Source of the DNA: Thermococcus sp. 21S9
Lineage (GTDB): Archaea > Methanobacteriota_B > Thermococci > Thermococcales > Thermococcaceae
Assembly (NCBI RefSeq): GCF_012027635.1
Contig: NZ_SNUS01000001.1
Location: 930,001-994,000, forward strand
DNA length: 64,000 nucleotides
Direction of reading: 5' to 3'
A program made the translations under genes and the position numbers. Positions within the stretch are counted from its first letter, which is position 1, and each line of letters opens with the position of its first letter. Under the pieces are notes generated by a model. The model searched no databases. It had not been told where the DNA came from and was given only the letters and a program-made list of their open reading frames with translations. Shown here piece by piece: positions 1 to 64,000 of this stretch.

Positions 1-417
1 CTTTCCATCGAGGCTGTCGAGAATTAGCCTCTCGCCGTCCCTTTCGAAAATCCAGAAGACCTTGTAGGCGAGCTCTTCCCTGACGACCTCAATCCTCGGG
101 AGCCACCACGAGATTACGCGCGAGTTTCCCCAGGTTATGGCGCTCTCAAAGGCCTTCATTCTGGCCTCTTCCTCGTCGACGAGCGGGTTCATAACGGCCT
201 TTTCGTCAACCTCCCACTCCTGGAGTTCTATGAACCTGTCTCCCCTCTCCGCGCCGAACCGGTAGAGGTCAACGTAGGCGAAGTAGTCGAAGACCCTGTC
301 CTTCATGCCGAGCCTCTTGTAGTGGAGTCGTAGGTGATATATCCTGTACGGGTAGAGAATGAAGTTTGATTCCATCTCAGGCTGGAATATTGGGCGCATA
401 ACCTTCACGGTCTTCAT
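1..417 (-). CDS. Conserved hypothetical protein, C-terminus missing (runs off the window)
   Basis: An open frame runs leftwards from ATG 415-417 to the window edge, so only the first 139 residues are visible. It begins MKTVKVMRPIFQPEMESN and is rich in aromatic and charged residues, with no signal peptide or membrane segment. I do not recognise the family. An in-frame ATG 12 bases upstream (427-429) is possible, but GGTGTTG just before the chosen ATG is a typical Thermococcus ribosome binding site. Codon use and G+C match the chromosome. It diverges from the symporter genes to its right. Confidence 0.7.
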   Translation of the reverse strand, partial: MKTVKVMRPIFQPEMESNFILYPYRIYHLRLHYKRLGMKDRVFDYFAYVDLYRFGAERGDRFIELQEWEVDEKAVMNPLVDEEEARMKAFESAITWGNSRVISWWLPRIEVVREELAYKVFWIFERDGERLILDSLDGK

Positions 418-497
418 GGTCAACACCATAACGCTTTGTTTCAATTCGACTTTCCTAATTTTCCCAAACAGTTCACTCAATAGTTTTTAACGATAGG

Positions 498-505
498 TTT
501 ATAAC
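498..505 (+). promoter_or_regulatory. TATA box for the symporter operon
   Basis: TTTATAAC lies about 65 bases before the ATG of the small symporter subunit, in a short A+T-rich gap between divergent genes. Transcription would start near 525-530 and leave a leader of about 40 bases containing the AGGAGGG ribosome binding site at 554-560. Confidence 0.5.
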
Positions 506-566
506 TTTTTGGCAACAATATACAGTGCTGGCTATCAACCAGCATATATATACAGGAGGGTTCAAT

Positions 567-740
567 ATGGGGCTCAGTGCCGGTGGATGGGCATTGTTGT
601 TGGTGCCAACCCTTCTCGGTATAGCAACTATGCTCCTCTATGGTTTTTGGGACAAGATAACGGGCGAGGAGTACTACGTTGACGACGACATCCTGGCCTA
701 CGACGAAGACCTGATTAAACAGCAGGAGGGAGGGGCATGA
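567..740 (+). CDS. Small accessory membrane protein of a sodium/solute symporter
   Basis: This 57-residue protein has one membrane helix (about residues 6-26) followed by an acidic tail with runs of Asp and Glu. Its last four bases overlap the start of the symporter gene (ATGA), so the two are translationally coupled. Small single-helix partners of this kind commonly precede SSS-family symporters in archaea and bacteria. I chose ATG 567 because GGAGGG ends 6 bases upstream. A longer frame opening at 525 would begin at a weak start with no binding site. A role in symporter assembly or stability is inference. Confidence 0.75.
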   Translation: MGLSAGGWALLLVPTLLGIATMLLYGFWDKITGEEYYVDDDILAYDEDLIKQQEGGA

Positions 741-2353
741 ACACCGAGATACTGCTCGGTTTTCTGTTCTACCTCGCGTTGCTGGCCTACATCGGCTGGT
801 GGGCCAACAAGTACACCAAGACCGAGGACCAGTACTTCGTTGGGGGAAGAAAGGTTCACGTTTTGGCGGCTACACTCTCAGACAAGGCGAGTGACTTCAG
901 TGGCTGGCTGATGCTCGGCTACCCGGGAAGCGCCTTCAAAGCCGGCCTCGGTGCGTTCTGGGCTGCGGTGGGCTGTCTCTTCGGAACGCTCGCGGACTAC
1001 GTCCTCATCGGTCCAAGGCTCAGAATCTACGCCGGTAAGTTCAGGGCGATAACGGTTCCGGACTATCTTGAGGCCAGGCTCAAGGACGACACCAAGCTGA
1101 TAAGAATCCTGAGCGCCATTATAATCCTCGTCTTCATGACGGCTTACGTCGCGGCCCAGTTCACGGCCGGCGGAAAAACGTTTGCAGAGGGCTTTGGAAT
1201 CAGCGACAACGCGGGAATAATCCTAACGGTGATAATCCTGACGGCTTACGTCATAACCGGTGGCTTCTTCGCGGTCGTCTGGACCGACGTCGTTCAGGCC
1301 ATGTTCATGCTACTGACGCTTATAGTGGTTCCGATTCTCGCCCTGGTTGAGATAGGTGGTTTCGACAAGGCGACCCAGATAATAGCCCAAACGGACCCGA
1401 CCAAGCTCGACCCCTTTGGAGGTGCAACCGGCTGGGCCGCGATAATCTTCGCCATCGGTTATGCTTCATGGATAGTCGGCTACCTAGGACAGCCCCACAT
1501 CGTCACGCGCTACATGAGCGTTGAAGACCCGAGGAAGCTCAGAAGACCTGGAATCTTCATCAGCGGAACCTGGACAATCCTCGTCCTCTGGGGTGCGTTC
1601 TTTGCGGGATTCCTGGGCTTCGCGATGTACGCCGCGGGAATGCTGAAGGTCAGCGACCCGGAGAAGGTAATCCCGGCGATGGCAGTTGAACTCATGCCCG
1701 GCTGGCTGGCCGGCTTCGTCATAGCGGGAATAATCTCGGCCGTCATGAGCACAGCGGACTCACAGCTCCTCGTGGCCTCCTCTGCCATAGCGAGGGACTT
1801 CTATCACAAGGTCCTTGGCAAGGAGGTCGGCAAGAGGCAGATGGTTAACATATCGAGGCTCGTCGTTGCTGGCGTCGCCCTCGTCGGGCTCTGGTTCGCA
1901 CTGACAGGCAACAAGGTCGTCTACGAGATGGTGGCAACTGCCTGGGGCGGTCTCGCTGTCGGATTCGGGCCGATTCTCGTGCTGAGCCTCTGGTGGAAGC
2001 GCGTCACCAAGGAGGGAGCGATAGTCGGCATGGCCTACGGACTAATCAGCGAGGTTCTCCTTGAGGCCAAGGTCTACGGCTGGGCATTCAACCCCAACGC
2101 CCCGGGAATCTTCGGAACAATCGGCTCCTGGTTCAACGGCGTCCCGGTGTTCTTCATCAACTTCTTCGTCACGCTGTTCGTCATAATCGTCGTCAGCCTG
2201 CTCACCAAGCCCCCTGAGGACATCATGAAGCTCCACGAGGAGCTCTTCAAGAAGGTTCCCATCGAGACCGGAAAGAAGAGCATCGCCGAGACCAGGGCCA
2301 AGAGCCAGGTTGAGAACGTCGCCGACTTCCTCATCGAGCGCGGTCTCGCCTGA
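737..2353 (+). CDS. Sodium:solute symporter of the SSS family (proline-type)
   Basis: The 538-residue product has about 13 hydrophobic segments, the usual topology and length for the SSS (PutP/PanF) family. The early DKASDFSGWLMLGYPG stretch resembles the sodium-site region of PutP, and the STADSQLLVASS segment is the conserved TM8 serine/threonine sodium-binding motif. These transporters import proline, pantothenate or similar solutes with Na+. The next two genes downstream are proline-dehydrogenase-like, which favours L-proline or a related imino acid as substrate. It starts by an ATGA overlap with the small subunit gene. The hydrophilic C-terminal tail of about 50 residues is cytoplasmic. 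Family assignment is firm; substrate is inferred from context. Confidence 0.88.
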   Translation: MNTEILLGFLFYLALLAYIGWWANKYTKTEDQYFVGGRKVHVLAATLSDKASDFSGWLMLGYPGSAFKAGLGAFWAAVGCLFGTLADYVLIGPRLRIYAGKFRAITVPDYLEARLKDDTKLIRILSAIIILVFMTAYVAAQFTAGGKTFAEGFGISDNAGIILTVIILTAYVITGGFFAVVWTDVVQAMFMLLTLIVVPILALVEIGGFDKATQIIAQTDPTKLDPFGGATGWAAIIFAIGYASWIVGYLGQPHIVTRYMSVEDPRKLRRPGIFISGTWTILVLWGAFFAGFLGFAMYAAGMLKVSDPEKVIPAMAVELMPGWLAGFVIAGIISAVMSTADSQLLVASSAIARDFYHKVLGKEVGKRQMVNISRLVVAGVALVGLWFALTGNKVVYEMVATAWGGLAVGFGPILVLSLWWKRVTKEGAIVGMAYGLISEVLLEAKVYGWAFNPNAPGIFGTIGSWFNGVPVFFINFFVTLFVIIVVSLLTKPPEDIMKLHEELFKKVPIETGKKSIAETRAKSQVENVADFLIERGLA

Positions 2354-2384
2354 CCCTCTTTAACCATTTTTGGACAACCTAACG

Positions 2385-2392
2385 TTTATAAG
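2385..2392 (+). promoter_or_regulatory. TATA box for the two-gene proline dehydrogenase operon
   Basis: TTTATAAG lies 58 bases before the ATG at 2443, in the gap after the symporter. GGTGGGAG directly before that ATG is the ribosome binding site. The flavoenzyme pair can therefore be transcribed independently of the transporter. Confidence 0.5.
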
Positions 2393-2442
2393 CATTGGTG
2401 TATAAGGTCGAACGCTTACCGTAAAATTTTCGGGGTGGGAGC

Positions 2443-3921
2443 ATGCGAAAGCTCGACCTTACCGAGAAGGACCCTTCTAAGAGAGTCACGATTTACTTTG
2501 AGGGGCAACCCCTGGAAGCCTACGAGGGCGAGAAGATTACCGTCGCGCTCCTCGCGAACGGTATCTACTGGCTCACGACGAGCACCGAGGGCAGAAAGAG
2601 GGGCGCCTTCACCTTCGGCCCGGTCCCGATGGTGGTCAACGGCGTCAAGAACGTCAACGCGAGGAAAACAGCTGTAAAGGACGGCATGAGGCTTGAGAGG
2701 CAGGGCTACGGCGACTTTCAGGAGAAGGTAGAAATCGACGAGGACAAGCCCGTTCTTCGCTACGTTGTTGACGTGGCCGTTATCGGCGCCGGTCCTGCTG
2801 GCCTCGGCGTCGTCAAGGAAATCGGCGGAAGGCTCACGACGGCGATAATAGAGGAGAAGGGATGGCTCGGCGGGGATTTAAAGGTTAAGGGCGTCGAGCA
2901 GGAGGGCTTTGGAGACCCGAGAGAGGCCCTGGAGGAGCTCACCGATTTACCCGAAAATACGAGAGTCTTCCTGAAGAGTGTCGCCATTGGAGTTTTCGAT
3001 AAGGGTGAGTACTTCCTCGTGCCCATCGTTAGGGGCGACCAGCTGATTGAGCTCCTCGCCAAGCGCGTGGTTTTAGCCACTGGAGCCGTTGACAACATCA
3101 TGCTCTTCGAGAACAACGATTACCCCGGCGTCTTCAGGAGGAGTGACGCCTTGGAGGTTATGAACGTCTGGGGAGTTGCGCCAGGAAAGAATGTCGCCGT
3201 CGTCGGGGCCTTTCCGGAGGAGCTGACTGCTGAGCTCGACCGCTGGGGGATTGAGTACGTTGTGGTTCCCAATCCAAAGCGCGTTGAAGGTAAAGAGAAG
3301 GTCGAGAGGCTCATAGACGCGAACGGCAACGTCTACGAGATTGACGCCGTCATAGTCTCCGATGGCAGAAGACCCGACATAAACCCCATAACCCAGGCCG
3401 GCGGGAGGCTGTACTTCAAGCGCGGTTACTACCGTCCGGTTCTCGACTCAAGTCATAGAATCCGCGAGGGAATCTACGTTGCAGGCAGTGCGGTCTCGAT
3501 AAAGCCCCACTACGCGAACTACCTTGAGGGAAGGCTCGTTGGTGCCTACATTCTCAGGGAGTTCGGCTTCGAGGCCGAACCGTGCGTCTACGAGGAGAAG
3601 CTGAAGAACTACGAGCCGATAGCGGTTCCAGTCCACAGGCTTCCGTTAGATGAGTTCAACGGCGAGGACGTTCAGATTTGCGGTTGCGACGTGACGCTGA
3701 GAAAGGTCGACGACGTTGTGAAGTCCGGCATCACCGACCTCCAGATAATCAAGCGCCTCACTCATCTCGCCATGGGCTTCTGCCAGGGACGCTTCTGTCT
3801 CTTCAACGGTGCCGTCGTTGTATCCCAGAGAACGGGAACGCCTATGGATAAACTTGACATTCCGGTCGCGAGGCCCCCGCTCAAGAACATCCGCATGAAG
3901 GTCCCCGCGGGGAGGGATTGA
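2443..3921 (+). CDS. Proline dehydrogenase (PDH1-type) alpha subunit, fused to a BFD-like domain
   Basis: This 492-residue flavoprotein resembles the alpha subunit of the archaeal dye-linked L-proline dehydrogenases and sarcosine oxidases. The order is an N-terminal ferredoxin-like domain (about 10-85), an FAD Rossmann fold (GAGPAG near 112), a second nucleotide-binding half, and a C-terminal BFD-like Cys domain (CGC...CQGRFC, about 410-490). Compared with the alpha subunit at 17533-18972, all four 2Fe-2S cysteines of the N-terminal domain are absent and the second GxGxxG is replaced by GAFPEE. The C-terminal domain corresponds to the separate small protein at 16761-17033, so this is a fusion. 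It is followed at once by a beta-like gene, which fits the two-subunit PDH1 described from Pyrococcus horikoshii. The electron-transfer role is inferred. Confidence 0.78.
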   Translation: MRKLDLTEKDPSKRVTIYFEGQPLEAYEGEKITVALLANGIYWLTTSTEGRKRGAFTFGPVPMVVNGVKNVNARKTAVKDGMRLERQGYGDFQEKVEIDEDKPVLRYVVDVAVIGAGPAGLGVVKEIGGRLTTAIIEEKGWLGGDLKVKGVEQEGFGDPREALEELTDLPENTRVFLKSVAIGVFDKGEYFLVPIVRGDQLIELLAKRVVLATGAVDNIMLFENNDYPGVFRRSDALEVMNVWGVAPGKNVAVVGAFPEELTAELDRWGIEYVVVPNPKRVEGKEKVERLIDANGNVYEIDAVIVSDGRRPDINPITQAGGRLYFKRGYYRPVLDSSHRIREGIYVAGSAVSIKPHYANYLEGRLVGAYILREFGFEAEPCVYEEKLKNYEPIAVPVHRLPLDEFNGEDVQICGCDVTLRKVDDVVKSGITDLQIIKRLTHLAMGFCQGRFCLFNGAVVVSQRTGTPMDKLDIPVARPPLKNIRMKVPAGRD

Positions 3922-3923
3922 AG

Positions 3924-5084
3924 ATGCCGACGAGAGAACTTCCCGAGAGGAGCGAGATAACGATTATCGGTGGCGGAATTGTTGGCGTTACGATAGCGCA
4001 CGAGTTAGCCAAGCGCGGTGAGGAGGTCACGGTAATAGAGAAGCGCTTTATCGGTTCGGGCTCCACCTTCCGTTGCGGAACGGGCATAAGACAGCAGTTC
4101 AACGACGAGGCCAACGTTCAGGTCATGAAGCGCTCCGTCGAGCTGTGGAAGAAGTACAGCGAGGAGTACGGCTTCTCCTTCGAGCAGACAGGCTACCTCT
4201 TCCTGCTCTACGACGACGATGAAGTCGAGGAGTTCAAGCGCAACATCGCGATACAGAACCGCTTCGGCGTCCCGACGAGGCTCATAACGCCGGAAGAGGC
4301 CAAGGAAATAGTCCCGCTCCTTGACATCAGCGAGGTCATCGCCGCTTCCTGGAACCCCACCGACGGAAAGGCGGACCCGTTCCACTCCACCGCGAAGTTC
4401 GCGATAAAGGCCGAGGAGTTCGGCGCGAAGCTGGTGGAATACACCGAAGTGAAGGACTTCATCATCGAGAACGGCGAGATTAAGGGCCTGAAGACGAGCA
4501 GAGGGGTTATAAAGACCGGTATCGTTGTCAACGCCACCAACGCCTGGGCCAAGCTCATCAACGCGATGGCCGGGATAAGCACTCCGATTCCGATAGAGCC
4601 CTACAAGCACCAGGCCGTTATCACACAGCCCATAAGGAAGGGAGCGATTAAGCCGATGGTCATATCCTTCAAGTACGGCCACGCCTATCTAACGCAGACC
4701 TCGCACGGTGGCGTCGTCGGTGGGGTCGGCTACGAGCTCGGGCCAACCTACGACCTCAACCCGACCTACGAGTTCATGCGCGAGGTGAGCTACTACTTCA
4801 CCAAGATTATCCCGGCTTTGAGGGAGCTCCTAATCCTGAGAACCTGGGCCGGCTACTACGCAAAGACACCCGACAGCAATCCAGCCATAGGGAAAATCGA
4901 GGAGCTGAGCGACTACTACATTGCCGCAGGCTTCAGCGGGCACGGCTTCATGATGGCTCCAGCAGTGGCCGAAATGGTGGCCGACCTGATTACCAAGGGC
5001 AGAACAGACCTGCCCGTCGAGTGGTTCGACCCGTATCGCTTCGAGCGCGGAGAACTCCGCGGGGAAGCGCTCCAGATGGGCTGA
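3924..5084 (+). CDS. Proline dehydrogenase (PDH1-type) beta subunit, FAD-dependent
   Basis: The 386-residue product is a DAO-superfamily flavoprotein. The FAD-binding IIGGGIVGVTIAHELAKRG lies near the start and the C-terminal AAGFSGHGFMMAPAVAEM is a conserved FAD-site motif. In the archaeal complexes this subunit carries the proline-oxidising site and passes electrons to the alpha subunit. It is closely similar to the beta subunit at 15602-16768, sharing GSGSTFRC, PDSNPAIGK and the end of the protein. I chose ATG 3924, just after the alpha stop codon, with GGGAGGGAT upstream; a TTG six bases earlier is also in frame. Substrate could be proline or another imino/N-methyl amino acid; proximity to the symporter supports proline. 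Confidence 0.8.
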   Translation: MPTRELPERSEITIIGGGIVGVTIAHELAKRGEEVTVIEKRFIGSGSTFRCGTGIRQQFNDEANVQVMKRSVELWKKYSEEYGFSFEQTGYLFLLYDDDEVEEFKRNIAIQNRFGVPTRLITPEEAKEIVPLLDISEVIAASWNPTDGKADPFHSTAKFAIKAEEFGAKLVEYTEVKDFIIENGEIKGLKTSRGVIKTGIVVNATNAWAKLINAMAGISTPIPIEPYKHQAVITQPIRKGAIKPMVISFKYGHAYLTQTSHGGVVGGVGYELGPTYDLNPTYEFMREVSYYFTKIIPALRELLILRTWAGYYAKTPDSNPAIGKIEELSDYYIAAGFSGHGFMMAPAVAEMVADLITKGRTDLPVEWFDPYRFERGELRGEALQMG

Positions 5085-5126
5085 TTTCCCGCGATTTCCA
5101 CCCTTTTCTTATCATTTCGACGGAAA

Positions 5127-5135
5127 TTTTATAAG
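5127..5135 (+). promoter_or_regulatory. TATA box for the MFS transporter gene
   Basis: TTTTATAAG lies about 25 bases before ATG 5158. That spacing puts the transcription start at or next to the start codon, so this mRNA is probably leaderless. Confidence 0.55.
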
Positions 5136-5157
5136 CCCCTCGCCGGTTCTCCCAGCG

Positions 5158-6390
5158 ATGAGCAAGCGAGAACTCGTTGTCACCCAGGGAAAGCGCGAGA
5201 AAACGCTCAAGCTCAAGAAGCTTCGGGTTAAGCGGAGGAACGTCGTAATCTTGGCCGTAGCCATGTTCATCGCCAACGTTTCATTCGGAATGGCCTTCCC
5301 CTATCTCAGCGTCTACATGCGCCTCCTCGGCGCGAGCATGTTCATGGTCGGCCTTCTGAGCGTGGCCTTCAACCTGACCTCGACGGTTTTCCAGTACCCC
5401 TTCGGCTGGCTCTCCGACTCAACCGGCAACAGGAAGGGCTTCATAGCCTTCGGCGTGGCCTCGATAGGATTCTTCTATACCGCAATGGCCTTCGTCGGCT
5501 CCGCCACCGGCGTTCTAATCCTGAGGACCCTCCAGGGCGTTTTCGGTTCCGCCATGACCCCGGCGCATTCGGCGCTGATTTCAGAGCTCTCGACGAGGGC
5601 GGGCTCGATATTCGGCCTCTTCAACTCCATCGAGAATGCCGGTTACATGGTGGGCAACTTCCTCGGCTCCGCGATAGTTGGCTACCTTGGCGTCAGGAAG
5701 CTCTTCCTAATCTCCGGCCTCCTCCTCTTCGTATCCGCGGGAATAGTCCTTCTAATCCGCGAGCGCCCGACGGGAAGGCGCTCCCTCCTTGGCATGATTC
5801 TCGTGCAGGAAGGTAGGGAAAGCTGGAGGGCAACGGTTAAGGGCTCGGCCTTCAAAAAGCTCATGCGCGGGCACCTCGGGCTCTTCTACGTCACGGTCTT
5901 CCTCGTCATGGTCGCCAGCGGGCAGTTCTACAGCGTTTCCTCCGTTTACTTCAAGGAGGCCTTCGGCGAGTGGAGCGTTGGCGTAATCTTCGGCATCGAG
6001 AGCCTCGCCGCGGCACTAACGGGCTACTTTCTCGGGAAGCTGATAGACAGGCACGGCGCGAAGAAGTTCTACCTGATAGCGATAGCGGGCTATGGTTTGG
6101 CCTTCCTGCTCTACGCCGTCGTTAGAAACGTCTGGCTCGTCTTTGGAATAGCTTTCCTCTCGGGCGTCAAGTGGGTTCTAACCATAAACTCGACCTCCGC
6201 CTACGTGGCGCAGAACGTCAGGGTGAGCGAGAGGGCCCAGGGAATGGGCTTGCTCAACGCGATGATGAGCCTCGGCTGGGTCGTTGGCCCGCTAATCGGT
6301 GGTTATCTCTCGGGGATAAGCTTCCAGCTGAACTTCATGAGCACGCTGATTCCCCTCGGGCTGGCCTTTCTGCTTGCCTTTAAATTGTAA
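5158..6390 (+). CDS. Major facilitator superfamily transporter
   Basis: The 410-residue protein has about 12 hydrophobic helices and the loop 2-3 signature FGWLSDSTGNRKG, as expected of an MFS permease (G-x-L-x-D-R-x-G-R type). A basic N-terminal segment of about 35 residues precedes the first helix. The second half contains the equivalent LIDRHGAKKFY loop. The substrate cannot be read from sequence; MFS members of this size export drugs or move sugars and organic acids. The start is supported by a TATA box 25 bases upstream. Immediately downstream the base composition drops sharply at the CHAT protease gene. Confidence 0.85.
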   Translation: MSKRELVVTQGKREKTLKLKKLRVKRRNVVILAVAMFIANVSFGMAFPYLSVYMRLLGASMFMVGLLSVAFNLTSTVFQYPFGWLSDSTGNRKGFIAFGVASIGFFYTAMAFVGSATGVLILRTLQGVFGSAMTPAHSALISELSTRAGSIFGLFNSIENAGYMVGNFLGSAIVGYLGVRKLFLISGLLLFVSAGIVLLIRERPTGRRSLLGMILVQEGRESWRATVKGSAFKKLMRGHLGLFYVTVFLVMVASGQFYSVSSVYFKEAFGEWSVGVIFGIESLAAALTGYFLGKLIDRHGAKKFYLIAIAGYGLAFLLYAVVRNVWLVFGIAFLSGVKWVLTINSTSAYVAQNVRVSERAQGMGLLNAMMSLGWVVGPLIGGYLSGISFQLNFMSTLIPLGLAFLLAFKL

Positions 6391-6491
6391 ACCTCAATTT
6401 AATATTAACGAGTTTGACTATTTGATATTATAAACTAAATATCGATAACTTTTTATTGTCATTATTCGTACTTCCAATAGGGGAAGTGCCT

Positions 6492-8783
6492 ATGAGGTAC
6501 AGTGGTGATTGGTATGCCGAAGCTATGGCCTGTCTTATAGATGCAAACCGGGGAATAAAACCAATTGAAAATTTTCTTTGCGTTATACAAAAAAGTGACA
6601 AGATTCTAAAAAAATTCCACCCAAAGTCACGTGAGTATAAAATTGCCATATCTCTCAAAGCGGAGGCTCTAGGTTGGCTAGCGGAACATGGATATTCTCC
6701 AGAAAGAACATTGAATGATGCTATAAAAACATGCGATGAAGCTTTGAAAGTGATAACACCTACAGAAAGAGAGCTTTATTCAGATATTTTGTTAATTAAA
6801 GCAAATGCACTAGTCAGACTTTCTGAACACTCTAGTAATGCAGTGAAAAATTTAAAGGAAGCCATAACACTATGCGATGAAATCCTAACAACAATAGATT
6901 CTTCCTTACCAGTATACTATCTGGCATTAGGAACTAAGGGAAATGCACACCTCTTTCTGGCTCGATTATCAATTGATCCGGAGCTTAATTTGAATAGTGC
7001 GATTGAGGCATACACCCGAGCTATTGAGGGGCTAGCAAAACTCCAAACTGCTCCCTACGGCATTGTTCAGATATTAATGAACAGGGCAGTGGCTTATAGT
7101 GTTCTAGCATTATATGCTAAAGATAACTACGTGCCATATTTAAAAAGATCTCTAGAAGACTATGATGTTGTTATTGAAATTCTATCTAACGAGGTAAAAA
7201 GTCAAAGTTATAATAGGGCGTTAGTCAATAAGGCATTAGTTTTGATAAGGTTAGCAGAATCTTCCCCAGATTCTCACATATTGTTAGTTAAGTCCATTGA
7301 GCTTTGCAATCGTGCGTTAAAAAATCTGCTCCCTACTTCGCAAAATTATGGAAGAGCTCTTCTATGTAAAGCTGAAGCATTGTTTAAACTGGGAAAAATC
7401 TCAGAAGCAAAAGAGAAGTATGCTTCAGCTATTGAGGTATTTAAAAATGCTGGAAACTGGTTTGGGTTAGTAGGGGCAAACTCTGAAATTGGGGATATCT
7501 ATTACCAAAAAGGGAACTTTAAACAGGCATTTGCCTACTATAAAGAGGCGATAGACTTGGTAGAAAAAGTAAGGTCAAATATTCTCTCTCCTCAAGAGCG
7601 TGCGGAATTTCATGGGATGTACATTGAGGTATACCAAAAAATGGTTTCTACATGTATTAAACTTGAGAAGTATCAAAAAGCATTTGAATACGCCGAAAGG
7701 GCTAGATCGAGAGTTTTTGCTGAGATGTTATCAGAAAAAATACCTGAGAACAATACAATTAGCAACACTATTTTGTCTCCCAATGTGTTAAAAGATTTCT
7801 CCGAGTCTATTCTTTATTACTTTGTTGCATATAATGATGAAATTGTTGGGCTATTGATAAATCAGGGACAAATAAAAATTGCCAAGTTTCTTGGCAATCT
7901 ACATGAGATACGAAGTAATATACTAACAATACTAGAGAACTCAAAAGACATAGAGAAGAAGCTTCCAGAAAACTCGATAAATGCACTAAATAATATTTAT
8001 AAAAAGCTTATTCAGCCTTTTGAGTCCCACTTAATGAATGATATTATTATAATTCCACATAGAGAACTTCATTATATTCCCTTCGCGGCATTGTGGGATG
8101 GGGAATTGTACTTAATTGAGAAGCATGATATAAAACTTGCTCCATCTGCTACTTCGTTGAAACTCTTGAAAACTAGAGAATATCCCAATAAGAAGGCACT
8201 AATAATAGGCAACCCAACACCAGATTCAGATAAGAATTTACCAGGAGCAGAATACGAAGCAAAACTTGTAGAAAAAATCCTTAAAGAGAAAAATGCTTAT
8301 GAAATGATTGTGCTTCTTCTTAGGGAAGATGCAACAATAAATAATCTAAAAAATGAAATTAATACTGCAAATCTAATCCACTATAGTGGACATGCATTCT
8401 TTGATTGGGCTCAACCTGAGAATTCCGGGTTAATATTAAATGATGGGATATTCACCATAAGAAATATTGCAGAGTTAAATATCCCAGCCAATCTTGTAGT
8501 TTTATCTGCCTGTGAAACGGGACTTGCTAAAATTTCACCAGGTGATGAGCTAGAAGGGTTAGTTAGGGCTATCCATCTAGCAGGAGCACGATATGTAATT
8601 GCAACACTCTGGCCTGTCAATGATTATATTGCGAGAAGGATTTTTGAAATATTTTATCTAGAAAACGGAAGCATTGCAGAGAAACTAAAAAGCAGTCAAG
8701 AAAAGATAATCAAACTTTACAGGGAAAATATTAGTGAAAAAAGTTTCTGGTATTGGGCACCGTTTCAGATTTATGGGGGTTGA
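6492..8783 (+). CDS. TPR-CHAT protein: tetratricopeptide repeats with a C-terminal caspase-like protease domain
   Basis: This 763-residue protein has tandem TPR-like helical repeats over about residues 1-400 (for example the segment [20 protein letters not shown]), then a linker and a CHAT protease domain (about 480-763). The catalytic dyad is visible: His about 634 in HYSGHAF and Cys about 674 in LSACETG, followed by the conserved [13 protein letters not shown] segment. CHAT proteases cleave protein targets when their partner domain senses a signal; relatives include Craspase and gasdermin-activating proteases. ATG 6492 is preferred over an upstream TTG. The gene is much richer in A+T than both neighbours, uses different codons, and overlaps the end of kptA by 13 bases, all signs of recent transfer. 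No substrate gene such as gasdermin is adjacent, so the target is unknown. Confidence 0.85.
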
Positions 8784-9322
8784 CTTACACTCAATGATAG
8801 TATGCACTCGGGCGGGACCCTCTCCACTATCCTCACGTTCTTTCCGGCTTTGTAAACCCTCAGACCCCTTCTCCTTAGGCAGTCGGCGTCGATTATTAGA
8901 AGCACCACGTCCTTTCCGCGTCTCCTGCCCGTTTCGAGGGCCTCGCTTTTACTCGTCGTCAGGTGGACGAACTGCCGTTTCATGGGTTTAAGGCCCTCGC
9001 GCATAATCCTCCCGAGGTTCCTCCTCGGCGTGCCGTGGTAGAGAACCCTTGATTCGGTGTCCTCCTCGTGGTCGAGCTTAACTTTGAAGCTGTGGCCGTA
9101 GCGGGCGCGGATTTTACCGTCCCTAATCTCGTAGCGCCCCTTGGAGTCCCTCGCGACTATCTCCCTCACGAACCCCTCTGTAACGTCGGGATAAATGGTT
9201 TGGAGGGCTTTAACGAGCTCGTCCAGCGGGACGAAGCCCTCTCCGTCCGGCTTTAGTCCGAACTCCTCCGGCGAGTGCCTGAGAATGTATGCCATGAGCT
9301 TGCTGACCTTCACGCGGTTCAT
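8771..9322 (-). CDS. kptA: RNA 2'-phosphotransferase (Tpt1/KptA)
   Basis: The 183-residue protein matches the Tpt1/KptA family throughout. It has an N-terminal winged-helix half ([15 protein letters not shown]) and a C-terminal ADP-ribosyltransferase-like half with [17 protein letters not shown] and [17 protein letters not shown], which hold the NAD-binding histidines and arginines. The enzyme removes an internal 2'-phosphate from RNA using NAD+. The start ATG is followed by [10 protein letters not shown] and probably gives a leaderless mRNA. The last 13 bases overlap the convergent CHAT gene, so the C-terminal tail SLSVSQPP may have been altered by that insertion. Confidence 0.9.
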
Positions 9323-9358
9323 CGGTTGGGAAATGGAAAGGAGATAAAAAAGCGTTTC

Positions 9359-10213
9359 TCACGCCCTGTACGATGCCGGAACGTGAACGGGCTTTTTGAC
9401 GTTGATGTCAGTAACAACGAACTCGTCGTAGACGTGGCCCACCTCGTGGACCTCGACGGGCGTTCCCGTCGGTTGCACCGTTCTGAGCGTCATTTCTATT
9501 CTGTATGCCATTCTGCCCCCGACGAAGGTTCCGTTCCTGAACCTCAGCTCAAGAATCCCGTTCGTGACGTTCAGGCTGACGTTGGTGTTTGAGCCCAGGA
9601 AGGCCGAGGCTATGGTCTCGAGGTCCTCCTTTGTGATTGGGTAGTAGAGCAGTTCGGTACCGTTGGCGTAGCTGACGTTGGAGGGCTTTCTCCTGAGGTA
9701 CTTCATGGCGAACGACACGGTGTTGTACTCCCAGGTAAAGTTCAGTATCTTCGAAACGTTCAGCTTCGACGTCGCGTTGGTGAGCTTAATCCAGCTCCCG
9801 CTTGCGAAGATGTATATGTCGTTGCCCTTCACAACCTGGCGGGTGAAGATTGAGGCCCCGCCCGGAAAGGTGACCGTGGTTATGTTGATGGAAGCTTCCC
9901 TGTTCTTCAGGTCCACGTAGCCGGCCTTCCGGTAGATGATGGTCATGTTCTCGCTCTGCGTGAGGTTGCCGACGGCCAGGTTCATCGTGAGCTTGAGGCT
10001 GGTGTTCTCAAAGTAGGTGAACTGCTCTATCTCCTTCATTTTCTCCAGAAGTTCCTCGGTCGTGTATGGCTTTGGTCCCGACGCTACTGGGGTCGTCGTT
10101 CCTGTATGGCTCCCTGAGGTGACGTTTGAAGCGCCGGGGGACTCGGTTGAAACGCACCCCGAAACGAAGGCCACCAGAATAACGGAGACCAGAACGAGTG
10201 CGAGCTTTCTCAT
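9359..10213 (-). CDS. Secreted lipoprotein, function unknown
   Basis: The 284-residue protein begins MRKLALVLVSVILVAFVSGC, a lipoprotein signal with Cys20 as the lipid-modified residue. A Ser/Thr/Gly-rich linker of about 25 residues follows, then a beta-rich domain with many Asn-x-Ser/Thr sequons, typical of extracellular Thermococcus proteins that are N-glycosylated. The domain resembles outer-surface LolA/LppX-like folds in its alternating strands, but I cannot name a family. ATG 10211-10213 is chosen because GGTGATAACC stands directly before it. It probably faces the outside of the cell, anchored in the membrane. Confidence 0.75.
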   Translation of the reverse strand: MRKLALVLVSVILVAFVSGCVSTESPGASNVTSGSHTGTTTPVASGPKPYTTEELLEKMKEIEQFTYFENTSLKLTMNLAVGNLTQSENMTIIYRKAGYVDLKNREASINITTVTFPGGASIFTRQVVKGNDIYIFASGSWIKLTNATSKLNVSKILNFTWEYNTVSFAMKYLRRKPSNVSYANGTELLYYPITKEDLETIASAFLGSNTNVSLNVTNGILELRFRNGTFVGGRMAYRIEMTLRTVQPTGTPVEVHEVGHVYDEFVVTDINVKKPVHVPASYRA

Positions 10214-10341
10214 GGTTATCACCCTTCCTGTACCCCGAGGGGATACCTTTAACTTGTAGCACTTTGGAGAGCCACTGGTTGGTACAACTTCTACAATTTA
10301 AAAATTTCCTCCTGTGCGTGGAATATCAAAAAGAGAAGAGG

Positions 10342-11661
10342 TCACCTGAACCTCCTCAGCGCCATCTCCGCCGCGACGCTTATCGGGTCAATCGTCGGGC
10401 TTATCGGCGGGGCATAGGCTGTCTCAAGGTAAACGATATCTTCTACCGTCGCTCCCTTCTGAGCTAAGGCCGAGAGCGTCATTATCCTTCCCCAGACCCT
10501 CTCACCGCCGACTATCTGCGCTCCGACGAGCTTCCTGTCGGACTTCCTGAAGAGGACCTTGACCGTTATCGGCTTTCCGCCGGGGTAGTACTCGGGCTTC
10601 GTTGAGCCTTTGAACTTGCCGATGGCAACTTTAATCCCTTCTTTCTTCGCCCTCTCCTCGGTGATGCCGAAAGTGCCTATCTCGAGGCCGAAGAGCTCGG
10701 TTATGGTAGTGTTGAAGACGGGCCTGAAGGAGACGTCCTTACCTACTATGTGCTCAGCAGCGACCTTTGCCATTCTGACCGCTGAAGTTCCAAGCTGGCT
10801 GAGCGTTCTTTCCCCAGTTACAGCATCTATCACCTCGGCGCAGTCTCCTATCGCGTAGATGTCCGGGTCACTCGTCTGGAGGTGCTCGTTGACCACTATC
10901 CCCCTGTTCACCTCAAGCCCTGCCTCCTTTGCGAGGTCCGTGTTGGCCCTGACGCCGGTCGCAACGAGAACCAGCTCGGTCGGAACCTCCTCGTCGCCTA
11001 TCCTAACCGCCTCGACTGGACTGCCGATTATCTCGCTAACTCCAACGCCGAAGCGGAAGGAGACGCCGTTCGCCTCCATCTCCTTCTGGACGAGCTTCGC
11101 GGTGTCTTTGTCGAGCATCGTCGGCATAAGCCTGTCCATCAGCTCAACGACCAGAACTTCCATTCCGAGCTTCGCGAAGGCCTCGGCCCCCTCGAGGCCG
11201 ATTAGACCCGCGCCGATGACCACCGCTTTCTTCGGCTTCCTCTCGGCGATGTAAGCTTTAATCCTCCTCACGTCGTCGAGGCTCTTGAGCGTGAAGACGC
11301 CCTCGTTCTGAACCCCTTTAATCGGCGGGATGAAAGCTTTGGAGCCGACGGCAAGGACGAGCTTGTCGTAGGGAACCTCGCCCTTGTCGGTGATTACGAC
11401 CTTCCTCTCGCGGTCTATCGCCTTTGCCTCGGTGTTGAGCATGAGCTTTATCTTCTGCTTCTCATAGAACTCGTTTGGAAAGACGATGACGTCTTCGGGC
11501 TTCTCTATCGTCCCGCTGATGACGTGAGGTAAAGCGCAGGGCGAGTACTGCATCGTACTTTCCTTCCCGATGACGATGATTTCGGCCTTCCTGTCAAGCT
11601 TCCTCATAAAGAGGGCGAAGTTGCTTCCCGCGGTTCCAGAACCGATAACGACGATTTTCAT
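10342..11661 (-). CDS. CoA-disulfide reductase / NADH oxidase-type pyridine nucleotide-disulfide oxidoreductase
   Basis: The 439-residue flavoprotein has the FAD motif VVIGSGTAGSNFAL at its start, a single redox Cys in YSPCALPH (about residue 43), a second Rossmann fold VVIGAGLIGLEGAEAFAKLG for NAD(P)H, and the ATGVRANTDLAKEAGL and YAIGDCAEV signatures. One cysteine without a CxxC pair is the hallmark of the CoA-disulfide reductase, NADH oxidase and NADPH:elemental-sulfur reductase group. In Thermococcales such enzymes reduce CoA disulfide, polysulfide or oxygen. The MKIVVIG start is preferred over a longer frame because GGTGGTG precedes it; TTTTTATACC upstream is a likely TATA box. The exact substrate cannot be chosen from sequence. 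Confidence 0.87.
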   Translation of the reverse strand: MKIVVIGSGTAGSNFALFMRKLDRKAEIIVIGKESTMQYSPCALPHVISGTIEKPEDVIVFPNEFYEKQKIKLMLNTEAKAIDRERKVVITDKGEVPYDKLVLAVGSKAFIPPIKGVQNEGVFTLKSLDDVRRIKAYIAERKPKKAVVIGAGLIGLEGAEAFAKLGMEVLVVELMDRLMPTMLDKDTAKLVQKEMEANGVSFRFGVGVSEIIGSPVEAVRIGDEEVPTELVLVATGVRANTDLAKEAGLEVNRGIVVNEHLQTSDPDIYAIGDCAEVIDAVTGERTLSQLGTSAVRMAKVAAEHIVGKDVSFRPVFNTTITELFGLEIGTFGITEERAKKEGIKVAIGKFKGSTKPEYYPGGKPITVKVLFRKSDRKLVGAQIVGGERVWGRIMTLSALAQKGATVEDIVYLETAYAPPISPTIDPISVAAEMALRRFR

Positions 11662-11772
11662 GAGCACCACCAGCTTGAGAAGGGCGGGGAGGTATAAAAA
11701 GTTGGCTTTGGAAATGGCGTTGTCTTTTTCAAAAGAATGCGCAGGAGAGGAGACAAACGTCAAGGTTTCCCG

Positions 11773-14088
11773 TCAGCGCATCCACTTCCTTGCTATCACC
11801 GCGACGATGAGGGCCATGAAGACGGCTCCGGTTAGGGCTTCAAGGGCGCTCAAAGCCTTGAGCCAGCCCGTAGGGTGCATGTCGCCGTAGCCGAGGGTTG
11901 TGAAGGTTACGAGGGAGTAGTAGAGGGCGTTGGCGAAACGGACAACAATGTTTGAAGTTTTAGGAAAGCCGTCAATTAGTTTGCTCCATATTGTGTAGGG
12001 GACGGCGTTTCCAATGATTACGAGCAACGACACACCAATTATACGCTCCCAGCTTGTGCCATAGAGGGATATCCAGTCTCCAAGAACTACTTCTCCAACA
12101 TATCCAAGCAAATACAAGAACTGGAAAGTTGCTATTGAAACGGTTATGATTAAGCTCACAAAAACTATTGGGACAATCGCAACCAACAGCTTTAGGAGTT
12201 CTTTCCAGATGTTCGACGAGTTGAATAGCCACGTGGTCAGCCAGTCTTGGAGATTTAGTAGGTGTCTAACTCCCCATATTGAAGTTGCTTTTTGGACTGC
12301 GGATTCTGAGAGCTTAGATTCCCGGATTTTCCTCTTAGCTCTCATTTCAAGGACGAACATTCTATCGGCTTCGTCACGTTTGCCTTCTTTTTCAAAACTC
12401 AACCTCTGAACGCGAAGGGCTTCTATCATAGCCTGTGGATTTGAGAAACATGAACTGAAAAACTCCCAGAGTTTGGAAAGATTTGTTTCGCTTTTTAGGC
12501 TTCCTAAAAAGTCAGCTCCCTGTCTGAAGTCGCAGTTAGCAAGGCTTAGTTCATCATGAAACTTGGGAGTTGGTTCGCTGGTGTCTGTGTTTTCTTGTTC
12601 AACAAAAACCGCCAATCGTTCAAAGATTGAACCATCAAAGCTCGTTTTTCCTTTGAAAGTTGCTAGGGAGAAATTTACCTCGTTTTTAAATTCAATTCCT
12701 TTGAAATGTGTAGTACCATGAAATATTGCATCCTTAAAGTTAGCCCCTTCTTTAAATATTGTAAAGTTAAAAGATACCTCTTTAAACTCTGCTCTATTAA
12801 ATGAGACATTGCTGTTGAATACAGAATTGGTAATTTCTACTTTTTTTGTAACTTGTGCGTTTGAAAACTTAATCTGTTCACTAAATTTGCATTTATTTAT
12901 TAAAAAATCTTGACATTTTATTCCGGTGAAATCTATACCTGTGTTGAATATGATATTATAAAACAGTGCTTTTGTGAATTTAGCATTCCTGAAAAATACA
13001 CAGGTATCATAGAGCATTATCAATGTTTGTGATTCGTACAGATTTTCAATGTCTTCTCTTTTATCAAAGTTCTCAAGAACATCTTTTAGTGTATCTCCAC
13101 AGAGGATTAAATTATCCACGAGGTCATACCCTTGTAAGTATTCTCTGATGCTTCTAGTAAACTCCAAAGGTGATGTAAATACCAAATTAAGAAACTTAGC
13201 ACTATCAAACACACCATTATTAAAAAGTGTAATCCCTACAAACGTACATTCTACAAATTTAACCTCTCTAAAGGTGCTATTCCAGAAAAAGATTATTGTC
13301 GGTGTTTTTTCCGTTCCAAATTGGCAATATTCAAAGTTTCCCTTATTCATTTCTACAAAATTAAAGTGAGCTCCACTGAGGAATGTTATTTTTTCGAATT
13401 TGACATGGTCAAAGTTGGCACAGCAAAATATCGCATCGTCCGTAAATATTGTTTTAAAAAATACTACTTCAGCATTAAAAGAGGTTTCACAAAAAATTGC
13501 TTTTCCATGAAATTGGGTTTCTATGAACAAAACTACCGTATTTCCGGTATCTATCTCCAAATCTTCTAAACTTATGTTCATCATCCATGCAGCTAGTTCA
13601 GGATGAGTGGATAATAACTTTTGGATTTGGTCTAATTTAAATTTAGAATTGAATACTGAGGCTTTGAACTCAACATCTGCTTTAAAGCATGTCTTATTAA
13701 ATACAACACTACTATTGAAGATACTCTTTTTGAATGATATCCATCCTTCAAATGTCACGTGAGAAAAGTTTACATAATTCTTAAACACTGTGTTCTCAAA
13801 CGTAAATTTTTGATTCCACTCATTGCCTTCTTCATCTATGTATTTGATAGGCACATCAGGAACCTCGGGAAATACATACCCCCTTGCATCTACAGCCTCC
13901 TCAAAAACCAGCCTCTTTATCTTCCTTCCGCCAACTTCAATCTCCTCAACCCTCGGCTTAAACCGCTCCAGAAACTTCCTGTAAAACTCCCTCGCCTCTT
14001 CCTCACTCTTTTTCGGCTTGTGAAAAATGCAGTACTCTTGGTTGGCAGTTTCAGGGTCGCAGTTCCCAAAATCTTCCCTCTTACACAT
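11773..14088 (-). CDS. Pentapeptide-type repeat protein fused to a two-helix potassium-channel pore
   Basis: The 771-residue protein has three parts. Residues 1-45 hold CKREDFGNCDPETANQEYC and a nearby His, a possible metal-binding finger. Residues 80-530 are a long run of pentapeptide-like repeats with a phenylalanine about every five residues (F-x-x-A/C/V-x-F), expected to form a right-handed beta-helix. Residues 615-771 contain membrane helices and the ion-channel pore sequence TTLGYGDMHPTGW, close to the TVGYGD selectivity filter. It should sit in the membrane with the beta-helix in the cytoplasm as a sensor or gate, but ligand and role are unknown. The repeat portion is A+T-rich whereas both ends match the chromosome, suggesting repeat expansion or an acquired segment. 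Confidence 0.75.
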   Translation of the reverse strand: MCKREDFGNCDPETANQEYCIFHKPKKSEEEAREFYRKFLERFKPRVEEIEVGGRKIKRLVFEEAVDARGYVFPEVPDVPIKYIDEEGNEWNQKFTFENTVFKNYVNFSHVTFEGWISFKKSIFNSSVVFNKTCFKADVEFKASVFNSKFKLDQIQKLLSTHPELAAWMMNISLEDLEIDTGNTVVLFIETQFHGKAIFCETSFNAEVVFFKTIFTDDAIFCCANFDHVKFEKITFLSGAHFNFVEMNKGNFEYCQFGTEKTPTIIFFWNSTFREVKFVECTFVGITLFNNGVFDSAKFLNLVFTSPLEFTRSIREYLQGYDLVDNLILCGDTLKDVLENFDKREDIENLYESQTLIMLYDTCVFFRNAKFTKALFYNIIFNTGIDFTGIKCQDFLINKCKFSEQIKFSNAQVTKKVEITNSVFNSNVSFNRAEFKEVSFNFTIFKEGANFKDAIFHGTTHFKGIEFKNEVNFSLATFKGKTSFDGSIFERLAVFVEQENTDTSEPTPKFHDELSLANCDFRQGADFLGSLKSETNLSKLWEFFSSCFSNPQAMIEALRVQRLSFEKEGKRDEADRMFVLEMRAKRKIRESKLSESAVQKATSIWGVRHLLNLQDWLTTWLFNSSNIWKELLKLLVAIVPIVFVSLIITVSIATFQFLYLLGYVGEVVLGDWISLYGTSWERIIGVSLLVIIGNAVPYTIWSKLIDGFPKTSNIVVRFANALYYSLVTFTTLGYGDMHPTGWLKALSALEALTGAVFMALIVAVIARKWMR

Positions 14089-14168
14089 GGCTCTATATTA
14101 CCGAACTCGATGATAAAAACATTTTGGCTCAGCAAAATTAGCCAGCAACCAAAATCAAAAGAAAGACT

Positions 14169-14876
<708 letters not shown>

Positions 14877-14956
14877 TTATAACCTTTTTCTTGACGGAGG
14901 GATGTTAATCGAAAGCGTTATCAAGTTGGGGGAGAATAAACGTTGAGGGTTGAGTG

Positions 14957-15148
14957 ATGGAAATTACCGTGAGAGTTCGAGTTCCTGAGGGGGCGGACGA
15001 GAAGGTCATCGGCGAGCTAGCGGAAGTGTTTGCACGTGCGCAGGTTCTGCGTTCCCTTGCAGTGGGGGGAAGACGTGTAAAACGTGAGAAGGCCTCCTGG
15101 AGGGAGCTACGTGAGTATCTTGAGGAGTACCGCGACCTTCGTGGATAG
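14957..15148 (+). CDS. VapB-type antitoxin
   Basis: The 63-residue protein starts MEITVRVRVPEGADEKVIGELAEVF, followed by a charged helical tail that would bind the toxin. It overlaps the start of a PIN-domain gene by 38 bases, the typical antitoxin-first arrangement. A GAGGG ribosome binding site precedes ATG 14957. Antitoxins of this sort neutralise the PIN RNase and repress their own operon; both roles are inferred from context. Confidence 0.7.
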   Translation: MEITVRVRVPEGADEKVIGELAEVFARAQVLRSLAVGGRRVKREKASWRELREYLEEYRDLRG

Positions 15149-15587
15149 CAGTGTCCTTTTGAACGTGATTTTTGAAACGGAGCTTACTGAGAGAGCAACT
15201 CGTTTGCTGTCCCTTGCAAAGTATCCCGTAGTCTCTGAGACAGTCATTGACGAGTGCGTGTACGTAACCCTACGCAGAAAAGCTTCAAAACGGGGAGTTC
15301 GTAGCATATACGACCTGAAGAAATTTCTCAAGACTGAGGAAGGTAGAGCTTTGATTCGAGAGTCCAATGAAGAAGTTCTCTCGTTTATAGCCAGTTATGA
15401 TATGGAGATTGTGAAGGACCCTGATATATTCCTTGCTCTTAGTCTGGCCGAGAAATATGGCCTTCTGTTTCACGATGCGAAGATACTGGGTTCAATGGTT
15501 GAAAACGGAATCAAAAGACTCGTTACCCTTGACAGGGACTTCGATGGAATCCCTATCATCGAAGTGTTAACTGATGAGGAAAAATAA
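15111..15587 (+). CDS. VapC-type toxin (PIN-domain ribonuclease)
   Basis: The 158-residue protein has the PIN-domain acidic residues in order: TFVDSSVLLN near the start, the Glu/Asp pair in VIDECVY, then DPDIFLALSLAEKYG and FHDAKIL, and TLDRDFDG near the end. It is expected to be a Mg2+-dependent RNase that is toxic when not bound by the upstream antitoxin. I chose GTG 15111 because GGAGGG lies 6 bases before it and the PIN fold begins right after; the upstream ATG at 15084 has no binding site and adds residues not expected in the family. The gene overlaps the antitoxin gene, so translation is coupled. Confidence 0.75.
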   Translation: MSILRSTATFVDSSVLLNVIFETELTERATRLLSLAKYPVVSETVIDECVYVTLRRKASKRGVRSIYDLKKFLKTEEGRALIRESNEEVLSFIASYDMEIVKDPDIFLALSLAEKYGLLFHDAKILGSMVENGIKRLVTLDRDFDGIPIIEVLTDEEK

Positions 15588-15601
15588 AGAACCGATGAAA
15601 A

Positions 15602-16768
15602 TCACCCAATCTGGAACGCTGAGCTTCTCAGCTCTCCGCGCTCGAATCTGTACGGGTCGTACCACTCCCAGTTCAGGGAAACCTTAGAACGACCCTTCGA
15701 GATTAGCTCGGCCATGGCCTGGGCAACGGCCGGTGCCATCATGAAGCCGTGTCCAGAGAAGCCCGCCGCGATGTAGAAGTTTTCGAGGAGCTTCCCGATT
15801 GCCGGGTTGCTGTCGGGAGTTTTGGCGTAGAAGCCGGCCCACTGCCTCACAACGTGGGCGTAGCGGAGCGGGGGAGCGATTCTCACGGCGTAGCGGAGAA
15901 CCCCGCGCAGGAAGTCGTAGGTCGGCTCAACGTCGTCTAAACTCTTCGCCTCGTGCTCTATCCCAGCACCGCAGATGATTCCGCCGTCCTCGCCGTCCTG
16001 AATTATGTAGGCGTCTTCCCACGCTGGCGGGCACACCAAAGGCTCTGCCTGTCCCCTCTCAAGCGGTTCCGTTTTGACGAGCTGGTGCTTGTAGGCCTTA
16101 ATCGGGACGAGGTCGCGCTTTAAGCCCGCCATCTCGTTGATTAGGGGCGCCCAGGCGTTGGAGGCATTTAGAACCGCGTCAACCTTAACGCTCTCAACCT
16201 TCCCGTTGCTCCTGAACTTTACGGCGATTATGGTCTCTCCTTCGCGCTCAAATCCAACGACCTCTGTGTGCTCGCGCGCGTCAACGCCAAGCTCCCTCGC
16301 TTTCTGCAGATAGGCGAAGAGCGTCTTGAAGGGATTCGCCTTGGCGTCCTTCGGGTTCCACGCTCCCGCCAAAAACGGCTCGGTGTTGAGGATGGGCACT
16401 ATCTCCTTCGCCTCATCCATGTCGATGAGCCTCGTCGGGACGCCGAAGCGGTTCTGCAACTTTATGTTGGCTTTGAACGCCTCAACTTCTTCTTCGCTCG
16501 TCGCCAAGAACAGGTAGCCGGTCTGGTTGAAGCCTATATCCGCCTCAAGCTCCTCCTCGAGTTTCTCCCAGCGCTCAACCGAGTGCTTCATGAGCCTGAT
16601 GTTGGCCTCGTCTGTGAACTGGGCGCGTATTCCAGTGGCACAGCGGAAGGTGGAGCCTGAGCCGAAGTAGTTCTTCTCGAAGAGGACAACCTCCTCGCCG
16701 AGCTTGGCCAGCTCGTAGGCCGTGGCGACCCCGATTATTCCGCCTCCGATTACCGCGATTCTACTCAT
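15602..16768 (-). CDS. L-proline dehydrogenase beta subunit (catalytic, FAD)
   Basis: The 388-residue DAO-superfamily flavoprotein has the FAD motif IAVIGGGIIGVATAYELAKLG at residues 4-24, the GSGSTFRCATGIRAQF region, and the C-terminal AAGFSGHGFMMAPAVAQAM. It is the last gene of a four-gene operon matching the hetero-oligomeric dye-linked L-proline dehydrogenase of Thermococcus and Pyrococcus, where the beta subunit oxidises L-proline to pyrroline-5-carboxylate. ATG 16768 overlaps the upstream small Fe-S gene by 8 bases. It is a clear paralogue of the protein at 3924-5084. Confidence 0.87.
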   Translation of the reverse strand: MSRIAVIGGGIIGVATAYELAKLGEEVVLFEKNYFGSGSTFRCATGIRAQFTDEANIRLMKHSVERWEKLEEELEADIGFNQTGYLFLATSEEEVEAFKANIKLQNRFGVPTRLIDMDEAKEIVPILNTEPFLAGAWNPKDAKANPFKTLFAYLQKARELGVDAREHTEVVGFEREGETIIAVKFRSNGKVESVKVDAVLNASNAWAPLINEMAGLKRDLVPIKAYKHQLVKTEPLERGQAEPLVCPPAWEDAYIIQDGEDGGIICGAGIEHEAKSLDDVEPTYDFLRGVLRYAVRIAPPLRYAHVVRQWAGFYAKTPDSNPAIGKLLENFYIAAGFSGHGFMMAPAVAQAMAELISKGRSKVSLNWEWYDPYRFERGELRSSAFQIG

Positions 16769-17033
16769 CGGCACCACCCACGATGACCTCTACGCGGACC
16801 GGCCGAATCGGGACCCTCGCCTTCGGGAGCGGTATCTCCTCGGGCCTCTTCCCGGTCTTCCTTGCGAGGATTGAGATTACGATTGGAATGCACGTCCTCC
16901 CTTGGCACGGCCCCATGCCGACGCGGAGGAGCCTTTTAATTTCCTCGATGTCCGTGACGCCGGAATCGATGAGCCTCTCGACGTCTTCAACCGTTACGTC
17001 GTTACAGCGGCAGACGATTTTCTTCCCGGTCAT
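16761..17033 (-). CDS. BFD-like 2Fe-2S subunit of proline dehydrogenase
   Basis: This 90-residue protein has four cysteines in the bacterioferritin-associated-ferredoxin-like pattern: IVCRCNDVTVEDV at the start and GMGPCQGRTC in the middle. Such domains bind a 2Fe-2S cluster. The gene starts by an ATGA overlap with the ferredoxin-like gene and ends inside the start region of the beta gene. The same domain is fused to the C-terminus of the alpha-like protein at 2443-3921. A role in passing electrons between subunits is inferred. Confidence 0.85.
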   Translation of the reverse strand: MTGKKIVCRCNDVTVEDVERLIDSGVTDIEEIKRLLRVGMGPCQGRTCIPIVISILARKTGKRPEEIPLPKARVPIRPVRVEVIVGGADE

Positions 17034-17536
17034 TCTCTCACCACCCTAACCGCCCGAACATCCCAGGCCAGCTCAATCGGCACCTCGACGACGAGTATCG
17101 GCGTGTCGCCCTTGCTCTTCTCCCTCGGGACGACGGTGATTACCTTCCCCTTTCCGACCGGCTCGCCGACTCTGTTGAGGAGAACGACCTCCTCGCCCCG
17201 CTCCGGAACTGGAAGAAGCTCGTGGGGCATCGTTATGCGCGCTTTGTCGCCGACGTAGTGCACCATGAAAAACGCCAGACCTGGACAGATTTGGACGCAG
17301 AGGGAGCAACCGATGCACTTGTCGTAGTCGACAATCGGCAGGTCGTTCGGGGTGGGCATGTTTATCGCGCCCGTCGGACATATCTCCCTGCACGGGGCGC
17401 AGGGTATCTCCTGGGGGCACTCGGGAACTGCAACGGGCCTCTTCCTGAGCCTCTCCTCGCTCGGCTTCGGAATTATCGAGAACAGCTCCTCCGGGGTTAT
17501 GTATCCCCTCTGAAGGTAGGGCGGTACCTCGCTCAT
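17030..17536 (-). CDS. 4Fe-4S ferredoxin-like subunit of proline dehydrogenase
   Basis: The 168-residue protein carries two cysteine clusters, CPQEIPCAPCREICP and CIGCSLCVQICP, enough for two 4Fe-4S clusters, followed by a beta-rich C-terminal part of about 70 residues. It lies between the alpha gene and the small 2Fe-2S gene with four-base ATGA overlaps on both sides. It would be the electron-transfer subunit of the four-subunit proline dehydrogenase, delivering electrons towards NAD or ferredoxin; the acceptor is not evident from sequence. Confidence 0.87.
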   Translation of the reverse strand: MSEVPPYLQRGYITPEELFSIIPKPSEERLRKRPVAVPECPQEIPCAPCREICPTGAINMPTPNDLPIVDYDKCIGCSLCVQICPGLAFFMVHYVGDKARITMPHELLPVPERGEEVVLLNRVGEPVGKGKVITVVPREKSKGDTPILVVEVPIELAWDVRAVRVVRE

Positions 17537-18972
17537 GCTCTCGCCTCCGCGAGTATTTTCCTAATCCCCTCCGCCACGTGCCTGCCGAAGGGCCCGGAGC
17601 GGAACTCGTCGAGGTCGCGCTGGGCCTTCTCTATCTCCTCAACCCAGCTCTCGTTCGCTATTCTGAGCCTCAGCGCTGCTGCTATTCCCGCTATCTTGCC
17701 CTCGAGCATCGCGGTGGTTGCCTCCTCAATCCCGGCCGAATCCCCCGCAACGAAGATTCCCCGAACGGTCGTTTCCATCCATTCGTCGCGAACCGCCACG
17801 TGGCCACCCAGCTCGCGGACGTACTTTATCTGACAGCCGGCCTGGTGGAGCAGTTCGATGCTGGGCCTCAGGCCAACGGCGAGCGCTATGACGTCGACCT
17901 CGAACGTCTTCTCGGTTCCCGGAATCGGCCTCCAGTTCTCGTCGAGCTGGGCCACAACGGCTCTCTCGACCTTTTCCCTTCCTTCGGCGCGGAGGATGGT
18001 GTGTCTCGTGAGTATCGGAACTCCAAGGCGCCTGACCTTCGCCGCGTGGACGAAGTAGCCTCCGACTTTGGGCATGGCCTCAACTATCGCCTTCACCTCG
18101 ACGCCGGCCTGAATGAGCTGGTAGGCGAGGATAAGCCCCACGTTTCCCGCTCCAACGATGAGAACCCTGTCTCCGGGTTTGACGCCGTAGGTGTTCATGA
18201 GCGTCTGGATTGCTCCGGCGCCGTAAACCCCGGGTAAATCGTTGTTCTCGAAGGGAATCATCCTCTCCATCGCGCCGGTGGCGACGATAACCGCCCTTCC
18301 CCGGAACTCTATCAGCTCACGCTCCTTTCTGACGGCTAAGATGAGCTTCTCTTCGTCCTCCTGGAAGATGCCGACGGCAGAGGTTTCGAGAAAGACCTCG
18401 ACGTTCTCACTCTTCCTCAGCTCCTCCTCGAGGATTCTCGCGATTTCCACTCCCCTGACTCCCGCGAACTGCTCGCGCTTTCCAAAGAACTTGTGGGTCT
18501 GCTTGACGAGCTGGCCACCGAGGGTGTGGTTCTCGTCTATGAGAACAACCTTCGCTCCGGCCCTCGATGCGTGGATTGCCGCCATCAGGCCCGCAGGACC
18601 ACCACCTACCACGATGATGTCCGCCCTAACGACCTTCGCATCTTTGAATTCCGGTGGCTTGGCCTTCGTCGGGAGCCTGGACCTTCCGTGCTGGCGCTCT
18701 ATCCTCATGCCGTCCTCGACGAGGGTTATGCACGTCCTGACGTTTGGAATCCCGTTGACGACCATCAGGCAGGAGGAACACTTGCCGATGGCGCAGAAGA
18801 GGCCCCTCGGGCGCTTTTCGTTCGGGGAGTAGTTGAGGACCCTAATTCCCGAGGCGTGTAAAGCTGTTGCTATCGTCTCGCCCTCGTAGGCCCTGATAGG
18901 TTTTCCTTCGAAGTATATTGTAACTTCTCTACCGCGTTCAAACCTGAGAACAGGATGTTCATTGAGGCGCAT
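17533..18972 (-). CDS. L-proline dehydrogenase alpha subunit (NADH dehydrogenase-like flavoprotein)
   Basis: The 479-residue protein has an N-terminal 2Fe-2S domain with Cys60, Cys65, Cys68 and Cys81 (FCAIGKCSSC and TC), an FAD fold IIVVGGGPAGLMAAIHASRAG, and a complete second Rossmann fold VLIVGAGNVGLILAYQL. It ends with FVAGDSAGIEEATTAMLEG, the second FAD-contact motif. In the heterotetrameric archaeal enzyme this subunit links proline oxidation to a pyridine nucleotide or artificial dye. It is the first gene of the operon, which is transcribed leftwards. Unlike its paralogue at 2443-3921 it has all cofactor motifs and no fused BFD domain. Confidence 0.87.
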   Translation of the reverse strand: MRLNEHPVLRFERGREVTIYFEGKPIRAYEGETIATALHASGIRVLNYSPNEKRPRGLFCAIGKCSSCLMVVNGIPNVRTCITLVEDGMRIERQHGRSRLPTKAKPPEFKDAKVVRADIIVVGGGPAGLMAAIHASRAGAKVVLIDENHTLGGQLVKQTHKFFGKREQFAGVRGVEIARILEEELRKSENVEVFLETSAVGIFQEDEEKLILAVRKERELIEFRGRAVIVATGAMERMIPFENNDLPGVYGAGAIQTLMNTYGVKPGDRVLIVGAGNVGLILAYQLIQAGVEVKAIVEAMPKVGGYFVHAAKVRRLGVPILTRHTILRAEGREKVERAVVAQLDENWRPIPGTEKTFEVDVIALAVGLRPSIELLHQAGCQIKYVRELGGHVAVRDEWMETTVRGIFVAGDSAGIEEATTAMLEGKIAGIAAALRLRIANESWVEEIEKAQRDLDEFRSGPFGRHVAEGIRKILAEARA

Positions 18973-19062
18973 TAAGCGTCACCTATGAGCGAATGCTCCC
19001 ACGGGCTTATGAAAATTTTTCAACCCGATGGTGGGCAACCTTTGGTTTTCGAGCTACCAAAC

Positions 19063-19071
19063 CTTTATATA
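19063..19071 (+). promoter_or_regulatory. TATA box for the SRP RNA gene
   Basis: CTTTATATA preceded by CAAAC, a good BRE plus TATA element, lies about 27 bases before the predicted 5' end of the 7S RNA. It is one of the strongest-looking promoters in the window, as expected for an abundant stable RNA. Confidence 0.7.
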
Positions 19072-19092
19072 TCCGGGCTTGGAACTAACGTT

Positions 19093-19412
19093 GGCGGCGG
19101 GCTAGGCCGGGGGGTTCGGCGTCCCCTGTAACCGGAAACCGCCGATATGCCGGGGCCGAAGCCCGGGGGGCGGTTCCCAAAACCGCGCCCCGAAGCCGGG
19201 GTGCAACGATGAGCCCTCGTCCCGGGGGGCCGGCGGTGGGCGAGGTCCGGCTGGAGGGCCGGGCTAACGCCCTTTGCCCGCCGAACTCCGCCAGGCCCGG
19301 AAGGGAGCAGCGGTAGGCGGGACGTTCGGCGCTCCCGGGGTAGCGGGGGTGAGGGAGCCCCGGTGGAGGGGCGCGGCGGAGGGTTCCCACCCCCGGGCGC
19401 GCCCGCCGTCGC
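19093..19412 (+). ncRNA. ffs: Signal recognition particle RNA (7S RNA)
   Basis: This very G+C-rich stretch contains the SRP helix 8 signature at about 19281-19318: CCAGGCCCGGAAGGGAGCAG followed by CGGTAGGC. The 5' GGCGGCGGGC and the 3' GCCCGCCGTC are complementary, as in archaeal 7S RNA where the two ends pair. The length of about 320 bases fits. A TATA box stands upstream and a T-run (AAACTTTT) follows the 3' end. It forms the SRP with SRP19 and SRP54 for co-translational targeting. Ends are good to a few bases. Confidence 0.93.
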
Positions 19413-19455
19413 TAAACTTTTGAACGGTTCTATCCAAATCTTAACGGTGGTTTCG

Positions 19456-20454
19456 ATGCACCCGAAGATAGGTTCCCTTCTCGCGAGGTTTCCCAGGGTC
19501 GAGCTGATAAAGTGGGAGACCCCGATTCAGTACCTCCCGAAGGTCAGCGAAAGGCTCGGGGTTGACGTCTACGTCAAGCGCGACGACTTGACCGGCTTCG
19601 GAATCGGCGGGAACAAGGTTAGGAAGCTTGAGTTCCTCCTCGGCGATGCGATAGCCAGGGGTTGCGACACGGTCATAACAACCGGTGCCGTTCACTCCAA
19701 TCATGCGTTCGTTACCGCTCTCGCTGCAAAAAGCCTCGGGTTGGATGCCGTTCTCGTTCTTCGCGGTAAGGAACAGCTCAAGGGCAACTACCTCCTCGAC
19801 AGGCTCATGGGAATCGAGACGAGGGTCTACAGCGTCGAGAAGACGAGCGAGCTGTGGCCGATTGCTCAAAAGGTCGCCGAAGAGCTGAAAAAGGAGGGCA
19901 GAAAACCCTACCTCATTCCAGCGGGTGGAGCCTCTCCCGTTGGAACGCTCGGTTACGTGAGGGCCGTTGGAGAAATCCACGCCCAGATGAAGAGGCTCGG
20001 CGTTGAGTTCGACTCGGTCGTTGACGCCGTCGGCAGTGGGGGAACTCTGGCGGGCCTGCTCCTTGGCTCGGCCCTCGTGAAGGCCCCATGGAAGGTCGTC
20101 GGTATGGACGTCGGTGGCTTCGTTGAAGGCCTTGGAGAGCGCGTTAAAAGCCTCGCCCTTCAGGCGTCGGAGCTGATGGGCGTTACCGTTGAAGTTCCAG
20201 AGCCAGAAATCCACGACTACGGCTTCGGGGCATATGGAAAGATAGTGAAGGAGGTCGCCGAGCTAATAAGGTTCGTCGGCACGAGCGAGGGGATAATCCT
20301 CGACCCTGTCTACACCGGAAAGGCCTTCTACGGTCTCATGGAGCTGGCCGAGAGGGGAGAACTCGGCGAAACGGTGCTCTTCATCCACACCGGTGGCTTC
20401 CCGGGCGTCTTCCACTACGGCGAAGAGATGCTGGAACTAATCCAAAAGGCTTAA
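19456..20454 (+). CDS. PLP-dependent 1-aminocyclopropane-1-carboxylate deaminase / D-cysteine desulfhydrase family protein
   Basis: The 332-residue fold-type II PLP enzyme has the lysine motif GFGIGGNKVRKLEFLLGDA, the TTGAVHSNHAFVTALAAK substrate-site segment and the glycine-rich phosphate loop DAVGSGGTLAGLLLG. The family includes ACC deaminase and D-cysteine desulfhydrase; in hyperthermophiles the latter type of activity is more plausible, but sequence alone does not decide. I chose ATG 19456, with GGTGG a few bases upstream. A longer frame would extend into the SRP RNA gene and is unlikely to be translated. Confidence 0.87.
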   Translation: MHPKIGSLLARFPRVELIKWETPIQYLPKVSERLGVDVYVKRDDLTGFGIGGNKVRKLEFLLGDAIARGCDTVITTGAVHSNHAFVTALAAKSLGLDAVLVLRGKEQLKGNYLLDRLMGIETRVYSVEKTSELWPIAQKVAEELKKEGRKPYLIPAGGASPVGTLGYVRAVGEIHAQMKRLGVEFDSVVDAVGSGGTLAGLLLGSALVKAPWKVVGMDVGGFVEGLGERVKSLALQASELMGVTVEVPEPEIHDYGFGAYGKIVKEVAELIRFVGTSEGIILDPVYTGKAFYGLMELAERGELGETVLFIHTGGFPGVFHYGEEMLELIQKA

Positions 20455-20488
20455 AGTTCCTCCCTCTTTTTGCCTTTGAGGTGTCAAG

Positions 20489-21394
20489 ATGGCGAGCCTT
20501 GAGGTCGAGCTCTTCGAAATAAGGTTCGAGAACCCGCTCATTCTCGCATCTGGAATCAACGACAAAGTTCCAGAGCAGTGGATTCGAGCGCACGAGGAAG
20601 GTGCCGGAGGAGTCGTTACGAAATCAATCGGAATCGAGCCGAGGAAAGGTTACGACAACCCCACAATCGTCGAGCTTCCTTACGGCTTGATAAACGCGAT
20701 GGGCCTCCCAAACCCCGGCTGGAAGGGCTTCCTTGAGATGGTTGAGGGTTACACCTTCGACTTCCCGCTGATAGTCTCGATTTTCGGCGGAACGCCGGAG
20801 GAGTTCGCCTTCTTAGCCCAAAAGCTGAGCGATGTGGCGGATGCCTTCGAGCTGAACCTCAGCTGCCCCCACGCGAAGGGCTACGGTATGGAAATCGGTC
20901 AGAACCCGGAGAACGTCTACGAGGTTGTGAAGGCCGTCAAGGACGCGACGGACAGGCCGGTTATCGCGAAGCTGACGCCGAACATCGACGACATCACGAA
21001 GCTCGGCTTGGCGGCTGAGAAGGCCGGTGCAGATGCCGTCTCGGCGATAAACACTCTCAAGGCCGTTGCCATTGACATCTACGCGAGGAAACCAGTCCTC
21101 AGCAACCGCGTTGGAGGCTACTCCGGGCCCGGCGTTAAGCCAGTCGCGCTCAGGGCTGTCTATGACCTTGCGAGGGTTCTTGAGGTTCCGGTGGTAGGCA
21201 TCGGCGGAATAACCACGTGGCAGGACGCCGTTGAGTTTCTCCTGGCCGGAGCTTCGGCGCTTCAGATTGGAACGGCGGTCTCACTCAGGGGCTGGAGAGT
21301 ATTCAGGGAAATCAACGAGGGCATCGAAGCCTACCTCGAAAGCGAGGGCTTTTCGAGCGTGGAGGAGATAGTTGGCCTGGCGCTGGAGGAGTAA
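20489..21394 (+). CDS. pyrD: Dihydroorotate dehydrogenase (class 1B type)
   Basis: The 301-residue TIM-barrel flavoprotein matches Pyr[20 protein letters not shown] at the start, [11 protein letters not shown] with the catalytic Cys, KLTPNIDDI, and the FMN-binding [20 protein letters not shown]. It oxidises dihydroorotate to orotate in pyrimidine synthesis. A PyrK electron-transfer partner is not adjacent. ATG 20489 has GAGGTGTC before it. The gene is followed two bases later by queC, probably co-transcribed. Confidence 0.92.
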
Positions 21395-21396
21395 TT

Positions 21397-22269
21397 ATGA
21401 AGGAGTGGAAAACGCTCTCGTTGGGCAGAGATTTGAATCCTGAAGAAATAGAAAAAGCCACGGAAGAGGCTCTCAATGAGGCTACAAGTGACATCGAACT
21501 TCCGGAAAACTTTAAGCCTTCAAAATTGGATTTGAGCTGGGTGAGAAAGATGAAGCGCGCGGTGGTGCTGTTTTCCGGTGGACTCGATTCAACGGCCTGC
21601 CTCTACTGGGCGAAGAAGAACTACGACGAGGTCATAATGCTCGTCATCAACTACGGGAGCAACGAGGAGCGCGTTACTAACAAAGTCGCGGAGTTCTTCT
21701 CGAAGGAGCTGAACGTCCCGCTGAAGATAGTTCGCCTTGACTTCCTCGAGGAGTTCTCAAAGCTTTGCGGAACGACGCTCGTCGGCGGGGAGACGCCGAA
21801 GGTAACCGCAGAGGAGCTCGAGGACTTTGAGAGGGCAAAGGAGACGGCCAAAAGCGTCTGGGTTCCGGCTCGTAACGTGGTTTTGATAGCGGTCGCGGCT
21901 TCACTGCTCGATGCTCTCGGCGGAGGGGACATAATCGTCGGCTTCAACGCGGAGGAAGGTGCCACTTTCCCGGACAACACGCCCGAGTTCGTTGAGAAGA
22001 TGAACGAGATGCTAAAGTATGGGACGATGGCCGAGGTGAAAGTCGTTGCCCCGCTCATAAACCTTGACAAAAAAGGTATAGCAAAGCTCCTTAAGGAGCT
22101 CGGCGCGAAGTACGAGTACTCAAACTCCTGCTACATGCCGAAGGGCTTCACAGAGGACGGGAAGCCGATACACTGCGGTGAATGTGAGAGCTGTGTCCGG
22201 AGGCACCGCGGTCTCATCGAGGGCATAGGGGAGGACAGGACCGTTTACGCGGTGGAGCCGAAGATTTGA
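21397..22269 (+). CDS. queC: 7-cyano-7-deazaguanine synthase (QueC)
   Basis: The 290-residue protein has the PP-loop [19 protein letters not shown] (about residues 56-74), the internal [12 protein letters not shown] segment and a C-terminal zinc site made by the Cys in NSCYMPKG plus CGECESC. QueC makes preQ0, the precursor of archaeosine in archaeal tRNA. An N-terminal extension of about 50 residues, [17 protein letters not shown] and beyond, precedes the PP-loop and is longer than in bacterial QueC. It begins two bases after pyrD. Confidence 0.92.
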
Positions 22270-22300
22270 TGTCCACCTCTGTTCATTTGCCACCGCAAGA

Positions 22301-22308
22301 TTTATAAA
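22301..22308 (+). promoter_or_regulatory. TATA box for the tRNA-Phe / tRNA-Gly pair
   Basis: TTTATAAA lies about 30 bases before the 5' end of tRNA-Phe. The second tRNA follows after 8 bases, so both are probably made from this promoter. Confidence 0.65.
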
Positions 22309-22336
22309 TCTCTTCCTTGCCCTTATCTTTGGGCGT

Positions 22337-22413
22337 GGGGCGGTAGCTCAGCCTGGGAGAGCGCCGGACTGAAGATCCGGGTGTCGGGGGTTCAAATCCC
22401 CCTCGCCCCACCA
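22337..22413 (+). tRNA. tRNA-Phe (anticodon GAA), CCA encoded
   Basis: A full cloverleaf can be drawn. The acceptor GGGGCGG pairs with TCGCCCC (last pair G-U), the anticodon loop CTGAAGA gives GAA, the T-loop is GGGGGTTCAAATCCCCC, and the discriminator A is followed by an encoded CCA. No intron is seen. Confidence 0.95.
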
Positions 22414-22421
22414 CTTTCTGT

Positions 22422-22499
22422 GCGGTGGTAGTCTAGCCTGGTCTAGGACACCGGCCTTCCAAGCCGGTGACCCGGGTTCAAATCCCGGCCACCGCACCA
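22422..22499 (+). tRNA. tRNA-Gly (anticodon TCC), CCA encoded
   Basis: The acceptor GCGGTGG pairs with CCACCGC. The anticodon stem CCGGC/GCCGG encloses CTTCCAA, giving anticodon TCC. The T-arm is CCGGGTTCAAATCCCGG and CCA is encoded. Its 3' end abuts an integrase N-terminal fragment, so this gene appears to have served as an attachment site. Confidence 0.95.
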
Positions 22500-22707
22500 C
22501 AATCTGCTTTTGGAGCTTTGAGATAGCGTCTTCTTGTGAGACAATTGCCGCGAGAATCATGTTCACCACCTGCGACAAGTTGTAGCCTCTACTGCGAACT
22601 TCCCCGACCAAACCCTCGTACAAGTAAAGGTGAACCCGTTTCTTACGCCAGTAATCAGCCGAATCTCGTTTGAGGGCCTCGCTTTTCCCGTGGGCTTTTT
22701 GTCCCAA
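22500..22707 (-). pseudogene. Integrase N-terminal fragment, int(N), of an SSV-type element
   Basis: A leftward frame starts at TTG 22707 (GGGGTGGG upstream) and encodes about 69 residues, beginning GQKAHGKSEALKRDSADYWR and containing a basic, helical segment. The frame then reads straight into the antisense of the tRNA-Gly gene, giving WPGFEPGSP. SSV-type archaeal integrases carry the tRNA-derived attachment site inside their own gene, with PPGFEPG in the SSV1 protein, and are split by integration. This fragment has the place, orientation and reading frame expected of int(N). No C-terminal half or second att copy is seen in the window, so it is a remnant of a lost or decayed element. A TTG start is uncertain. 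Confidence 0.6.
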
Positions 22708-23340
22708 AATGACCCACCCCCAAAAAGGGCTACTCGAGCAGAAATCTACTCAACGAACAGCATTTCAAAGAGAATCACGAACTTTGATGAAACTTTGCCC
22801 ACAGCCGTTAAGAAAGGCTGGCGAAAAGAGCGCCCTTTCTCCCCAAAGGGCAAAAAGTCAGCAGTGCACTACCCAAGGGCAATTCACAGGGGGTTTAGTA
22901 CTAAAATCAAACTCTCTGATTAGTTTCAACTTCATATCGGCGCCCTTCGGGCGCCTTCTCCAAGTGAAACACTCACAGATGGAGCAAATCCAGTAGAAAC
23001 CCCCTAAAACTTGCATTTTAAAAAATGCACTTAACCTTCCGCCAGCGCTGAAGCTTTTGGAAAAAGCTTCACCAAAAGTTAGTAGCTCCTCGTTGAGGAC
23101 CCCAATAAAATCGATTTTACTCACAAAATCGCTCTTTCCAACTGGAGACCACAAAAACAGCACCCTACAGGAGGGTTTGCCCTCTTCTTGACGCTCTTCG
23201 GGCGTCGATTTTAAATGTAAACCCATAACCAAGGGGCAATTTGAAAAGTTCTCACTCTCAAAGTGGCCATTCAATAAGAAAATCACTCAAAATAGCTTTC
23301 CAGAAGGAGCTACCAACTTTGATGAAACTTTGCCCGGCAA
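22708..23340. repeat. Non-coding repeat mosaic A between tRNA-Gly and tRNA-Lys
   Basis: About 630 bases with no convincing gene. They are built from short words that recur in both orientations, including AAGCTTTTGG/AAAAAGCTTC, CCTTCGGGCGCCTTCTC and ACTTTGATGAAACTTTGCC; the last occurs twice here, at about 22780 and 23318. The same words recur in the region at 54940-55915. Exact shared copies include 22772-22798, which is the reverse complement of 55118-55144 (27 bases), and 22944-22960, which equals 55583-55599. Open frames across this stretch lack ribosome binding sites and codon bias. Confidence 0.65.
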
Positions 23341-23348
23341 GGTTTCTA

Positions 23349-23426
23349 TGGCGGGCCGGGCGGGATTCGAACCCGCGGCCACGGGGTTAAAAGCCCCGCG
23401 CTCTAACCAGGCTGAGCTACCGGCCC
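23349..23426 (-). tRNA. tRNA-Lys (anticodon TTT), CCA encoded
   Basis: Read leftwards, the acceptor GGGCCGG pairs with CCGGCCC, the anticodon stem GGGGC/CCCCG region encloses TTTTAA giving anticodon TTT, and the T-arm is GCGGGTTCGAATCCCGC. Discriminator G is followed by CCA. A TATA sequence CTTATAAG at 23453-23460 lies the right distance upstream on the minus strand. Confidence 0.94.
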
Positions 23427-23492
23427 ATCCCGACGGGATAACAGGGGGAGCCCTTATAAGCTTTGCTCCTTACCCATTTCTGCCCACCAACC

Positions 23493-23500
23493 GTTATAAG
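23493..23500 (+). promoter_or_regulatory. TATA box for the radical SAM gene
   Basis: GTTATAAG lies 42 bases before ATG 23535, next to the divergent tRNA-Lys promoter at 23453-23460. Transcription from near 23523 would leave a short leader with AGGTGT as ribosome binding site. Confidence 0.5.
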
Positions 23501-23534
23501 CGGTTCCGTTTAACCCCTCCCTTAGGTGTCGAAT

Positions 23535-24659
23535 ATGGAGGACCACCACCTTTTCGATTTGTCGGACTACAAGGTTCTTATCCCCAAGAAGCCGGACATC
23601 CACTACCTCTACATAGAGATAACCAACCGCTGTAACCTTCGCTGTGAGATGTGCTTCAAGCAGTACTGGGACGACCCCGAGGGCGACATGGATTGGGAGC
23701 TGTTCCTCAAGATTCTCGATGACGCCGAAGAGCTTCCAGAGCTGGAGATGGTTTACTTCGGTGGAATCGGCGAACCGACCGTTCACCCGCGCTTCATGGA
23801 CATGGCGAGGGAAGTTAAGAAGCGCGGTTTTGCCCTTGGAATAAGCACCAACGGATTCCTTCTCACCGACAGGCGCATCGAAGAACTTGTAAAGCTCGGT
23901 CTCGACCTCATATACTTCTCCATTGACTCCGTGCCGACTCAGCCGGTTGACATCGGCCACATAAAGCCCGACTACACCAGCTCGCGCATAAGGAAGATTC
24001 AGGAGGTAAAGAAGAGGCTCGGAAGCGACGTTCCCCACATCGGCGTCGAGGTGGTTGCAACCAAGGAGAACTACAAGGAACTGCCGGAGATAGCGCACTA
24101 CGTTGGTTCTCTCGGCGTTGACACTTTGCTCATCTCGAACCTGATTCCAATCACCAAGGAGCACGCGGAGCTGATAGTCTACGACGGTTCCGTTGACATG
24201 AAGCCCATCGTGGACAAGCTTGAGGCGATTTACCACGGCTACCTTCACAAGATAGCGGAGTTCTCCCTGAGAACAGAGAGAAAGTGCGAGTTCGTTGACA
24301 AGAAGGTGGCGGTCGTTAGGTGGGACGGCGAAGTTGCTCCCTGCTACCGCTTCCTGCACACCTACCCCGAGATAGTCCTCGGCAGGGAGAAGAAGGTCTA
24401 CGCGCACTCCTTTGGCAACGTCCGCGAGAAGAGCCTGGCGGAGATATGGACGAGCAGGGAATACAGCTGGTTCCGCTACGTTGTCAAGAACTCCCTCTAC
24501 CCGAGCTGTACCGACTGCCCGCTGAACGAGTCCTGCTCCTTTGTGCAGGATACGAACTACGACTGCTGGGGCAACACGCCGAGCTGTGCCGACTGCCTGT
24601 GGTCGAGGCGCATAGTTCTCTGCCCGATTCCGGAGAAGGGCATGAAGGGCTTCTGGTAG
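23535..24659 (+). CDS. Radical SAM protein, probable cofactor-modifying partner of tungsten aldehyde oxidoreductase
   Basis: The 374-residue protein has the radical SAM motif CNLRCEMC (Cys-x3-Cys-x2-Cys) near residue 37 and the GGIGEPTVHPRF SAM-binding segment. A C-terminal SPASM-like cysteine-rich region (CTDCPLNESC, CWGNTPSCADC) could bind further Fe-S clusters. It lies immediately before aor. In Thermococcales a radical SAM protein next to aldehyde:ferredoxin oxidoreductase is annotated as a cofactor-modifying protein; that role is from context. ATG 23535 is chosen over GTG 23526 because AGGTGT precedes it at normal spacing. Confidence 0.83.
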   Translation: MEDHHLFDLSDYKVLIPKKPDIHYLYIEITNRCNLRCEMCFKQYWDDPEGDMDWELFLKILDDAEELPELEMVYFGGIGEPTVHPRFMDMAREVKKRGFALGISTNGFLLTDRRIEELVKLGLDLIYFSIDSVPTQPVDIGHIKPDYTSSRIRKIQEVKKRLGSDVPHIGVEVVATKENYKELPEIAHYVGSLGVDTLLISNLIPITKEHAELIVYDGSVDMKPIVDKLEAIYHGYLHKIAEFSLRTERKCEFVDKKVAVVRWDGEVAPCYRFLHTYPEIVLGREKKVYAHSFGNVREKSLAEIWTSREYSWFRYVVKNSLYPSCTDCPLNESCSFVQDTNYDCWGNTPSCADCLWSRRIVLCPIPEKGMKGFW

Positions 24660-24770
24660 TTAAACAGATGTGCTTTCAATGTTCATTCTTGTTCCCTTTT
24701 TTTGCTTTCGTCAAGTTTATTAGCATCAATGTACAAAAATGATTCGCACAACAGCTGGAGGCATCGAAGT

Positions 24771-26588
24771 ATGTACGCCTACTGGGGTAAGATTCTGAGA
24801 GTGAACCTTACGGACGGTTCAATAAAGGAAGAGCACTTCGACGAGAAGTTTGCCAAGAAGTGGCTTGGCACGAGGGGATTCGGCATATACTACCTCCTCA
24901 AGGAGATGGACCCGACCGTTGACCCGCTGAGTCCGGAGAACAAGATGATTTTTGCCACCGGTCCGCTGACCGGAACCACCGCTCCAACGGGCGGAAGGTA
25001 CATGGTGATAACCAAGAGCCCGCTGACCGGCTACATTGCAATGGCAAACTCCGGTGGCTTCTTCGGAGCGGAGCTCAAGTTCGCGGGCTGGGACGCGATA
25101 ATAGTCGAGGGCGCTTCAGACCACCCGGTTTATCTGTACATAAACGACGAGAGCGTTGAGCTTAGGGACGCGAGCCACCTCTGGGGCAAGACCTCAACCG
25201 AGACCGAGGAGGCCCTCAAGGAGGAGATAGGGGACAAGCGCATAAGGGTTGCACTCATCGGACCCGCTGGTGAGAACCTCGTCCGCTTCGCGGCCATTAT
25301 GAACGACGAGCACCGCGCCGCGGGTAGGGGCGGTGTTGGAGCGGTTATGGGAAGCAAGAAGCTTAAAGCGATAGTGGTCAGAGGCCACAAGCGCGTTGAA
25401 GTTGCAGACAGGGCGAAGTTCACATCGGTAGTCAAGGAGAAGACCGACAAGCTCAGGAACGACCCGACTGCCGGCGGTGGACTTCCCAAGTACGGAACGG
25501 CAGTTCTCGTTAACATAATCAACCAGAACGGCCTTTACCCAACGAGGAACTTCCAGTACAGCCAGTTCGAGTACGCGGAGGAGCAGAGCGGTGAAGCTAT
25601 GGCCGCCAAGTACCTCGTCAGGAACAAGCCCTGTTACGCCTGTCCAATTGGATGTGGAAGGGTTAACCGGCTTCCAACGCTCGGCATCACCGAGGGACCG
25701 GAGTACGAGAGCATCTGGGCTTTGGGAGCTCACAACGGCATAAACGACCTCGCGAGCATCATCGAGGCCAACCACCTCGCCGATGAGTACGGTATGGACA
25801 CCATAAGCCTCGGTGGAACTTTGGCAACTGCCATGGAGCTCTACGAGAAGGGTCTGCTCAAGCAGGAGGACCTCGGCGAGGACGCTCCGCCCTTCAGGTG
25901 GGGCAACACCGAAGTGCTCCACTACTACATCGAGAAGATTGCCAAGCGCGAGGGCTTCGGTGACAAGCTTGCTGAAGGTGGCTACCGCCTGGCCGAGATG
26001 TACAACGGCGTCGAGTACTTCATGGGCGTCAAGAAGCAGGAGCTTCCAGCCTACGACCCGCGTGGAGCTGAGGGTCACGGCCTCGGTTACGCCACCAACA
26101 ACCGCGGTGGCTGTCACATCAAGCAGTACATGATTAGCCCCGAGATTCTCGGCTACCCATACAAGATGGACCCGCACGACATAAGCGACGAGAAGGTCAA
26201 GATGGTCATCACGTTCCAGGACCTCACGGCGCTCATCGACGCCGCTGGACTGTGTGTCTTCACGACCTTCGGTCTCGGTGCCGACGACTACCGCGACATG
26301 CTGAACGCGGCCCTCGGCTGGGACCTCTCGACCGAGGAGTACATGAAGATAGGCGAGCGCATCTGGAACGCCGAGAGGCTCTTCAACCTCCGCGCCGGTC
26401 TCGACCCGCTCAAGGAGGATACCCTGCCGAAGAGGCTCCTCGAGGAACCTGTCAAGAATGGACCGAACAAGGGCCACGTCGTCAGGCTCCACCTCATGCT
26501 TCCAAGGTACTACAAGTTCCGTGGTTGGACCGAGGACGGCAAGATACCAGAGGAGAAACTCAAGGAGCTCGGATTGGAAGGGTTGTAA
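24771..26588 (+). CDS. aor: Tungsten-containing aldehyde:ferredoxin oxidoreductase
   Basis: The 605-residue product matches the AOR family at exactly the length usual for the Pyrococcus enzyme. The N-terminal MYAYWGKILRVNLTDGSI, the pterin-binding NDEHRAAGRGGVGAVMGSKK, and cysteines for the 4Fe-4S cluster (CYACPIGCGR and CVFTTFG) are all present. AOR oxidises aldehydes from amino acid fermentation to acids, reducing ferredoxin, using a tungsten bis-pterin cofactor. ATG 24771 has GGAGG upstream. A longer frame from 24702 is disfavoured. The radical SAM gene upstream is the likely functional partner. Confidence 0.95.
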   Translation: MYAYWGKILRVNLTDGSIKEEHFDEKFAKKWLGTRGFGIYYLLKEMDPTVDPLSPENKMIFATGPLTGTTAPTGGRYMVITKSPLTGYIAMANSGGFFGAELKFAGWDAIIVEGASDHPVYLYINDESVELRDASHLWGKTSTETEEALKEEIGDKRIRVALIGPAGENLVRFAAIMNDEHRAAGRGGVGAVMGSKKLKAIVVRGHKRVEVADRAKFTSVVKEKTDKLRNDPTAGGGLPKYGTAVLVNIINQNGLYPTRNFQYSQFEYAEEQSGEAMAAKYLVRNKPCYACPIGCGRVNRLPTLGITEGPEYESIWALGAHNGINDLASIIEANHLADEYGMDTISLGGTLATAMELYEKGLLKQEDLGEDAPPFRWGNTEVLHYYIEKIAKREGFGDKLAEGGYRLAEMYNGVEYFMGVKKQELPAYDPRGAEGHGLGYATNNRGGCHIKQYMISPEILGYPYKMDPHDISDEKVKMVITFQDLTALIDAAGLCVFTTFGLGADDYRDMLNAALGWDLSTEEYMKIGERIWNAERLFNLRAGLDPLKEDTLPKRLLEEPVKNGPNKGHVVRLHLMLPRYYKFRGWTEDGKIPEEKLKELGLEGL

Positions 26589-26791
26589 TTTTTTCAACCT
26601 GTTACATATTCTTTTTTATCTTGATTACTATGCACGTCTGCGTGTTGTTTCTTTTGGCGTGAATCTGAGTTGATTTTGTAGAATATTCATCGGTTATACC
26701 GTGCATTTTGTTATGCGTTTTTGGGATAGTGTGCCAAATACATGTACATTGAGCCAATGTACTGATACGAAAAGTATATTGTTGCGCAAAG

Positions 26792-26798
26792 TTTTTAA
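26792..26798 (+). promoter_or_regulatory. Likely TATA box for the subtilisin gene
   Basis: TTTTTAA in a 274-base A+T-rich gap lies about 70 bases before ATG 26863. A GGAGGTG ribosome binding site (26850-26856) precedes the start codon. I see no gene in the gap. Confidence 0.35.
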
Positions 26799-26862
26799 CC
26801 AAAGACCATACAATGTCTAAGATGCCCATATGGGGGGCATGCTGTACATGGAGGTGTAGCGT

Positions 26863-28902
26863 ATGAAGGAGGCAAAGGCACTCCTGTTGGCAATATTGAT
26901 TGTAGGTATGACCTTTGGTTTCGCAGCGGCTGCCTCTGTCGGCGGTCATGCCAACGTTGCGACCCATGGTCCGAAGAACTACGGACTGCTCACGCCAAAG
27001 CTGTTCCAGAAAGTCCAGGGAATGAACCCGAACACTGAGATAAGCACAATCATAATGTTCAACAGCCAGGCAGATAAGAATAAGGCGATGCCGATACTCA
27101 AGTTCCTTGGTGCCAAGATAAAGTACGACTACCACGCCATCCCGGCCGTGGCCGTTAAGATTCCGGTCAAGTACCTTCTCGTCCTTGCCGGCCTCTCAGA
27201 CGCCGGTGTTATCAACGGACTCGATGTTCAGGGAATCCAGTTCATCCAGGACGACTACAAGGTCCAGGTTCAGGTCGACCTTGAGGGCCTTGACGAGTCA
27301 ACCGCCCAGATTTCCGCGCCCGAGGTCTGGAACGTCGGTTACGATGGAAGTGGCGTTGTTGTCGCCGTTATCGATACCGGTATAGACGGTTCCCACCCGG
27401 ACCTCCAGGGCAAGGTCATCGGCTGGAAGGACTTCGTGAACAACAAGACCACCCCCTACGATGACAACGGTCACGGAACCCACGTCGCCGGAATCATAGC
27501 CAGCACCGGTGCCGCCAGCAACGGCCAGTACAAGGGTGTTGCTCCCGGCGCCAAGCTCGTCGGCGTTAAGGTCCTTGGTGCCGACGGTAGCGGTTCAATC
27601 TCGACCATCATAGCCGGTGTTGACTGGGTCATCCAGCACAAGGACGAGTACAACATAAGCGTCATCAACCTCTCGCTCGGCTCAAGCCAGAGCTCCGACG
27701 GAACCGACGCCCTCAGCCAGGAAGTTGACAAGGCCTGGGAGGCCGGAATAGTCGTCTGTGTTGCCGCTGGAAACAGCGGACCGGACACCTACACCATAGG
27801 CTCACCCGCCGCCGCCCCGGACGTCATCACCGTCGGTGCCGTTGACAAGAACGACGTCATCACCAGCTTCTCCAGCAGGGGCCCGACCGCGGACGGCAGG
27901 CTCAAGCCCGAGGTTGTCGCTCCAGGTAACTGGATTATCTCCGACAGGGCCGCTGGCACTCAGCTCACCGACCAGCTCGTTGGCCAGTACTACGTCGCCG
28001 CCCCCGGAACTTCAATGGCCACCCCGCACGTCAGCGGTGCCGTTGCCCTCCTCAGGGAGGCTCACCCCGACTGGACCCCGGACAAGATTAAGCACGTCCT
28101 CGAGATAACCGCCGACGTCGTCAACGCGAGCGCCATCGCTGGAATCGCCTACGGTGCGGGCAGGATAAACGTCTACGAGGCCCTCAAGTACGACCAGGAC
28201 TCCAAGGTTGTCATCACCGGTTACCTCGCCGACAAGCAGAACGTCACCAAGGAGGTTACCGTTAGCAGTGGAACCACCAGGATAGCGGCGCTCCTCACCT
28301 GGGACAACCCGCAGGCCGACCTCGACCTCTACATGTACGACCCGAACGGCCAGCTCGTTGACTACTCCAACACCGGCTACTACGGCTTCGAGAAGGTTGC
28401 CTACAGGAACCCCACTCCGGGAACCTGGTACTTCCTTATCGTGAGCTACTCGGGTAGCGCCAACTACAACCTTGAGATACTCGACGAGGGCGGAACCGTC
28501 AGCGAGGGCACTACCACCACCCCGAGCGAGCCGAGCACCCCGAGCACTCCGACCAACGAGACCAACACCACCCAGCCCGCTCCGGCCCCGACCCCGACCG
28601 TCGTCGTTAAGAACTTCACCGGAAGCGTCAGCTACCACGACTACGTCGTTGACACCGTTACCGTCGACAGCGGTGCCACCAAGATTGAGGGCTACCTCTA
28701 CGGAAACAGCTACGACGACCTCGACCTCTACCTCTACGACCCCAACCAGAACCTCGTCACCAGCTCGACCTCATCCGGCTCGAACGAGTACGTGAGCTAC
28801 GACAACCCGCAGGCAGGAACCTGGTACTTCGTGGTCTACGCCTACGACACCTACTACTGGTCCGCCAACTACTTCCTGCAGGTAAAGATATACTACGGAT
28901 GA
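26863..28902 (+). CDS. Secreted subtilisin-like serine protease (Tk-SP type)
   Basis: The 679-residue preproprotein has a signal peptide ([20 protein letters not shown], cleavage after AAAA), a propeptide of about 110 residues, and a subtilisin domain with Asp171 (VIDTGID), His204 (NGHGTHVAG) and Ser384 ([14 protein letters not shown]). Two C-terminal pre-peptidase-type beta domains, about 465-545 and 590-679, share [15 protein letters not shown] and [10 protein letters not shown]. They are joined by a Thr/Pro/Ser-rich linker. This layout matches the hyperstable Tk-SP protease of Thermococcus kodakarensis. It degrades extracellular protein for peptide fermentation. A membrane-anchored toroid protein follows. 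Confidence 0.93.
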
Positions 28903-28947
28903 AGCCTTTTTAACCCCTCTTCTTTCTTTTCCCTTGGAGGTGTTGAA

Positions 28948-30705
28948 ATGAAGAAAGCATCAGCGGTTCTCCTGGCGATTCTCCTCGTCCTTCCGCTGGC
29001 ATCTGTTCACGGGGTTCAGGCGAGGGAAGTCCCGTACGTTTACACGCCCACCATACCCGCGACGGCTTTGGCGGCGATAGCCCTCTACAAGTCCCACGAT
29101 TACCAGTACGTTCTCGAAGCCGACACCTGGCTTATGAGGCTCAAGACTCCAGATGGAGCCTGGGCCTACCGCTACGGCATGGCTCCCCAGGCTAAGTACA
29201 CGGCACTCGCTCTTATGGCCCTCATGCGCGGTGAGTCGATAGCGAGGGGCCTGTTCAACAGGACCATTCACGCGGGCGTTTACTGGTTGCTATACAAACA
29301 GAAGGATGATGGTTCATTCGGGGACTACACCGATACAGCCCTTGCGGTGATTGCACTGAAGGAGTACAAGGACTTCAAGTACTCCTGGATTCCCGTTGAC
29401 AAGGCGATAAACAACGGTCTCTACTACCTCCAGACCCACCAGCCTCAGACGACGATGGATAAGATATTCGGCTACATGGCATTTGGAGACCTTGATAAGC
29501 TCAAGAGCGTTGAGGCTACGGGCGTTGATGCCCTCTACAAGGCCTTCGCAATCTCATACCTCACCGGAAAGAACGTTCAAATAAGTTCCGACCTCGACGA
29601 CCCCGCGTCCCTGGCGCTCCTCCTCTACGCGACCGGCGATAGAAAGTACGCCGATGAGCTGATTAAATCCGTCCACTTCGGTTTCTGGGGGACGCTGAAG
29701 TACCAGCCCCCCGACCTGCTCGAGACCGCCCAGCTTCCCGGCTTTTCGGATTTAAAGCCCGTTGCATGCCCGTACATGCTCAAGGTAAAGCCCAAGTTCG
29801 AGTGGGAGGCCGTCGTCTTGGCCAAGTACTACCTCGAGTGCAACCGCACCGTTGACCTCTCGAACTTCCAGCTTGAGAAGCTCAAGCCCTGGATGGTGGC
29901 GGAGATAGCGAGGATTAACCACCTCCTCGGAAAGCCCTACGACCGCGAGGTGAACTACCTCCTGAAGAACGAGAGCAATCATCACTGGGGCAACTTCTAC
30001 AACACCGCCTACGTGGTCTGGGTCCTCTCGAGCCTGAACGTGAGCCTCAACTACACCCCCGTCCTCGACTGGCTTGAGTCCAACCTGACCGACAGGTATC
30101 CCAACTACTACTACGCCTACGCCCTCAGGGTGTTCCACCGCTTCAACTACACCAAGGCCTTCCAGGAGACCTTCGATATACTCAAAAAGCGCCAGAATCC
30201 CGATGGTGCTTGGGGTTACACCGCCGGCTCACCGGACAACGTCAAGAGCACCGCCGAGGTTCTAAAGGCCCTCCTCGCGACGGGTCTCTCCAACACAACG
30301 GCCTATGAGAGGGGATACAGCTTCCTCCGTGAGTTCTTCTACGCCGATATACCCGAGCCCACGGTAAACGGCACCACCGTTACCCTCGAGAACGCCACTT
30401 TCTACCTGATTAAGGACGGGACGCTGTACGGGAACACCACCGGAAGAATGTGCACGAACGGTCTCGACGGCTACGTCATGGTGTACCCGACCAAGCACCC
30501 CCTAATCGTGACCGCAAGGGCGGTGAACGGCTTTAAGGCCACTGATGTCTGGAAGAAGCCCCTCCCGGAGCTCACAACAACGAGTGCAAGTGGAGTAAGC
30601 GGAATATACCTCGGCTACATAGTTGCCATAGTGGTTCTCCTGCTCCTCGGACTCGTGGCGCTCTTGAGGAGGAACTCAAAGGGCCGGAAGTCACGGAAGA
30701 AGTGA
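28948..30705 (+). CDS. Membrane-anchored extracellular alpha/alpha-toroid repeat protein (prenyltransferase/squalene-cyclase-like fold)
   Basis: The 585-residue protein has a signal peptide at the start and one transmembrane helix near the end (IYLGYIVAIVVLLLLGLVAL), followed by a basic cytoplasmic tail, so the body faces outwards. The body has repeats of the kind seen in terpene cyclases and prenyltransferases: DGAWAYRYG, DGSFGDYTDTALAVIAL and DGAWGYTAGS. The acidic catalytic motif of true squalene cyclases is not evident, so a binding or scaffold role is as likely as an enzyme. Many Asn-x-Ser/Thr sites suggest glycosylation. It begins 45 bases after the subtilisin gene and is probably co-transcribed. 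Its end overlaps the convergent nucleotidyltransferase gene by 15 bases. Confidence 0.75.
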   Translation: MKKASAVLLAILLVLPLASVHGVQAREVPYVYTPTIPATALAAIALYKSHDYQYVLEADTWLMRLKTPDGAWAYRYGMAPQAKYTALALMALMRGESIARGLFNRTIHAGVYWLLYKQKDDGSFGDYTDTALAVIALKEYKDFKYSWIPVDKAINNGLYYLQTHQPQTTMDKIFGYMAFGDLDKLKSVEATGVDALYKAFAISYLTGKNVQISSDLDDPASLALLLYATGDRKYADELIKSVHFGFWGTLKYQPPDLLETAQLPGFSDLKPVACPYMLKVKPKFEWEAVVLAKYYLECNRTVDLSNFQLEKLKPWMVAEIARINHLLGKPYDREVNYLLKNESNHHWGNFYNTAYVVWVLSSLNVSLNYTPVLDWLESNLTDRYPNYYYAYALRVFHRFNYTKAFQETFDILKKRQNPDGAWGYTAGSPDNVKSTAEVLKALLATGLSNTTAYERGYSFLREFFYADIPEPTVNGTTVTLENATFYLIKDGTLYGNTTGRMCTNGLDGYVMVYPTKHPLIVTARAVNGFKATDVWKKPLPELTTTSASGVSGIYLGYIVAIVVLLLLGLVALLRRNSKGRKSRKK

Positions 30706-31368
30706 AGCCCTCAGCTCCTCCACCCTTTTCCTTATGAACTCCGTCAAAAACTCTTCTGTGAAGGGCGTTTTTCTGCCGTCGAGGTAGGCGCGGTATATTC
30801 TGAGTGCCTCTTCGTCGCCAATCCTCCGAAGGGTCGCGAGAACGTCGTCCTTCCTCAGGCTCGAGCCGTTGAGGACCGCCATCAGCCTGGCAGTTTCTCC
30901 GGCGAGGATGTGGAGCATCTTTTTGTTTCCCCCAAAGCGCCCGAGGTTTCTCATTATCCCTTCGAGCCTTTCAGGGAGAAGTTCGGTCAGGGCATACTCT
31001 GGAATAATGTCAGTTACGTCCTCCCCGAGCAGGACAACGTGATTTTCTCTGAAATCCCGCTGATAGACCGTCAGGAACTTGTAGGGGTAGCCTTTCCCGA
31101 GCGGGTCGCTCAGGTTCGATGCCCACTCCCAGGCGACATCAACCTCAACGGGGTTGAGAAAAGCCGAACACTCCTCAAGAACGGGAGTTAGCTCTTTCAA
31201 AACCTCCTCCGGGTTCGTTCCATCTTCAAGAACCGCGAAGAAATCCACGTCGCTCGTTCCTGGAATGAAATCGCCCCTGACGAGGGAACCGTAGAGAATA
31301 AGTGAGTGGAGGCCGAGAACCCGGCCAAGCTTTCTCCGTAGGCAGTCCGCGAGCCTTTCAACCCTCAT
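30691..31368 (-). CDS. Nucleotidyltransferase-domain protein
   Basis: The 225-residue protein has the minimal nucleotidyltransferase signature LILYGSLVRGDFIPGTSDVDFFAV (GS-x-RG-x-SD-D), with the two metal-binding aspartates in SDVD. The C-terminal half is helical and includes a HEPN-like stretch (LAGETARLMAVLNG). Substrate unknown. The start overlaps the end of bpsA (ATGA), so it is in the same operon as the polyamine gene. Confidence 0.8.
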   Translation of the reverse strand: MRVERLADCLRRKLGRVLGLHSLILYGSLVRGDFIPGTSDVDFFAVLEDGTNPEEVLKELTPVLEECSAFLNPVEVDVAWEWASNLSDPLGKGYPYKFLTVYQRDFRENHVVLLGEDVTDIIPEYALTELLPERLEGIMRNLGRFGGNKKMLHILAGETARLMAVLNGSSLRKDDVLATLRRIGDEEALRIYRAYLDGRKTPFTEEFLTEFIRKRVEELRASLLP

Positions 31369-32420
31369 GTGGTCGAGGCTTCCTCGTCGTTGTAGAGCTC
31401 GTCGCCAACTTCTATTTTCTCCTCGAAGCCCTTCGAGCCTTCAAGCGTCTGAATCCTGAACATGTAGCTCTTGTACCAGTTGTAGGACGGCTTGACCTTG
31501 ACCGGGAGGAGCTTCCAGGCGCGCGTCTCCTCTTCATAGCCCCAGTTGACGTACTCGTTGAAGTTCCTGATGATGTCGGTTATGACGACGCCGAACTCGT
31601 TGAGGAGGAGCCTCTGAATCTCGCGCCACTTGTCGAGGGAGCTCTCGCGCCTCGTTATGCCGAAGTAGCCGGCGCAACCCGGACCCTTCAGCGTTGCGAT
31701 TCCCCTGCCGACGAAGGCCCTTATGGCCGGAACGGTCTCGGGCGGGTCGGTAATGAAGGTGTCGAACTTGTGGAGCGCGTAGTCCGGGAGGGGCTCGCGA
31801 AGGTCGAAGGTGAATATCTCGATGTCGGAGTAGCCGAGCTCGTCGGCGGTCTTCTCGATGAACTTCATGAGCCTCTCGTCGATGTCGAGGACCGCTATCC
31901 TCTTGGGCAGACCGCTGAGCATCAGGGCGATGCTGGTTAGGTCATCGTCACCGAGGACGAAAACTTCTTTGTTCTCGAGGTCGCCCCTGCTGTGCATGAG
32001 GGCAACCCTGGCAACGGTGGTTTCGGGCGTAACGTATGCCTGGTCGAAGTCGTGCTTCGGCTGTGGGCGGTCTTTGACTATCTCCTTGAACTGCTCGAGC
32101 AGGTCGCTGAAGGCGGAAAGCTCAACGGTTCTGCCCTGGCAGTGGGAGCAGGTGTAGTCCCTCCTTGGCCCGATTCCGTACTTCTCGACAAGCTGTTTAC
32201 CGCTCTCGGTGAGGATGACGTTCGAACCCTCAAAGGCGATGTGGCCGAGCTCGTGGAGCGCCTCAAGAACCGCCACGACGAGCGGGAGCGGTTCCTCGCT
32301 GAGGTCAACGATGCGCCACACGTCACTGCTGGCCTGAATCGCCGAAAGAACGTTCTCTATCGTCCTCTCGTAAACGGGAATGCTCGTTCTGGCCTTAACC
32401 CTCTCGATTATCTCCCTCAT
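31365..32420 (-). CDS. bpsA: Branched-chain polyamine synthase, N4-bis(aminopropyl)spermidine synthase
   Basis: The 351-residue protein has the length of T. kodakarensis BpsA. It begins MREIIERVKARTSIPVYERT, has an N-terminal winged-helix-like domain, a zinc-type CSHCQG, and a Rossmann fold with VFVLGDDDLTSIALML and FITDPPETV, the GDDD and DPP motifs of this enzyme. It adds aminopropyl groups to spermidine to make branched polyamines that protect nucleic acids at high temperature. I trimmed a longer frame to ATG 32420; the upstream extension would run into the divergent gene's promoter. Confidence 0.92.
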   Translation of the reverse strand: MREIIERVKARTSIPVYERTIENVLSAIQASSDVWRIVDLSEEPLPLVVAVLEALHELGHIAFEGSNVILTESGKQLVEKYGIGPRRDYTCSHCQGRTVELSAFSDLLEQFKEIVKDRPQPKHDFDQAYVTPETTVARVALMHSRGDLENKEVFVLGDDDLTSIALMLSGLPKRIAVLDIDERLMKFIEKTADELGYSDIEIFTFDLREPLPDYALHKFDTFITDPPETVPAIRAFVGRGIATLKGPGCAGYFGITRRESSLDKWREIQRLLLNEFGVVITDIIRNFNEYVNWGYEEETRAWKLLPVKVKPSYNWYKSYMFRIQTLEGSKGFEEKIEVGDELYNDEEASTT

Positions 32421-32523
32421 CTCGAATCCCTCCAGAAGCATTTTTGGTTCGTGAACGGGGTTGGGTAAGGCCTCTTTTAAGGTTTTCCCGAGTGCTTTTA
32501 AAGAGAAACCTCCACCATTCTCC

Positions 32524-33261
32524 ATGCTCACTCCCACTCAAGACCCCGTCAAACGCTACCGCCTCCGCTACAACCTTGAAGCCCTCGAGCGCGTGAGGGG
32601 AGCGATAGGTGAGAGCGCGTATTCCCGGCTAAGGAAGCTCCTCCTCTTCCGCCTCGAAGGGAGGGAGTTCAAAAGAACGCCGACGGGCGTTAAGATAGCG
32701 GTTGCCTTCTCCGCCGGCTCCGACAGCACCGCAACGCTGAAAATCCTCCGCTGGGCAGGCTTTGACGTCGTCCCAATAACCGCGAGACTGCCCCAGATGG
32801 GTGAGAAAACCCTCGAAAAGGTCCGCTCAGAGAAGGCCTTACTCGTCGATGTGCCTGGTTACGAGGAGACGATGAGGGACCTCATCGAAAAGGGCGCGCC
32901 GATATGCGGTCGCTGTCACTCGATGGTTATGGAAGCCGTTGAACGGAAGGCGAGGGAGCTTGGCATTGGAATCCTCGCAACGGGCGACATGCTCAGCTCG
33001 GGTCTGATTTCGATTTACGAGAAGGACGGCATCGTTATCCTCAACTTTCCTGCCTTTCTCGCCCTCGACAAGGGGGAGATTATCGGGATAATCGGCGGAG
33101 AATACAAGTTAAGCTTCGGCTGTCCCCTCCTGTGGGAGCTCTTCAGGCGAGCCCCTTCAACGAAGCGTTTGGCCCTTCAGAGAGTTCTGAGGGAGACGCG
33201 CGCAAGGGCTTTGAGTCCGGAAATGGCCGTCGAGCTGATGAAGGACGTTCTCCTCCGTTAG
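32524..33261 (+). CDS. PP-loop ATPase (adenine nucleotide alpha hydrolase superfamily)
   Basis: The 245-residue protein has the PP-loop IAVAFSAGSDSTATLKIL (about 61-78) and a Cys pair GAPICGRCHSMVMEA. These features recall tRNA thiolation or nucleoside-modifying ATPases such as TtuA/Ncs6 relatives, but the full zinc-binding set is not present. A TATA sequence TTTTAAAG lies about 28 bases before ATG 32524, implying a leaderless mRNA and ruling out the longer frame from 32461. It is divergent from bpsA. Exact substrate unknown. Confidence 0.78.
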   Translation: MLTPTQDPVKRYRLRYNLEALERVRGAIGESAYSRLRKLLLFRLEGREFKRTPTGVKIAVAFSAGSDSTATLKILRWAGFDVVPITARLPQMGEKTLEKVRSEKALLVDVPGYEETMRDLIEKGAPICGRCHSMVMEAVERKARELGIGILATGDMLSSGLISIYEKDGIVILNFPAFLALDKGEIIGIIGGEYKLSFGCPLLWELFRRAPSTKRLALQRVLRETRARALSPEMAVELMKDVLLR

Positions 33262-33321
33262 TTCCCAACTTTGACCCAAAAGGTTTAAATGTGTAGTTCT
33301 TAAGTTGGAGCGGTGGTGAGT

Positions 33322-33852
33322 ATGGTTACGAAGGAAGAGGTTGAAAAGGTCGTAAAATCCGTCGTTGACGAGAAGTTCATTCGCTCAATCGAGGTTGACG
33401 AGAAGGGGAACGTCACCGTAACGCTCGCCAAGGACACGCCCGACATCGATAACGTTCTCATAAAGCTCCACTCCGAGCTCGGAAAGCTTGAGGGTATCGG
33501 ACTGATAACCATCAACCGCGAGAGGGAAGTGAAGGAAGCCGGGGACGTCAAGATAACCGAGGAGATGATACTTGAGAAGCTCAAGGAGGTCATAGACCCC
33601 GAGATTGGCATCGACGTCGTTAACCTCGGCCTCATCTACGACCTCAAGGTCAACCCTGACAACACGGTATACGTCAAGATGACGATGACAACTCCAGGCT
33701 GTCCGCTTACCATGTGGATTCTCCGTGCAGTGGAGGACAAAATCCTTGAGATTCCGGGCGTTAAAGACGCCGAGATTGAGCTCACCTTCGACCCGCCCTG
33801 GACACCCGACAGAATCAGCCCTGAGTACAAGAAGAGGCTGGGCCTTTACTGA
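33322..33852 (+). CDS. DUF59 / MIP18-family protein, probable Fe-S cluster assembly factor
   Basis: The 176-residue protein has a C-terminal DUF59 domain (about 80-176) with DPEIGIDVVNLGLIYDL and the key Cys in MTTPGCPLTMW, ending in FDPPWTPDRIS, all hallmarks of SufT/PaaD/MIP18 proteins. The N-terminal 75 residues form a separate alpha/beta module without cysteines. Such proteins help mature Fe-S proteins. ATG 33322 follows GGTGGTGAG. A ferredoxin gene follows downstream under its own promoter. Confidence 0.85.
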   Translation: MVTKEEVEKVVKSVVDEKFIRSIEVDEKGNVTVTLAKDTPDIDNVLIKLHSELGKLEGIGLITINREREVKEAGDVKITEEMILEKLKEVIDPEIGIDVVNLGLIYDLKVNPDNTVYVKMTMTTPGCPLTMWILRAVEDKILEIPGVKDAEIELTFDPPWTPDRISPEYKKRLGLY

Positions 33853-33943
33853 CCCATCCTGCCTTTTCTTGTTCATCCTCGCTTTCTTCTGGTTTCCTTT
33901 CCACAGACTATCGTTTCAAACCGCCGGTTTTAGGAACGAAAAG

Positions 33944-33950
33944 TTTATAT
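33944..33950 (+). promoter_or_regulatory. TATA box for the ferredoxin gene
   Basis: TTTATAT preceded by GAAAAG lies about 35 bases before ATG 33984. The leader would be short and carries GGTGATG at 33974-33980. Strong promoter and binding site fit an abundant protein. Confidence 0.6.
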
Positions 33951-33977
33951 TCGTCCGAGCCCACTTAAGCCCGGTGA

Positions 33978-34187
<210 letters not shown>

Positions 34188-34255
34188 AGGCCTCTCTTTC
34201 CTATTCCTTGTCGGTCTTTTCTGCAGATAGTTAAAAAACAAAGCTAAAGAAGAGC

Positions 34256-35428
34256 TCATTCAAGGCTCAGCTTGAACTTCTCGGCCTGCTCGAGGACGTA
34301 CTCCCTTATCTCCCTCGCCTTCGGGAGCTCGGCCACTATCTCGCCGTTCTCGATGAGGGGCTGTAGGAGTGGTTCTACCTTAGCTCCGCAGACGGGACAG
34401 CGTTCGAGCTTTTTATCGGCAGGAACGCGGTGGTAGTGGCCGTTCTCACAGCGGTAGACCTGTTTGCGCCCGCTCAGCTTCCCGCGCTTCGTTATCGGCT
34501 TCCCTTCAACCTCAACGATGTCGAGCGAGAAGTCTATCGGCTTTGAGCTCGCTATGGCCGAGCCGACGCCGAAGGCGTCTGCAACGTCCACTATCTCTCT
34601 TATGCTCTCCTCGTTCAGCCCACCGCTCACGAAAATCTTCACCCAGTCGTAGCCCCTCAAGTTCAGCTCCCAGCGGACCTCTTCGATTATCTTCCTGAAG
34701 TTGCCCCTCCTCGAGCCCGGCGTGTCGAGCCTTACTGCGGTCAACCTCTCGCCCAGAGCCTCGGCCGCCATCAGCGCCTCGAACTTCTCGTCGCAGAGCG
34801 TGTCAACCAGAGCGGTTCTCGGAACTTCAGGCTCGACAACCTCGTCGAAGTACTTCCAGGCCTTCACCTGGTCACCGACCGTCAAAATAAGCGCGTGAGG
34901 CATGGTTCCAACGGGCTTCTCCCCTATCATCTCAGCCCCAAGAACACCGCTCACGCCGTCGCAACCACCTATGAAGGCCGAGCGGTCAATCATCGGCGCT
35001 ATGGCCGGATGCATGTGCCTTATCCCGAAGGAGTAAACCGGCTTGAAGTTCGCGGCAATCTTGACCCTCAAAGAGGCGGTCGCTATTCCGCTCGCCTGGC
35101 TGAGCATTCCAAGCAATGCCGTCTCGTAGATTCCAAACTCCTCATAGAAACCTTCAATCTGGAGAACTGGCTCGTAAGGGTGGAATATGGTTCCTTCTCT
35201 CATCGCGTAGACGTTCACCGGTAAACCTTCGAGGAGCTTTGCTACCTCTTCGATTCCAGCTAAAACACCCCACTTCCATCCGTTGGGAAGGGAAGTCGTT
35301 GTAACGTCCGCGAAGACTTTCCTGTGGATTCCCTTCTCGGTCAGTATTTTCCTCGTCCTGATAAAGTAAACGTCCGTCGTCCTCCCGGCCTTTATATCCT
35401 CCTCGTGGGCGATGTAGAAGTCCCTCAT
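34256..35428 (-). CDS. Nicotinate phosphoribosyltransferase-like protein with C-terminal zinc ribbon
   Basis: The 390-residue protein has the type II phosphoribosyltransferase fold. FGIRHMHPAIAPMIDRSAFIGGCDGVSG contains the conserved His/Asp region, and VRLDTPGSRRGNFRKIIEEV and KIFVSGGLNEESIREI follow. A zinc-ribbon-like insertion (CENGHYHRVP...CPVCGA) lies near residue 330. The family makes nicotinate mononucleotide in NAD salvage; archaeal members can also act in other base salvage. ATG 35428 is chosen with GGTGGTC upstream. Confidence 0.85.
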   Translation of the reverse strand: MRDFYIAHEEDIKAGRTTDVYFIRTRKILTEKGIHRKVFADVTTTSLPNGWKWGVLAGIEEVAKLLEGLPVNVYAMREGTIFHPYEPVLQIEGFYEEFGIYETALLGMLSQASGIATASLRVKIAANFKPVYSFGIRHMHPAIAPMIDRSAFIGGCDGVSGVLGAEMIGEKPVGTMPHALILTVGDQVKAWKYFDEVVEPEVPRTALVDTLCDEKFEALMAAEALGERLTAVRLDTPGSRRGNFRKIIEEVRWELNLRGYDWVKIFVSGGLNEESIREIVDVADAFGVGSAIASSKPIDFSLDIVEVEGKPITKRGKLSGRKQVYRCENGHYHRVPADKKLERCPVCGAKVEPLLQPLIENGEIVAELPKAREIREYVLEQAEKFKLSLE

Positions 35429-35481
35429 GTCGACCACCTGATTTGGACTATGTAAAAATGGAAGTTTAAGATTTTCCCTTA

Positions 35482-36390
35482 TCAGGAGATTCGGGAGATT
35501 GAAAAGGGAACCTCCGCCTTTTCGCCCCTCTCGATTTTGTGGAGCTCCCGCCTGTAGGCCTCCAAAGGCCTGTCCTCGACCTTCAGGAAGCCGGCGAAGG
35601 TTTTCGGCCTCTTCTCAAGCTCGTCGAAGAACTCCCCATATCGCTTGTCCCTGACGATGTGGTGGTCGAGGATTACCTCGGCGTTCGTTTCGCGGATTAT
35701 CTCGTTGAGGTTTTTAATTCCCGTTTCCCAGCTCCCTTCGGCGCGCTTCCCGAGGTAAGTCGGTGGTCCGCCGGTTATGAGAACGTCGGGGTTCTTCTCG
35801 ATTATCCACTCGACTGCCTGCCGGTTCAGGAGCTGTATGTCGCTGGCGTGGATTAACCGGGTTCCGTCGTCTATGAGAACCATGACCACGAAGCCAAGCC
35901 TTGAACCCTCGCTACCGTGCGGAACGGCCGGGGAGAACTCCAGTGTAACACCGCCGAGGTCGAAGCTCCTCCCGTCCGCGAACTCAACCCTCTTCGCCAT
36001 CGGCTCCGCCTTCTTGAGGAAGGCCCAGGCCCGCTTCCTCTGGCTGAAGTTGATGTTCTCGGTGGGGTGCTTTATGAAGAGTTGCTTCCCCTCGTAGATT
36101 TCCCTCGCAAAGGCTTCGCTGGAACTCTCGTAGAGGCCCTCAAAGAAAGGGGTATGGTGGTCGTAGTGGTAGTGGGAAATCGTCACGATATCGGCCTTTC
36201 TCGCGTAGCCCTGTATCTTCCGCCTCATCTTTTGAAGGGTCTCGAGCTCGATTTTCGCCGGCGGGAGGCCGTAGCGCTTCGGCCCGAGGGCGACACCGGG
36301 GTCGATGAGAATTCTTATCCCTCCAGCTTCCACGAAAGTTGCCAGGCTCCTAACACCGAGGCTTTCAGAGGCGAGCGGGACGATTCGCAT
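35482..36390 (-). CDS. Metallo-beta-lactamase-fold protein (UPF0282 family)
   Basis: The 302-residue protein shows the metal-binding motif TISHYHYDHHTPFFEG (about 77-92) and further histidines in SPAVPHGSE, HASDIQ and DHHIVRD. These fit the metallo-beta-lactamase superfamily and the archaeal UPF0282 group. Function unknown; probably a hydrolase. ATG 36390 has GGTGATAACC in front, five bases after the stop of the upstream ATPase gene, so the two are likely an operon. Confidence 0.83.
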   Translation of the reverse strand: MRIVPLASESLGVRSLATFVEAGGIRILIDPGVALGPKRYGLPPAKIELETLQKMRRKIQGYARKADIVTISHYHYDHHTPFFEGLYESSSEAFAREIYEGKQLFIKHPTENINFSQRKRAWAFLKKAEPMAKRVEFADGRSFDLGGVTLEFSPAVPHGSEGSRLGFVVMVLIDDGTRLIHASDIQLLNRQAVEWIIEKNPDVLITGGPPTYLGKRAEGSWETGIKNLNEIIRETNAEVILDHHIVRDKRYGEFFDELEKRPKTFAGFLKVEDRPLEAYRRELHKIERGEKAEVPFSISRIS

Positions 36391-36395
36391 GGTTA

Positions 36396-37889
36396 TCACC
36401 CTAAACCAATCCCCAAGTCATCTGGAGTGAGCATTTTAATGTTCTTTTCCTTGCACAGCTTCATGGCTTTGTCCGTAAACCCCGACGTTGAGAAAAAGAA
36501 CATCTCCGCTGACCCAAACTCATCTTTTACTTTTTTCAGGAATGCTTCCACATCCCTATATGTTGCGGGCCTCTCCCTCCACTTGACCTCAAGCACGTAA
36601 ATCTTGTCCCCAAACGCAACCCCATCAAATTCAACGTTGCCCCTTCTGTAGCTCTTAAAATCGAGCCCAAATATTTCCCTCATCTTCTCTCTTATCTCGG
36701 CCTCTTTTGCAAGTCCAAGTTCCATCTTTGCCCGAAGGTATTTTTCTTCAAGCTCCTGGATTAACTCTTCCAAAAACTTCTCCCTCTTGAGCTCAAGTTC
36801 CGTAATGCCGAGATACGTCTTTGCAAGCCAGAAACGCATAAGTTTGTCCGCGAAGTAGTACCTCCCCCCCTGCTTTACAATTAGGTCGGTTCTCAAAAGG
36901 AACTTCAGGTAGTTTGACACCTCTCCCGTGGGTTTGTTTAAACGTTTGGCTATGTCCGAAAGCCTCAACCCTTCCTCCTGAGCTAGTATAAGGAGAATCT
37001 GCTTGTGGACTGGTCCCCGGTGTGCTCTAGAAAGGGATTCATTAAAAACATACTCTAAATGCATGTATATATCGCCCTTTTCGGTCAGCAGTTCAGTGAG
37101 AAATGCGTAGTGGACTTCTTTCCGTCTAACTTTTTCAAACCCCTCTCCAATCAAACGTCTGCACACTGCCAGAACGTAAAATGGATGGCCCTGGGTGAGC
37201 TTGTATATCAAATCCAGCGCCGACTGAGCAGACTCAATCCCAGCCTTTTCCAAAGTTGTTTTTGCAAGCGTTATTGTATCCTCTCTTGGCAGACCCCTTA
37301 AGTAAATCCTGCGGAACTGGCCAAAAAAAGGATTCTTCGGTTCTAATATTTCTTCCATCATCCTTACGGCGGAGCCAGAGACGAGGTATGCAATGTTCTT
37401 CTGCTTTTCAGTGACGGCACGCATTGTATCCAAAAATCCTTTGAAATTGAGGACTTCTTGGAATTCGTCGAGAATAAACAAGGCTTTCTGGCCGGTGTTG
37501 GCTAAGATTGCTTCCTGAGCTTCAAACAGAGTCTCAAGAGTGCCCGTTTTAATGGCCTTAACTTCCTTATCAACGTCGAGCTTTGCTGAAAGAATCAGAA
37601 GGTCGTCCCAGTTCAAGAGTTCACTTCTTTCGACAGTTATCCCTAAGGTGTTGGAGAGTTCATACAGGAGCTCTCTTGTGTACGCAAAGATAAATGAATC
37701 TAAGCTTCCAATTCTCTGAAGGTTCAAGTAGGGAATGACTCCTTGGGCTTTCTCCTTGAATTGCAGGAGAAGTTCGGTTTTTCCGATTCTCCTCGGCCCT
37801 ATAACTGCAATGTTAACCCTGTCTCCCCTCTTCAACAGTTCATATGACGACTTCAATATTTGGAGCTCTCTCCTCCTATCAACAAACAT
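36396..37889 (-). CDS. Archaeal AAA-type ATPase with C-terminal DUF234-like domain
   Basis: The 497-residue protein begins MFVDRRRELQILKSSYELL, has Walker A IGPRRIGKTELLLQFK, Walker B ALFILDEFQEVLNF and a sensor segment YLVSGSAVRMM. A winged-helix part follows (LRLSDIAKRLNKPTGEVSNYL), then a C-terminal nuclease-like DUF234 region with EFDGVAFGDKIYVLEVKWRE. These ATPases are very common and variable in Thermococcales; their roles are mostly unknown. The gene is a little richer in A+T than the chromosome and lies next to the integrated island. GGAGG precedes ATG 37889. Confidence 0.85.
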   Translation of the reverse strand: MFVDRRRELQILKSSYELLKRGDRVNIAVIGPRRIGKTELLLQFKEKAQGVIPYLNLQRIGSLDSFIFAYTRELLYELSNTLGITVERSELLNWDDLLILSAKLDVDKEVKAIKTGTLETLFEAQEAILANTGQKALFILDEFQEVLNFKGFLDTMRAVTEKQKNIAYLVSGSAVRMMEEILEPKNPFFGQFRRIYLRGLPREDTITLAKTTLEKAGIESAQSALDLIYKLTQGHPFYVLAVCRRLIGEGFEKVRRKEVHYAFLTELLTEKGDIYMHLEYVFNESLSRAHRGPVHKQILLILAQEEGLRLSDIAKRLNKPTGEVSNYLKFLLRTDLIVKQGGRYYFADKLMRFWLAKTYLGITELELKREKFLEELIQELEEKYLRAKMELGLAKEAEIREKMREIFGLDFKSYRRGNVEFDGVAFGDKIYVLEVKWRERPATYRDVEAFLKKVKDEFGSAEMFFFSTSGFTDKAMKLCKEKNIKMLTPDDLGIGLG

Positions 37890-38137
37890 TGCCTCCACCT
37901 TACAGTTTTATGCATAAAATTGTAATGCATTATGATTTAATACTTTCGGTCGGGCACGGCGACATCGGGGATAATTTGCAAGCTGACTGGAGACACCTTA
38001 CAAAAGCTTATTAACCCTCTTTCATTCACAACTCTCACGGGGTGGGATGACAGGCCCACTTTAACCGATGACATCCACTCCGCTGAAAATGCTCCTTTGG
38101 CCGAAAAAAGGCTTGAGCTGGGAAATTTGAGTTGTGA

Positions 38138-38155
38138 ACCGATGAGGAGTGTCAT
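38138..38155 (+). repeat. Left copy of an 18-bp direct repeat bounding the island (putative att)
   Basis: ACCGATGAGGAGTGTCAT occurs here and again, in the same orientation and with no mismatch, at 50397-50414. The flanking bases differ on both sides of each copy. The pair brackets the A+T-rich island that carries an integrase, as expected of attachment-site repeats left by site-specific integration. Confidence 0.65.
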
Positions 38156-38544
38156 GCGAACCAGCTCGGATTTAGCTCTTCTCGAAGAAAAGAGCATTCT
38201 GCGAGCACTTCTGCACTCATGTAAATCGCGCTGATTGACAGTCACTAGCATTGCAAGACCGCCTAAACTAACGTTATTCTGTAAAATAAAAATTTTACGG
38301 ACATTTCATTTTCAACTCATGTAAACCATATTGTCAAAATATCAGAAACGTATCTACTAAATTATGCAAATAATTTAGGACACTTTTGTAGAGACATAAA
38401 TGCAATGTGATAACAATCTAGATGCACGAGGGTGTCACGATTATCAAGGTCAATATTCTGAGAGTAAGGTTTTAATACAGGTTAGTAATGAGTACAACAC
38501 AAGACAAACACACTGCATAACCAATTTGTACGGAGGTTGATGAA
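38156..38544. other. Gene-free left end of the island
   Basis: About 390 bases with no supported gene. The first hundred bases include the imperfect hairpin AGCTCTTCTCGAAGAAAAGAGC. The rest is strongly A+T-rich and probably holds the promoter of the operon that starts at 38545. GGAGGT at 38532-38537 is the ribosome binding site of the methylase gene. Confidence 0.5.
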
Positions 38545-41049
38545 ATGAGCCTTAGAGAAGAGATACAAAGAGTTCACGATCACTTATATTCAGAAATTGG
38601 AGGCACAAAACCACTTCTCCCTCTAGTCCTGACCTTGCTATATAAACACAAAGAAATAAAAATGCGCGGTTCTAAAAATCCTTTAGAAGAACTAAAAAGA
38701 GAACTTGAAAGATTAGACAAAAATGAAATCAAAAAGACATTAACATCTCTTCTTAACAAGTATTCTAATATCGAGGAGAATCCCTTACTGGGAGAACTAA
38801 TTAGAGAATCAATTGATAATATAGAAGAACTGCCTCCAGCCAAATTAGAGAGAGCCAAAAAGAGGCTCCTGAAGGCAGATGAATTTTTACAGGCTATGGA
38901 TCATGAGGATGACTTCATTGGTATCCTCTTTGAAACACTTGCAACCCACAGCAAAGTATTCGATAAAAAGGAAGGACGATTCTTCACGCCAAAAAACATA
39001 ATTCTTCTGGTAGTTGAAATGATGGCATCTCTACTCGAAAAAGAAAATGCTGACTTCACAAAAATAACAGTTCTAGATCCTTGCTGTGGCTCAGCAAGAT
39101 ATTTGGTGCAATGGGCTAATAGATTAAAGAGAGAAAATCTAATTCCACTTAACAATCTTGGAAATTATTATCCCAGAAATCTGTTCGGAATTGATATCAG
39201 TAGAGACGTTGCAAAATGGGCCACATGGAATATGGTATTCCATGGAGATGGTGCGACAAACATAGAAAACGCTGACTCTCTTAATTATTATGGATATCTT
39301 GTCTATTGGGACCTTATCCAGACAATATTGCGCGAACTACCCGAAAAACTTGAATCCTTAGAAGATATACAACAGGAACACATACAAGAGATGGTTGATT
39401 ATATTAAGAAAAATCTCGAGCTACTAAAGAGATTAACAGAAAATAATGAGATAGACATATCCTCTGAAGAAATCAGAGTTCTGTTTACCGTCTTAAACAA
39501 TCTTGTCCATATTCACCACAAGGTCCACATTGAGGGATGGGATGCAATAGAAGAACTAAGTAAAAGAAAGGACTACCCAAGTCTCTTAGAAATAACTAAG
39601 TTCAAATGGGCAAAACGAAACTCAGAAGTCGTCCAGGGATTCGATGTAATAATTACGAACCCTCCCTTTGGGCGTTCAGGTCAAGATTTAATGGTTACGA
39701 ATCCATACATATTGGCTCAATATAAACTAGCAACACAGAAATGGCTAGGAGACTTAACTCGGGATGAAGTCGAAAATCTCATTAAAAAAGTCTATGGTAT
39801 TAATGCAATAGAATTCTACAAAGAGTGCCTAAAGGAAATTGGAATTGGAGAAATTATGAAAAGATACAAGATAAAATTCAATGACCTCCCAGCAAAATAC
39901 CTCAAATCCCTTGCAAGAAAATATGGCATACCTGAAAAAGGCAGAAAATCCGAAATAGTTTCAAACCTTTCAAAGAAACTCGGCAGGGACTACATTACAG
40001 GGGAAGACATGAGAATATCCATCAATGTACTACCTGACAATTTAATTAAACAGATTGCATATAACATTCTTTACATTACTGAAGGCAACAAAACAAGGAT
40101 AAGTGAAGAACTATTTACGAAATTAAAAGACAAACTGGGAACAGAATGGGTATCTGTGGGAGATGTATATGGGTACGACTACAAACTTGTCCTAAAAGAC
40201 AGCGCCAACGAAGAAACTCATGAAATCTTTTTCTACAATGGAATTTGGATTGAGTTTAACAAAAAGAACATTGAGAAGAAAGTCGTAAGACTCTTGAAAG
40301 AGAATGAGATACCATTTGAAGTCACTTACAGATACTCCTCTGAGCGTGAATCCGGTGAAAGAAAGACCAAAATATATGGAGTGTTTCTTAGGATACCCTC
40401 GACTAAACTAAATGATGCTAAAAACTTGTTATCGGGAATGAAAGATATATACATCCAGGGGTACGGATACATTCCTCTCTTGTTTAGATACGCACTTCCC
40501 AAACAGGTTGTATTTTTAGAAGAATTCTTAAGATTAGTGAAAAACGGAGGTTATGTGTTCACCGTTATTGATACGGGAATTCTTTCCAACAGTGAGGACG
40601 AATACGTCAGAAGATTTCTCTATAGATTTTCAAGAATTCATGCAATAGTGGAGTTTCCGCATAATGCATTTAAGGCCGCAGGAACTTCTGTAAAAACCGC
40701 AGTGATACTCTACCAGAAACTAAAACAGCCTCCTGAAGATTATGAAATCTTCGGAGCACTGCCACAGAACCTCGGCTATGTTCTCAATAAACAGGAAACT
40801 CCGCCTGACCCTGATCATAATGACCTTGGAAAAGTTCTCTGTGACTGGAGACTATACCTTGGCCTTGGAAGAATGTGTGACCCAGCAATATGCTCGGATG
40901 CTGAAATGACAGGAGACGAACGTTGCAAACTATGTGCAGAGTTAGACTCTACCAGGAATGACACAGAGAAGGAAAGGAAATGTTGCCTATGGTATAAATT
41001 GGAACACTGCCCAGTATGGAGAATAAAAATTGAGAAAAGTGACATCTAA
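38545..41049 (+). CDS. Type I-like N6-adenine DNA methyltransferase (HsdM-like) with SAP-like insert and Cys-rich tail
   Basis: The 834-residue protein has the methyltransferase motifs in N6-adenine order: GRFFTPKNI, motif I LDPCCGSARYL near residue 178 and motif IV IITNPPFGRSG near 371. The usual HsdM C-terminal region follows (GGYVFTVIDTGILSN, FKAAGTSVKTAVILYQK). It is much longer than a typical HsdM (about 500). Residues about 445-475 (LKSLARKYGIPEKGRKSEIV) look like a SAP DNA-binding motif, and the last 60 residues contain about ten cysteines that could bind zinc. It is the first gene of a four-gene operon. It probably methylates adenine at sites chosen by the downstream specificity subunit; an HsdR subunit is absent. 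Confidence 0.85.
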   Translation: MSLREEIQRVHDHLYSEIGGTKPLLPLVLTLLYKHKEIKMRGSKNPLEELKRELERLDKNEIKKTLTSLLNKYSNIEENPLLGELIRESIDNIEELPPAKLERAKKRLLKADEFLQAMDHEDDFIGILFETLATHSKVFDKKEGRFFTPKNIILLVVEMMASLLEKENADFTKITVLDPCCGSARYLVQWANRLKRENLIPLNNLGNYYPRNLFGIDISRDVAKWATWNMVFHGDGATNIENADSLNYYGYLVYWDLIQTILRELPEKLESLEDIQQEHIQEMVDYIKKNLELLKRLTENNEIDISSEEIRVLFTVLNNLVHIHHKVHIEGWDAIEELSKRKDYPSLLEITKFKWAKRNSEVVQGFDVIITNPPFGRSGQDLMVTNPYILAQYKLATQKWLGDLTRDEVENLIKKVYGINAIEFYKECLKEIGIGEIMKRYKIKFNDLPAKYLKSLARKYGIPEKGRKSEIVSNLSKKLGRDYITGEDMRISINVLPDNLIKQIAYNILYITEGNKTRISEELFTKLKDKLGTEWVSVGDVYGYDYKLVLKDSANEETHEIFFYNGIWIEFNKKNIEKKVVRLLKENEIPFEVTYRYSSERESGERKTKIYGVFLRIPSTKLNDAKNLLSGMKDIYIQGYGYIPLLFRYALPKQVVFLEEFLRLVKNGGYVFTVIDTGILSNSEDEYVRRFLYRFSRIHAIVEFPHNAFKAAGTSVKTAVILYQKLKQPPEDYEIFGALPQNLGYVLNKQETPPDPDHNDLGKVLCDWRLYLGLGRMCDPAICSDAEMTGDERCKLCAELDSTRNDTEKERKCCLWYKLEHCPVWRIKIEKSDI

Positions 41050-41063
41050 AGGGGGTAAGGAAC

Positions 41064-42491
41064 ATGAAACCTCTTTCTCCAATTTCTGTAATTACCCCCA
41101 TAAGTACGTTCAAGTCATCAAAACGTCTTGACCCATACTCAATGCATCCAAGAAAACTATGGGCAATCAAAAAGATTCATGAGATAGCAAAAAAGAATGG
41201 ATGGGAAATCAAAGAACTTGGACAATTGGTACTAGAACCATTGTATAAATCCTCAGGAACTGCGCGAAGAGTAGATGGCAAGGTCATAGCAGTAAAACCT
41301 GGAGCTCTATCTTCTGATTATGTTGTTGATTTTTCCAAATGTGCACGCGAAACAGATGAGGTATACGAGAAAGGAGGTCCACGAATCCTCAACGATGGGG
41401 ACATACTCTTACTTGCTGATGCTCATGCTGAGGGATACATTGGATACAAGACTTCAATAATCAGAATAAAAGAAAATCAAAAGGCTATAATGCTGGGGCA
41501 CTTAATAAAAGTAAGACCTGACCCTTCGAAAGTTAATCCGTACTACCTTGTTCTGTATTTAAACACAAAACTCGCAAGATACTATCTCAATTATTCTGTC
41601 AGGGGGCAAAGTGTGGGATTATATCCTGAGGACGCTTCTAAGTTGCCAGTACTGATTCCACCAAGAAAAATTCAAGATGAAATTGGGGATAAATTGAAAG
41701 ATGCTATTGATAAAATATTAGAATTCAGGGAAAAACGAGAAGGAATCCCCCTCATATTTAACCAGTATATCCCGCTTTCAAATTCTGAAGTCGCCGAGGA
41801 AAAGATTACAACAACATACACCCTTAAGGAATGCCAACAGGCAAAAAGGCTCGATCCAAAGTACTTTGCACCAAAATTCTTAATATATGAAAATGCATTA
41901 AAACAATCTGGATACCCCCTGTCTCGGTTAAAAGATGTGTCTATAAAAATTCATAGGGGCGTTCGGCCATACTATGTTGATAATGGTCCAATACCAGTCA
42001 TCAAAACAAAAGATGTTAAGGACAACCCCATTAACTGGGAATCAACTCAAAAAACCAATGAAGAATTTTATAAAAATACTCCTCGCGCTAGAGTCCCTAA
42101 GGATGCATTAGTCATTACATCCACCGGTGAAGGTTCTTGGGGTAGGACTTCAGTCAATACTTTAGAGAAAGTCGTTGCAGATGGAGAAATAACGATTGTT
42201 GAGATAGATAAGTTAAAAGTTGATCCTTATTATGTATGTGCATTCTTGTGGACTCACTACGGAAAGAGTCAATATGAGAGATCAGTAAAAGGATCTACAG
42301 GTCAGACCCATTTATACCCATCTGATATTGAGATGATACTAATCCCTCGTCTTCCTAAAGGGCTCGAAGAACAAATTGCAAGAGAAACTCGGGAAGTTTT
42401 TGAGTTGTTTTACACTGCTCAACAATTGAAGAAACTAGCCATGGCAACACTCAACAGATATCTGCACATAGATGATGAGCAATCATGTTAA
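41064..42491 (+). CDS. Type I-like specificity subunit (HsdS-like), two target-recognition domains
   Basis: The 475-residue protein has two halves, each with the HsdS target-recognition pattern. Half one ends YYLNYSVRGQSVGLYPEDAS...LIPPRKIQDEIGDKL. Half two ends YERSVKGSTGQTHLYPSDIEMILIPRL, each followed by a long helix (EIGDKLKDAIDKILEFREKR; EQIARETREVFELFYTAQQL). The helices are the conserved coiled-coil spacers. This subunit reads a bipartite DNA sequence for the methylase. It starts 14 bases after hsdM with GGGGG upstream. Confidence 0.85.
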   Translation: MKPLSPISVITPISTFKSSKRLDPYSMHPRKLWAIKKIHEIAKKNGWEIKELGQLVLEPLYKSSGTARRVDGKVIAVKPGALSSDYVVDFSKCARETDEVYEKGGPRILNDGDILLLADAHAEGYIGYKTSIIRIKENQKAIMLGHLIKVRPDPSKVNPYYLVLYLNTKLARYYLNYSVRGQSVGLYPEDASKLPVLIPPRKIQDEIGDKLKDAIDKILEFREKREGIPLIFNQYIPLSNSEVAEEKITTTYTLKECQQAKRLDPKYFAPKFLIYENALKQSGYPLSRLKDVSIKIHRGVRPYYVDNGPIPVIKTKDVKDNPINWESTQKTNEEFYKNTPRARVPKDALVITSTGEGSWGRTSVNTLEKVVADGEITIVEIDKLKVDPYYVCAFLWTHYGKSQYERSVKGSTGQTHLYPSDIEMILIPRLPKGLEEQIARETREVFELFYTAQQLKKLAMATLNRYLHIDDEQSC

Positions 42492-42505
42492 AGGAGGTTA
42501 AAGAA

Positions 42506-43648
42506 ATGGAGAGAGCGTCAAGTGTAGAAGACGCAATCCGTATTGCGCAGAGGGCTAAAGACCCTCATGTGCTACTCGATCTATACGAAAAATACAAAAC
42601 TGAACCAAAAGTGGTAATGGCTATTGTTGACAATCCAAATTGTCCTGCAGAAATACGGAGTGATTATTTAAAATTTGTTCTTGATAAATTACTGCCTGCA
42701 TATTCCAGAACATTAAAAGACAAAATCCCAGATTGGGATATTATCCTCAATGCAATGGAAAAATGTATTCAGGCATGGAATCCCTCCCGTGTAGTTGCAC
42801 CCATTCCAAAAGTAGAGGAAGATGAAAGGTTACTACGGTTATTTAATGCAATCATGTCTAAGGATTACAAACAAATTATATTGTATGGGCCCCCTGGAAC
42901 TAGTAAAACATACTATGCACGTGGTTTAGCGTTGGCTATCGCTGAGGGAAAAGAAGAGAATGTAGAATTTGTTCAGTTTCACTCATCTTATTCATATGAA
43001 GATTTCATCGAGGCTCTTATGCCTGAGATAAATGATAAAACTGGTAGTATCGAGTTTAAACCAAAGGATAAACTCTTTAAAGAATTCTGTAAACGTGCGA
43101 ACAGACATCCGAACCAAAAGTTTGTACTTATTATTGATGAGATAAACAGAGCTGATTTATCAAAGGTCTTCGGGGAAATATTCTCCGCTCTTGAATATAG
43201 ACAGGAACCCGTAAGATTGCTATATTCAAATGAGCTGTTTGTTATTCCTCAGAATGTCTACATTATTGGAACTATGAATACCATTGACAAATCTGTTGTT
43301 GACTTGGATATTGCATTAATTCGTAGATTCAAATTTTTCAAGATAGAACCTGATGTTAATATTCTTAAGAAGATACTTACCAAGAACAATGTCCCGCTAG
43401 GCTATATAGAAAAAATTGCTAGGGCCTTCGTTGAAATCCAGCGATATTTCCCCTTGGGTCATGCATATTTTAAAGATATCTCCGGGCAAGATGAGAACTC
43501 TATTAAACAGTCACTAATTGAACTATGGAACTACCAACTGGCATTTCTCCTTGAGCAGTATTTTGGTGAACTTGAAAAAGAAAAATATGAGAGAATTAAA
43601 GAGATATACTCCAGCTCCCTCGAGATACCACTAGAAGAACTAAAATAA
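42506..43648 (+). CDS. McrB-like AAA+ NTPase
   Basis: The 380-residue protein has Walker A GPPGTSKT (about 128-135), Walker B LIIDEINRADLSKVFGE (about 208-224) and MNTIDKSVVDLDIALIRRF (about 257-275), which matches the McrB MNTxDRS signature and arginine finger. The first 115 residues are helical with LRV/HEAT-like segments (VVMAIVDNPNCPAEIRSDYL). None of the usual modified-base readers (DUF3578, EVE, ASCH) is recognisable. McrB is a motor NTPase that assembles as a hexamer with McrC. ATG 42506 is chosen because AAGGAGGT lies 7 bases upstream; an ATG at 42485 overlaps hsdS. Confidence 0.88.
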   Translation: MERASSVEDAIRIAQRAKDPHVLLDLYEKYKTEPKVVMAIVDNPNCPAEIRSDYLKFVLDKLLPAYSRTLKDKIPDWDIILNAMEKCIQAWNPSRVVAPIPKVEEDERLLRLFNAIMSKDYKQIILYGPPGTSKTYYARGLALAIAEGKEENVEFVQFHSSYSYEDFIEALMPEINDKTGSIEFKPKDKLFKEFCKRANRHPNQKFVLIIDEINRADLSKVFGEIFSALEYRQEPVRLLYSNELFVIPQNVYIIGTMNTIDKSVVDLDIALIRRFKFFKIEPDVNILKKILTKNNVPLGYIEKIARAFVEIQRYFPLGHAYFKDISGQDENSIKQSLIELWNYQLAFLLEQYFGELEKEKYERIKEIYSSSLEIPLEELK

Positions 43649-43667
43649 CTTGGCCCGGGGAGAGATT

Positions 43668-44996
43668 ATGAAAAAAATTATTGTGAAGGAATGGGATGAG
43701 ACACCGGAGTATATCCCAATATATCAAGGTTTTCCTAGGGAACTGAGAAAATATTTTGAGTTTTCAGATATCAGGCCACGAACTGATGGAAATGGTTTTG
43801 AGGTAAAACTGAAGGCAAAACAGTTTGTGGGTATTTACCCTATTGAAGATACCGTTATTGTCGTTGAACCAAAAATCCCACTAGCTAATTTTCTTTATAT
43901 CCTTTCACGTGCAACTAAATACAAGGTGAACATTAAAGAATTCCAAAAAATTGCAAGTGTAGGGGTAACTGATAAAGAACGGACTAATACGATATTCTCA
44001 TTCTTATTGCATGCTCTCAATGTGGAACTTGAGAATATCAGAAAATTCGGTTTCTTGAAGAGACCTAAATTTACAGATTCAACAGGTGTTATTAAAGGTA
44101 AGGTAATAATAAACAAAACCTTACAAAACTGGGCGAAAGGTCAATTAACAGATATAGCTAGTAAACATTTTGAGTTACAGAAGGATACTCCTGAAAATAG
44201 AGTCATTAAGTTCACTTTAGAACAAATATTAACAGGGGGTGTAGATGATAATAAGTTCGTAGAGGTATTGCCAAAAGAGTTGAAGGATTCTCTGATTCAG
44301 AAATACAAATGGTTTCAGGGTATTCACTTAGGGAATATTCAAAATGACATTAAAGAAGTAGAGAATATAATCCAACATAAAAAAATATCAAAAAGTAGGG
44401 AATATTACTATAGCATTCTAAATATCTGTCTTGTTATACTGTCGTTTATGGAATTTGAATTTGAATCTCAAAAGAGAGTCAAGACAAGAGGATTCTCTGT
44501 AAACATGAACACTGTATTTGAGAAATATGTGGATAGTATCTTGAAAGATATCATTGAGCCCCCATATATAGTAGTAGATAACAATGAATTCAAATCTCAA
44601 GACAAATACAAGGTATTTAGAAAATTATTTGCAGATTCTCAACAGAGAGAGGATAAACGAAATAGCAAATATACTATAAAACCAGACTATATTATTTTTT
44701 ATAAAGAAAATTCGTCGCTTCAACCAAAACTTGTGTTGGATGCCAAATATGAGGAAAATCCAACATCTGATGATTTATATCAGATTATAACATATGCTCT
44801 ACGATTAGGTGTTAGGGAGGCAATGCTAATTCTTCCATCATTTGATGAAGAAAATCATATCGAAACCCAGGTATTCACCAGTCCTCTCCATGAGGGTCTA
44901 AAGATAAACATTAAGATATTAAGATTAAGTCTTCTATCATCCAAGAGATTCGAAGAAACCTTAAAAAATGAAATACACAAAGTGCTCTCAGAGTGA
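43668..44996 (+). CDS. McrC-like nuclease subunit
   Basis: The 442-residue protein follows McrB by 19 bases. The N-terminal half (EWDETPEYIPIYQGFP, VEPKIPLANFLYIL) and the segment KFTDSTGVIKGKVIINKTL are typical of McrC. The C-terminal part has a PD-(D/E)xK nuclease core: TIKPDYIIFYKEN about 335-348 and LVLDAKYEENPTSDDLYQI about 354-372, giving D...D-x-K plus a downstream Gln. It would cut DNA when stimulated by McrB. ATG 43668 is preferred over TTG 43650, with GGGGAGA upstream. Confidence 0.88.
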   Translation: MKKIIVKEWDETPEYIPIYQGFPRELRKYFEFSDIRPRTDGNGFEVKLKAKQFVGIYPIEDTVIVVEPKIPLANFLYILSRATKYKVNIKEFQKIASVGVTDKERTNTIFSFLLHALNVELENIRKFGFLKRPKFTDSTGVIKGKVIINKTLQNWAKGQLTDIASKHFELQKDTPENRVIKFTLEQILTGGVDDNKFVEVLPKELKDSLIQKYKWFQGIHLGNIQNDIKEVENIIQHKKISKSREYYYSILNICLVILSFMEFEFESQKRVKTRGFSVNMNTVFEKYVDSILKDIIEPPYIVVDNNEFKSQDKYKVFRKLFADSQQREDKRNSKYTIKPDYIIFYKENSSLQPKLVLDAKYEENPTSDDLYQIITYALRLGVREAMLILPSFDEENHIETQVFTSPLHEGLKINIKILRLSLLSSKRFEETLKNEIHKVLSE

Positions 44997-45104
44997 TGTT
45001 TGTTTAGCTTTTCTAATAGAGAGAAAAAGGCACGAGGCAACCGCAATCAAAGAACGAAGGCCTCTCCCAAATAATCAACAGAGACTGTAAACTACTTCTC
45101 TCGT

Positions 45105-45656
45105 TCATTCCACATTAGAATAGCCCTCTTCATACCAGTGCGCATAGAATCGAGCCAGAATCAGCAATTTGTCTTGAAATGTGCTCGGACGCGATAGATA
45201 AAATCTTTTACACTTTAGATTTTTGTCAAAACGCAGTGAAACAAGGTATACAGAGAACAGTGCTGAAACAGCGCGAGAGTAGTGGTAGTACAATGTTTTA
45301 CCTGGAATACCAGTGTAATCGTACAATTTTTTAAAAAAGAGTTTGTTCATATATGTCTTACTCCTATTCAATTCGAAAATCGCTCGTAAGTGAATGAGTT
45401 GCTCACTCGAAATCAGATCAAGATTAAAGGCCGCAGTAGAGATTATCTCATGAAAATCAGAGTCACAGATGACTTCCTTCGCCCTGAGTTTTTCTAGCAG
45501 AACTTTCGCGCACTCAACTTCAAAGTCATGAAGAATCTGAGCGCGCTCTTTATTTCTTCCATATTCCCCCTGCGGTGGAATAAACAACTCAATAAAGTCG
45601 TATATGCTCTTCAACTCAAACTCACTATCAACAAGTCGAATTCCTACCTGACCCAT
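45105..45656 (-). CDS. Unknown protein encoded on the island
   Basis: The 183-residue protein (MGQVGIRLVDSEFELKSIYD at the start) is soluble and largely helical. The stretch LYDYTGIPGKTLYYHYSRAVSALFSVYL resembles a helix-turn-helix, but I do not recognise the family. Start choice is uncertain: ATG 45656 has GGTGAG close upstream, while ATG 45674 would suit a leaderless mRNA. It is transcribed towards the end of the McrBC operon. Composition matches the island rather than the chromosome. Confidence 0.55.
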   Translation of the reverse strand: MGQVGIRLVDSEFELKSIYDFIELFIPPQGEYGRNKERAQILHDFEVECAKVLLEKLRAKEVICDSDFHEIISTAAFNLDLISSEQLIHLRAIFELNRSKTYMNKLFFKKLYDYTGIPGKTLYYHYSRAVSALFSVYLVSLRFDKNLKCKRFYLSRPSTFQDKLLILARFYAHWYEEGYSNVE

Positions 45657-45891
45657 TATACTCACCATTTCCATTCTTATTTATGATGTTTTAAATTATG
45701 TCTCAAAAATTGTTAGATGCGACTCTGCGTGAAATGACCTTAATCGTGCAACCTTGATTGTTAGTGGAATATCACGTCATATCTCAAAAATTTTGAGATA
45801 CAGCAGAGCAGAAAACCCAACGAAAACAAAAACTTATCTCAAAAATTTTAAGACATAATAATATACATAAAAGTTAATTAAAAGAAGAAAG

Positions 45892-46317
45892 TCAAAACTC
45901 AGTGAAAACCTCGACAGTGCCGTTGTTGAATATTTTCACGAAGACTCTTCTGTCACAGTTTGAGTGATAGAACACATATTGCCTATACTCGCAATAATCC
46001 TCGCCTTCGAGCGCCTTCTCTGCGAGCTCGATTTCAAAAATGCTGACATCACGATTGAGCATGACACTGAAAAAGTCACGAACAACACTGAAAAACTCTG
46101 TCAAGATTGCATCATCACTCTTCGCTCTAGCAACTTCAGTGACATAAACTACACCATCACCGTCCTTATCGAGTTCGACAATGACATTGTATCCCCTGCT
46201 AGCGAGGTTTGACGCAAAAGACAGCATTTCTTCGAGTGCATCAACCCCATTCTCCTCTACAAACCTCGAGATTGAATCAGGCTCGAAGTTCGCGAACTTC
46301 ACACTTCCCGACACCAT
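45892..46317 (-). CDS. Unknown small acidic protein encoded on the island
   Basis: The 141-residue protein starts MVSGSVKFANFEPDSISRFV. It is acidic and mixed alpha/beta, with a cysteine pair region (EDYCEYRQYVFYHSNCDRR) and no signal peptide. No family is recognised. A GGTG motif just before the start supports ATG 46317. It lies upstream of the gene at 45105 in the same direction, 236 bases away. Confidence 0.55.
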   Translation of the reverse strand: MVSGSVKFANFEPDSISRFVEENGVDALEEMLSFASNLASRGYNVIVELDKDGDGVVYVTEVARAKSDDAILTEFFSVVRDFFSVMLNRDVSIFEIELAEKALEGEDYCEYRQYVFYHSNCDRRVFVKIFNNGTVEVFTEF

Positions 46318-47210
46318 ATGCCGTCACCGTGAGTTTTGTTATCTTGAAAGGTTTAAATTGTTCTACCCACTGGAATGCACAAAAATGTACAAATAGAATC
46401 GTTCTAGGTTCGACACATGCAGAAAACACATTTCGACAATCATAAAACTGTTGTAACTTTGAGTTTCACCAAATCTAAGTTTTACTAATACGATGCATGA
46501 CAATCGTTATACTTTCTCAAAGTAGAAATGTAAAGAATTTTAAATCATTCGTAAAGAATTTGTAACGAATTTTAAATCACGATGCCATCGAGATACTATA
46601 AGTGGTTAAATCGGATTATTCGAAGAATAGAGCAATAAGGAGGGAGATTCGATGAACACTTTGGTGCACAGTTTGCTATAACTGCACTTTCGCGAGTCGA
46701 AAATTTTTCATGATTCATTTTGCGATGATGTGCAATTATAGCAAAATTTTGCTATAACACACTGCTGAAAGAACCGCTCTCGTGTCTGCAATCGCGAAAA
46801 TAAAGGAAAAGAGGGTTTAAATCATTTCGGGTCATGAATGATTTAAATTCTTTACATGATTCTATACACTTGGTATAATATCAGGGAGTAAAATTCAGTT
46901 CAATTCGCGACATTCCGGACAAGTGAAAAATTTTTCAAATAGATGAAAAATAGCAGGTACGAGAAGACTTTATTCAAGAAACAGAGCAGAATCAAGGGAC
47001 CAGAAAAACAATGAAAGGTCCGATTCATGGTTAGTAACATGGGTTGCCGGACATGTACATGTGTGTGCATCGGGGCAGGCGTGCGTGAAATCCTTTTTTC
47101 GGGTAAAAAAGAGATTAGAGAGGCACTTTTTTCATGGGTGTTAGATACTGCATCAATGTCGCGAATACTCATATTATTGCTATTGCCAATAAAAGACTAG
47201 ACAAGGTGAA
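46318..47210. other. Gene-poor, repeat-rich region, candidate replication origin of the element
   Basis: About 890 A+T-rich bases hold several clear symmetries. A 22-bp perfect palindrome lies at 46736-46757 with half-site TTATAGCAAAA. An inverted repeat has 11-bp arms TTTAAATCATT at 46816-46826 and 46837-46847. GTAAAGAATTTTAAATCATT at 46530-46549 recurs almost exactly in inverted form at 46837-46855, and shorter copies (GTAAAGAATTTG; ACGAATTTTAAATCA) follow the first. This clustering next to a replication-protein-like gene suggests an origin or partition site. No protein-coding gene of normal length is supported. Confidence 0.5.
46652..46681 (+). CDS. Nine-codon mini-ORF with a strong ribosome binding site (possible leader peptide)
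   Basis: ATG 46652 is preceded at normal spacing by AAGGAGGGAG (46637-46646), among the strongest ribosome binding sites in the window, and by a TATA-like ACTATAAG at about 46593. The frame encodes MNTLVHSLL and stops at TAA 46679-46681, inside a TTTGCTATAA word that recurs in the nearby palindrome. It could be a leader peptide, a truncated gene, or chance. Confidence 0.3.
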   Translation: MNTLVHSLL

Positions 47211-48719
47211 TCACAACTCAAAATTCAAGGAGTACTTCACAACCTTTCCCTTGCGTTCCGCGCTAACAATGCCAGCGACCACAAGAGCACTCAAATAACG
47301 CTGTACAGTTCTTCTGCTCAGTTTCAGAACGCGAGAAAGTTGTGTAGTAGTCACGTGCCCCCTATCAATGTAGTGGAGTATCCTCGCACTAGTATCATCA
47401 ATCTCGTAATTGAACTCCTCAAGAATGCGCTGTTTAACATAATCAATATCAATCTCATCTTTGAAATCGAGCTCACCAACACGCAAAACCCAAAAGTATG
47501 TTTTACGAATCCTGTATTGTTCAACAATCCCTGCCCTGATGAACTTCTCAAGTCTTCTTCTCACTGTTCTCGATGTTGTGTTAAACAATTCTGCAATGTA
47601 CTTTGTGTCATCAGTATTTATTGATGACTGTGTGAGGTAATCTAGCAGATATTCATCGAGCTCATCACGAATAAGGTCAGAATACATCTCTTTCAACTCA
47701 ACAGAAGTCACAAAGAGAGATTTGACAATAGCATCAGTCGCGTACGCGAGTGATGTTGCATAAGTATCTTCATAAATTAGTGCATCAGAAATTTTAGCAA
47801 GATATACAACACTAGCAAGAAGAGACTTACCCAGCTCAGTCTTCTGCCTAACCTCCTCTAAAGTGTCAGTTTCACCGAAGTATACAGAAATCTCAAGTTT
47901 AGGGTCGTCCCAAAAATCACTCGAATCTTCTTTGAAATTCTTTCTTCTATATGTCTTTATGTGGATTTTAGTCTTATTCAAAACTAAATGAACGCGATAC
48001 AAATACTTAACGTCATCACGCGCGTTCTTCTTACTCTTCCTGTCCCAAATCAGCCTCTCGTAACCCCAGCGCCTGTAAACTAAATCAAGAACTTCGCAAA
48101 CTCTTTTTTCATATCTTCTGTTATATCTCACAAACAGTTCGGTTCTCACAGGTCTGATTTTCGCGATTGAAAAATCAATATCTCTCTTCTTATATTCAAG
48201 AATCATATCGTGCAAAATCTGCAACAACTCAAACGCACGCTCAAACTTGCCCGCCCAGTTCACAGTTATCACTGTTTTTTGAGTTGTATACACTTTAGAA
48301 ATCGTGATAACATTGTTCTCTATACTTTTCCTTTTGCCAGTGGCAAAATCAGTGTCGAGAAATCTTATTATGACGGGTTTATCTTTGTTCAGACTATAAC
48401 GAAACATCATTATCGAGTACTTACGATTAACAAAAACAAACACGCTCTCTTTGTTCTTCTTAACTTTCATCTCACCCGCATACTCCCAATCGCCGAAATT
48501 AACATTTTCCGACTTCCCCGTCACCTTACCTAGCACAAAATAATTATACAAGAAATAAAACAATGCGCTAAACTCGTTAAAAACAAAATCTGAATCAAAC
48601 ACTAACACTAATTGATTTTGATGATAGTACACAGTAACGCTAAACTCATCTGCGCGAAAAGTATTTAAATCATCAGAGTACACACTAACCCCGGGGCGCG
48701 ATACAGTCTGTGCACACAC
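47211..48719 (-). CDS. Large winged-helix DNA-binding protein, putative replication initiator of the element
   Basis: The 502-residue protein has two C-terminal helix-turn-helix or winged-helix modules: YIAELFNTTSRTVRRRLEKF (about 375-394) and VTTTQLSRVLKLSRRTVQRYLSAL (about 455-478). An N-terminal portion of 360 residues matches nothing I recognise. Large proteins of this plan on archaeal plasmids are often replication or copy-control proteins; that is inference from its position beside the repeat-rich region and integrase. GTG 48719 is the start, with AGGTGAT at normal spacing. Confidence 0.6.
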   Translation of the reverse strand: MCAQTVSRPGVSVYSDDLNTFRADEFSVTVYYHQNQLVLVFDSDFVFNEFSALFYFLYNYFVLGKVTGKSENVNFGDWEYAGEMKVKKNKESVFVFVNRKYSIMMFRYSLNKDKPVIIRFLDTDFATGKRKSIENNVITISKVYTTQKTVITVNWAGKFERAFELLQILHDMILEYKKRDIDFSIAKIRPVRTELFVRYNRRYEKRVCEVLDLVYRRWGYERLIWDRKSKKNARDDVKYLYRVHLVLNKTKIHIKTYRRKNFKEDSSDFWDDPKLEISVYFGETDTLEEVRQKTELGKSLLASVVYLAKISDALIYEDTYATSLAYATDAIVKSLFVTSVELKEMYSDLIRDELDEYLLDYLTQSSINTDDTKYIAELFNTTSRTVRRRLEKFIRAGIVEQYRIRKTYFWVLRVGELDFKDEIDIDYVKQRILEEFNYEIDDTSARILHYIDRGHVTTTQLSRVLKLSRRTVQRYLSALVVAGIVSAERKGKVVKYSLNFEL

Positions 48720-48744
48720 AGTGCATCACCTTTTCACAACTTTT

Positions 48745-48921
48745 TTATACGCTCAACTTCTTGATGACAAGTTCACCTCCTCGCCTCTTTTCGACAATAA
48801 CGAGTCTATCGGGTTCAAATTCGCGAATAAAATCGAGAGGGAGGTAAATCATTGCGCGGTTGTCTGACTTGTGCAACACTATTTTGCGTACAACTTTATT
48901 TTCAGCCCTGAGCGGCGTCAT
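48745..48921 (-). CDS. Small AbrB/SpoVT-type DNA-binding protein
   Basis: A 58-residue frame reads MTPLRAENKVVRKIVLHKSD, then NRAMIYLPLDFIREFEPDRL and an ending ELVIKKLSV. The R-K-I, IYLPLDFI and VIVEKR strands are typical of swapped-hairpin AbrB domains. It overlaps the end of the integrase gene by 20 bases and ends 25 bases before the putative replication gene, so the three form an operon. GGTGAC stands upstream of the start. It probably represses the element's genes. Confidence 0.65.
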   Translation of the reverse strand: MTPLRAENKVVRKIVLHKSDNRAMIYLPLDFIREFEPDRLVIVEKRRGGELVIKKLSV

Positions 48922-50161
48922 TTGTTGTCACCATAGTACTGATTGTACTGAAAGGTTTAAATGGTAAATTTGTGTAATACTTTTCAAAAATGTCCCAAAC
49001 TTCACTTCTATATATGTTATAGGCTATCACGGGGTAGTGCGCGAAATAGTCGATTTGCAACATCTTCTCGAAGGAATAGTAGTTCATCTCTTGTATCTTC
49101 TCAATTGCTGATTGTTTGAGCTCGGTCAGAGTCTCTTTGACAAAATCGGGCACAGTGGGCGCGATAAAATCGTAATACGTCTCTTTCTGCTCTTTTAGCA
49201 GATAGTTGTTCACTGTTATCGCGTATGACCTCTCGTCCGCGTGACCCAACAAGTATTCTCTGTTCTGCGCGAGAACGAGAAATGTGGCGTTCATTGCGCG
49301 AACGGGACGCAGTTTCAACTGCACGTACTTTTTAAACATTTTATCGACATTGCGCATTCTCACGAGCGAGTCGCTCTTCTTTAAATTGTATTTCTTGATA
49401 TAATACCTCAGCCAACTGGCTAATATGGGGTGGAGCGGGAATATTGTGACTTTATCTGTGACGAGTTTATCTCTGTAAAATTCGATGAAGTTGTTCTTGA
49501 AATCGATGTTTTGCACTTTCACGCGCGAGATTTCAGAGCCCCGAGCTCCTGTATATGCCAACACTAAAATCGCAGTGATGAGCCTGTCTTTTGTTTCTTC
49601 GGTCGAGTTGTAGCGATGATAAACTCTATCGATTGCGCGCTGAACGTCCAGCGGAGTCGCCTTCTCTCTGACAGGACTTCTGTAATTATTCGCGCGCCAT
49701 TTGAGCCCCTTACCGCCGTAAATACTTCTTAATTTGAATTCATAATCGATTGTTACTCCGCGTTTCTTCGCGATTCTGTCGAATAGCATTTTTGTATAAA
49801 CAACACACTTCTCGATTGTGCTCTTGCTGTATTGTTTCTTCGCGAGTGTCAAGAAGAAGTCATCGAGTATGTCAGCATTTATCACATACTCGTCCTTGTC
49901 TCCCTGAGTTTCAAGTAGATAGCTCACGAACTTCTTTATTGCGAGTCTGATGTTCTGTATCGTGCTCTCTGCGAGAGCGCCCGCCTCGAACTTTCTTTCA
50001 TTGCGTTCGATGAACTCAGCGATGTCTTCGACTGAGATTGTGATTTCATTGCGTGCTATAATTGTGTTGACGTTCGACTTGACGTTCTTGATTCCGAGTC
50101 TAGTCGCGAGGTCGCTCATTCGGAACATGTTGTTACTTTTTCTCCTCACGCCACCGCTCAT
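48902..50161 (-). CDS. Tyrosine recombinase / integrase of the element
   Basis: The 419-residue protein has a SAM-like N-terminal core-binding domain (ESTIQNIRLAIKKFVSYLLE) and a catalytic domain. The first active-site Arg lies in LAYTGARGSEISRVK, a later box is EYLLGHADERSYAITVNNYLL, and tyrosines follow. Unlike SSV-type integrases it does not contain an att site and is not interrupted. The N-terminal extension of about 80 residues is unusual. ATG 50161 is chosen with GGTGAT upstream. The gene lies about 235 bases inside the right 18-bp repeat, where an integrase is expected. Confidence 0.83.
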   Translation of the reverse strand: MSGGVRRKSNNMFRMSDLATRLGIKNVKSNVNTIIARNEITISVEDIAEFIERNERKFEAGALAESTIQNIRLAIKKFVSYLLETQGDKDEYVINADILDDFFLTLAKKQYSKSTIEKCVVYTKMLFDRIAKKRGVTIDYEFKLRSIYGGKGLKWRANNYRSPVREKATPLDVQRAIDRVYHRYNSTEETKDRLITAILVLAYTGARGSEISRVKVQNIDFKNNFIEFYRDKLVTDKVTIFPLHPILASWLRYYIKKYNLKKSDSLVRMRNVDKMFKKYVQLKLRPVRAMNATFLVLAQNREYLLGHADERSYAITVNNYLLKEQKETYYDFIAPTVPDFVKETLTELKQSAIEKIQEMNYYSFEKMLQIDYFAHYPVIAYNIYRSEVWDIFEKYYTNLPFKPFSTISTMVTTNDAAQG

Positions 50162-50394
50162 TCTCAATCACCGTTCCAATGTGTGTGTCAAAGATTTTAT
50201 AAACTTTAGCAACGATTGTAGTAGTAATATCTAGAACGTTTCTGGTAATTTTTCTTTGCATGCTATATATAATATCTTTTCTTTCGTAAACCGAAAGATT
50301 ATGTAATTCTGTAATTATGTTGTTTGCGTTAAGTTTATAAACTGGGGCCCTTGAATTACAGGTAGAATTTAATTTGGATGTTGTTTGCATGTTA

Positions 50395-50458
50395 CTACCG
50401 ATGAGGAGTGTCATCCCTCCTGATGTCGAGATGATGACATTATCCCCACCCGAGGTGG
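50395..50458 (+). ncRNA. Candidate box C/D sRNA (rRNA/tRNA methylation guide)
   Basis: The order C box ATGAGGA (50401-50407), 12-base guide, D' box CTGA (50420-50423), 7-base spacer, C' box ATGATGA (50431-50437), 12-base guide, D box CCGA (50450-50453) fits an archaeal C/D sRNA, including the standard 12-base spacing of both guides. A terminal stem ACC/GGT (397-399 with 454-456, extendable by two pairs) closes it. C and D boxes deviate from consensus in a compensating way: the U-U pair of the kink-turn becomes G-C. The 18-bp repeat is its 5' part. The 3' stem overlaps the ribosome binding site of the next gene. Targets are not assigned. Confidence 0.5.
50397..50414 (+). repeat. Right copy of the 18-bp direct repeat (putative att)
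   Basis: Identical to 38138-38155. Base composition changes exactly here, from A+T-rich island to chromosomal sequence. The copy coincides with the 5' stem, C box and half of the first guide of the C/D sRNA candidate. Confidence 0.65.
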
Positions 50459-50462
50459 TCCA

Positions 50463-50927
50463 ATGCTGGGCTTTTTGAGGAGGAAGAAAACCTACGGGCC
50501 CTTCGTTTACCTGACGGAGCCCACCTTCCTCTACCACACCCGAACCGAGAGGGCAATCGTTGAGATTATCGAGGAAAAGCTGAACTCCAACAACATCCTC
50601 GTGCCCTCGAAGTACGGCATTAGGGACACGAGCAATAGAATCAAGGAAGCCGAGTACCTCGTCGCAGTGGCTCCCCTGGGGAAGTTCACTTCCCTCGTCG
50701 GGAGGGAAGTCAAGCTCGCGCAGGAACTCGGTATTAAAATCTTCACCCTGCTCATAGCGAGGAAGGAGAACGAGCTCGTTTACCTCTGGGTCGAAGGGGT
50801 CCCTGAGGACGTCGAATGGCTCTCGCCGGAGGAGACCCTTGAGTTCACAAAGACTTTTCTCAACAGCGAGTTCATGGACTACCTGAGAAAGGGCCTGTTC
50901 TTCGGCTCAAGAAAAAGGGAATGGTGA
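50463..50927 (+). CDS. Conserved hypothetical protein
   Basis: The 154-residue protein starts MLGFLRRKKTYGPFVYLTEP and has an alpha/beta pattern with YLVAVAPLGKFTSLVGREVK, which recalls nucleoside deoxyribosyltransferase or TIR-like folds that detect or modify nucleotides, but no catalytic set is clear. Codon use is chromosomal, so it lies outside the island. GGTGGT precedes the ATG and overlaps the end of the sRNA candidate. Confidence 0.7.
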   Translation: MLGFLRRKKTYGPFVYLTEPTFLYHTRTERAIVEIIEEKLNSNNILVPSKYGIRDTSNRIKEAEYLVAVAPLGKFTSLVGREVKLAQELGIKIFTLLIARKENELVYLWVEGVPEDVEWLSPEETLEFTKTFLNSEFMDYLRKGLFFGSRKREW

Positions 50928-50934
50928 AGGCAAG

Positions 50935-52350
<1,416 letters not shown>

Positions 52351-53211
52351 TCAAATCACCCCCTTGGCGCGGAGGTACTCGAGGTAGCGCTCCTTGGCGA
52401 GCCTCTCCTGCTCTGCAAAGCGCTCCGCGTTCCTCCTAATCGCGTCCTCCCAGTCAATCTTGTGGGCGTCGAAGACCGGCCCGTCCCTGCAGGCGAACTT
52501 TACTTCCCCGTCGTAGAGGACCCTGCACGAACCGCACATGCCGGTTCCGTCCACCATAATCTGCCTCACCGTTGCGTATGTTGGAATTCCGTAGGGCCTC
52601 GTGAGCTCCGCGAGCTTGGCGAGCGAACCGAGCTTTCCGCCGGCGAAGATAATGTCGACCTTGTCCTTCTCGATGAGCTCCTTCACGACGTCGAGGTAGT
52701 GGCCCTTTATTCCGACGGAACCGTCGAGGGTCGTAAGGTAGTACTCGTCCGCTACTTCCCTCGCGAGGAAGCGCATCGGGTAAACGTTCTCCCTGTCCTC
52801 GAATGTCTGGACGGAAATCGTGTAGTTACCGGCCTCGCGCATCGCCTTGAGCGTCGCGTAGTTCTCGGCCTGACCGCAGACCGCATCTGAAACAAAGGCC
52901 ACCCTGCCGTAGTTCTTGACCTTAATCGGCTTTCCCAGGGGCCCAACAAAGCTCCAGAGTTCGTCTCCGGGCTTGTACTCATGGTAGAGCTGAAGGCTTG
53001 TCTTTCCGAGCTTCCTTATGAACATCCCAACCTTTCCGTCCTCCGCCTTGTAGACGGACATCGGAACCCTTTCGCCCCTCTCGTGGAGGATGAACACCAC
53101 GAACTGGCCCGGTTTCCAGGCCTTGGCCACGTGCGGGGCCTCCACTTCGACGAAATAATCTATCGGACTCAGGTCCTCCTTCGCGGTAATCCTGTACCCC
53201 AAGATGAACAC
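52351..53211 (-). CDS. Sulfide dehydrogenase / Nfn small subunit (ferredoxin-NADP reductase-like)
   Basis: The 286-residue protein has the FAD-binding RVPMSVYKAEDGKVGMFIRK region, an NAD-binding half and a 2Fe-2S site in DGTGMCGSCRVLYDGEVKFAC. It is the small subunit (SudB/NfnA) of the bifurcating or transhydrogenase-like flavoenzyme. The start is uncertain: GTG 53211 is used here, but TTG 53202 has a better-spaced GGGGGTG upstream. It is the first gene of the two-gene operon. Confidence 0.87.
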   Translation of the reverse strand: MFILGYRITAKEDLSPIDYFVEVEAPHVAKAWKPGQFVVFILHERGERVPMSVYKAEDGKVGMFIRKLGKTSLQLYHEYKPGDELWSFVGPLGKPIKVKNYGRVAFVSDAVCGQAENYATLKAMREAGNYTISVQTFEDRENVYPMRFLAREVADEYYLTTLDGSVGIKGHYLDVVKELIEKDKVDIIFAGGKLGSLAKLAELTRPYGIPTYATVRQIMVDGTGMCGSCRVLYDGEVKFACRDGPVFDAHKIDWEDAIRRNAERFAEQERLAKERYLEYLRAKGVI

Positions 53212-53244
53212 CCCCGTTCACGGGAACACTTTTGTTCACCAAAC

Positions 53245-53261
53245 GTTCTGAACCAAGGGTT
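53245..53261 (-). promoter_or_regulatory. SurR-like extended operator, proximal site
   Basis: GTTCTGAACCAAGGGTT fits the extended SurR consensus GTT-n3-AAC-n5-GTT exactly. It overlaps the start-proximal edge of the TATA sequence (TATAAACCC on the minus strand, 53257-53265) of the flavoprotein operon. SurR is the sulfur-responsive redox regulator of Thermococcales. Binding is inferred. Confidence 0.6.
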
Positions 53262-53276
53262 TATACGGTTTTCTTG

Positions 53277-53293
53277 AACCAAAGGTTTAGAAC
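53277..53293 (-). promoter_or_regulatory. SurR-like extended operator, distal site
   Basis: On the minus strand GTTCTAAACCTTTGGTT again matches GTT-n3-AAC-n5-GTT exactly. It lies upstream of the TATA box, about 16 bases from the first site, so the two sites flank the TATA box in opposite orientation. Confidence 0.55.
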
Positions 53294-53390
53294 CCTTTTC
53301 AGGCCAAAAGGAGGGACGAGCCGGCTTTTTCTGTGGGGCGGGTTGGGACAGGTTTATTAGGGTTCGGGAGAAAGGCCCCCGGTGGTTGGA

Positions 53391-54173
53391 ATGGTGAAGA
53401 TTCCCAAGAGCCATCCACGCTACTGGAGCCTTTACTACCGCGAGAAAATCATTGAGGGTATGGAGAAGGGAATGACTGCCAAAGCAGGTCTAATCGCCCA
53501 CGGGCGAGGAGAGGCTTTTGACTACCTCATCGGGGAGAAGACGATAGAGCCTGCGGAAAGGGCGATGAGGGTGGCGGTTGCCAAGTTCCTGCTCGCGGAG
53601 TGGCCCGTAATCTCGGTGAACGGCAACGTTGCGGCGCTCGTTCCGAAGGAGACGATTGAGCTGGCGAAGGCCCTCAACGCGAAGCTCGAGATAAACCTCT
53701 TCTACAGGACGGAGGAGCGCGTTAGGGCCATAGAGAGGGAGCTCCGGAAGTATGACCCGGAAATGGAGATACTCGGAATAAACCCGACGAAGAGGATTCC
53801 AGGCCTTGAGCACGAGCGCGGAAAGGTCGACGAAAACGGCATATGGAGGGCAGACGTCGTTCTCGTCCCGCTCGAGGACGGCGACAGGACGGAGGCGCTC
53901 GTGAGGATGGGCAAGTTCGTGGTTACGGTTGACCTGAACCCCCTCTCGAGAAGTGCAAGGATGGCGGACGTGACGATAGTCGATAACATCGTCAGAGCTT
54001 ATCCGAGGATGATAGAGCTGGCGAAGGAGATGAAGGACCTCCCGAGGGAAGAGCTTGAGAGAATTGTTGAATCCTACGACAACGGGAAAACGCTGAGCGA
54101 CGTTCTGGTGCACATAAGGGACAGGCTAACCGAGCTCGCCGAAGAAGGAATCTGGAGGAGGAAGGAGCTTTAA
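53391..54173 (+). CDS. 4-phosphopantoate--beta-alanine ligase (archaeal phosphopantothenate synthetase)
   Basis: The 260-residue protein begins MVKIPKSHPRYWSLYYREKI and contains AHGRGEAFDYLIGE, VISVNGNVAALVP and TVDLNPLSRSARMADVTIVDN, all characteristic of the archaeal coenzyme A pathway enzyme (former DUF137). It joins 4-phosphopantoate and beta-alanine using ATP, the archaeal alternative to PanC. ATG 53391 follows GGTGG; a GTG nine bases upstream is less likely. It overlaps the convergent HTH gene by four bases. Confidence 0.9.
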   Translation: MVKIPKSHPRYWSLYYREKIIEGMEKGMTAKAGLIAHGRGEAFDYLIGEKTIEPAERAMRVAVAKFLLAEWPVISVNGNVAALVPKETIELAKALNAKLEINLFYRTEERVRAIERELRKYDPEMEILGINPTKRIPGLEHERGKVDENGIWRADVVLVPLEDGDRTEALVRMGKFVVTVDLNPLSRSARMADVTIVDNIVRAYPRMIELAKEMKDLPREELERIVESYDNGKTLSDVLVHIRDRLTELAEEGIWRRKEL

Positions 54174-54901
54174 AGTTCCTTCTCCGTTTTTTCAACAAGC
54201 TTTCTCAGGTTGGCTATGAGCTCCGACTCGCTTGAGGCCTTGGAAACCACGAGGGGAACCCTTTCGCGCTCGGCCAGCTTGACGGCCAGTTCATCGAGCC
54301 TCTTGACCCCGTGAAGGACTATGACTGCCGGCTTCAACCCCTGGACGCGGACTGCTATCATGGGGCTTCTCCCGGTGGTCACCTTCGTGAAAACGAGGGC
54401 CCTCTCGGTAGTCCAGCCGTAGAGCTTGAGGAACTCCTCACTGCTCATCTCAAGGATTGCCCTTATGCTGTCAACGACGGTGTAACCGTAGATGCGCCTG
54501 TCGAGGAGGTGCGGGTTCGCCACGACCTCACCACGGACGGCCTCGACGACGTCCGAAATCTTCACCGGAACCGCGAACTCCCTTATGTCGAGTATCGCAC
54601 TCGTGGGGAGCTCCCCTTCGATGGTCTTGCTGAATGCTCTTATGACGTTGCCACCGCGCCTCTCGTCGATTTCGAGAAGGGCTTCCACGAACTTTCTTAT
54701 CGTTGAGGCGCCGGGACTCTTTCTCCTTCCGCCCTCGTAATCGCTTATGACTGAGGAAGAGACGCCAAGGTACTCGGCAAGCTCTGTCTGGCTGATTCCA
54801 AAGATTTCGCGCCATTTTCGCATTGTTTTTCCGGGGTCAGAGGAGAGCGTTATCTCCCCTGCAATCCTCTTAGCGAGCGCTTCCTTCTCTTTCTCCAGCA
54901 T
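54170..54901 (-). CDS. XRE-type helix-turn-helix regulator with conserved archaeal C-terminal domain
   Basis: The 243-residue protein has a helix-turn-helix near residues 30-65 (FGISQTELAEYLGVSSSVIS DYEGGRRKSP, split here to show the two helices). A longer domain follows with TTGRSPMIAVRVQGLKPAVIVLHG, probably ligand-binding. The family is conserved in Thermococcales; the genes it controls are unknown. ATG 54901. Confidence 0.8.
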   Translation of the reverse strand: MLEKEKEALAKRIAGEITLSSDPGKTMRKWREIFGISQTELAEYLGVSSSVISDYEGGRRKSPGASTIRKFVEALLEIDERRGGNVIRAFSKTIEGELPTSAILDIREFAVPVKISDVVEAVRGEVVANPHLLDRRIYGYTVVDSIRAILEMSSEEFLKLYGWTTERALVFTKVTTGRSPMIAVRVQGLKPAVIVLHGVKRLDELAVKLAERERVPLVVSKASSESELIANLRKLVEKTEKEL

Positions 54902-54939
54902 GCACGTTACTACTCGTAATAGATTATAAGCCTTTCGGC

Positions 54940-55915
54940 AATTGCTGAAACCCTATTCTGGTTTTGGTGGATATGCCCGGTACTCCAGTTCTGCTCGCCA
55001 TCGGCGCCATCTCACTTGCAAAATCGCGCTTTCCAGCGCTGAAGCTTTTGCACAGCCTTTAAGAAACGCTGGCGAAGAAGCTTTTGGAAAAAGTTTCACC
55101 AAGGAAACTTTGTCTTTGCAAAGTTTCATCAAAGTTCGTGATTCTTCCATCAAGGGTTTCTTTTGGAGTATTTGCGCTTTTAACGACTTTTGTAGGCTGT
55201 GAATTCATCGATTTCGGAAGTTTTCTCGCGTGGGTTTGCTTTTTTCTTGCGCTCCGGAGGAGCGCTTTTCTGGAGAAACCCTCCTAATAGCTCCTTTTGA
55301 AGAGAATTCTTTGAGAGTACTGGCACTTGAGAGTGCAAACTTCTTAGAATTGCATTTTTGGAGAAGAATCACGAACCTTGTCAAACTCTGCGGGACTTTC
55401 GTCCCTTGCGTCGAGCAAAGCTCGACGTCGCGCAGGCGAACAAGCTTTAACAAAGCTTGACTAAAAGATTACTCTTCTCACCAACGGGGCAAAAGTCAGT
55501 CGTGCACTCTCGAATTAGGAAATTTAAAGCGAGTTTAACATTAAAGGAGCTCAGTGAAACAGTTTCAACACATTTTTGGCGTCCTTCGGGCGCCTTCTCA
55601 GGGTGAAACTCTCCCCAACCAAGCTTTTGGTAAAAGCTTGACCAAAAGGGTCAAACCCTCACAAGAGGATAAAGATAGAGTGCATGCCCCTTCAAGTGAC
55701 TCGTTAGTTTTTGGGTTTGCTTTAATAATGGCTCTTGGGAATAGTGTTTAGCTTGAAACGCGCCCGAAGGGCGCTAATAGGAGAAACACGCTCGAGAAAG
55801 GCGAGTTTGGGGGCAAACCCACCCGAAAATGAACTATTTTAAAAAGCATGCCAGCTTTGATGAAACTTTTCACCAGAAAAGTTTCTCCGCCAGCGCTTTC
55901 GTCAGAAAGGGCTGT
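54940..55915. repeat. Non-coding repeat mosaic B beside tRNA-Pro
   Basis: Nearly 1 kb without a convincing gene, built of the same words as the mosaic at 22708-23340. CCAGCGCTGAAGCTTTTG at 55033-55050 equals 23042-23059. The 27 bases at 55118-55144 are the reverse complement of 22772-22798. CCTTCGGGCGCCTTCTC at 55583-55599 equals 22944-22960. Short palindromes (AAGCTT cores, GGCGCC cores) recur every 50-100 bases. Frames across it have no ribosome binding site and no codon bias. Confidence 0.65.
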
Positions 55916-55917
55916 TG

Positions 55918-55995
<78 letters not shown>

Positions 55996-56021
55996 ATGCC
56001 CGCTCTTAAGGACTTCGCAGT

Positions 56022-56031
56022 GCTTATAAAG
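56022..56031. promoter_or_regulatory. Near-symmetric TATA box between tRNA-Pro and the mannose synthase gene
   Basis: GCTTATAAAG reads as a good TATA box on both strands. It is about 30 bases from the 5' end of tRNA-Pro (minus strand) and about 35 bases before GTG 56062 (plus strand), so it could drive both divergent transcripts. Confidence 0.5.
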
Positions 56032-56061
56032 TTTACGGACTACTACGGCCGGGTGTGTGAA

Positions 56062-57117
56062 GTGAAAGTCAGCGTCATCGTTCCAACGTACAATGAGCGC
56101 GACAACCTTCCAGAGCTCTTTGAGAGAATTTCAAAGGCCCTGAAGGGCTACGACTATGAAATTATCATTGTTGACGATGATTCACCTGACGAAACCTGGA
56201 AGCTCGCTGAAGAACTCTCCAAGAAGTACCCGGTTAAGGTAATCAGGAGAACCGACGGGAAAGGCCTCTCATCGGCTGTAATCAGGGGGTTTAAGGAAGC
56301 GACCGGCGACGTTTTTGTCGTGATGGACGCGGATTTACAGCACCCTCCTGAAGTAATCCCCGAGCTTTTGAAGGCAATCGAGGAAGGTGCCGATATAGCA
56401 ATAGCCAGCAGGTACGTCCCAGGGGGCGGTGTTAAGAACTGGTACTGGTACAGAAAGCTCATCTCGAAGGGTGCGATAATGCTCGGTCGCCTCGCCCTTC
56501 CAAAAATCCGGAACGTTAAGGACCCGGTGAGCGGTTTCTTCGCCCTCAGAAGAGAGGTCGTCGAGGGCGTTGAGCTCAACCCGGTCGGCTTCAAAATCCT
56601 GATGGAGATTCTAATCAAGGGCAACTACCGGAAGGTCGTCGAGGTTCCCTTCGTCTTCGGCCTGAGGAAGGCCGGCGAGAGCAAGCTGAGCGGGAAGACG
56701 ATGCTCAACTACCTGAGGCACCTCTACCGGCTCATGCGCTGGGAGGGCGAGCTGGACAGGCTGATAAAGTTCTCGCTCGTTGGCCTCTCAGGAATCCTCG
56801 TCAACGAGGGCTTCCTCTGGCTCTTCGTTCACCTCGGCCTCAGTAAGTACGTCGCCAACATCCCCGCAACGGAGCTCGCGATACTCAACAACTTCCTGTG
56901 GAACGACCTGTGGACCTTCAAAGACCTCAAGAGAAAGCCCCTCTGGAAGAGACTTGTTAGCTTCCACGTCGCGGCCTTGACCGGCGCCGTTGTCCAGTGG
57001 GCAATATACGTGCCCCTCGTGTGGTTCGGCCTGCACTACCTCATAGCCAACCTCATAGGCATCGGTGCCTCTTTCGTCGTTCGCTTCGCCGTCAACAGGC
57101 ACGTTACGTGGGGTTGA
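56062..57117 (+). CDS. Polyprenol/dolichol-phosphate mannose synthase with C-terminal GtrA-like membrane domain
   Basis: The 351-residue protein has a GT2 glycosyltransferase domain: VSVIVPTYNERDNLPELF at the start, the metal site DDDSPDETW and VVMDADLQHPPEV (DAD motif), and SRYVPGGG. A GtrA-like domain with four membrane helices follows from about residue 230. This plan and length match the archaeal DPM synthase of Pyrococcus furiosus. It transfers mannose from GDP-mannose to polyprenol phosphate at the membrane for N-glycosylation. GTG 56062 with GGTGTG upstream is preferred over the distant ATG at 55996, which lies in the tRNA promoter. Confidence 0.88.
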   Translation: MKVSVIVPTYNERDNLPELFERISKALKGYDYEIIIVDDDSPDETWKLAEELSKKYPVKVIRRTDGKGLSSAVIRGFKEATGDVFVVMDADLQHPPEVIPELLKAIEEGADIAIASRYVPGGGVKNWYWYRKLISKGAIMLGRLALPKIRNVKDPVSGFFALRREVVEGVELNPVGFKILMEILIKGNYRKVVEVPFVFGLRKAGESKLSGKTMLNYLRHLYRLMRWEGELDRLIKFSLVGLSGILVNEGFLWLFVHLGLSKYVANIPATELAILNNFLWNDLWTFKDLKRKPLWKRLVSFHVAALTGAVVQWAIYVPLVWFGLHYLIANLIGIGASFVVRFAVNRHVTWG

Positions 57118-57180
57118 ACGTTCCACGATGGTTAACCTTTAATACTGGCTTTTCTCTAATTTTACGGGGGTGCGCGGAAA

Positions 57181-57894
57181 ATGTACGTAGGCGAGCTACT
57201 CAAGGGACTCGACAGACTGCCAACAGGCGTCCCGGGGCTCGACAACCTAATCGGGGGTGGCTTCCTGCCGGGCAGGGTTTATCTGATTACAGGGCCACCG
57301 GGTAGTGGTAAGACCACCCTCGGAATGCAGTTTCTCGTCGAGGGTGCCAACAACGACGAGAAGGGTCTTTTCATATCGCTCTTCGAGACCCAGGACGTTA
57401 TCCTGCGCGACATGCTCCGCTACAACTTCGGAATCCTCGAACACTTTCAGTCCAAGAGGATAGCCTTCTACGACCTCGGCGAGATTCTCCTCAGCACGAA
57501 CCGCGAGCTCACCTGGGACGAGCTCTTTAAGCTCCTCATTGAGATTATCAAGCGCGAGAAGGCCAAGCGCGTTGTCATTGACTCCTTCAGCCTCTTTGAG
57601 TCCTTCGTCAGTGACCCAGCGGGAAAGAAAAAGGCCCTCGGAAGGTTCGTCAGGCTCCTCCGCTCCCTTGAGGTCACGACCCTTCTCCTCGCCGAGATGC
57701 TCAGCTCTGAAAAGTACACCGACGAGTACTACCTTGCCGATGGGGTGATAGTGCTCCACCACTTCATGCGCAACTACCAGATGGTCAGGGCCCTTCAGAT
57801 ACTCAAGATGCGTGGCGTTCCACACGACAGCAACCTGAAGAGGCTTCGCTTCACGACCGACGGAATAAGAGTCTATCCGGAGGCCCCGCTATGA
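57181..57894 (+). CDS. KaiC-like RecA-superfamily ATPase
   Basis: The 237-residue single-domain protein begins YVGELLKGLDRLPTGVPGLD, with Walker A ITGPPGSGKTTLGMQFL, Walker B AKRVVIDSFSLFESF and a catalytic Glu segment after FISLFETQ. The N-terminal TGVPGLDNLIGGGF is typical of archaeal KaiC/RadB-like ATPases, which act in signalling or DNA-related switching. Function in this organism unknown. It overlaps the next gene by four bases. Confidence 0.83.
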   Translation: MYVGELLKGLDRLPTGVPGLDNLIGGGFLPGRVYLITGPPGSGKTTLGMQFLVEGANNDEKGLFISLFETQDVILRDMLRYNFGILEHFQSKRIAFYDLGEILLSTNRELTWDELFKLLIEIIKREKAKRVVIDSFSLFESFVSDPAGKKKALGRFVRLLRSLEVTTLLLAEMLSSEKYTDEYYLADGVIVLHHFMRNYQMVRALQILKMRGVPHDSNLKRLRFTTDGIRVYPEAPL

Positions 57895-58316
57895 CGGACG
57901 AAAAAAAGACCCTCCTAAGGGAGGCCTACCAGTTCGGCTACTTCGTTGGCTTTAAGGGTCACAGTGAGTGGGCAGAATGGGTGAGGAAGAAAAGGGAGGA
58001 ACTCTACCGGAAGGCCGAGGAACTCGGTATCTACGACCTCGTGAAGGATGCCTACAACAGGGGAAAGGCCCTTGGCAAAAGGGACCGGGAGGAGAAGCTC
58101 TACGAAAGCCTCGTGGCAAAGGTTGAAAAGGAGGAATCCCGGCCTCGTCCAAAGCGTGTCGTCCCTGTGGAACCTGAAACCAGGCATGAGGGGCCCTCCG
58201 AACTCGAGCGTGAGTACGTCGAGTTTCTTCAAAGCACGAAGCTCACGATGCCTCCGGAGCTTTTGGATACCCTCAAGCACCTCGAGCCACCGAAGATGCT
58301 CCGGCTCGGGGATTAG
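57891..58316 (+). CDS. Hypothetical protein coupled to the KaiC-like ATPase
   Basis: The 141-residue protein begins MTDEKKTLLREAYQFGYFVG, is highly charged and helical, has a proline/arginine-rich centre (ESRPRPKRVVPVEPE), and ends in a short helix. No family is recognised. Its start overlaps the ATPase stop codon (ATGA), so it probably binds or regulates that ATPase. Confidence 0.65.
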   Translation: MTDEKKTLLREAYQFGYFVGFKGHSEWAEWVRKKREELYRKAEELGIYDLVKDAYNRGKALGKRDREEKLYESLVAKVEKEESRPRPKRVVPVEPETRHEGPSELEREYVEFLQSTKLTMPPELLDTLKHLEPPKMLRLGD

Positions 58317-58356
58317 CCTTTTATAGTTTCTTCTCCACGTTAATACGGTGGTCTTC

Positions 58357-60027
58357 ATGAAGTTGTCCGACGTCCGGCTCAGCCCGGAGCGCGTTCTGAA
58401 GGATATTTCCGAGATAGCGGAGTTCCACAGGATTCAGGGCTCGCGGGAGCTCGTTGAGAGCGTCGAGATGATTAAGGAGAAGCTCGATGAGCTTGGCGTT
58501 GAGAACAAACTCCTTCGCTCGGCCTACGACGGAGAAACCTGGCACGGGACGCTGGCCTCGCCGATAGCTTGGAATCCAGTTCGCGGGGAGCTGTCCTACG
58601 GCGAGAGGAAGCTAACGACTGAAGAAAGCCCGCTCCTTATAATGGCCCACTCACCAGAGGGAGAGGCCAAGGCCGAGCTCCTGCCGGTTTTCCGCGACGA
58701 GGACTGGGGGAAGGCCGAGGGAAAAATCGTTCTGGCCGGCAGGGACTGGAGAGACGCCTATAAACGGGCCAACGAGGCCGGCGCCAAGGCCTTCATAGCC
58801 TACCGCGAGGGAACCGGTGAGTTCTACCCTTACATCGGCCTGTTCCTGACGAGGGACGACCTTGAGTGGGCGAAGATTCCCGCACTGGCGGTCCCTGAGA
58901 GCGTGGCAAAGGATATGATTTCAAAATCCCTTAAAGGTGGCGTTGAGGTAGGCGTTTCCGTCCAGGTGGAAACTCCGGAGAGGGAAGACCTCCCGATGCT
59001 CTACGCGACGGTGGGAGAGGCCCCTTACATCGTCTTCTCGGCCCACATCTGCCATCCCAAACCCGGGGCCAACGATAACGCGAGCGGGAGCGCTATGCTC
59101 ATAGAACTCGCGAGGAAGTTGAGCGAGGCCTACAGGGATTCATTCCGCTTCGGCTTCGCGTTCCTCTGGATTCCCGAGTACCACGGGACGCAGGCCTTCT
59201 TCGAAAGGGTGAAACCTGAGGAGTTCTACGCCAACGTGAACCTCGACATGGTCGCCGGCAGTCCTGACAGGAGTGGCTCAACGCTGATGCTCGTTAGAAC
59301 GCCGTTCTCACGCTTCTCCGTCGTTTCCGGCCTGCTTGAGCACTTCATCGGGCTGACCAATAGGAAGGGGAAGAGCTTCTCAGGAAGCGAGCTCCCGGCG
59401 ATGGCTTTCAAGGCCTACCCCTACGAGATGGGGAGCGACCACGACATCTTCAACTTCTTCAATATTCCGGGAACGATGCCGATAACTTGGCCCGACAGGG
59501 TTTACCACTCAAGCGGGGACACCGTCGAGAAGGTCAGCCTTGAGACGATTGCCATAATCGGAAACGCGGTTCTGGCGACGGCCCTTACTCTTGCGGGAGA
59601 GGACAAGGAGAAGCTGAGGCGCTTCGCGAGGGGCTATGCTATGAAGGTCCTCGGGGAGGTTTCTATGAACACCGAGACGGAGGAGAGCGAGAAGCTCGTG
59701 ATGAGGGGCCTCGCGAGGGATTCAAGGTTCCTCGACTTTGAGCTCGGTTATGAGTTTGAGAGCGAGCCCTGGCTCGAGTGGAAACTCAGGGGAATACTCA
59801 ACGAGAGGCTGATTAGGCGGAACGGTGGCAACGCCGAGGAGTTCAAGAGGCTCACAGAGGACAGGAAGGTCTACGCCCAGCTCCACGAACTGCTCATGCT
59901 CTCGGAGCTGTTGCCGAGGGGTGGGGCATTCAAAGCTCTCGAAGAGGAGTATGGAAAGGTCGACAAAGAAAAGCTCGAAAGGCTCGTCGGCGTTCTCGAG
60001 GAAGCGAAAATCGTCACTCTTTCCTGA
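58357..60027 (+). CDS. M28-like zinc aminopeptidase (DUF4910 type)
   Basis: The 556-residue protein has metal-binding motifs of M28 peptidases: SAHICHPKPGANDNASGSAML (His and Asp ligands), LWIPEYHGTQAFF (Glu), NVNLDMVAG (Asp), and YHSSGDT (His) near the end of the catalytic domain. A PA-like insert lies near residues 85-210. A helical C-terminal domain of about 150 residues follows. No signal peptide, so it acts in the cytoplasm on imported peptides. ATG 58357 with GGTGGT upstream is chosen. It overlaps the convergent regulator by 14 bases. Confidence 0.83.
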   Translation: MKLSDVRLSPERVLKDISEIAEFHRIQGSRELVESVEMIKEKLDELGVENKLLRSAYDGETWHGTLASPIAWNPVRGELSYGERKLTTEESPLLIMAHSPEGEAKAELLPVFRDEDWGKAEGKIVLAGRDWRDAYKRANEAGAKAFIAYREGTGEFYPYIGLFLTRDDLEWAKIPALAVPESVAKDMISKSLKGGVEVGVSVQVETPEREDLPMLYATVGEAPYIVFSAHICHPKPGANDNASGSAMLIELARKLSEAYRDSFRFGFAFLWIPEYHGTQAFFERVKPEEFYANVNLDMVAGSPDRSGSTLMLVRTPFSRFSVVSGLLEHFIGLTNRKGKSFSGSELPAMAFKAYPYEMGSDHDIFNFFNIPGTMPITWPDRVYHSSGDTVEKVSLETIAIIGNAVLATALTLAGEDKEKLRRFARGYAMKVLGEVSMNTETEESEKLVMRGLARDSRFLDFELGYEFESEPWLEWKLRGILNERLIRRNGGNAEEFKRLTEDRKVYAQLHELLMLSELLPRGGAFKALEEEYGKVDKEKLERLVGVLEEAKIVTLS

Positions 60028-60340
60028 GCTCCTTCTCTATTTCGTTTATCCGCTCGAGGATGTAATTCTTGAGGTTCTCGAGGAGCTCGCTCGGGGAGAC
60101 GGCGGTGTAGGTGTAGCCGAGCCAGCCCTGCTGGATTAGCTCCCTTCTGAGCATTCCCCTGCGGTAAAGGCTGAGGACATGCTCCCGAACTGAGCGCTCG
60201 CTTATGCCGAGTTCCTGGACTATCTCGGTGACCCTCATAGGCCTCTTCTTCTCCAGGAGCAGACGGTATATCTTTAGTTCCGTCTTCTTGACGCCAAGGG
60301 AGCGGAGCAGAGCCTCGAGCCTCTCGTAGACGTCGCCCAT
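60014..60340 (-). CDS. Winged-helix transcription regulator (TrmB/MarR-like)
   Basis: The 108-residue protein has LGVKKTELKIYRLLLEKKRP followed by the helix-turn-helix VTEIVQELGISERSVREHVLSLYRRGMLRRE and a wing. A C-terminal helix (NLKNYILERINEIEKEL) likely dimerises. The first part is typical of TrmB-like N-termini. ATG 60340 is chosen because GGTGAGAGAG precedes it. It is upstream of no gene in its own direction; targets unknown. Confidence 0.8.
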   Translation of the reverse strand: MGDVYERLEALLRSLGVKKTELKIYRLLLEKKRPMRVTEIVQELGISERSVREHVLSLYRRGMLRRELIQQGWLGYTYTAVSPSELLENLKNYILERINEIEKELRKE

Positions 60341-60412
60341 CTCTCTCACCACTACGCTTCTCACCTATGAAGTTTTGTGTTCATACGTGTTAATAAATGT
60401 TTGCGTTTTTTT

Positions 60413-61888
60413 TCACCACCTCCAGTAGGCGCGGGTGAAGAGAACCAGGGCCGTTACAATCTCAAGCCTTCCCAGCCACATGAGGAAGAACATCAGGATT
60501 TTCGTCCCGGTCGGGAAAATCAGGTAGTTGGCCATCGGCCCAACGGCCCCTATGCCGGGCCCTATGTTGCCGAGCGTCGCCGCGACCGCGCTCATGGCAT
60601 CGGTGAGGGGAATCGGCTTTCCGGTTGTCGTTCCGTTGAGAACAACCCCAACTGACGAAACGAGGAAGACGATGAAATACAGCACTATGAAGGCCAGAAC
60701 ACCCCGAACGGAGCGCTCATCGACGGGCTTTCCGCCGAGCTTTACCGGCTTGACGCTCTTCCCGTGGAAGGACTGGAACAGCTCCCTCCAGACGGCCTTT
60801 ATCCCGACCACCCAGCGGACGACCTTTATCGAACCTGCCGTTGAACCGCTCGAACCGCCGATGAACATTGCGAAGAACAGGACGAACTGAGCTGGAAGCG
60901 ACCAGAGGGCGAAGTTCATCGTCGCGTAGCCGGTCGTTGTGACTATCGAGGCCACCTGAAAGAGCGCCTGTCTGAATGCCGTTAACGGGGAGAAACCGTA
61001 CTGGCTTATGAGCATTGGGGTTAGCAAAAGGCTCAGCGCGAGGAGCACCGCGATGTACCACCGGAACTCCTCGTTCCGGGTTATCCTGAAATCCCTGTGG
61101 AGGAGGTACCAGAAGAGGGCGAAGTTCGCTCCAGCGAGTATCATGAAGACTATTATCACCCACTGCACCGCTGGGGAGAAGGCCTCAATCGAGAGCGCCA
61201 GCGGGGAAAAGCCACCTGTGCTCATCGTCGTGAATGAGTGGACCAGCGCCATGTAAGGGGTCATCTTCGGTGCCAGCCCAAGGTAGTGGAGGAGAACCAA
61301 GATTCCCGTTTCGAGGGCGGTGAGGCCGATGTAGATTCCCCAGAAAATCCTCGCGGTCTGTCTTATGTGGGGTGTCAGTTTCTGGAGCTGGGGCCCCGGT
61401 GCTTCAAGGCTCATGAGCTCGGCACCGCCGACGCTGAGCCTCGGCAGTATCGCTATGGCGAGAACAACTATTCCCATTCCGCCGAGCCACTGGGTCAGCT
61501 GGCGCCAGAAGAGTATTGCCCGAGAGGGCTCGTTGAAGTTGTCCAGAACCGTTGCCCCTGTCGTCGTGAAACCGCTCATGCTCTCGAAGAGTGCGTTTAC
61601 TGGGTTTGCGAGCGAACTCTTGCCGGATATGATGTAGGGAAGCGCCCCGATTCCGGCGACGGCAAGCCAAGCAAGCGAGACGAGGAGGAAGGCCTCCTTT
61701 ACGCCTATCTCCGGGTTCCTGTCAAGGGACCTCATGGCGAGACCGAGAGCGAGGCTTAGCGCAAGAGGTATAATGAAGGGTTTCACCGGGGTTCCGTCGT
61801 GGAGCGCAACAATCGCTGGCGCGAGCAACGTCAGTCCGAGGAGCGCTATTATCTCGCCGAGCAGGGCGAACGTTGCTTTAATCCTCAT
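60413..61888 (-). CDS. trkH: Potassium uptake membrane subunit (TrkH/KtrB family)
   Basis: The 491-residue protein has about 10-12 membrane segments and the four repeated pore loops of Trk/Ktr channels, visible as SGFTTTGATVLDNF, FTTMSTGGFSP, VTTTGYATMNF and ATLGNIGPGIG. It imports K+ in complex with the cytoplasmic TrkA subunit encoded just upstream (ATGA overlap). High intracellular K+ is typical of Thermococcales. Confidence 0.92.
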   Translation of the reverse strand: MRIKATFALLGEIIALLGLTLLAPAIVALHDGTPVKPFIIPLALSLALGLAMRSLDRNPEIGVKEAFLLVSLAWLAVAGIGALPYIISGKSSLANPVNALFESMSGFTTTGATVLDNFNEPSRAILFWRQLTQWLGGMGIVVLAIAILPRLSVGGAELMSLEAPGPQLQKLTPHIRQTARIFWGIYIGLTALETGILVLLHYLGLAPKMTPYMALVHSFTTMSTGGFSPLALSIEAFSPAVQWVIIVFMILAGANFALFWYLLHRDFRITRNEEFRWYIAVLLALSLLLTPMLISQYGFSPLTAFRQALFQVASIVTTTGYATMNFALWSLPAQFVLFFAMFIGGSSGSTAGSIKVVRWVVGIKAVWRELFQSFHGKSVKPVKLGGKPVDERSVRGVLAFIVLYFIVFLVSSVGVVLNGTTTGKPIPLTDAMSAVAATLGNIGPGIGAVGPMANYLIFPTGTKILMFFLMWLGRLEIVTALVLFTRAYWRW

Positions 61889-63063
61889 AGCTCCAGTTCC
61901 CCCGCCATTTCCTCCTCGACGATGAGCGTTATAACGTCCCCCTTCTGGAGGTGGAAGCTTGCCGTCGGCAGGATTACCTCCCCGTCCCTGAGAACCGGGC
62001 CTAGCGTTCCTGGAAGCTCGTCCGGCGTTCTGCTGGCGAGTTTCTCGTCAACCTCAACCGCGAGAACCCTCACGCCGGGTATCGATGCCACGAGGCCGAG
62101 CGCCTTTTCGCCCCTCGTCGCGAAGACTATCCTGTCGGCCGTAGCGACCTCCGGGCTGACCGCCACTATCCCTGCCCTCTCGAACATCGCTATCAAATCG
62201 CCGTCGTGAACCACCGCGAAGGTCCTCTCTATTCCCCACTCCCTCGACACCATAGCTCCCATCAGCGTCCTCTCGTCCTCGTCGAAGGCCGAAACCGAAA
62301 CCTCGGCTTCGTCAAGCTCTTCATCGCGCCAGAGCGACCTGCTGAAGGGGTTTCCGACGATTACCGTCGCGTCCTCCAGAAGGGAGGAAACCTCCTCGGC
62401 CCTCTCCCTGTTCCTCTCAACTATCTTGACGTCACAGCCCTTCCGGATTAGCATCTCTGCGAGCATAACGGCGACCTCGCTTCCGCCAAGGATTAGGACG
62501 TTCCTCGGCTTCCTCGGCCTGTAAGCCCGCTTCAGCTCCTCCATGGTGGCAACGATGATTTTCCTGCCCCCGACTTCGGTGTGCCAGAGCCCCTCGGGAA
62601 CCTCGATGGCGTCGCCGACGTAAATTCCATCGTAGAGGTTTCTCAGCTGTCTCAGCTGGGGAAACTCGATGACGTTCGCGATGCTCTTGGCAACCAGCGG
62701 AACCGCGCTCACCATCAGGTTGACTCCGAGCGCTTCCCTTCCGCGCCCCCAGAGCCTTATGTAATCGAGCCTTCTCACCCTCGCGACCGTGAAAGGACTT
62801 CCGAGCGTCTTTCCAAGGGCGCAGACGACTATGTTGGTCGTGTCGTCCTCGGTCGTGGCAATCAGGTAGTCTGCCTTCCCGACATCTGCCTCCTCGAGCG
62901 TCTCGGGAAGCGTCGCGTCGCCAACAACCGTTAGAACGTCCAGATGAGAAACCTCGGCTATCGCTTCTTCGTCCTGGTCAACGACAACAACGTCGTGGTT
63001 CTTCGACAGGTGCTCCGCGACCCTTTTGCCGGTTCTCCCGGCTCCGACAACAATCACTCTCAT
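61885..63063 (-). CDS. trkA: Potassium uptake regulatory subunit (TrkA)
   Basis: The 392-residue protein is a two-fold TrkA: an RCK/NAD-binding domain MRVIVVGAGRTGKRVAEHLSKN with TTEDDTTNIVVC, a TrkA-C domain, then a second Rossmann fold VLILGGSEVAVMLAEMLIRKG and a C-terminal TrkA-C ending in LQKGDVITLIVEE. It gates TrkH by nucleotide binding. It overlaps trkH by four bases. Confidence 0.92.
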   Translation of the reverse strand: MRVIVVGAGRTGKRVAEHLSKNHDVVVVDQDEEAIAEVSHLDVLTVVGDATLPETLEEADVGKADYLIATTEDDTTNIVVCALGKTLGSPFTVARVRRLDYIRLWGRGREALGVNLMVSAVPLVAKSIANVIEFPQLRQLRNLYDGIYVGDAIEVPEGLWHTEVGGRKIIVATMEELKRAYRPRKPRNVLILGGSEVAVMLAEMLIRKGCDVKIVERNRERAEEVSSLLEDATVIVGNPFSRSLWRDEELDEAEVSVSAFDEDERTLMGAMVSREWGIERTFAVVHDGDLIAMFERAGIVAVSPEVATADRIVFATRGEKALGLVASIPGVRVLAVEVDEKLASRTPDELPGTLGPVLRDGEVILPTASFHLQKGDVITLIVEEEMAGELEL

Positions 63064-63095
63064 GAAAACCGCCGTAGATATTAGGGTGTTCTCCT

Positions 63096-63743
63096 TTAAA
63101 GCCTCACCCTCCCGAGGTAGAGGCCCTCGGGAAGGAAAAGCTCGACCTCCTCCGCTTTCCTGAGAAACGGGACGAGCTTAAGCCCCTCCCTCACGTCGAA
63201 GCCCTCGATGTAAGGGTTGACCGTCGGGAGGACGAGGAATTCATTAACCCTCGCGAAGACCTTCACCTTCCTCGCGACACCGCCGGATTTCAGGGTGTAG
63301 GCCGGGTGCGCGTGGCCGAGGAAGGCCTCCTCAAACTCCACCTCCGGCAGTCTCGTGTGGCCGTGGAGGAAGAGCTTTCCGTCGAGCAGGAAGTGCTCCC
63401 GAACCTCGACGTTGGTGAACTTCCCGGCTACCTCCTCGATTCTTCCGTCGTGGTTGCCCTTGGCAATGAGAACACTCACATCTTTCAGCGAGGAGAAGAA
63501 GCGCAGGAGCATTTCCTTCAGGCGGAAGCTCAGGCCGAGCGGTTCCTTCACGTCGCCGAGGATTATCAAGGCGTCGGCACCGCTCTCAAGGACGAACTCC
63601 GCTAAACTATCCTCGAAGCCCGTTTTAATCCTCAGGCCCCGGGAAAGCTCGAAGCCGATGTGTGGGTCGGCAATGAGAAGGGTCCTTCCAAGGGAGGTGT
63701 CAAGCAAAAGGGATAAACTCTCAAAGTCGGAAAAAGGAGACAT
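63096..63743 (-). CDS. Metallophosphoesterase, archaeal DNA-repair-exonuclease-like family
   Basis: The 215-residue protein has the calcineurin-like motifs LIADPHIGFE, IILGDVKEPLG, IAKGNHDG and FLHGHTRLP with the usual His/Asp/Asn metal ligands. Single-domain archaeal members of this family are conserved; substrate is not established. It is transcribed leftwards, downstream of L41e by 14 bases. Confidence 0.85.
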   Translation of the reverse strand: MSPFSDFESLSLLLDTSLGRTLLIADPHIGFELSRGLRIKTGFEDSLAEFVLESGADALIILGDVKEPLGLSFRLKEMLLRFFSSLKDVSVLIAKGNHDGRIEEVAGKFTNVEVREHFLLDGKLFLHGHTRLPEVEFEEAFLGHAHPAYTLKSGGVARKVKVFARVNEFLVLPTVNPYIEGFDVREGLKLVPFLRKAEEVELFLPEGLYLGRVRL

Positions 63744-63757
63744 AGAACCACCGGGCT

Positions 63758-63871
63758 TCAGATGAGCCCGCGCTCCTTCCTGCGCTGTTTCTTGAGGCGC
63801 CTAATCCTCTTCTTAATCCACTTCCACCTCATCCTTCCCTTCTTCTTCCACTTCCTTGGGCGTCTCTTCAT
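63758..63871 (-). CDS. rpl41e: Ribosomal protein L41e
   Basis: A 37-residue frame, [20 protein letters not shown] and on, is almost entirely Arg, Lys and Trp, the unmistakable composition of eL41 (archaeal L41e), the smallest ribosomal protein. GGGGTGATG precedes the ATG. It lies upstream of and in line with the metallophosphoesterase gene. A TATA-like CTTAAAAAG stands on the minus strand near 63920. Confidence 0.9.
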
Positions 63872-64000
63872 GAGCATCACCCCTGAGTTTCTCTCCGGGG
63901 TTAGCTCCGGGAGTCCCTTTTTAAGCTTTTCCCATCGGGTCGAGAAGCCCTCTCAGCCCTCCAATTGAGGCGTGAGCGGTTCAGAAACTCCTTTCGGTCC

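What the first reader, a model, noticed from the sequence alone, without database searches (positions are those of the whole stretch)
38545..44996. Four-gene operon joining Type I-style HsdM and HsdS to McrB and McrC, with no HsdR
The genes are adjacent (gaps of 14 to 19 bases), same-strand and A+T-rich, and lie on one mobile island. HsdM and HsdS normally act with HsdR, and McrBC normally stands alone and attacks modified DNA. Here McrB lacks any recognisable modified-base reader, so target choice may come from HsdS. The likely behaviour is a restriction-modification system in which HsdMS marks self DNA and McrBC is the cutting arm. LlaJI-type systems pair methylases with McrBC-like proteins, but I know of none with a two-TRD HsdS in that role.
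Basis: partly seen in the sequence, partly recalled or inferred. Interest (0 to 1): 0.75.

Follow-up and report, generated by a model that had tools for sequence, protein, structure and literature searches.

The report
HsdM-HsdS operon with McrBC replacing HsdR
In a heat-loving archaeon, a 12-kb mobile element carries a DNA-defence operon in which the methylating and site-choosing parts of one kind of restriction system are coupled to the GTP-driven cutter of another, and the same four-gene set recurs in four other genomes, which suggests a mix-and-match restriction enzyme whose target can be changed by swapping one module.

Summary
Window 38545-44996 encodes intact HsdM (834 aa), two-TRD HsdS (475 aa), short McrB (380 aa) and McrC (442 aa) with catalytic motifs intact, spaced 14, 14 and 19 bp; no HsdR in the genome. 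It is recurrent: the same order occurs in a second Thermococcus-type genome, in two MAG contigs (one labelled Acidilobaceae, one an unplaced 'bacterium') and, diverged with a broken M, in another Thermoproteota genome. None of 39 other McrB loci inspected is flanked by M and S. McrB's first ~91 residues are predicted all-helical and match no modified-base reader. The best new evidence is a natural swap: between two copies M, McrB and McrC are 86-90% identical while both HsdS TRDs are replaced (12-30%), and a third copy shares TRD1 with one and TRD2 with the other. So the cutting arm stays constant while specificity changes, as expected if HsdS serves both modification and McrBC cleavage. The operon is cargo of a 12.26-kb element bounded by an 18-bp direct repeat; related genomes have the empty site. 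McrBC as cutter in modification-blocked systems is known (LlaJI, LlaI, BsuMI, PcaI); with HsdM/HsdS and no HsdR I found no description. Physical targeting of McrBC by HsdS is inferred.

The parts
38138..38155 (.). left copy of the 18-bp direct repeat ACCGATGAGGAGTGTCAT (element end / att-like site)
   Evidence: single copy at the empty site in L152 and L153
38545..41049 (+). HsdM-like N6-adenine (gamma-class) DNA methyltransferase, 834 aa; large insertions between motifs, Cys-rich C-terminus
   Evidence: Pfam N6_Mtase 3.1e-23; motifs DPCCGS / NPPF; 59-61% identical to M of the three close copies
41064..42491 (+). HsdS-like specificity subunit with two TRDs, 475 aa
   Evidence: Methylase_S 1.5e-13, two stretches; PADLOC Specificity_I 1.6e-30; PDB TteS 3e-17 by profile
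42506..43648 (+). short McrB-type GTPase (NxxD class), 380 aa, helical N-terminal ~91 aa without a recognisable reader; ORF opens at 42485 but the RBS favours 42506
43668..44996 (+). McrC-type PD-(D/E)XK nuclease subunit, 442 aa (ORF opens at 43650)
   Evidence: Pfam McrBC 3.3e-22; D340...D358-A-K360
45105..45674 (-). uncharacterised 189-aa protein of the element
   Evidence: no significant Pfam hit
45892..46317 (-). uncharacterised 141-aa protein of the element
   Evidence: no significant Pfam hit
47211..48719 (-). 502-aa protein with C-terminal winged-helix domains (putative regulator of the element)
   Evidence: HTH_24 1.9e-9
48902..50167 (-). tyrosine recombinase / XerA-like integrase of the element
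   Evidence: NCBIfam recomb_XerA_Arch 1.8e-13 but below its cut-off; Phage_integrase 7e-6, just below cut-off
50397..50414 (.). right copy of the 18-bp direct repeat

Best explanation
A restriction-modification system in which HsdM2-HsdS is the N6-adenine methyltransferase and the only reader of a bipartite target, and McrB-McrC takes the place of HsdR. Proposed working: HsdMS completes methylation at hemimethylated self sites; on fully unmethylated (foreign) sites the HsdMS-DNA complex recruits a McrB hexamer with McrC, probably through McrB's helical N-terminal domain and/or the lineage-specific insertions of M; GTP hydrolysis drives DNA movement, and McrC's PD-(D/E)XK site cuts when complexes stall or meet. 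Shown by sequence: gene set, motifs, recurrence, lack of HsdR and of a known reader domain, TRD exchange with constant M/McrB/McrC, purifying selection. Inferred: one functional unit (about 0.9), McrBC cuts DNA lacking the mark (about 0.75), HsdS physically directs McrBC (about 0.65), GTP-driven movement and collision (by analogy with known McrBC).
For: Same order M-S-McrB-McrC in five loci; 0 of 39 other McrB loci inspected have M and S alongside. The M subfamily is found only with this McrBC: in the 115 genomes of the phylum the next M homologue drops from 661 to 51 bits, in G115 and G116 to about 46 bits. M, McrB and McrC rank the copies in the same order, i.e. they were inherited together. 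Between L063 and L064 M/McrB/McrC are 87/90/86% identical while both TRDs are 12-30%; L061 shares TRD1 with L063 (75-95%) and TRD2 with L064 (about 60-92%). dN/dS about 0.06 (M), 0.04 (McrB), 0.10 (McrC). McrB N-terminal ~91 aa helical, no reader. McrB lies in a clade (86/92) with a McrBC that is adjacent to two DNA methyltransferase genes (L085), apart from E. coli McrB and the other Thermococcales McrBs. Precedents of McrBC-like cutters on unmodified DNA: LlaJI (PMC1459862), PcaI (PMC8989522).
Against: No experiment and no modelled HsdMS-McrBC interface. TRD exchange with a constant McrBC would also be seen if McrBC did not use HsdS at all. Two of the five copies are on short MAG contigs (5.9 and 7.0 kb) and one has a broken M. 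The AlphaFold model rests on four sequences (mean pLDDT 68), and mostly helical winged-helix readers of 6mA exist elsewhere (PMC11037411, abstract). L063 and L064 McrB carry a further ~200-aa N-terminal extension of unknown role.
Confidence: 0.65

Rival explanations
1. Ordinary neighbours: a Type IV McrBC that cuts modified DNA sits next to an orphan HsdMS methyltransferase, kept together as a defence cassette without sharing a target reader.
For: The other Thermococcales McrBC loci inspected lack M-S neighbours; T. gammatolerans McrB reads 6mA with a YTH domain (PMC7680126). In E. coli K-12 mcrBC lies beside hsdRMS.
Against: No recognisable reader in this McrB. M and McrB subfamilies occur only together. 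E. coli's neighbour system keeps HsdR and is separated by symE; here HsdR is missing and gaps are 14-19 bp. McrB groups with a methyltransferase-associated McrBC, not with E. coli McrB.
Confidence: 0.15
2. HsdMS protects self DNA, but McrBC has its own weak or non-specific DNA preference (helical N-terminal domain or McrC) and is merely blocked by HsdMS-made 6mA.
For: LlaJI and, by inference, PcaI cutters carry their own site readers (PMC1459862; PMC8989522); the N-terminal domain here is uncharacterised and a DNA-binding role is not excluded.
Against: In L063 versus L064 both TRDs changed while McrB stayed 90% identical; an independent sequence reader would have to change too.
Confidence: 0.12
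3. A MADS-like or regulatory system in which HsdMS methylation and McrBC act as sensor and abortive effector rather than as classical restriction.
For: The best NCBIfam hits of M and S are MAD2 (1e-31) and MAD5 (9e-28).
Against: Scores are far below the family cut-offs (110 vs 720; 97 vs 400 bits); no other MAD protein is next to it; McrC keeps its nuclease motif.
Confidence: 0.05

Closest known systems
LlaJI restriction-modification system (Lactococcus; H. pylori homologue)
   Same: McrB/McrC-like pair encoded with methyltransferases; acts on unmethylated DNA in vivo (PMC1459862).
   Different: Two methyltransferase genes and no HsdS; R1.LlaJI itself binds the site through its N-terminal half (B3 domain), which this McrB lacks.
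LlaI and BsuMI
   Same: Short McrB homologues (337 and 343 aa) lacking the long N-terminal half of R1.LlaJI, in multi-gene restriction cassettes (PMC1459862): closest precedent for a reader-less McrB.
   Different: Three restriction ORFs and other methyltransferases; no two-TRD HsdS reported in the text read.
PcaI (Pectobacterium)
   Same: Mobile system with a McrBC-like cutter acting on unmethylated CCNGG-type sites (PMC8989522).
   Different: Dcm-type m5C methyltransferase; the cutter has its own, unrelated N-terminal domain; no HsdM/HsdS.
Type I restriction-modification (EcoKI, EcoR124I)
   Same: HsdM and two-TRD HsdS; specificity changes by TRD exchange.
   Different: HsdR (ATP-dependent helicase-nuclease) replaced by McrB (GTPase) plus McrC.
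Type IV McrBC (E. coli K-12, T. gammatolerans)
   Same: McrB AAA+ GTPase with NxxD motif and McrC PD-(D/E)XK nuclease.
   Different: No modified-base reader domain found; constant partners HsdM and HsdS.
'Type 1 1/2' systems such as AhdI
   Same: Separate M and S subunits of Type I style in a system without HsdR (PMC3874165).
   Different: The AhdI enzyme cuts at a fixed position in its site without NTP (own knowledge); here the cutter is an NTPase-nuclease pair.

Membership tests
Type I restriction-modification | HsdM N6-adenine methyltransferase plus two-TRD HsdS | tested here: met
   (sequence level)
Type I restriction-modification | HsdR ATP-dependent translocase-nuclease | tested here: not met
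   No HsdR in the window or genome; the only HSDR_N hit is a stand-alone 287-aa protein
Type IV McrBC | McrB AAA+ GTPase and McrC PD-(D/E)XK nuclease | tested here: met
   (sequence level)
Type IV McrBC | N-terminal modified-base reader (DUF3578/ADAM, EVE, YTH, SRA) | tested here: not met
   Pfam nothing on residues 1-108; all-helical model, pLDDT about 70-87 for residues 11-60
Type IV McrBC | cleaves modified, not unmodified DNA | not testable with these tools
   needs an assay
LlaJI-type | McrBC-like pair in an operon with cognate methyltransferase(s) | tested here: met
   five loci
LlaJI-type | own sequence reader (B3 domain) at the N-terminus of the McrB-like subunit | tested here: not met
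   PMC1459862
LlaJI-type | two methyltransferases without a separate specificity subunit | tested here: not met
   one M plus one S; the two-methyltransferase arrangement is instead seen in L085
MADS | MAD2/MAD5 above curated cut-offs and further MAD genes | tested here: not met
   110 of 720 and 97 of 400 bits; no other MAD gene adjacent
CoCoNuT / NxD McrB branch | NxD signature and coiled-coil fusions | tested here: not met
   NTID = NxxD; 380-aa McrB without room for long coiled coils

The most novel reading that the evidence does not exclude
A separate class of restriction enzyme: a Type I methyltransferase core whose HsdS recruits a reader-less McrBC GTPase-nuclease, so that one exchangeable subunit reprograms both self-marking and GTP-driven cleavage.
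Probability: 0.6. Interest if true: 0.75.

Novelty: new variant of a known kind. Interest (0 to 1): 0.66.

Why it matters
McrBC is normally classed by its reader as modification-dependent. If true it is a reprogrammable, GTP-powered restriction enzyme from hyperthermophiles, and it bears on how modification-blocked and modification-dependent McrBC systems are related.

Tried and rejected
HsdM scan of viral contigs: one weak 25% hit, unrelated. HsdM in plasmids and phages: only short MTase-core matches below 40% identity. McrB in plasmids: 327 records; the six annotated neighbourhoods fetched showed no HsdM or HsdS. McrB in viral contigs: 12 loci, none with an adjacent M (one has a weak S-profile match 4.5 kb upstream of McrB); McrC in viral contigs: none. 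Of Thermoproteota sampled (398, 214 and 81 genomes, overlapping) only G115 and G484 carry the set. In G116's phylum (380 genomes) only G116 (G629 and G795 have other McrBs). The HSDR_N hit in the genome looked like HsdR but is a 287-aa nuclease-only protein. MADS membership rejected on cut-offs. The insertion unique to this M (about 75-88 residues) gave no Pfam family. Model of the L064 McrB N-terminal extension: helical but pLDDT 51, too poor to interpret. LlaJI reference sequence by accession: not held, so LlaJI is not in the tree. SSU rRNA search to place G116: no match. Literature search for HsdM, HsdS, McrB and McrC together: 15 papers hold all four terms; none was seen to describe this arrangement from titles, abstracts and the passages searched.

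Full report
What is there. The window is part of a Thermococcus-type genome (G000, 1.92 Mb, 99.6% complete; the genus name is my inference from gene content and relatives). On the + strand lie four ORFs at 38545-41049, 41064-42491, 42485-43648 and 43650-44996. Strong ribosome-binding sites put the McrB start at 42506 and the McrC start at 43668, so the gaps are 14, 14 and 19 bp. Families: N6_Mtase 3e-23; Methylase_S 1.5e-13 in two stretches; AAA_5 7.6e-18 with best PDB hit E. coli McrB; McrBC (PF10117) 3.3e-22. The S profile matches Type I S subunits 5ybb/3okg (3e-17) and the M profile RM.BsaXI and StySJI M. Catalytic motifs are intact in M (DPCCGS, NPPF), McrB (GPPGTSKT, IIDEINRAD, NTID) and McrC (PD...DAK).

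No HsdR. A search of the whole genome with HSDR_N gives one hit, a stand-alone 287-aa protein about 0.8 Mb away, not an HsdR. G115, G116 and G484 have none; G048 has one in a 340-aa frame far from the operon.

It is an element's cargo. Comparing with the two closest relatives at this locus (G054 92%, G040 88% identical over the right flank) shows the empty site: window 38138-38155 and 50397-50414 are the same 18 bp, ACCGATGAGGAGTGTCAT, present once in each relative. The 12.26-kb insert is 37.8% GC against 54.1% outside and carries, besides the operon, a XerA-like tyrosine recombinase at its right end, a winged-helix protein and two unknown proteins. The integrase is rare: the best relative in 115 genomes is 37% identical (G047).

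Recurrence. The same M-S-McrB-McrC order is found in L061 (G048, single-contig genome, same genus), L063 (MAG labelled Acidilobaceae; M cut by the contig end) and L064 (MAG 'bacterium AUK088'). A fifth, diverged copy is in L086 (G484, Thermoproteota): its S is recognised by PADLOC Specificity_I at 5e-9 and its M is broken over several frames. L063 and L064 are contigs of 5.9 and 7.0 kb, so their host assignment is weak, and an SSU rRNA search could not place G116. Of 39 other McrB loci inspected, none has M and S alongside (Fisher p about 1e-6, which treats loci as independent; some of these contigs are short, and one, L116, has an S gene 3.5 kb beyond McrC without M). Plasmid and viral McrB loci likewise. 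Conversely this M subfamily was met only with McrBC: the next homologues fall from 661 to 51 bits.

Natural specificity swap. In pairwise windows along HsdS L061 and L063 are 58-95% identical through TRD1 and about 18-39% in TRD2; L061 and L064 are 13-35% through TRD1 and about 58-92% in TRD2; L063 and L064 differ in both (12-32% inside the TRDs) although their M, McrB and McrC are 87, 90 and 86% identical. The central and C-terminal helices stay conserved. dN/dS between L063 and L064 is about 0.06 (M), 0.04 (McrB) and 0.10 (McrC), so all three are kept by selection. This is Type I-style TRD exchange. A McrB with its own sequence reader would have to change with the TRDs; it has not.

McrB. 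The AlphaFold model (four sequences, mean pLDDT 68) gives six helices and no strand in residues 1-91, with pLDDT about 70-87 in residues 11-60; Pfam finds nothing there. Foldseek matches only the AAA+ part to known McrBs. The known McrB readers DUF3578, YTH and B3 (PMC7680126) and EVE (PMC7641849) are not helical bundles (own knowledge). In a maximum-likelihood tree of 60 McrB GTPase domains the four close copies form a clade (98/96), joined (86/92) by L086 and by L085, a McrBC adjacent to two N6/N4 methyltransferase genes, apart from E. coli McrB and from the other Thermococcales McrBs. Whether the five HsdMS copies alone form one clade is unresolved (60/29). L063 and L064 McrB have an extra ~200-aa N-terminal extension; the model for it is too poor to interpret.

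How it probably works. HsdM2-HsdS reads a bipartite site and methylates adenine. On fully unmethylated DNA it recruits McrB-McrC, which replaces HsdR, using GTP. Steps shown: genes, motifs, linkage, swaps, element. Steps inferred: the contact, GTP-driven movement, cleavage. The main rival, an unrelated Type IV system beside an orphan methylase, is weakened by the missing reader, the exclusive co-occurrence of the M and McrB subfamilies and the tree.

What is known. McrBC-like cutters in modification-blocked systems are known: LlaJI with a site-binding R1; LlaI and BsuMI with short McrBs of 337 and 343 aa in three-ORF cassettes (PMC1459862); PcaI (PMC8989522). Bell et al. [quoted passage not shown] In the full-text library I found no description of HsdM-HsdS-McrB-McrC without HsdR; most subscription papers are not covered. 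I therefore call it a new variant of a known kind.

Noticed in passing
window 38138-50414: The operon is cargo of a 12.26-kb integrated element with an 18-bp direct repeat and a XerA-like integrase; empty sites are intact in two related genomes (L152, L153).
   Followed up: yes
L085 6253-11919: Thermoproteota genome G235: McrB-McrC directly preceded by two N6/N4 DNA methyltransferase genes, a LlaJI-like arrangement; its McrB lies in the same clade as the window's.
   Followed up: partly
window 38545-41049 (residues about 560-645): This HsdM has an in-frame insertion of about 75-88 residues absent from all other copies, in a region between the methyltransferase motifs; no Pfam family.
   Followed up: partly
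window 6456-8783: A+T-rich gene for a 775-aa TPR protein with a C-terminal CHAT (caspase-like) domain (CHAT 1e-57), standing alone among G+C-rich genes; possibly a defence or stress effector.
   Followed up: partly
window 11773-14088: A+T-rich gene for a 771-aa protein joining pentapeptide repeats (4.8e-32) to a C-terminal ion-channel domain (8.9e-13); unusual fusion.
   Followed up: partly
L064 3755-4450 and L063 3020-3300: McrB of these copies has a ~200-aa N-terminal extension not present in the two Thermococcus copies; no Pfam family, poor model.
   Followed up: partly
window 36396-37898: Archaeal ATPase_2 (AAA) protein with C-terminal Mrr_cat nuclease domain (4.7e-5), just left of the element.
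   Followed up: no
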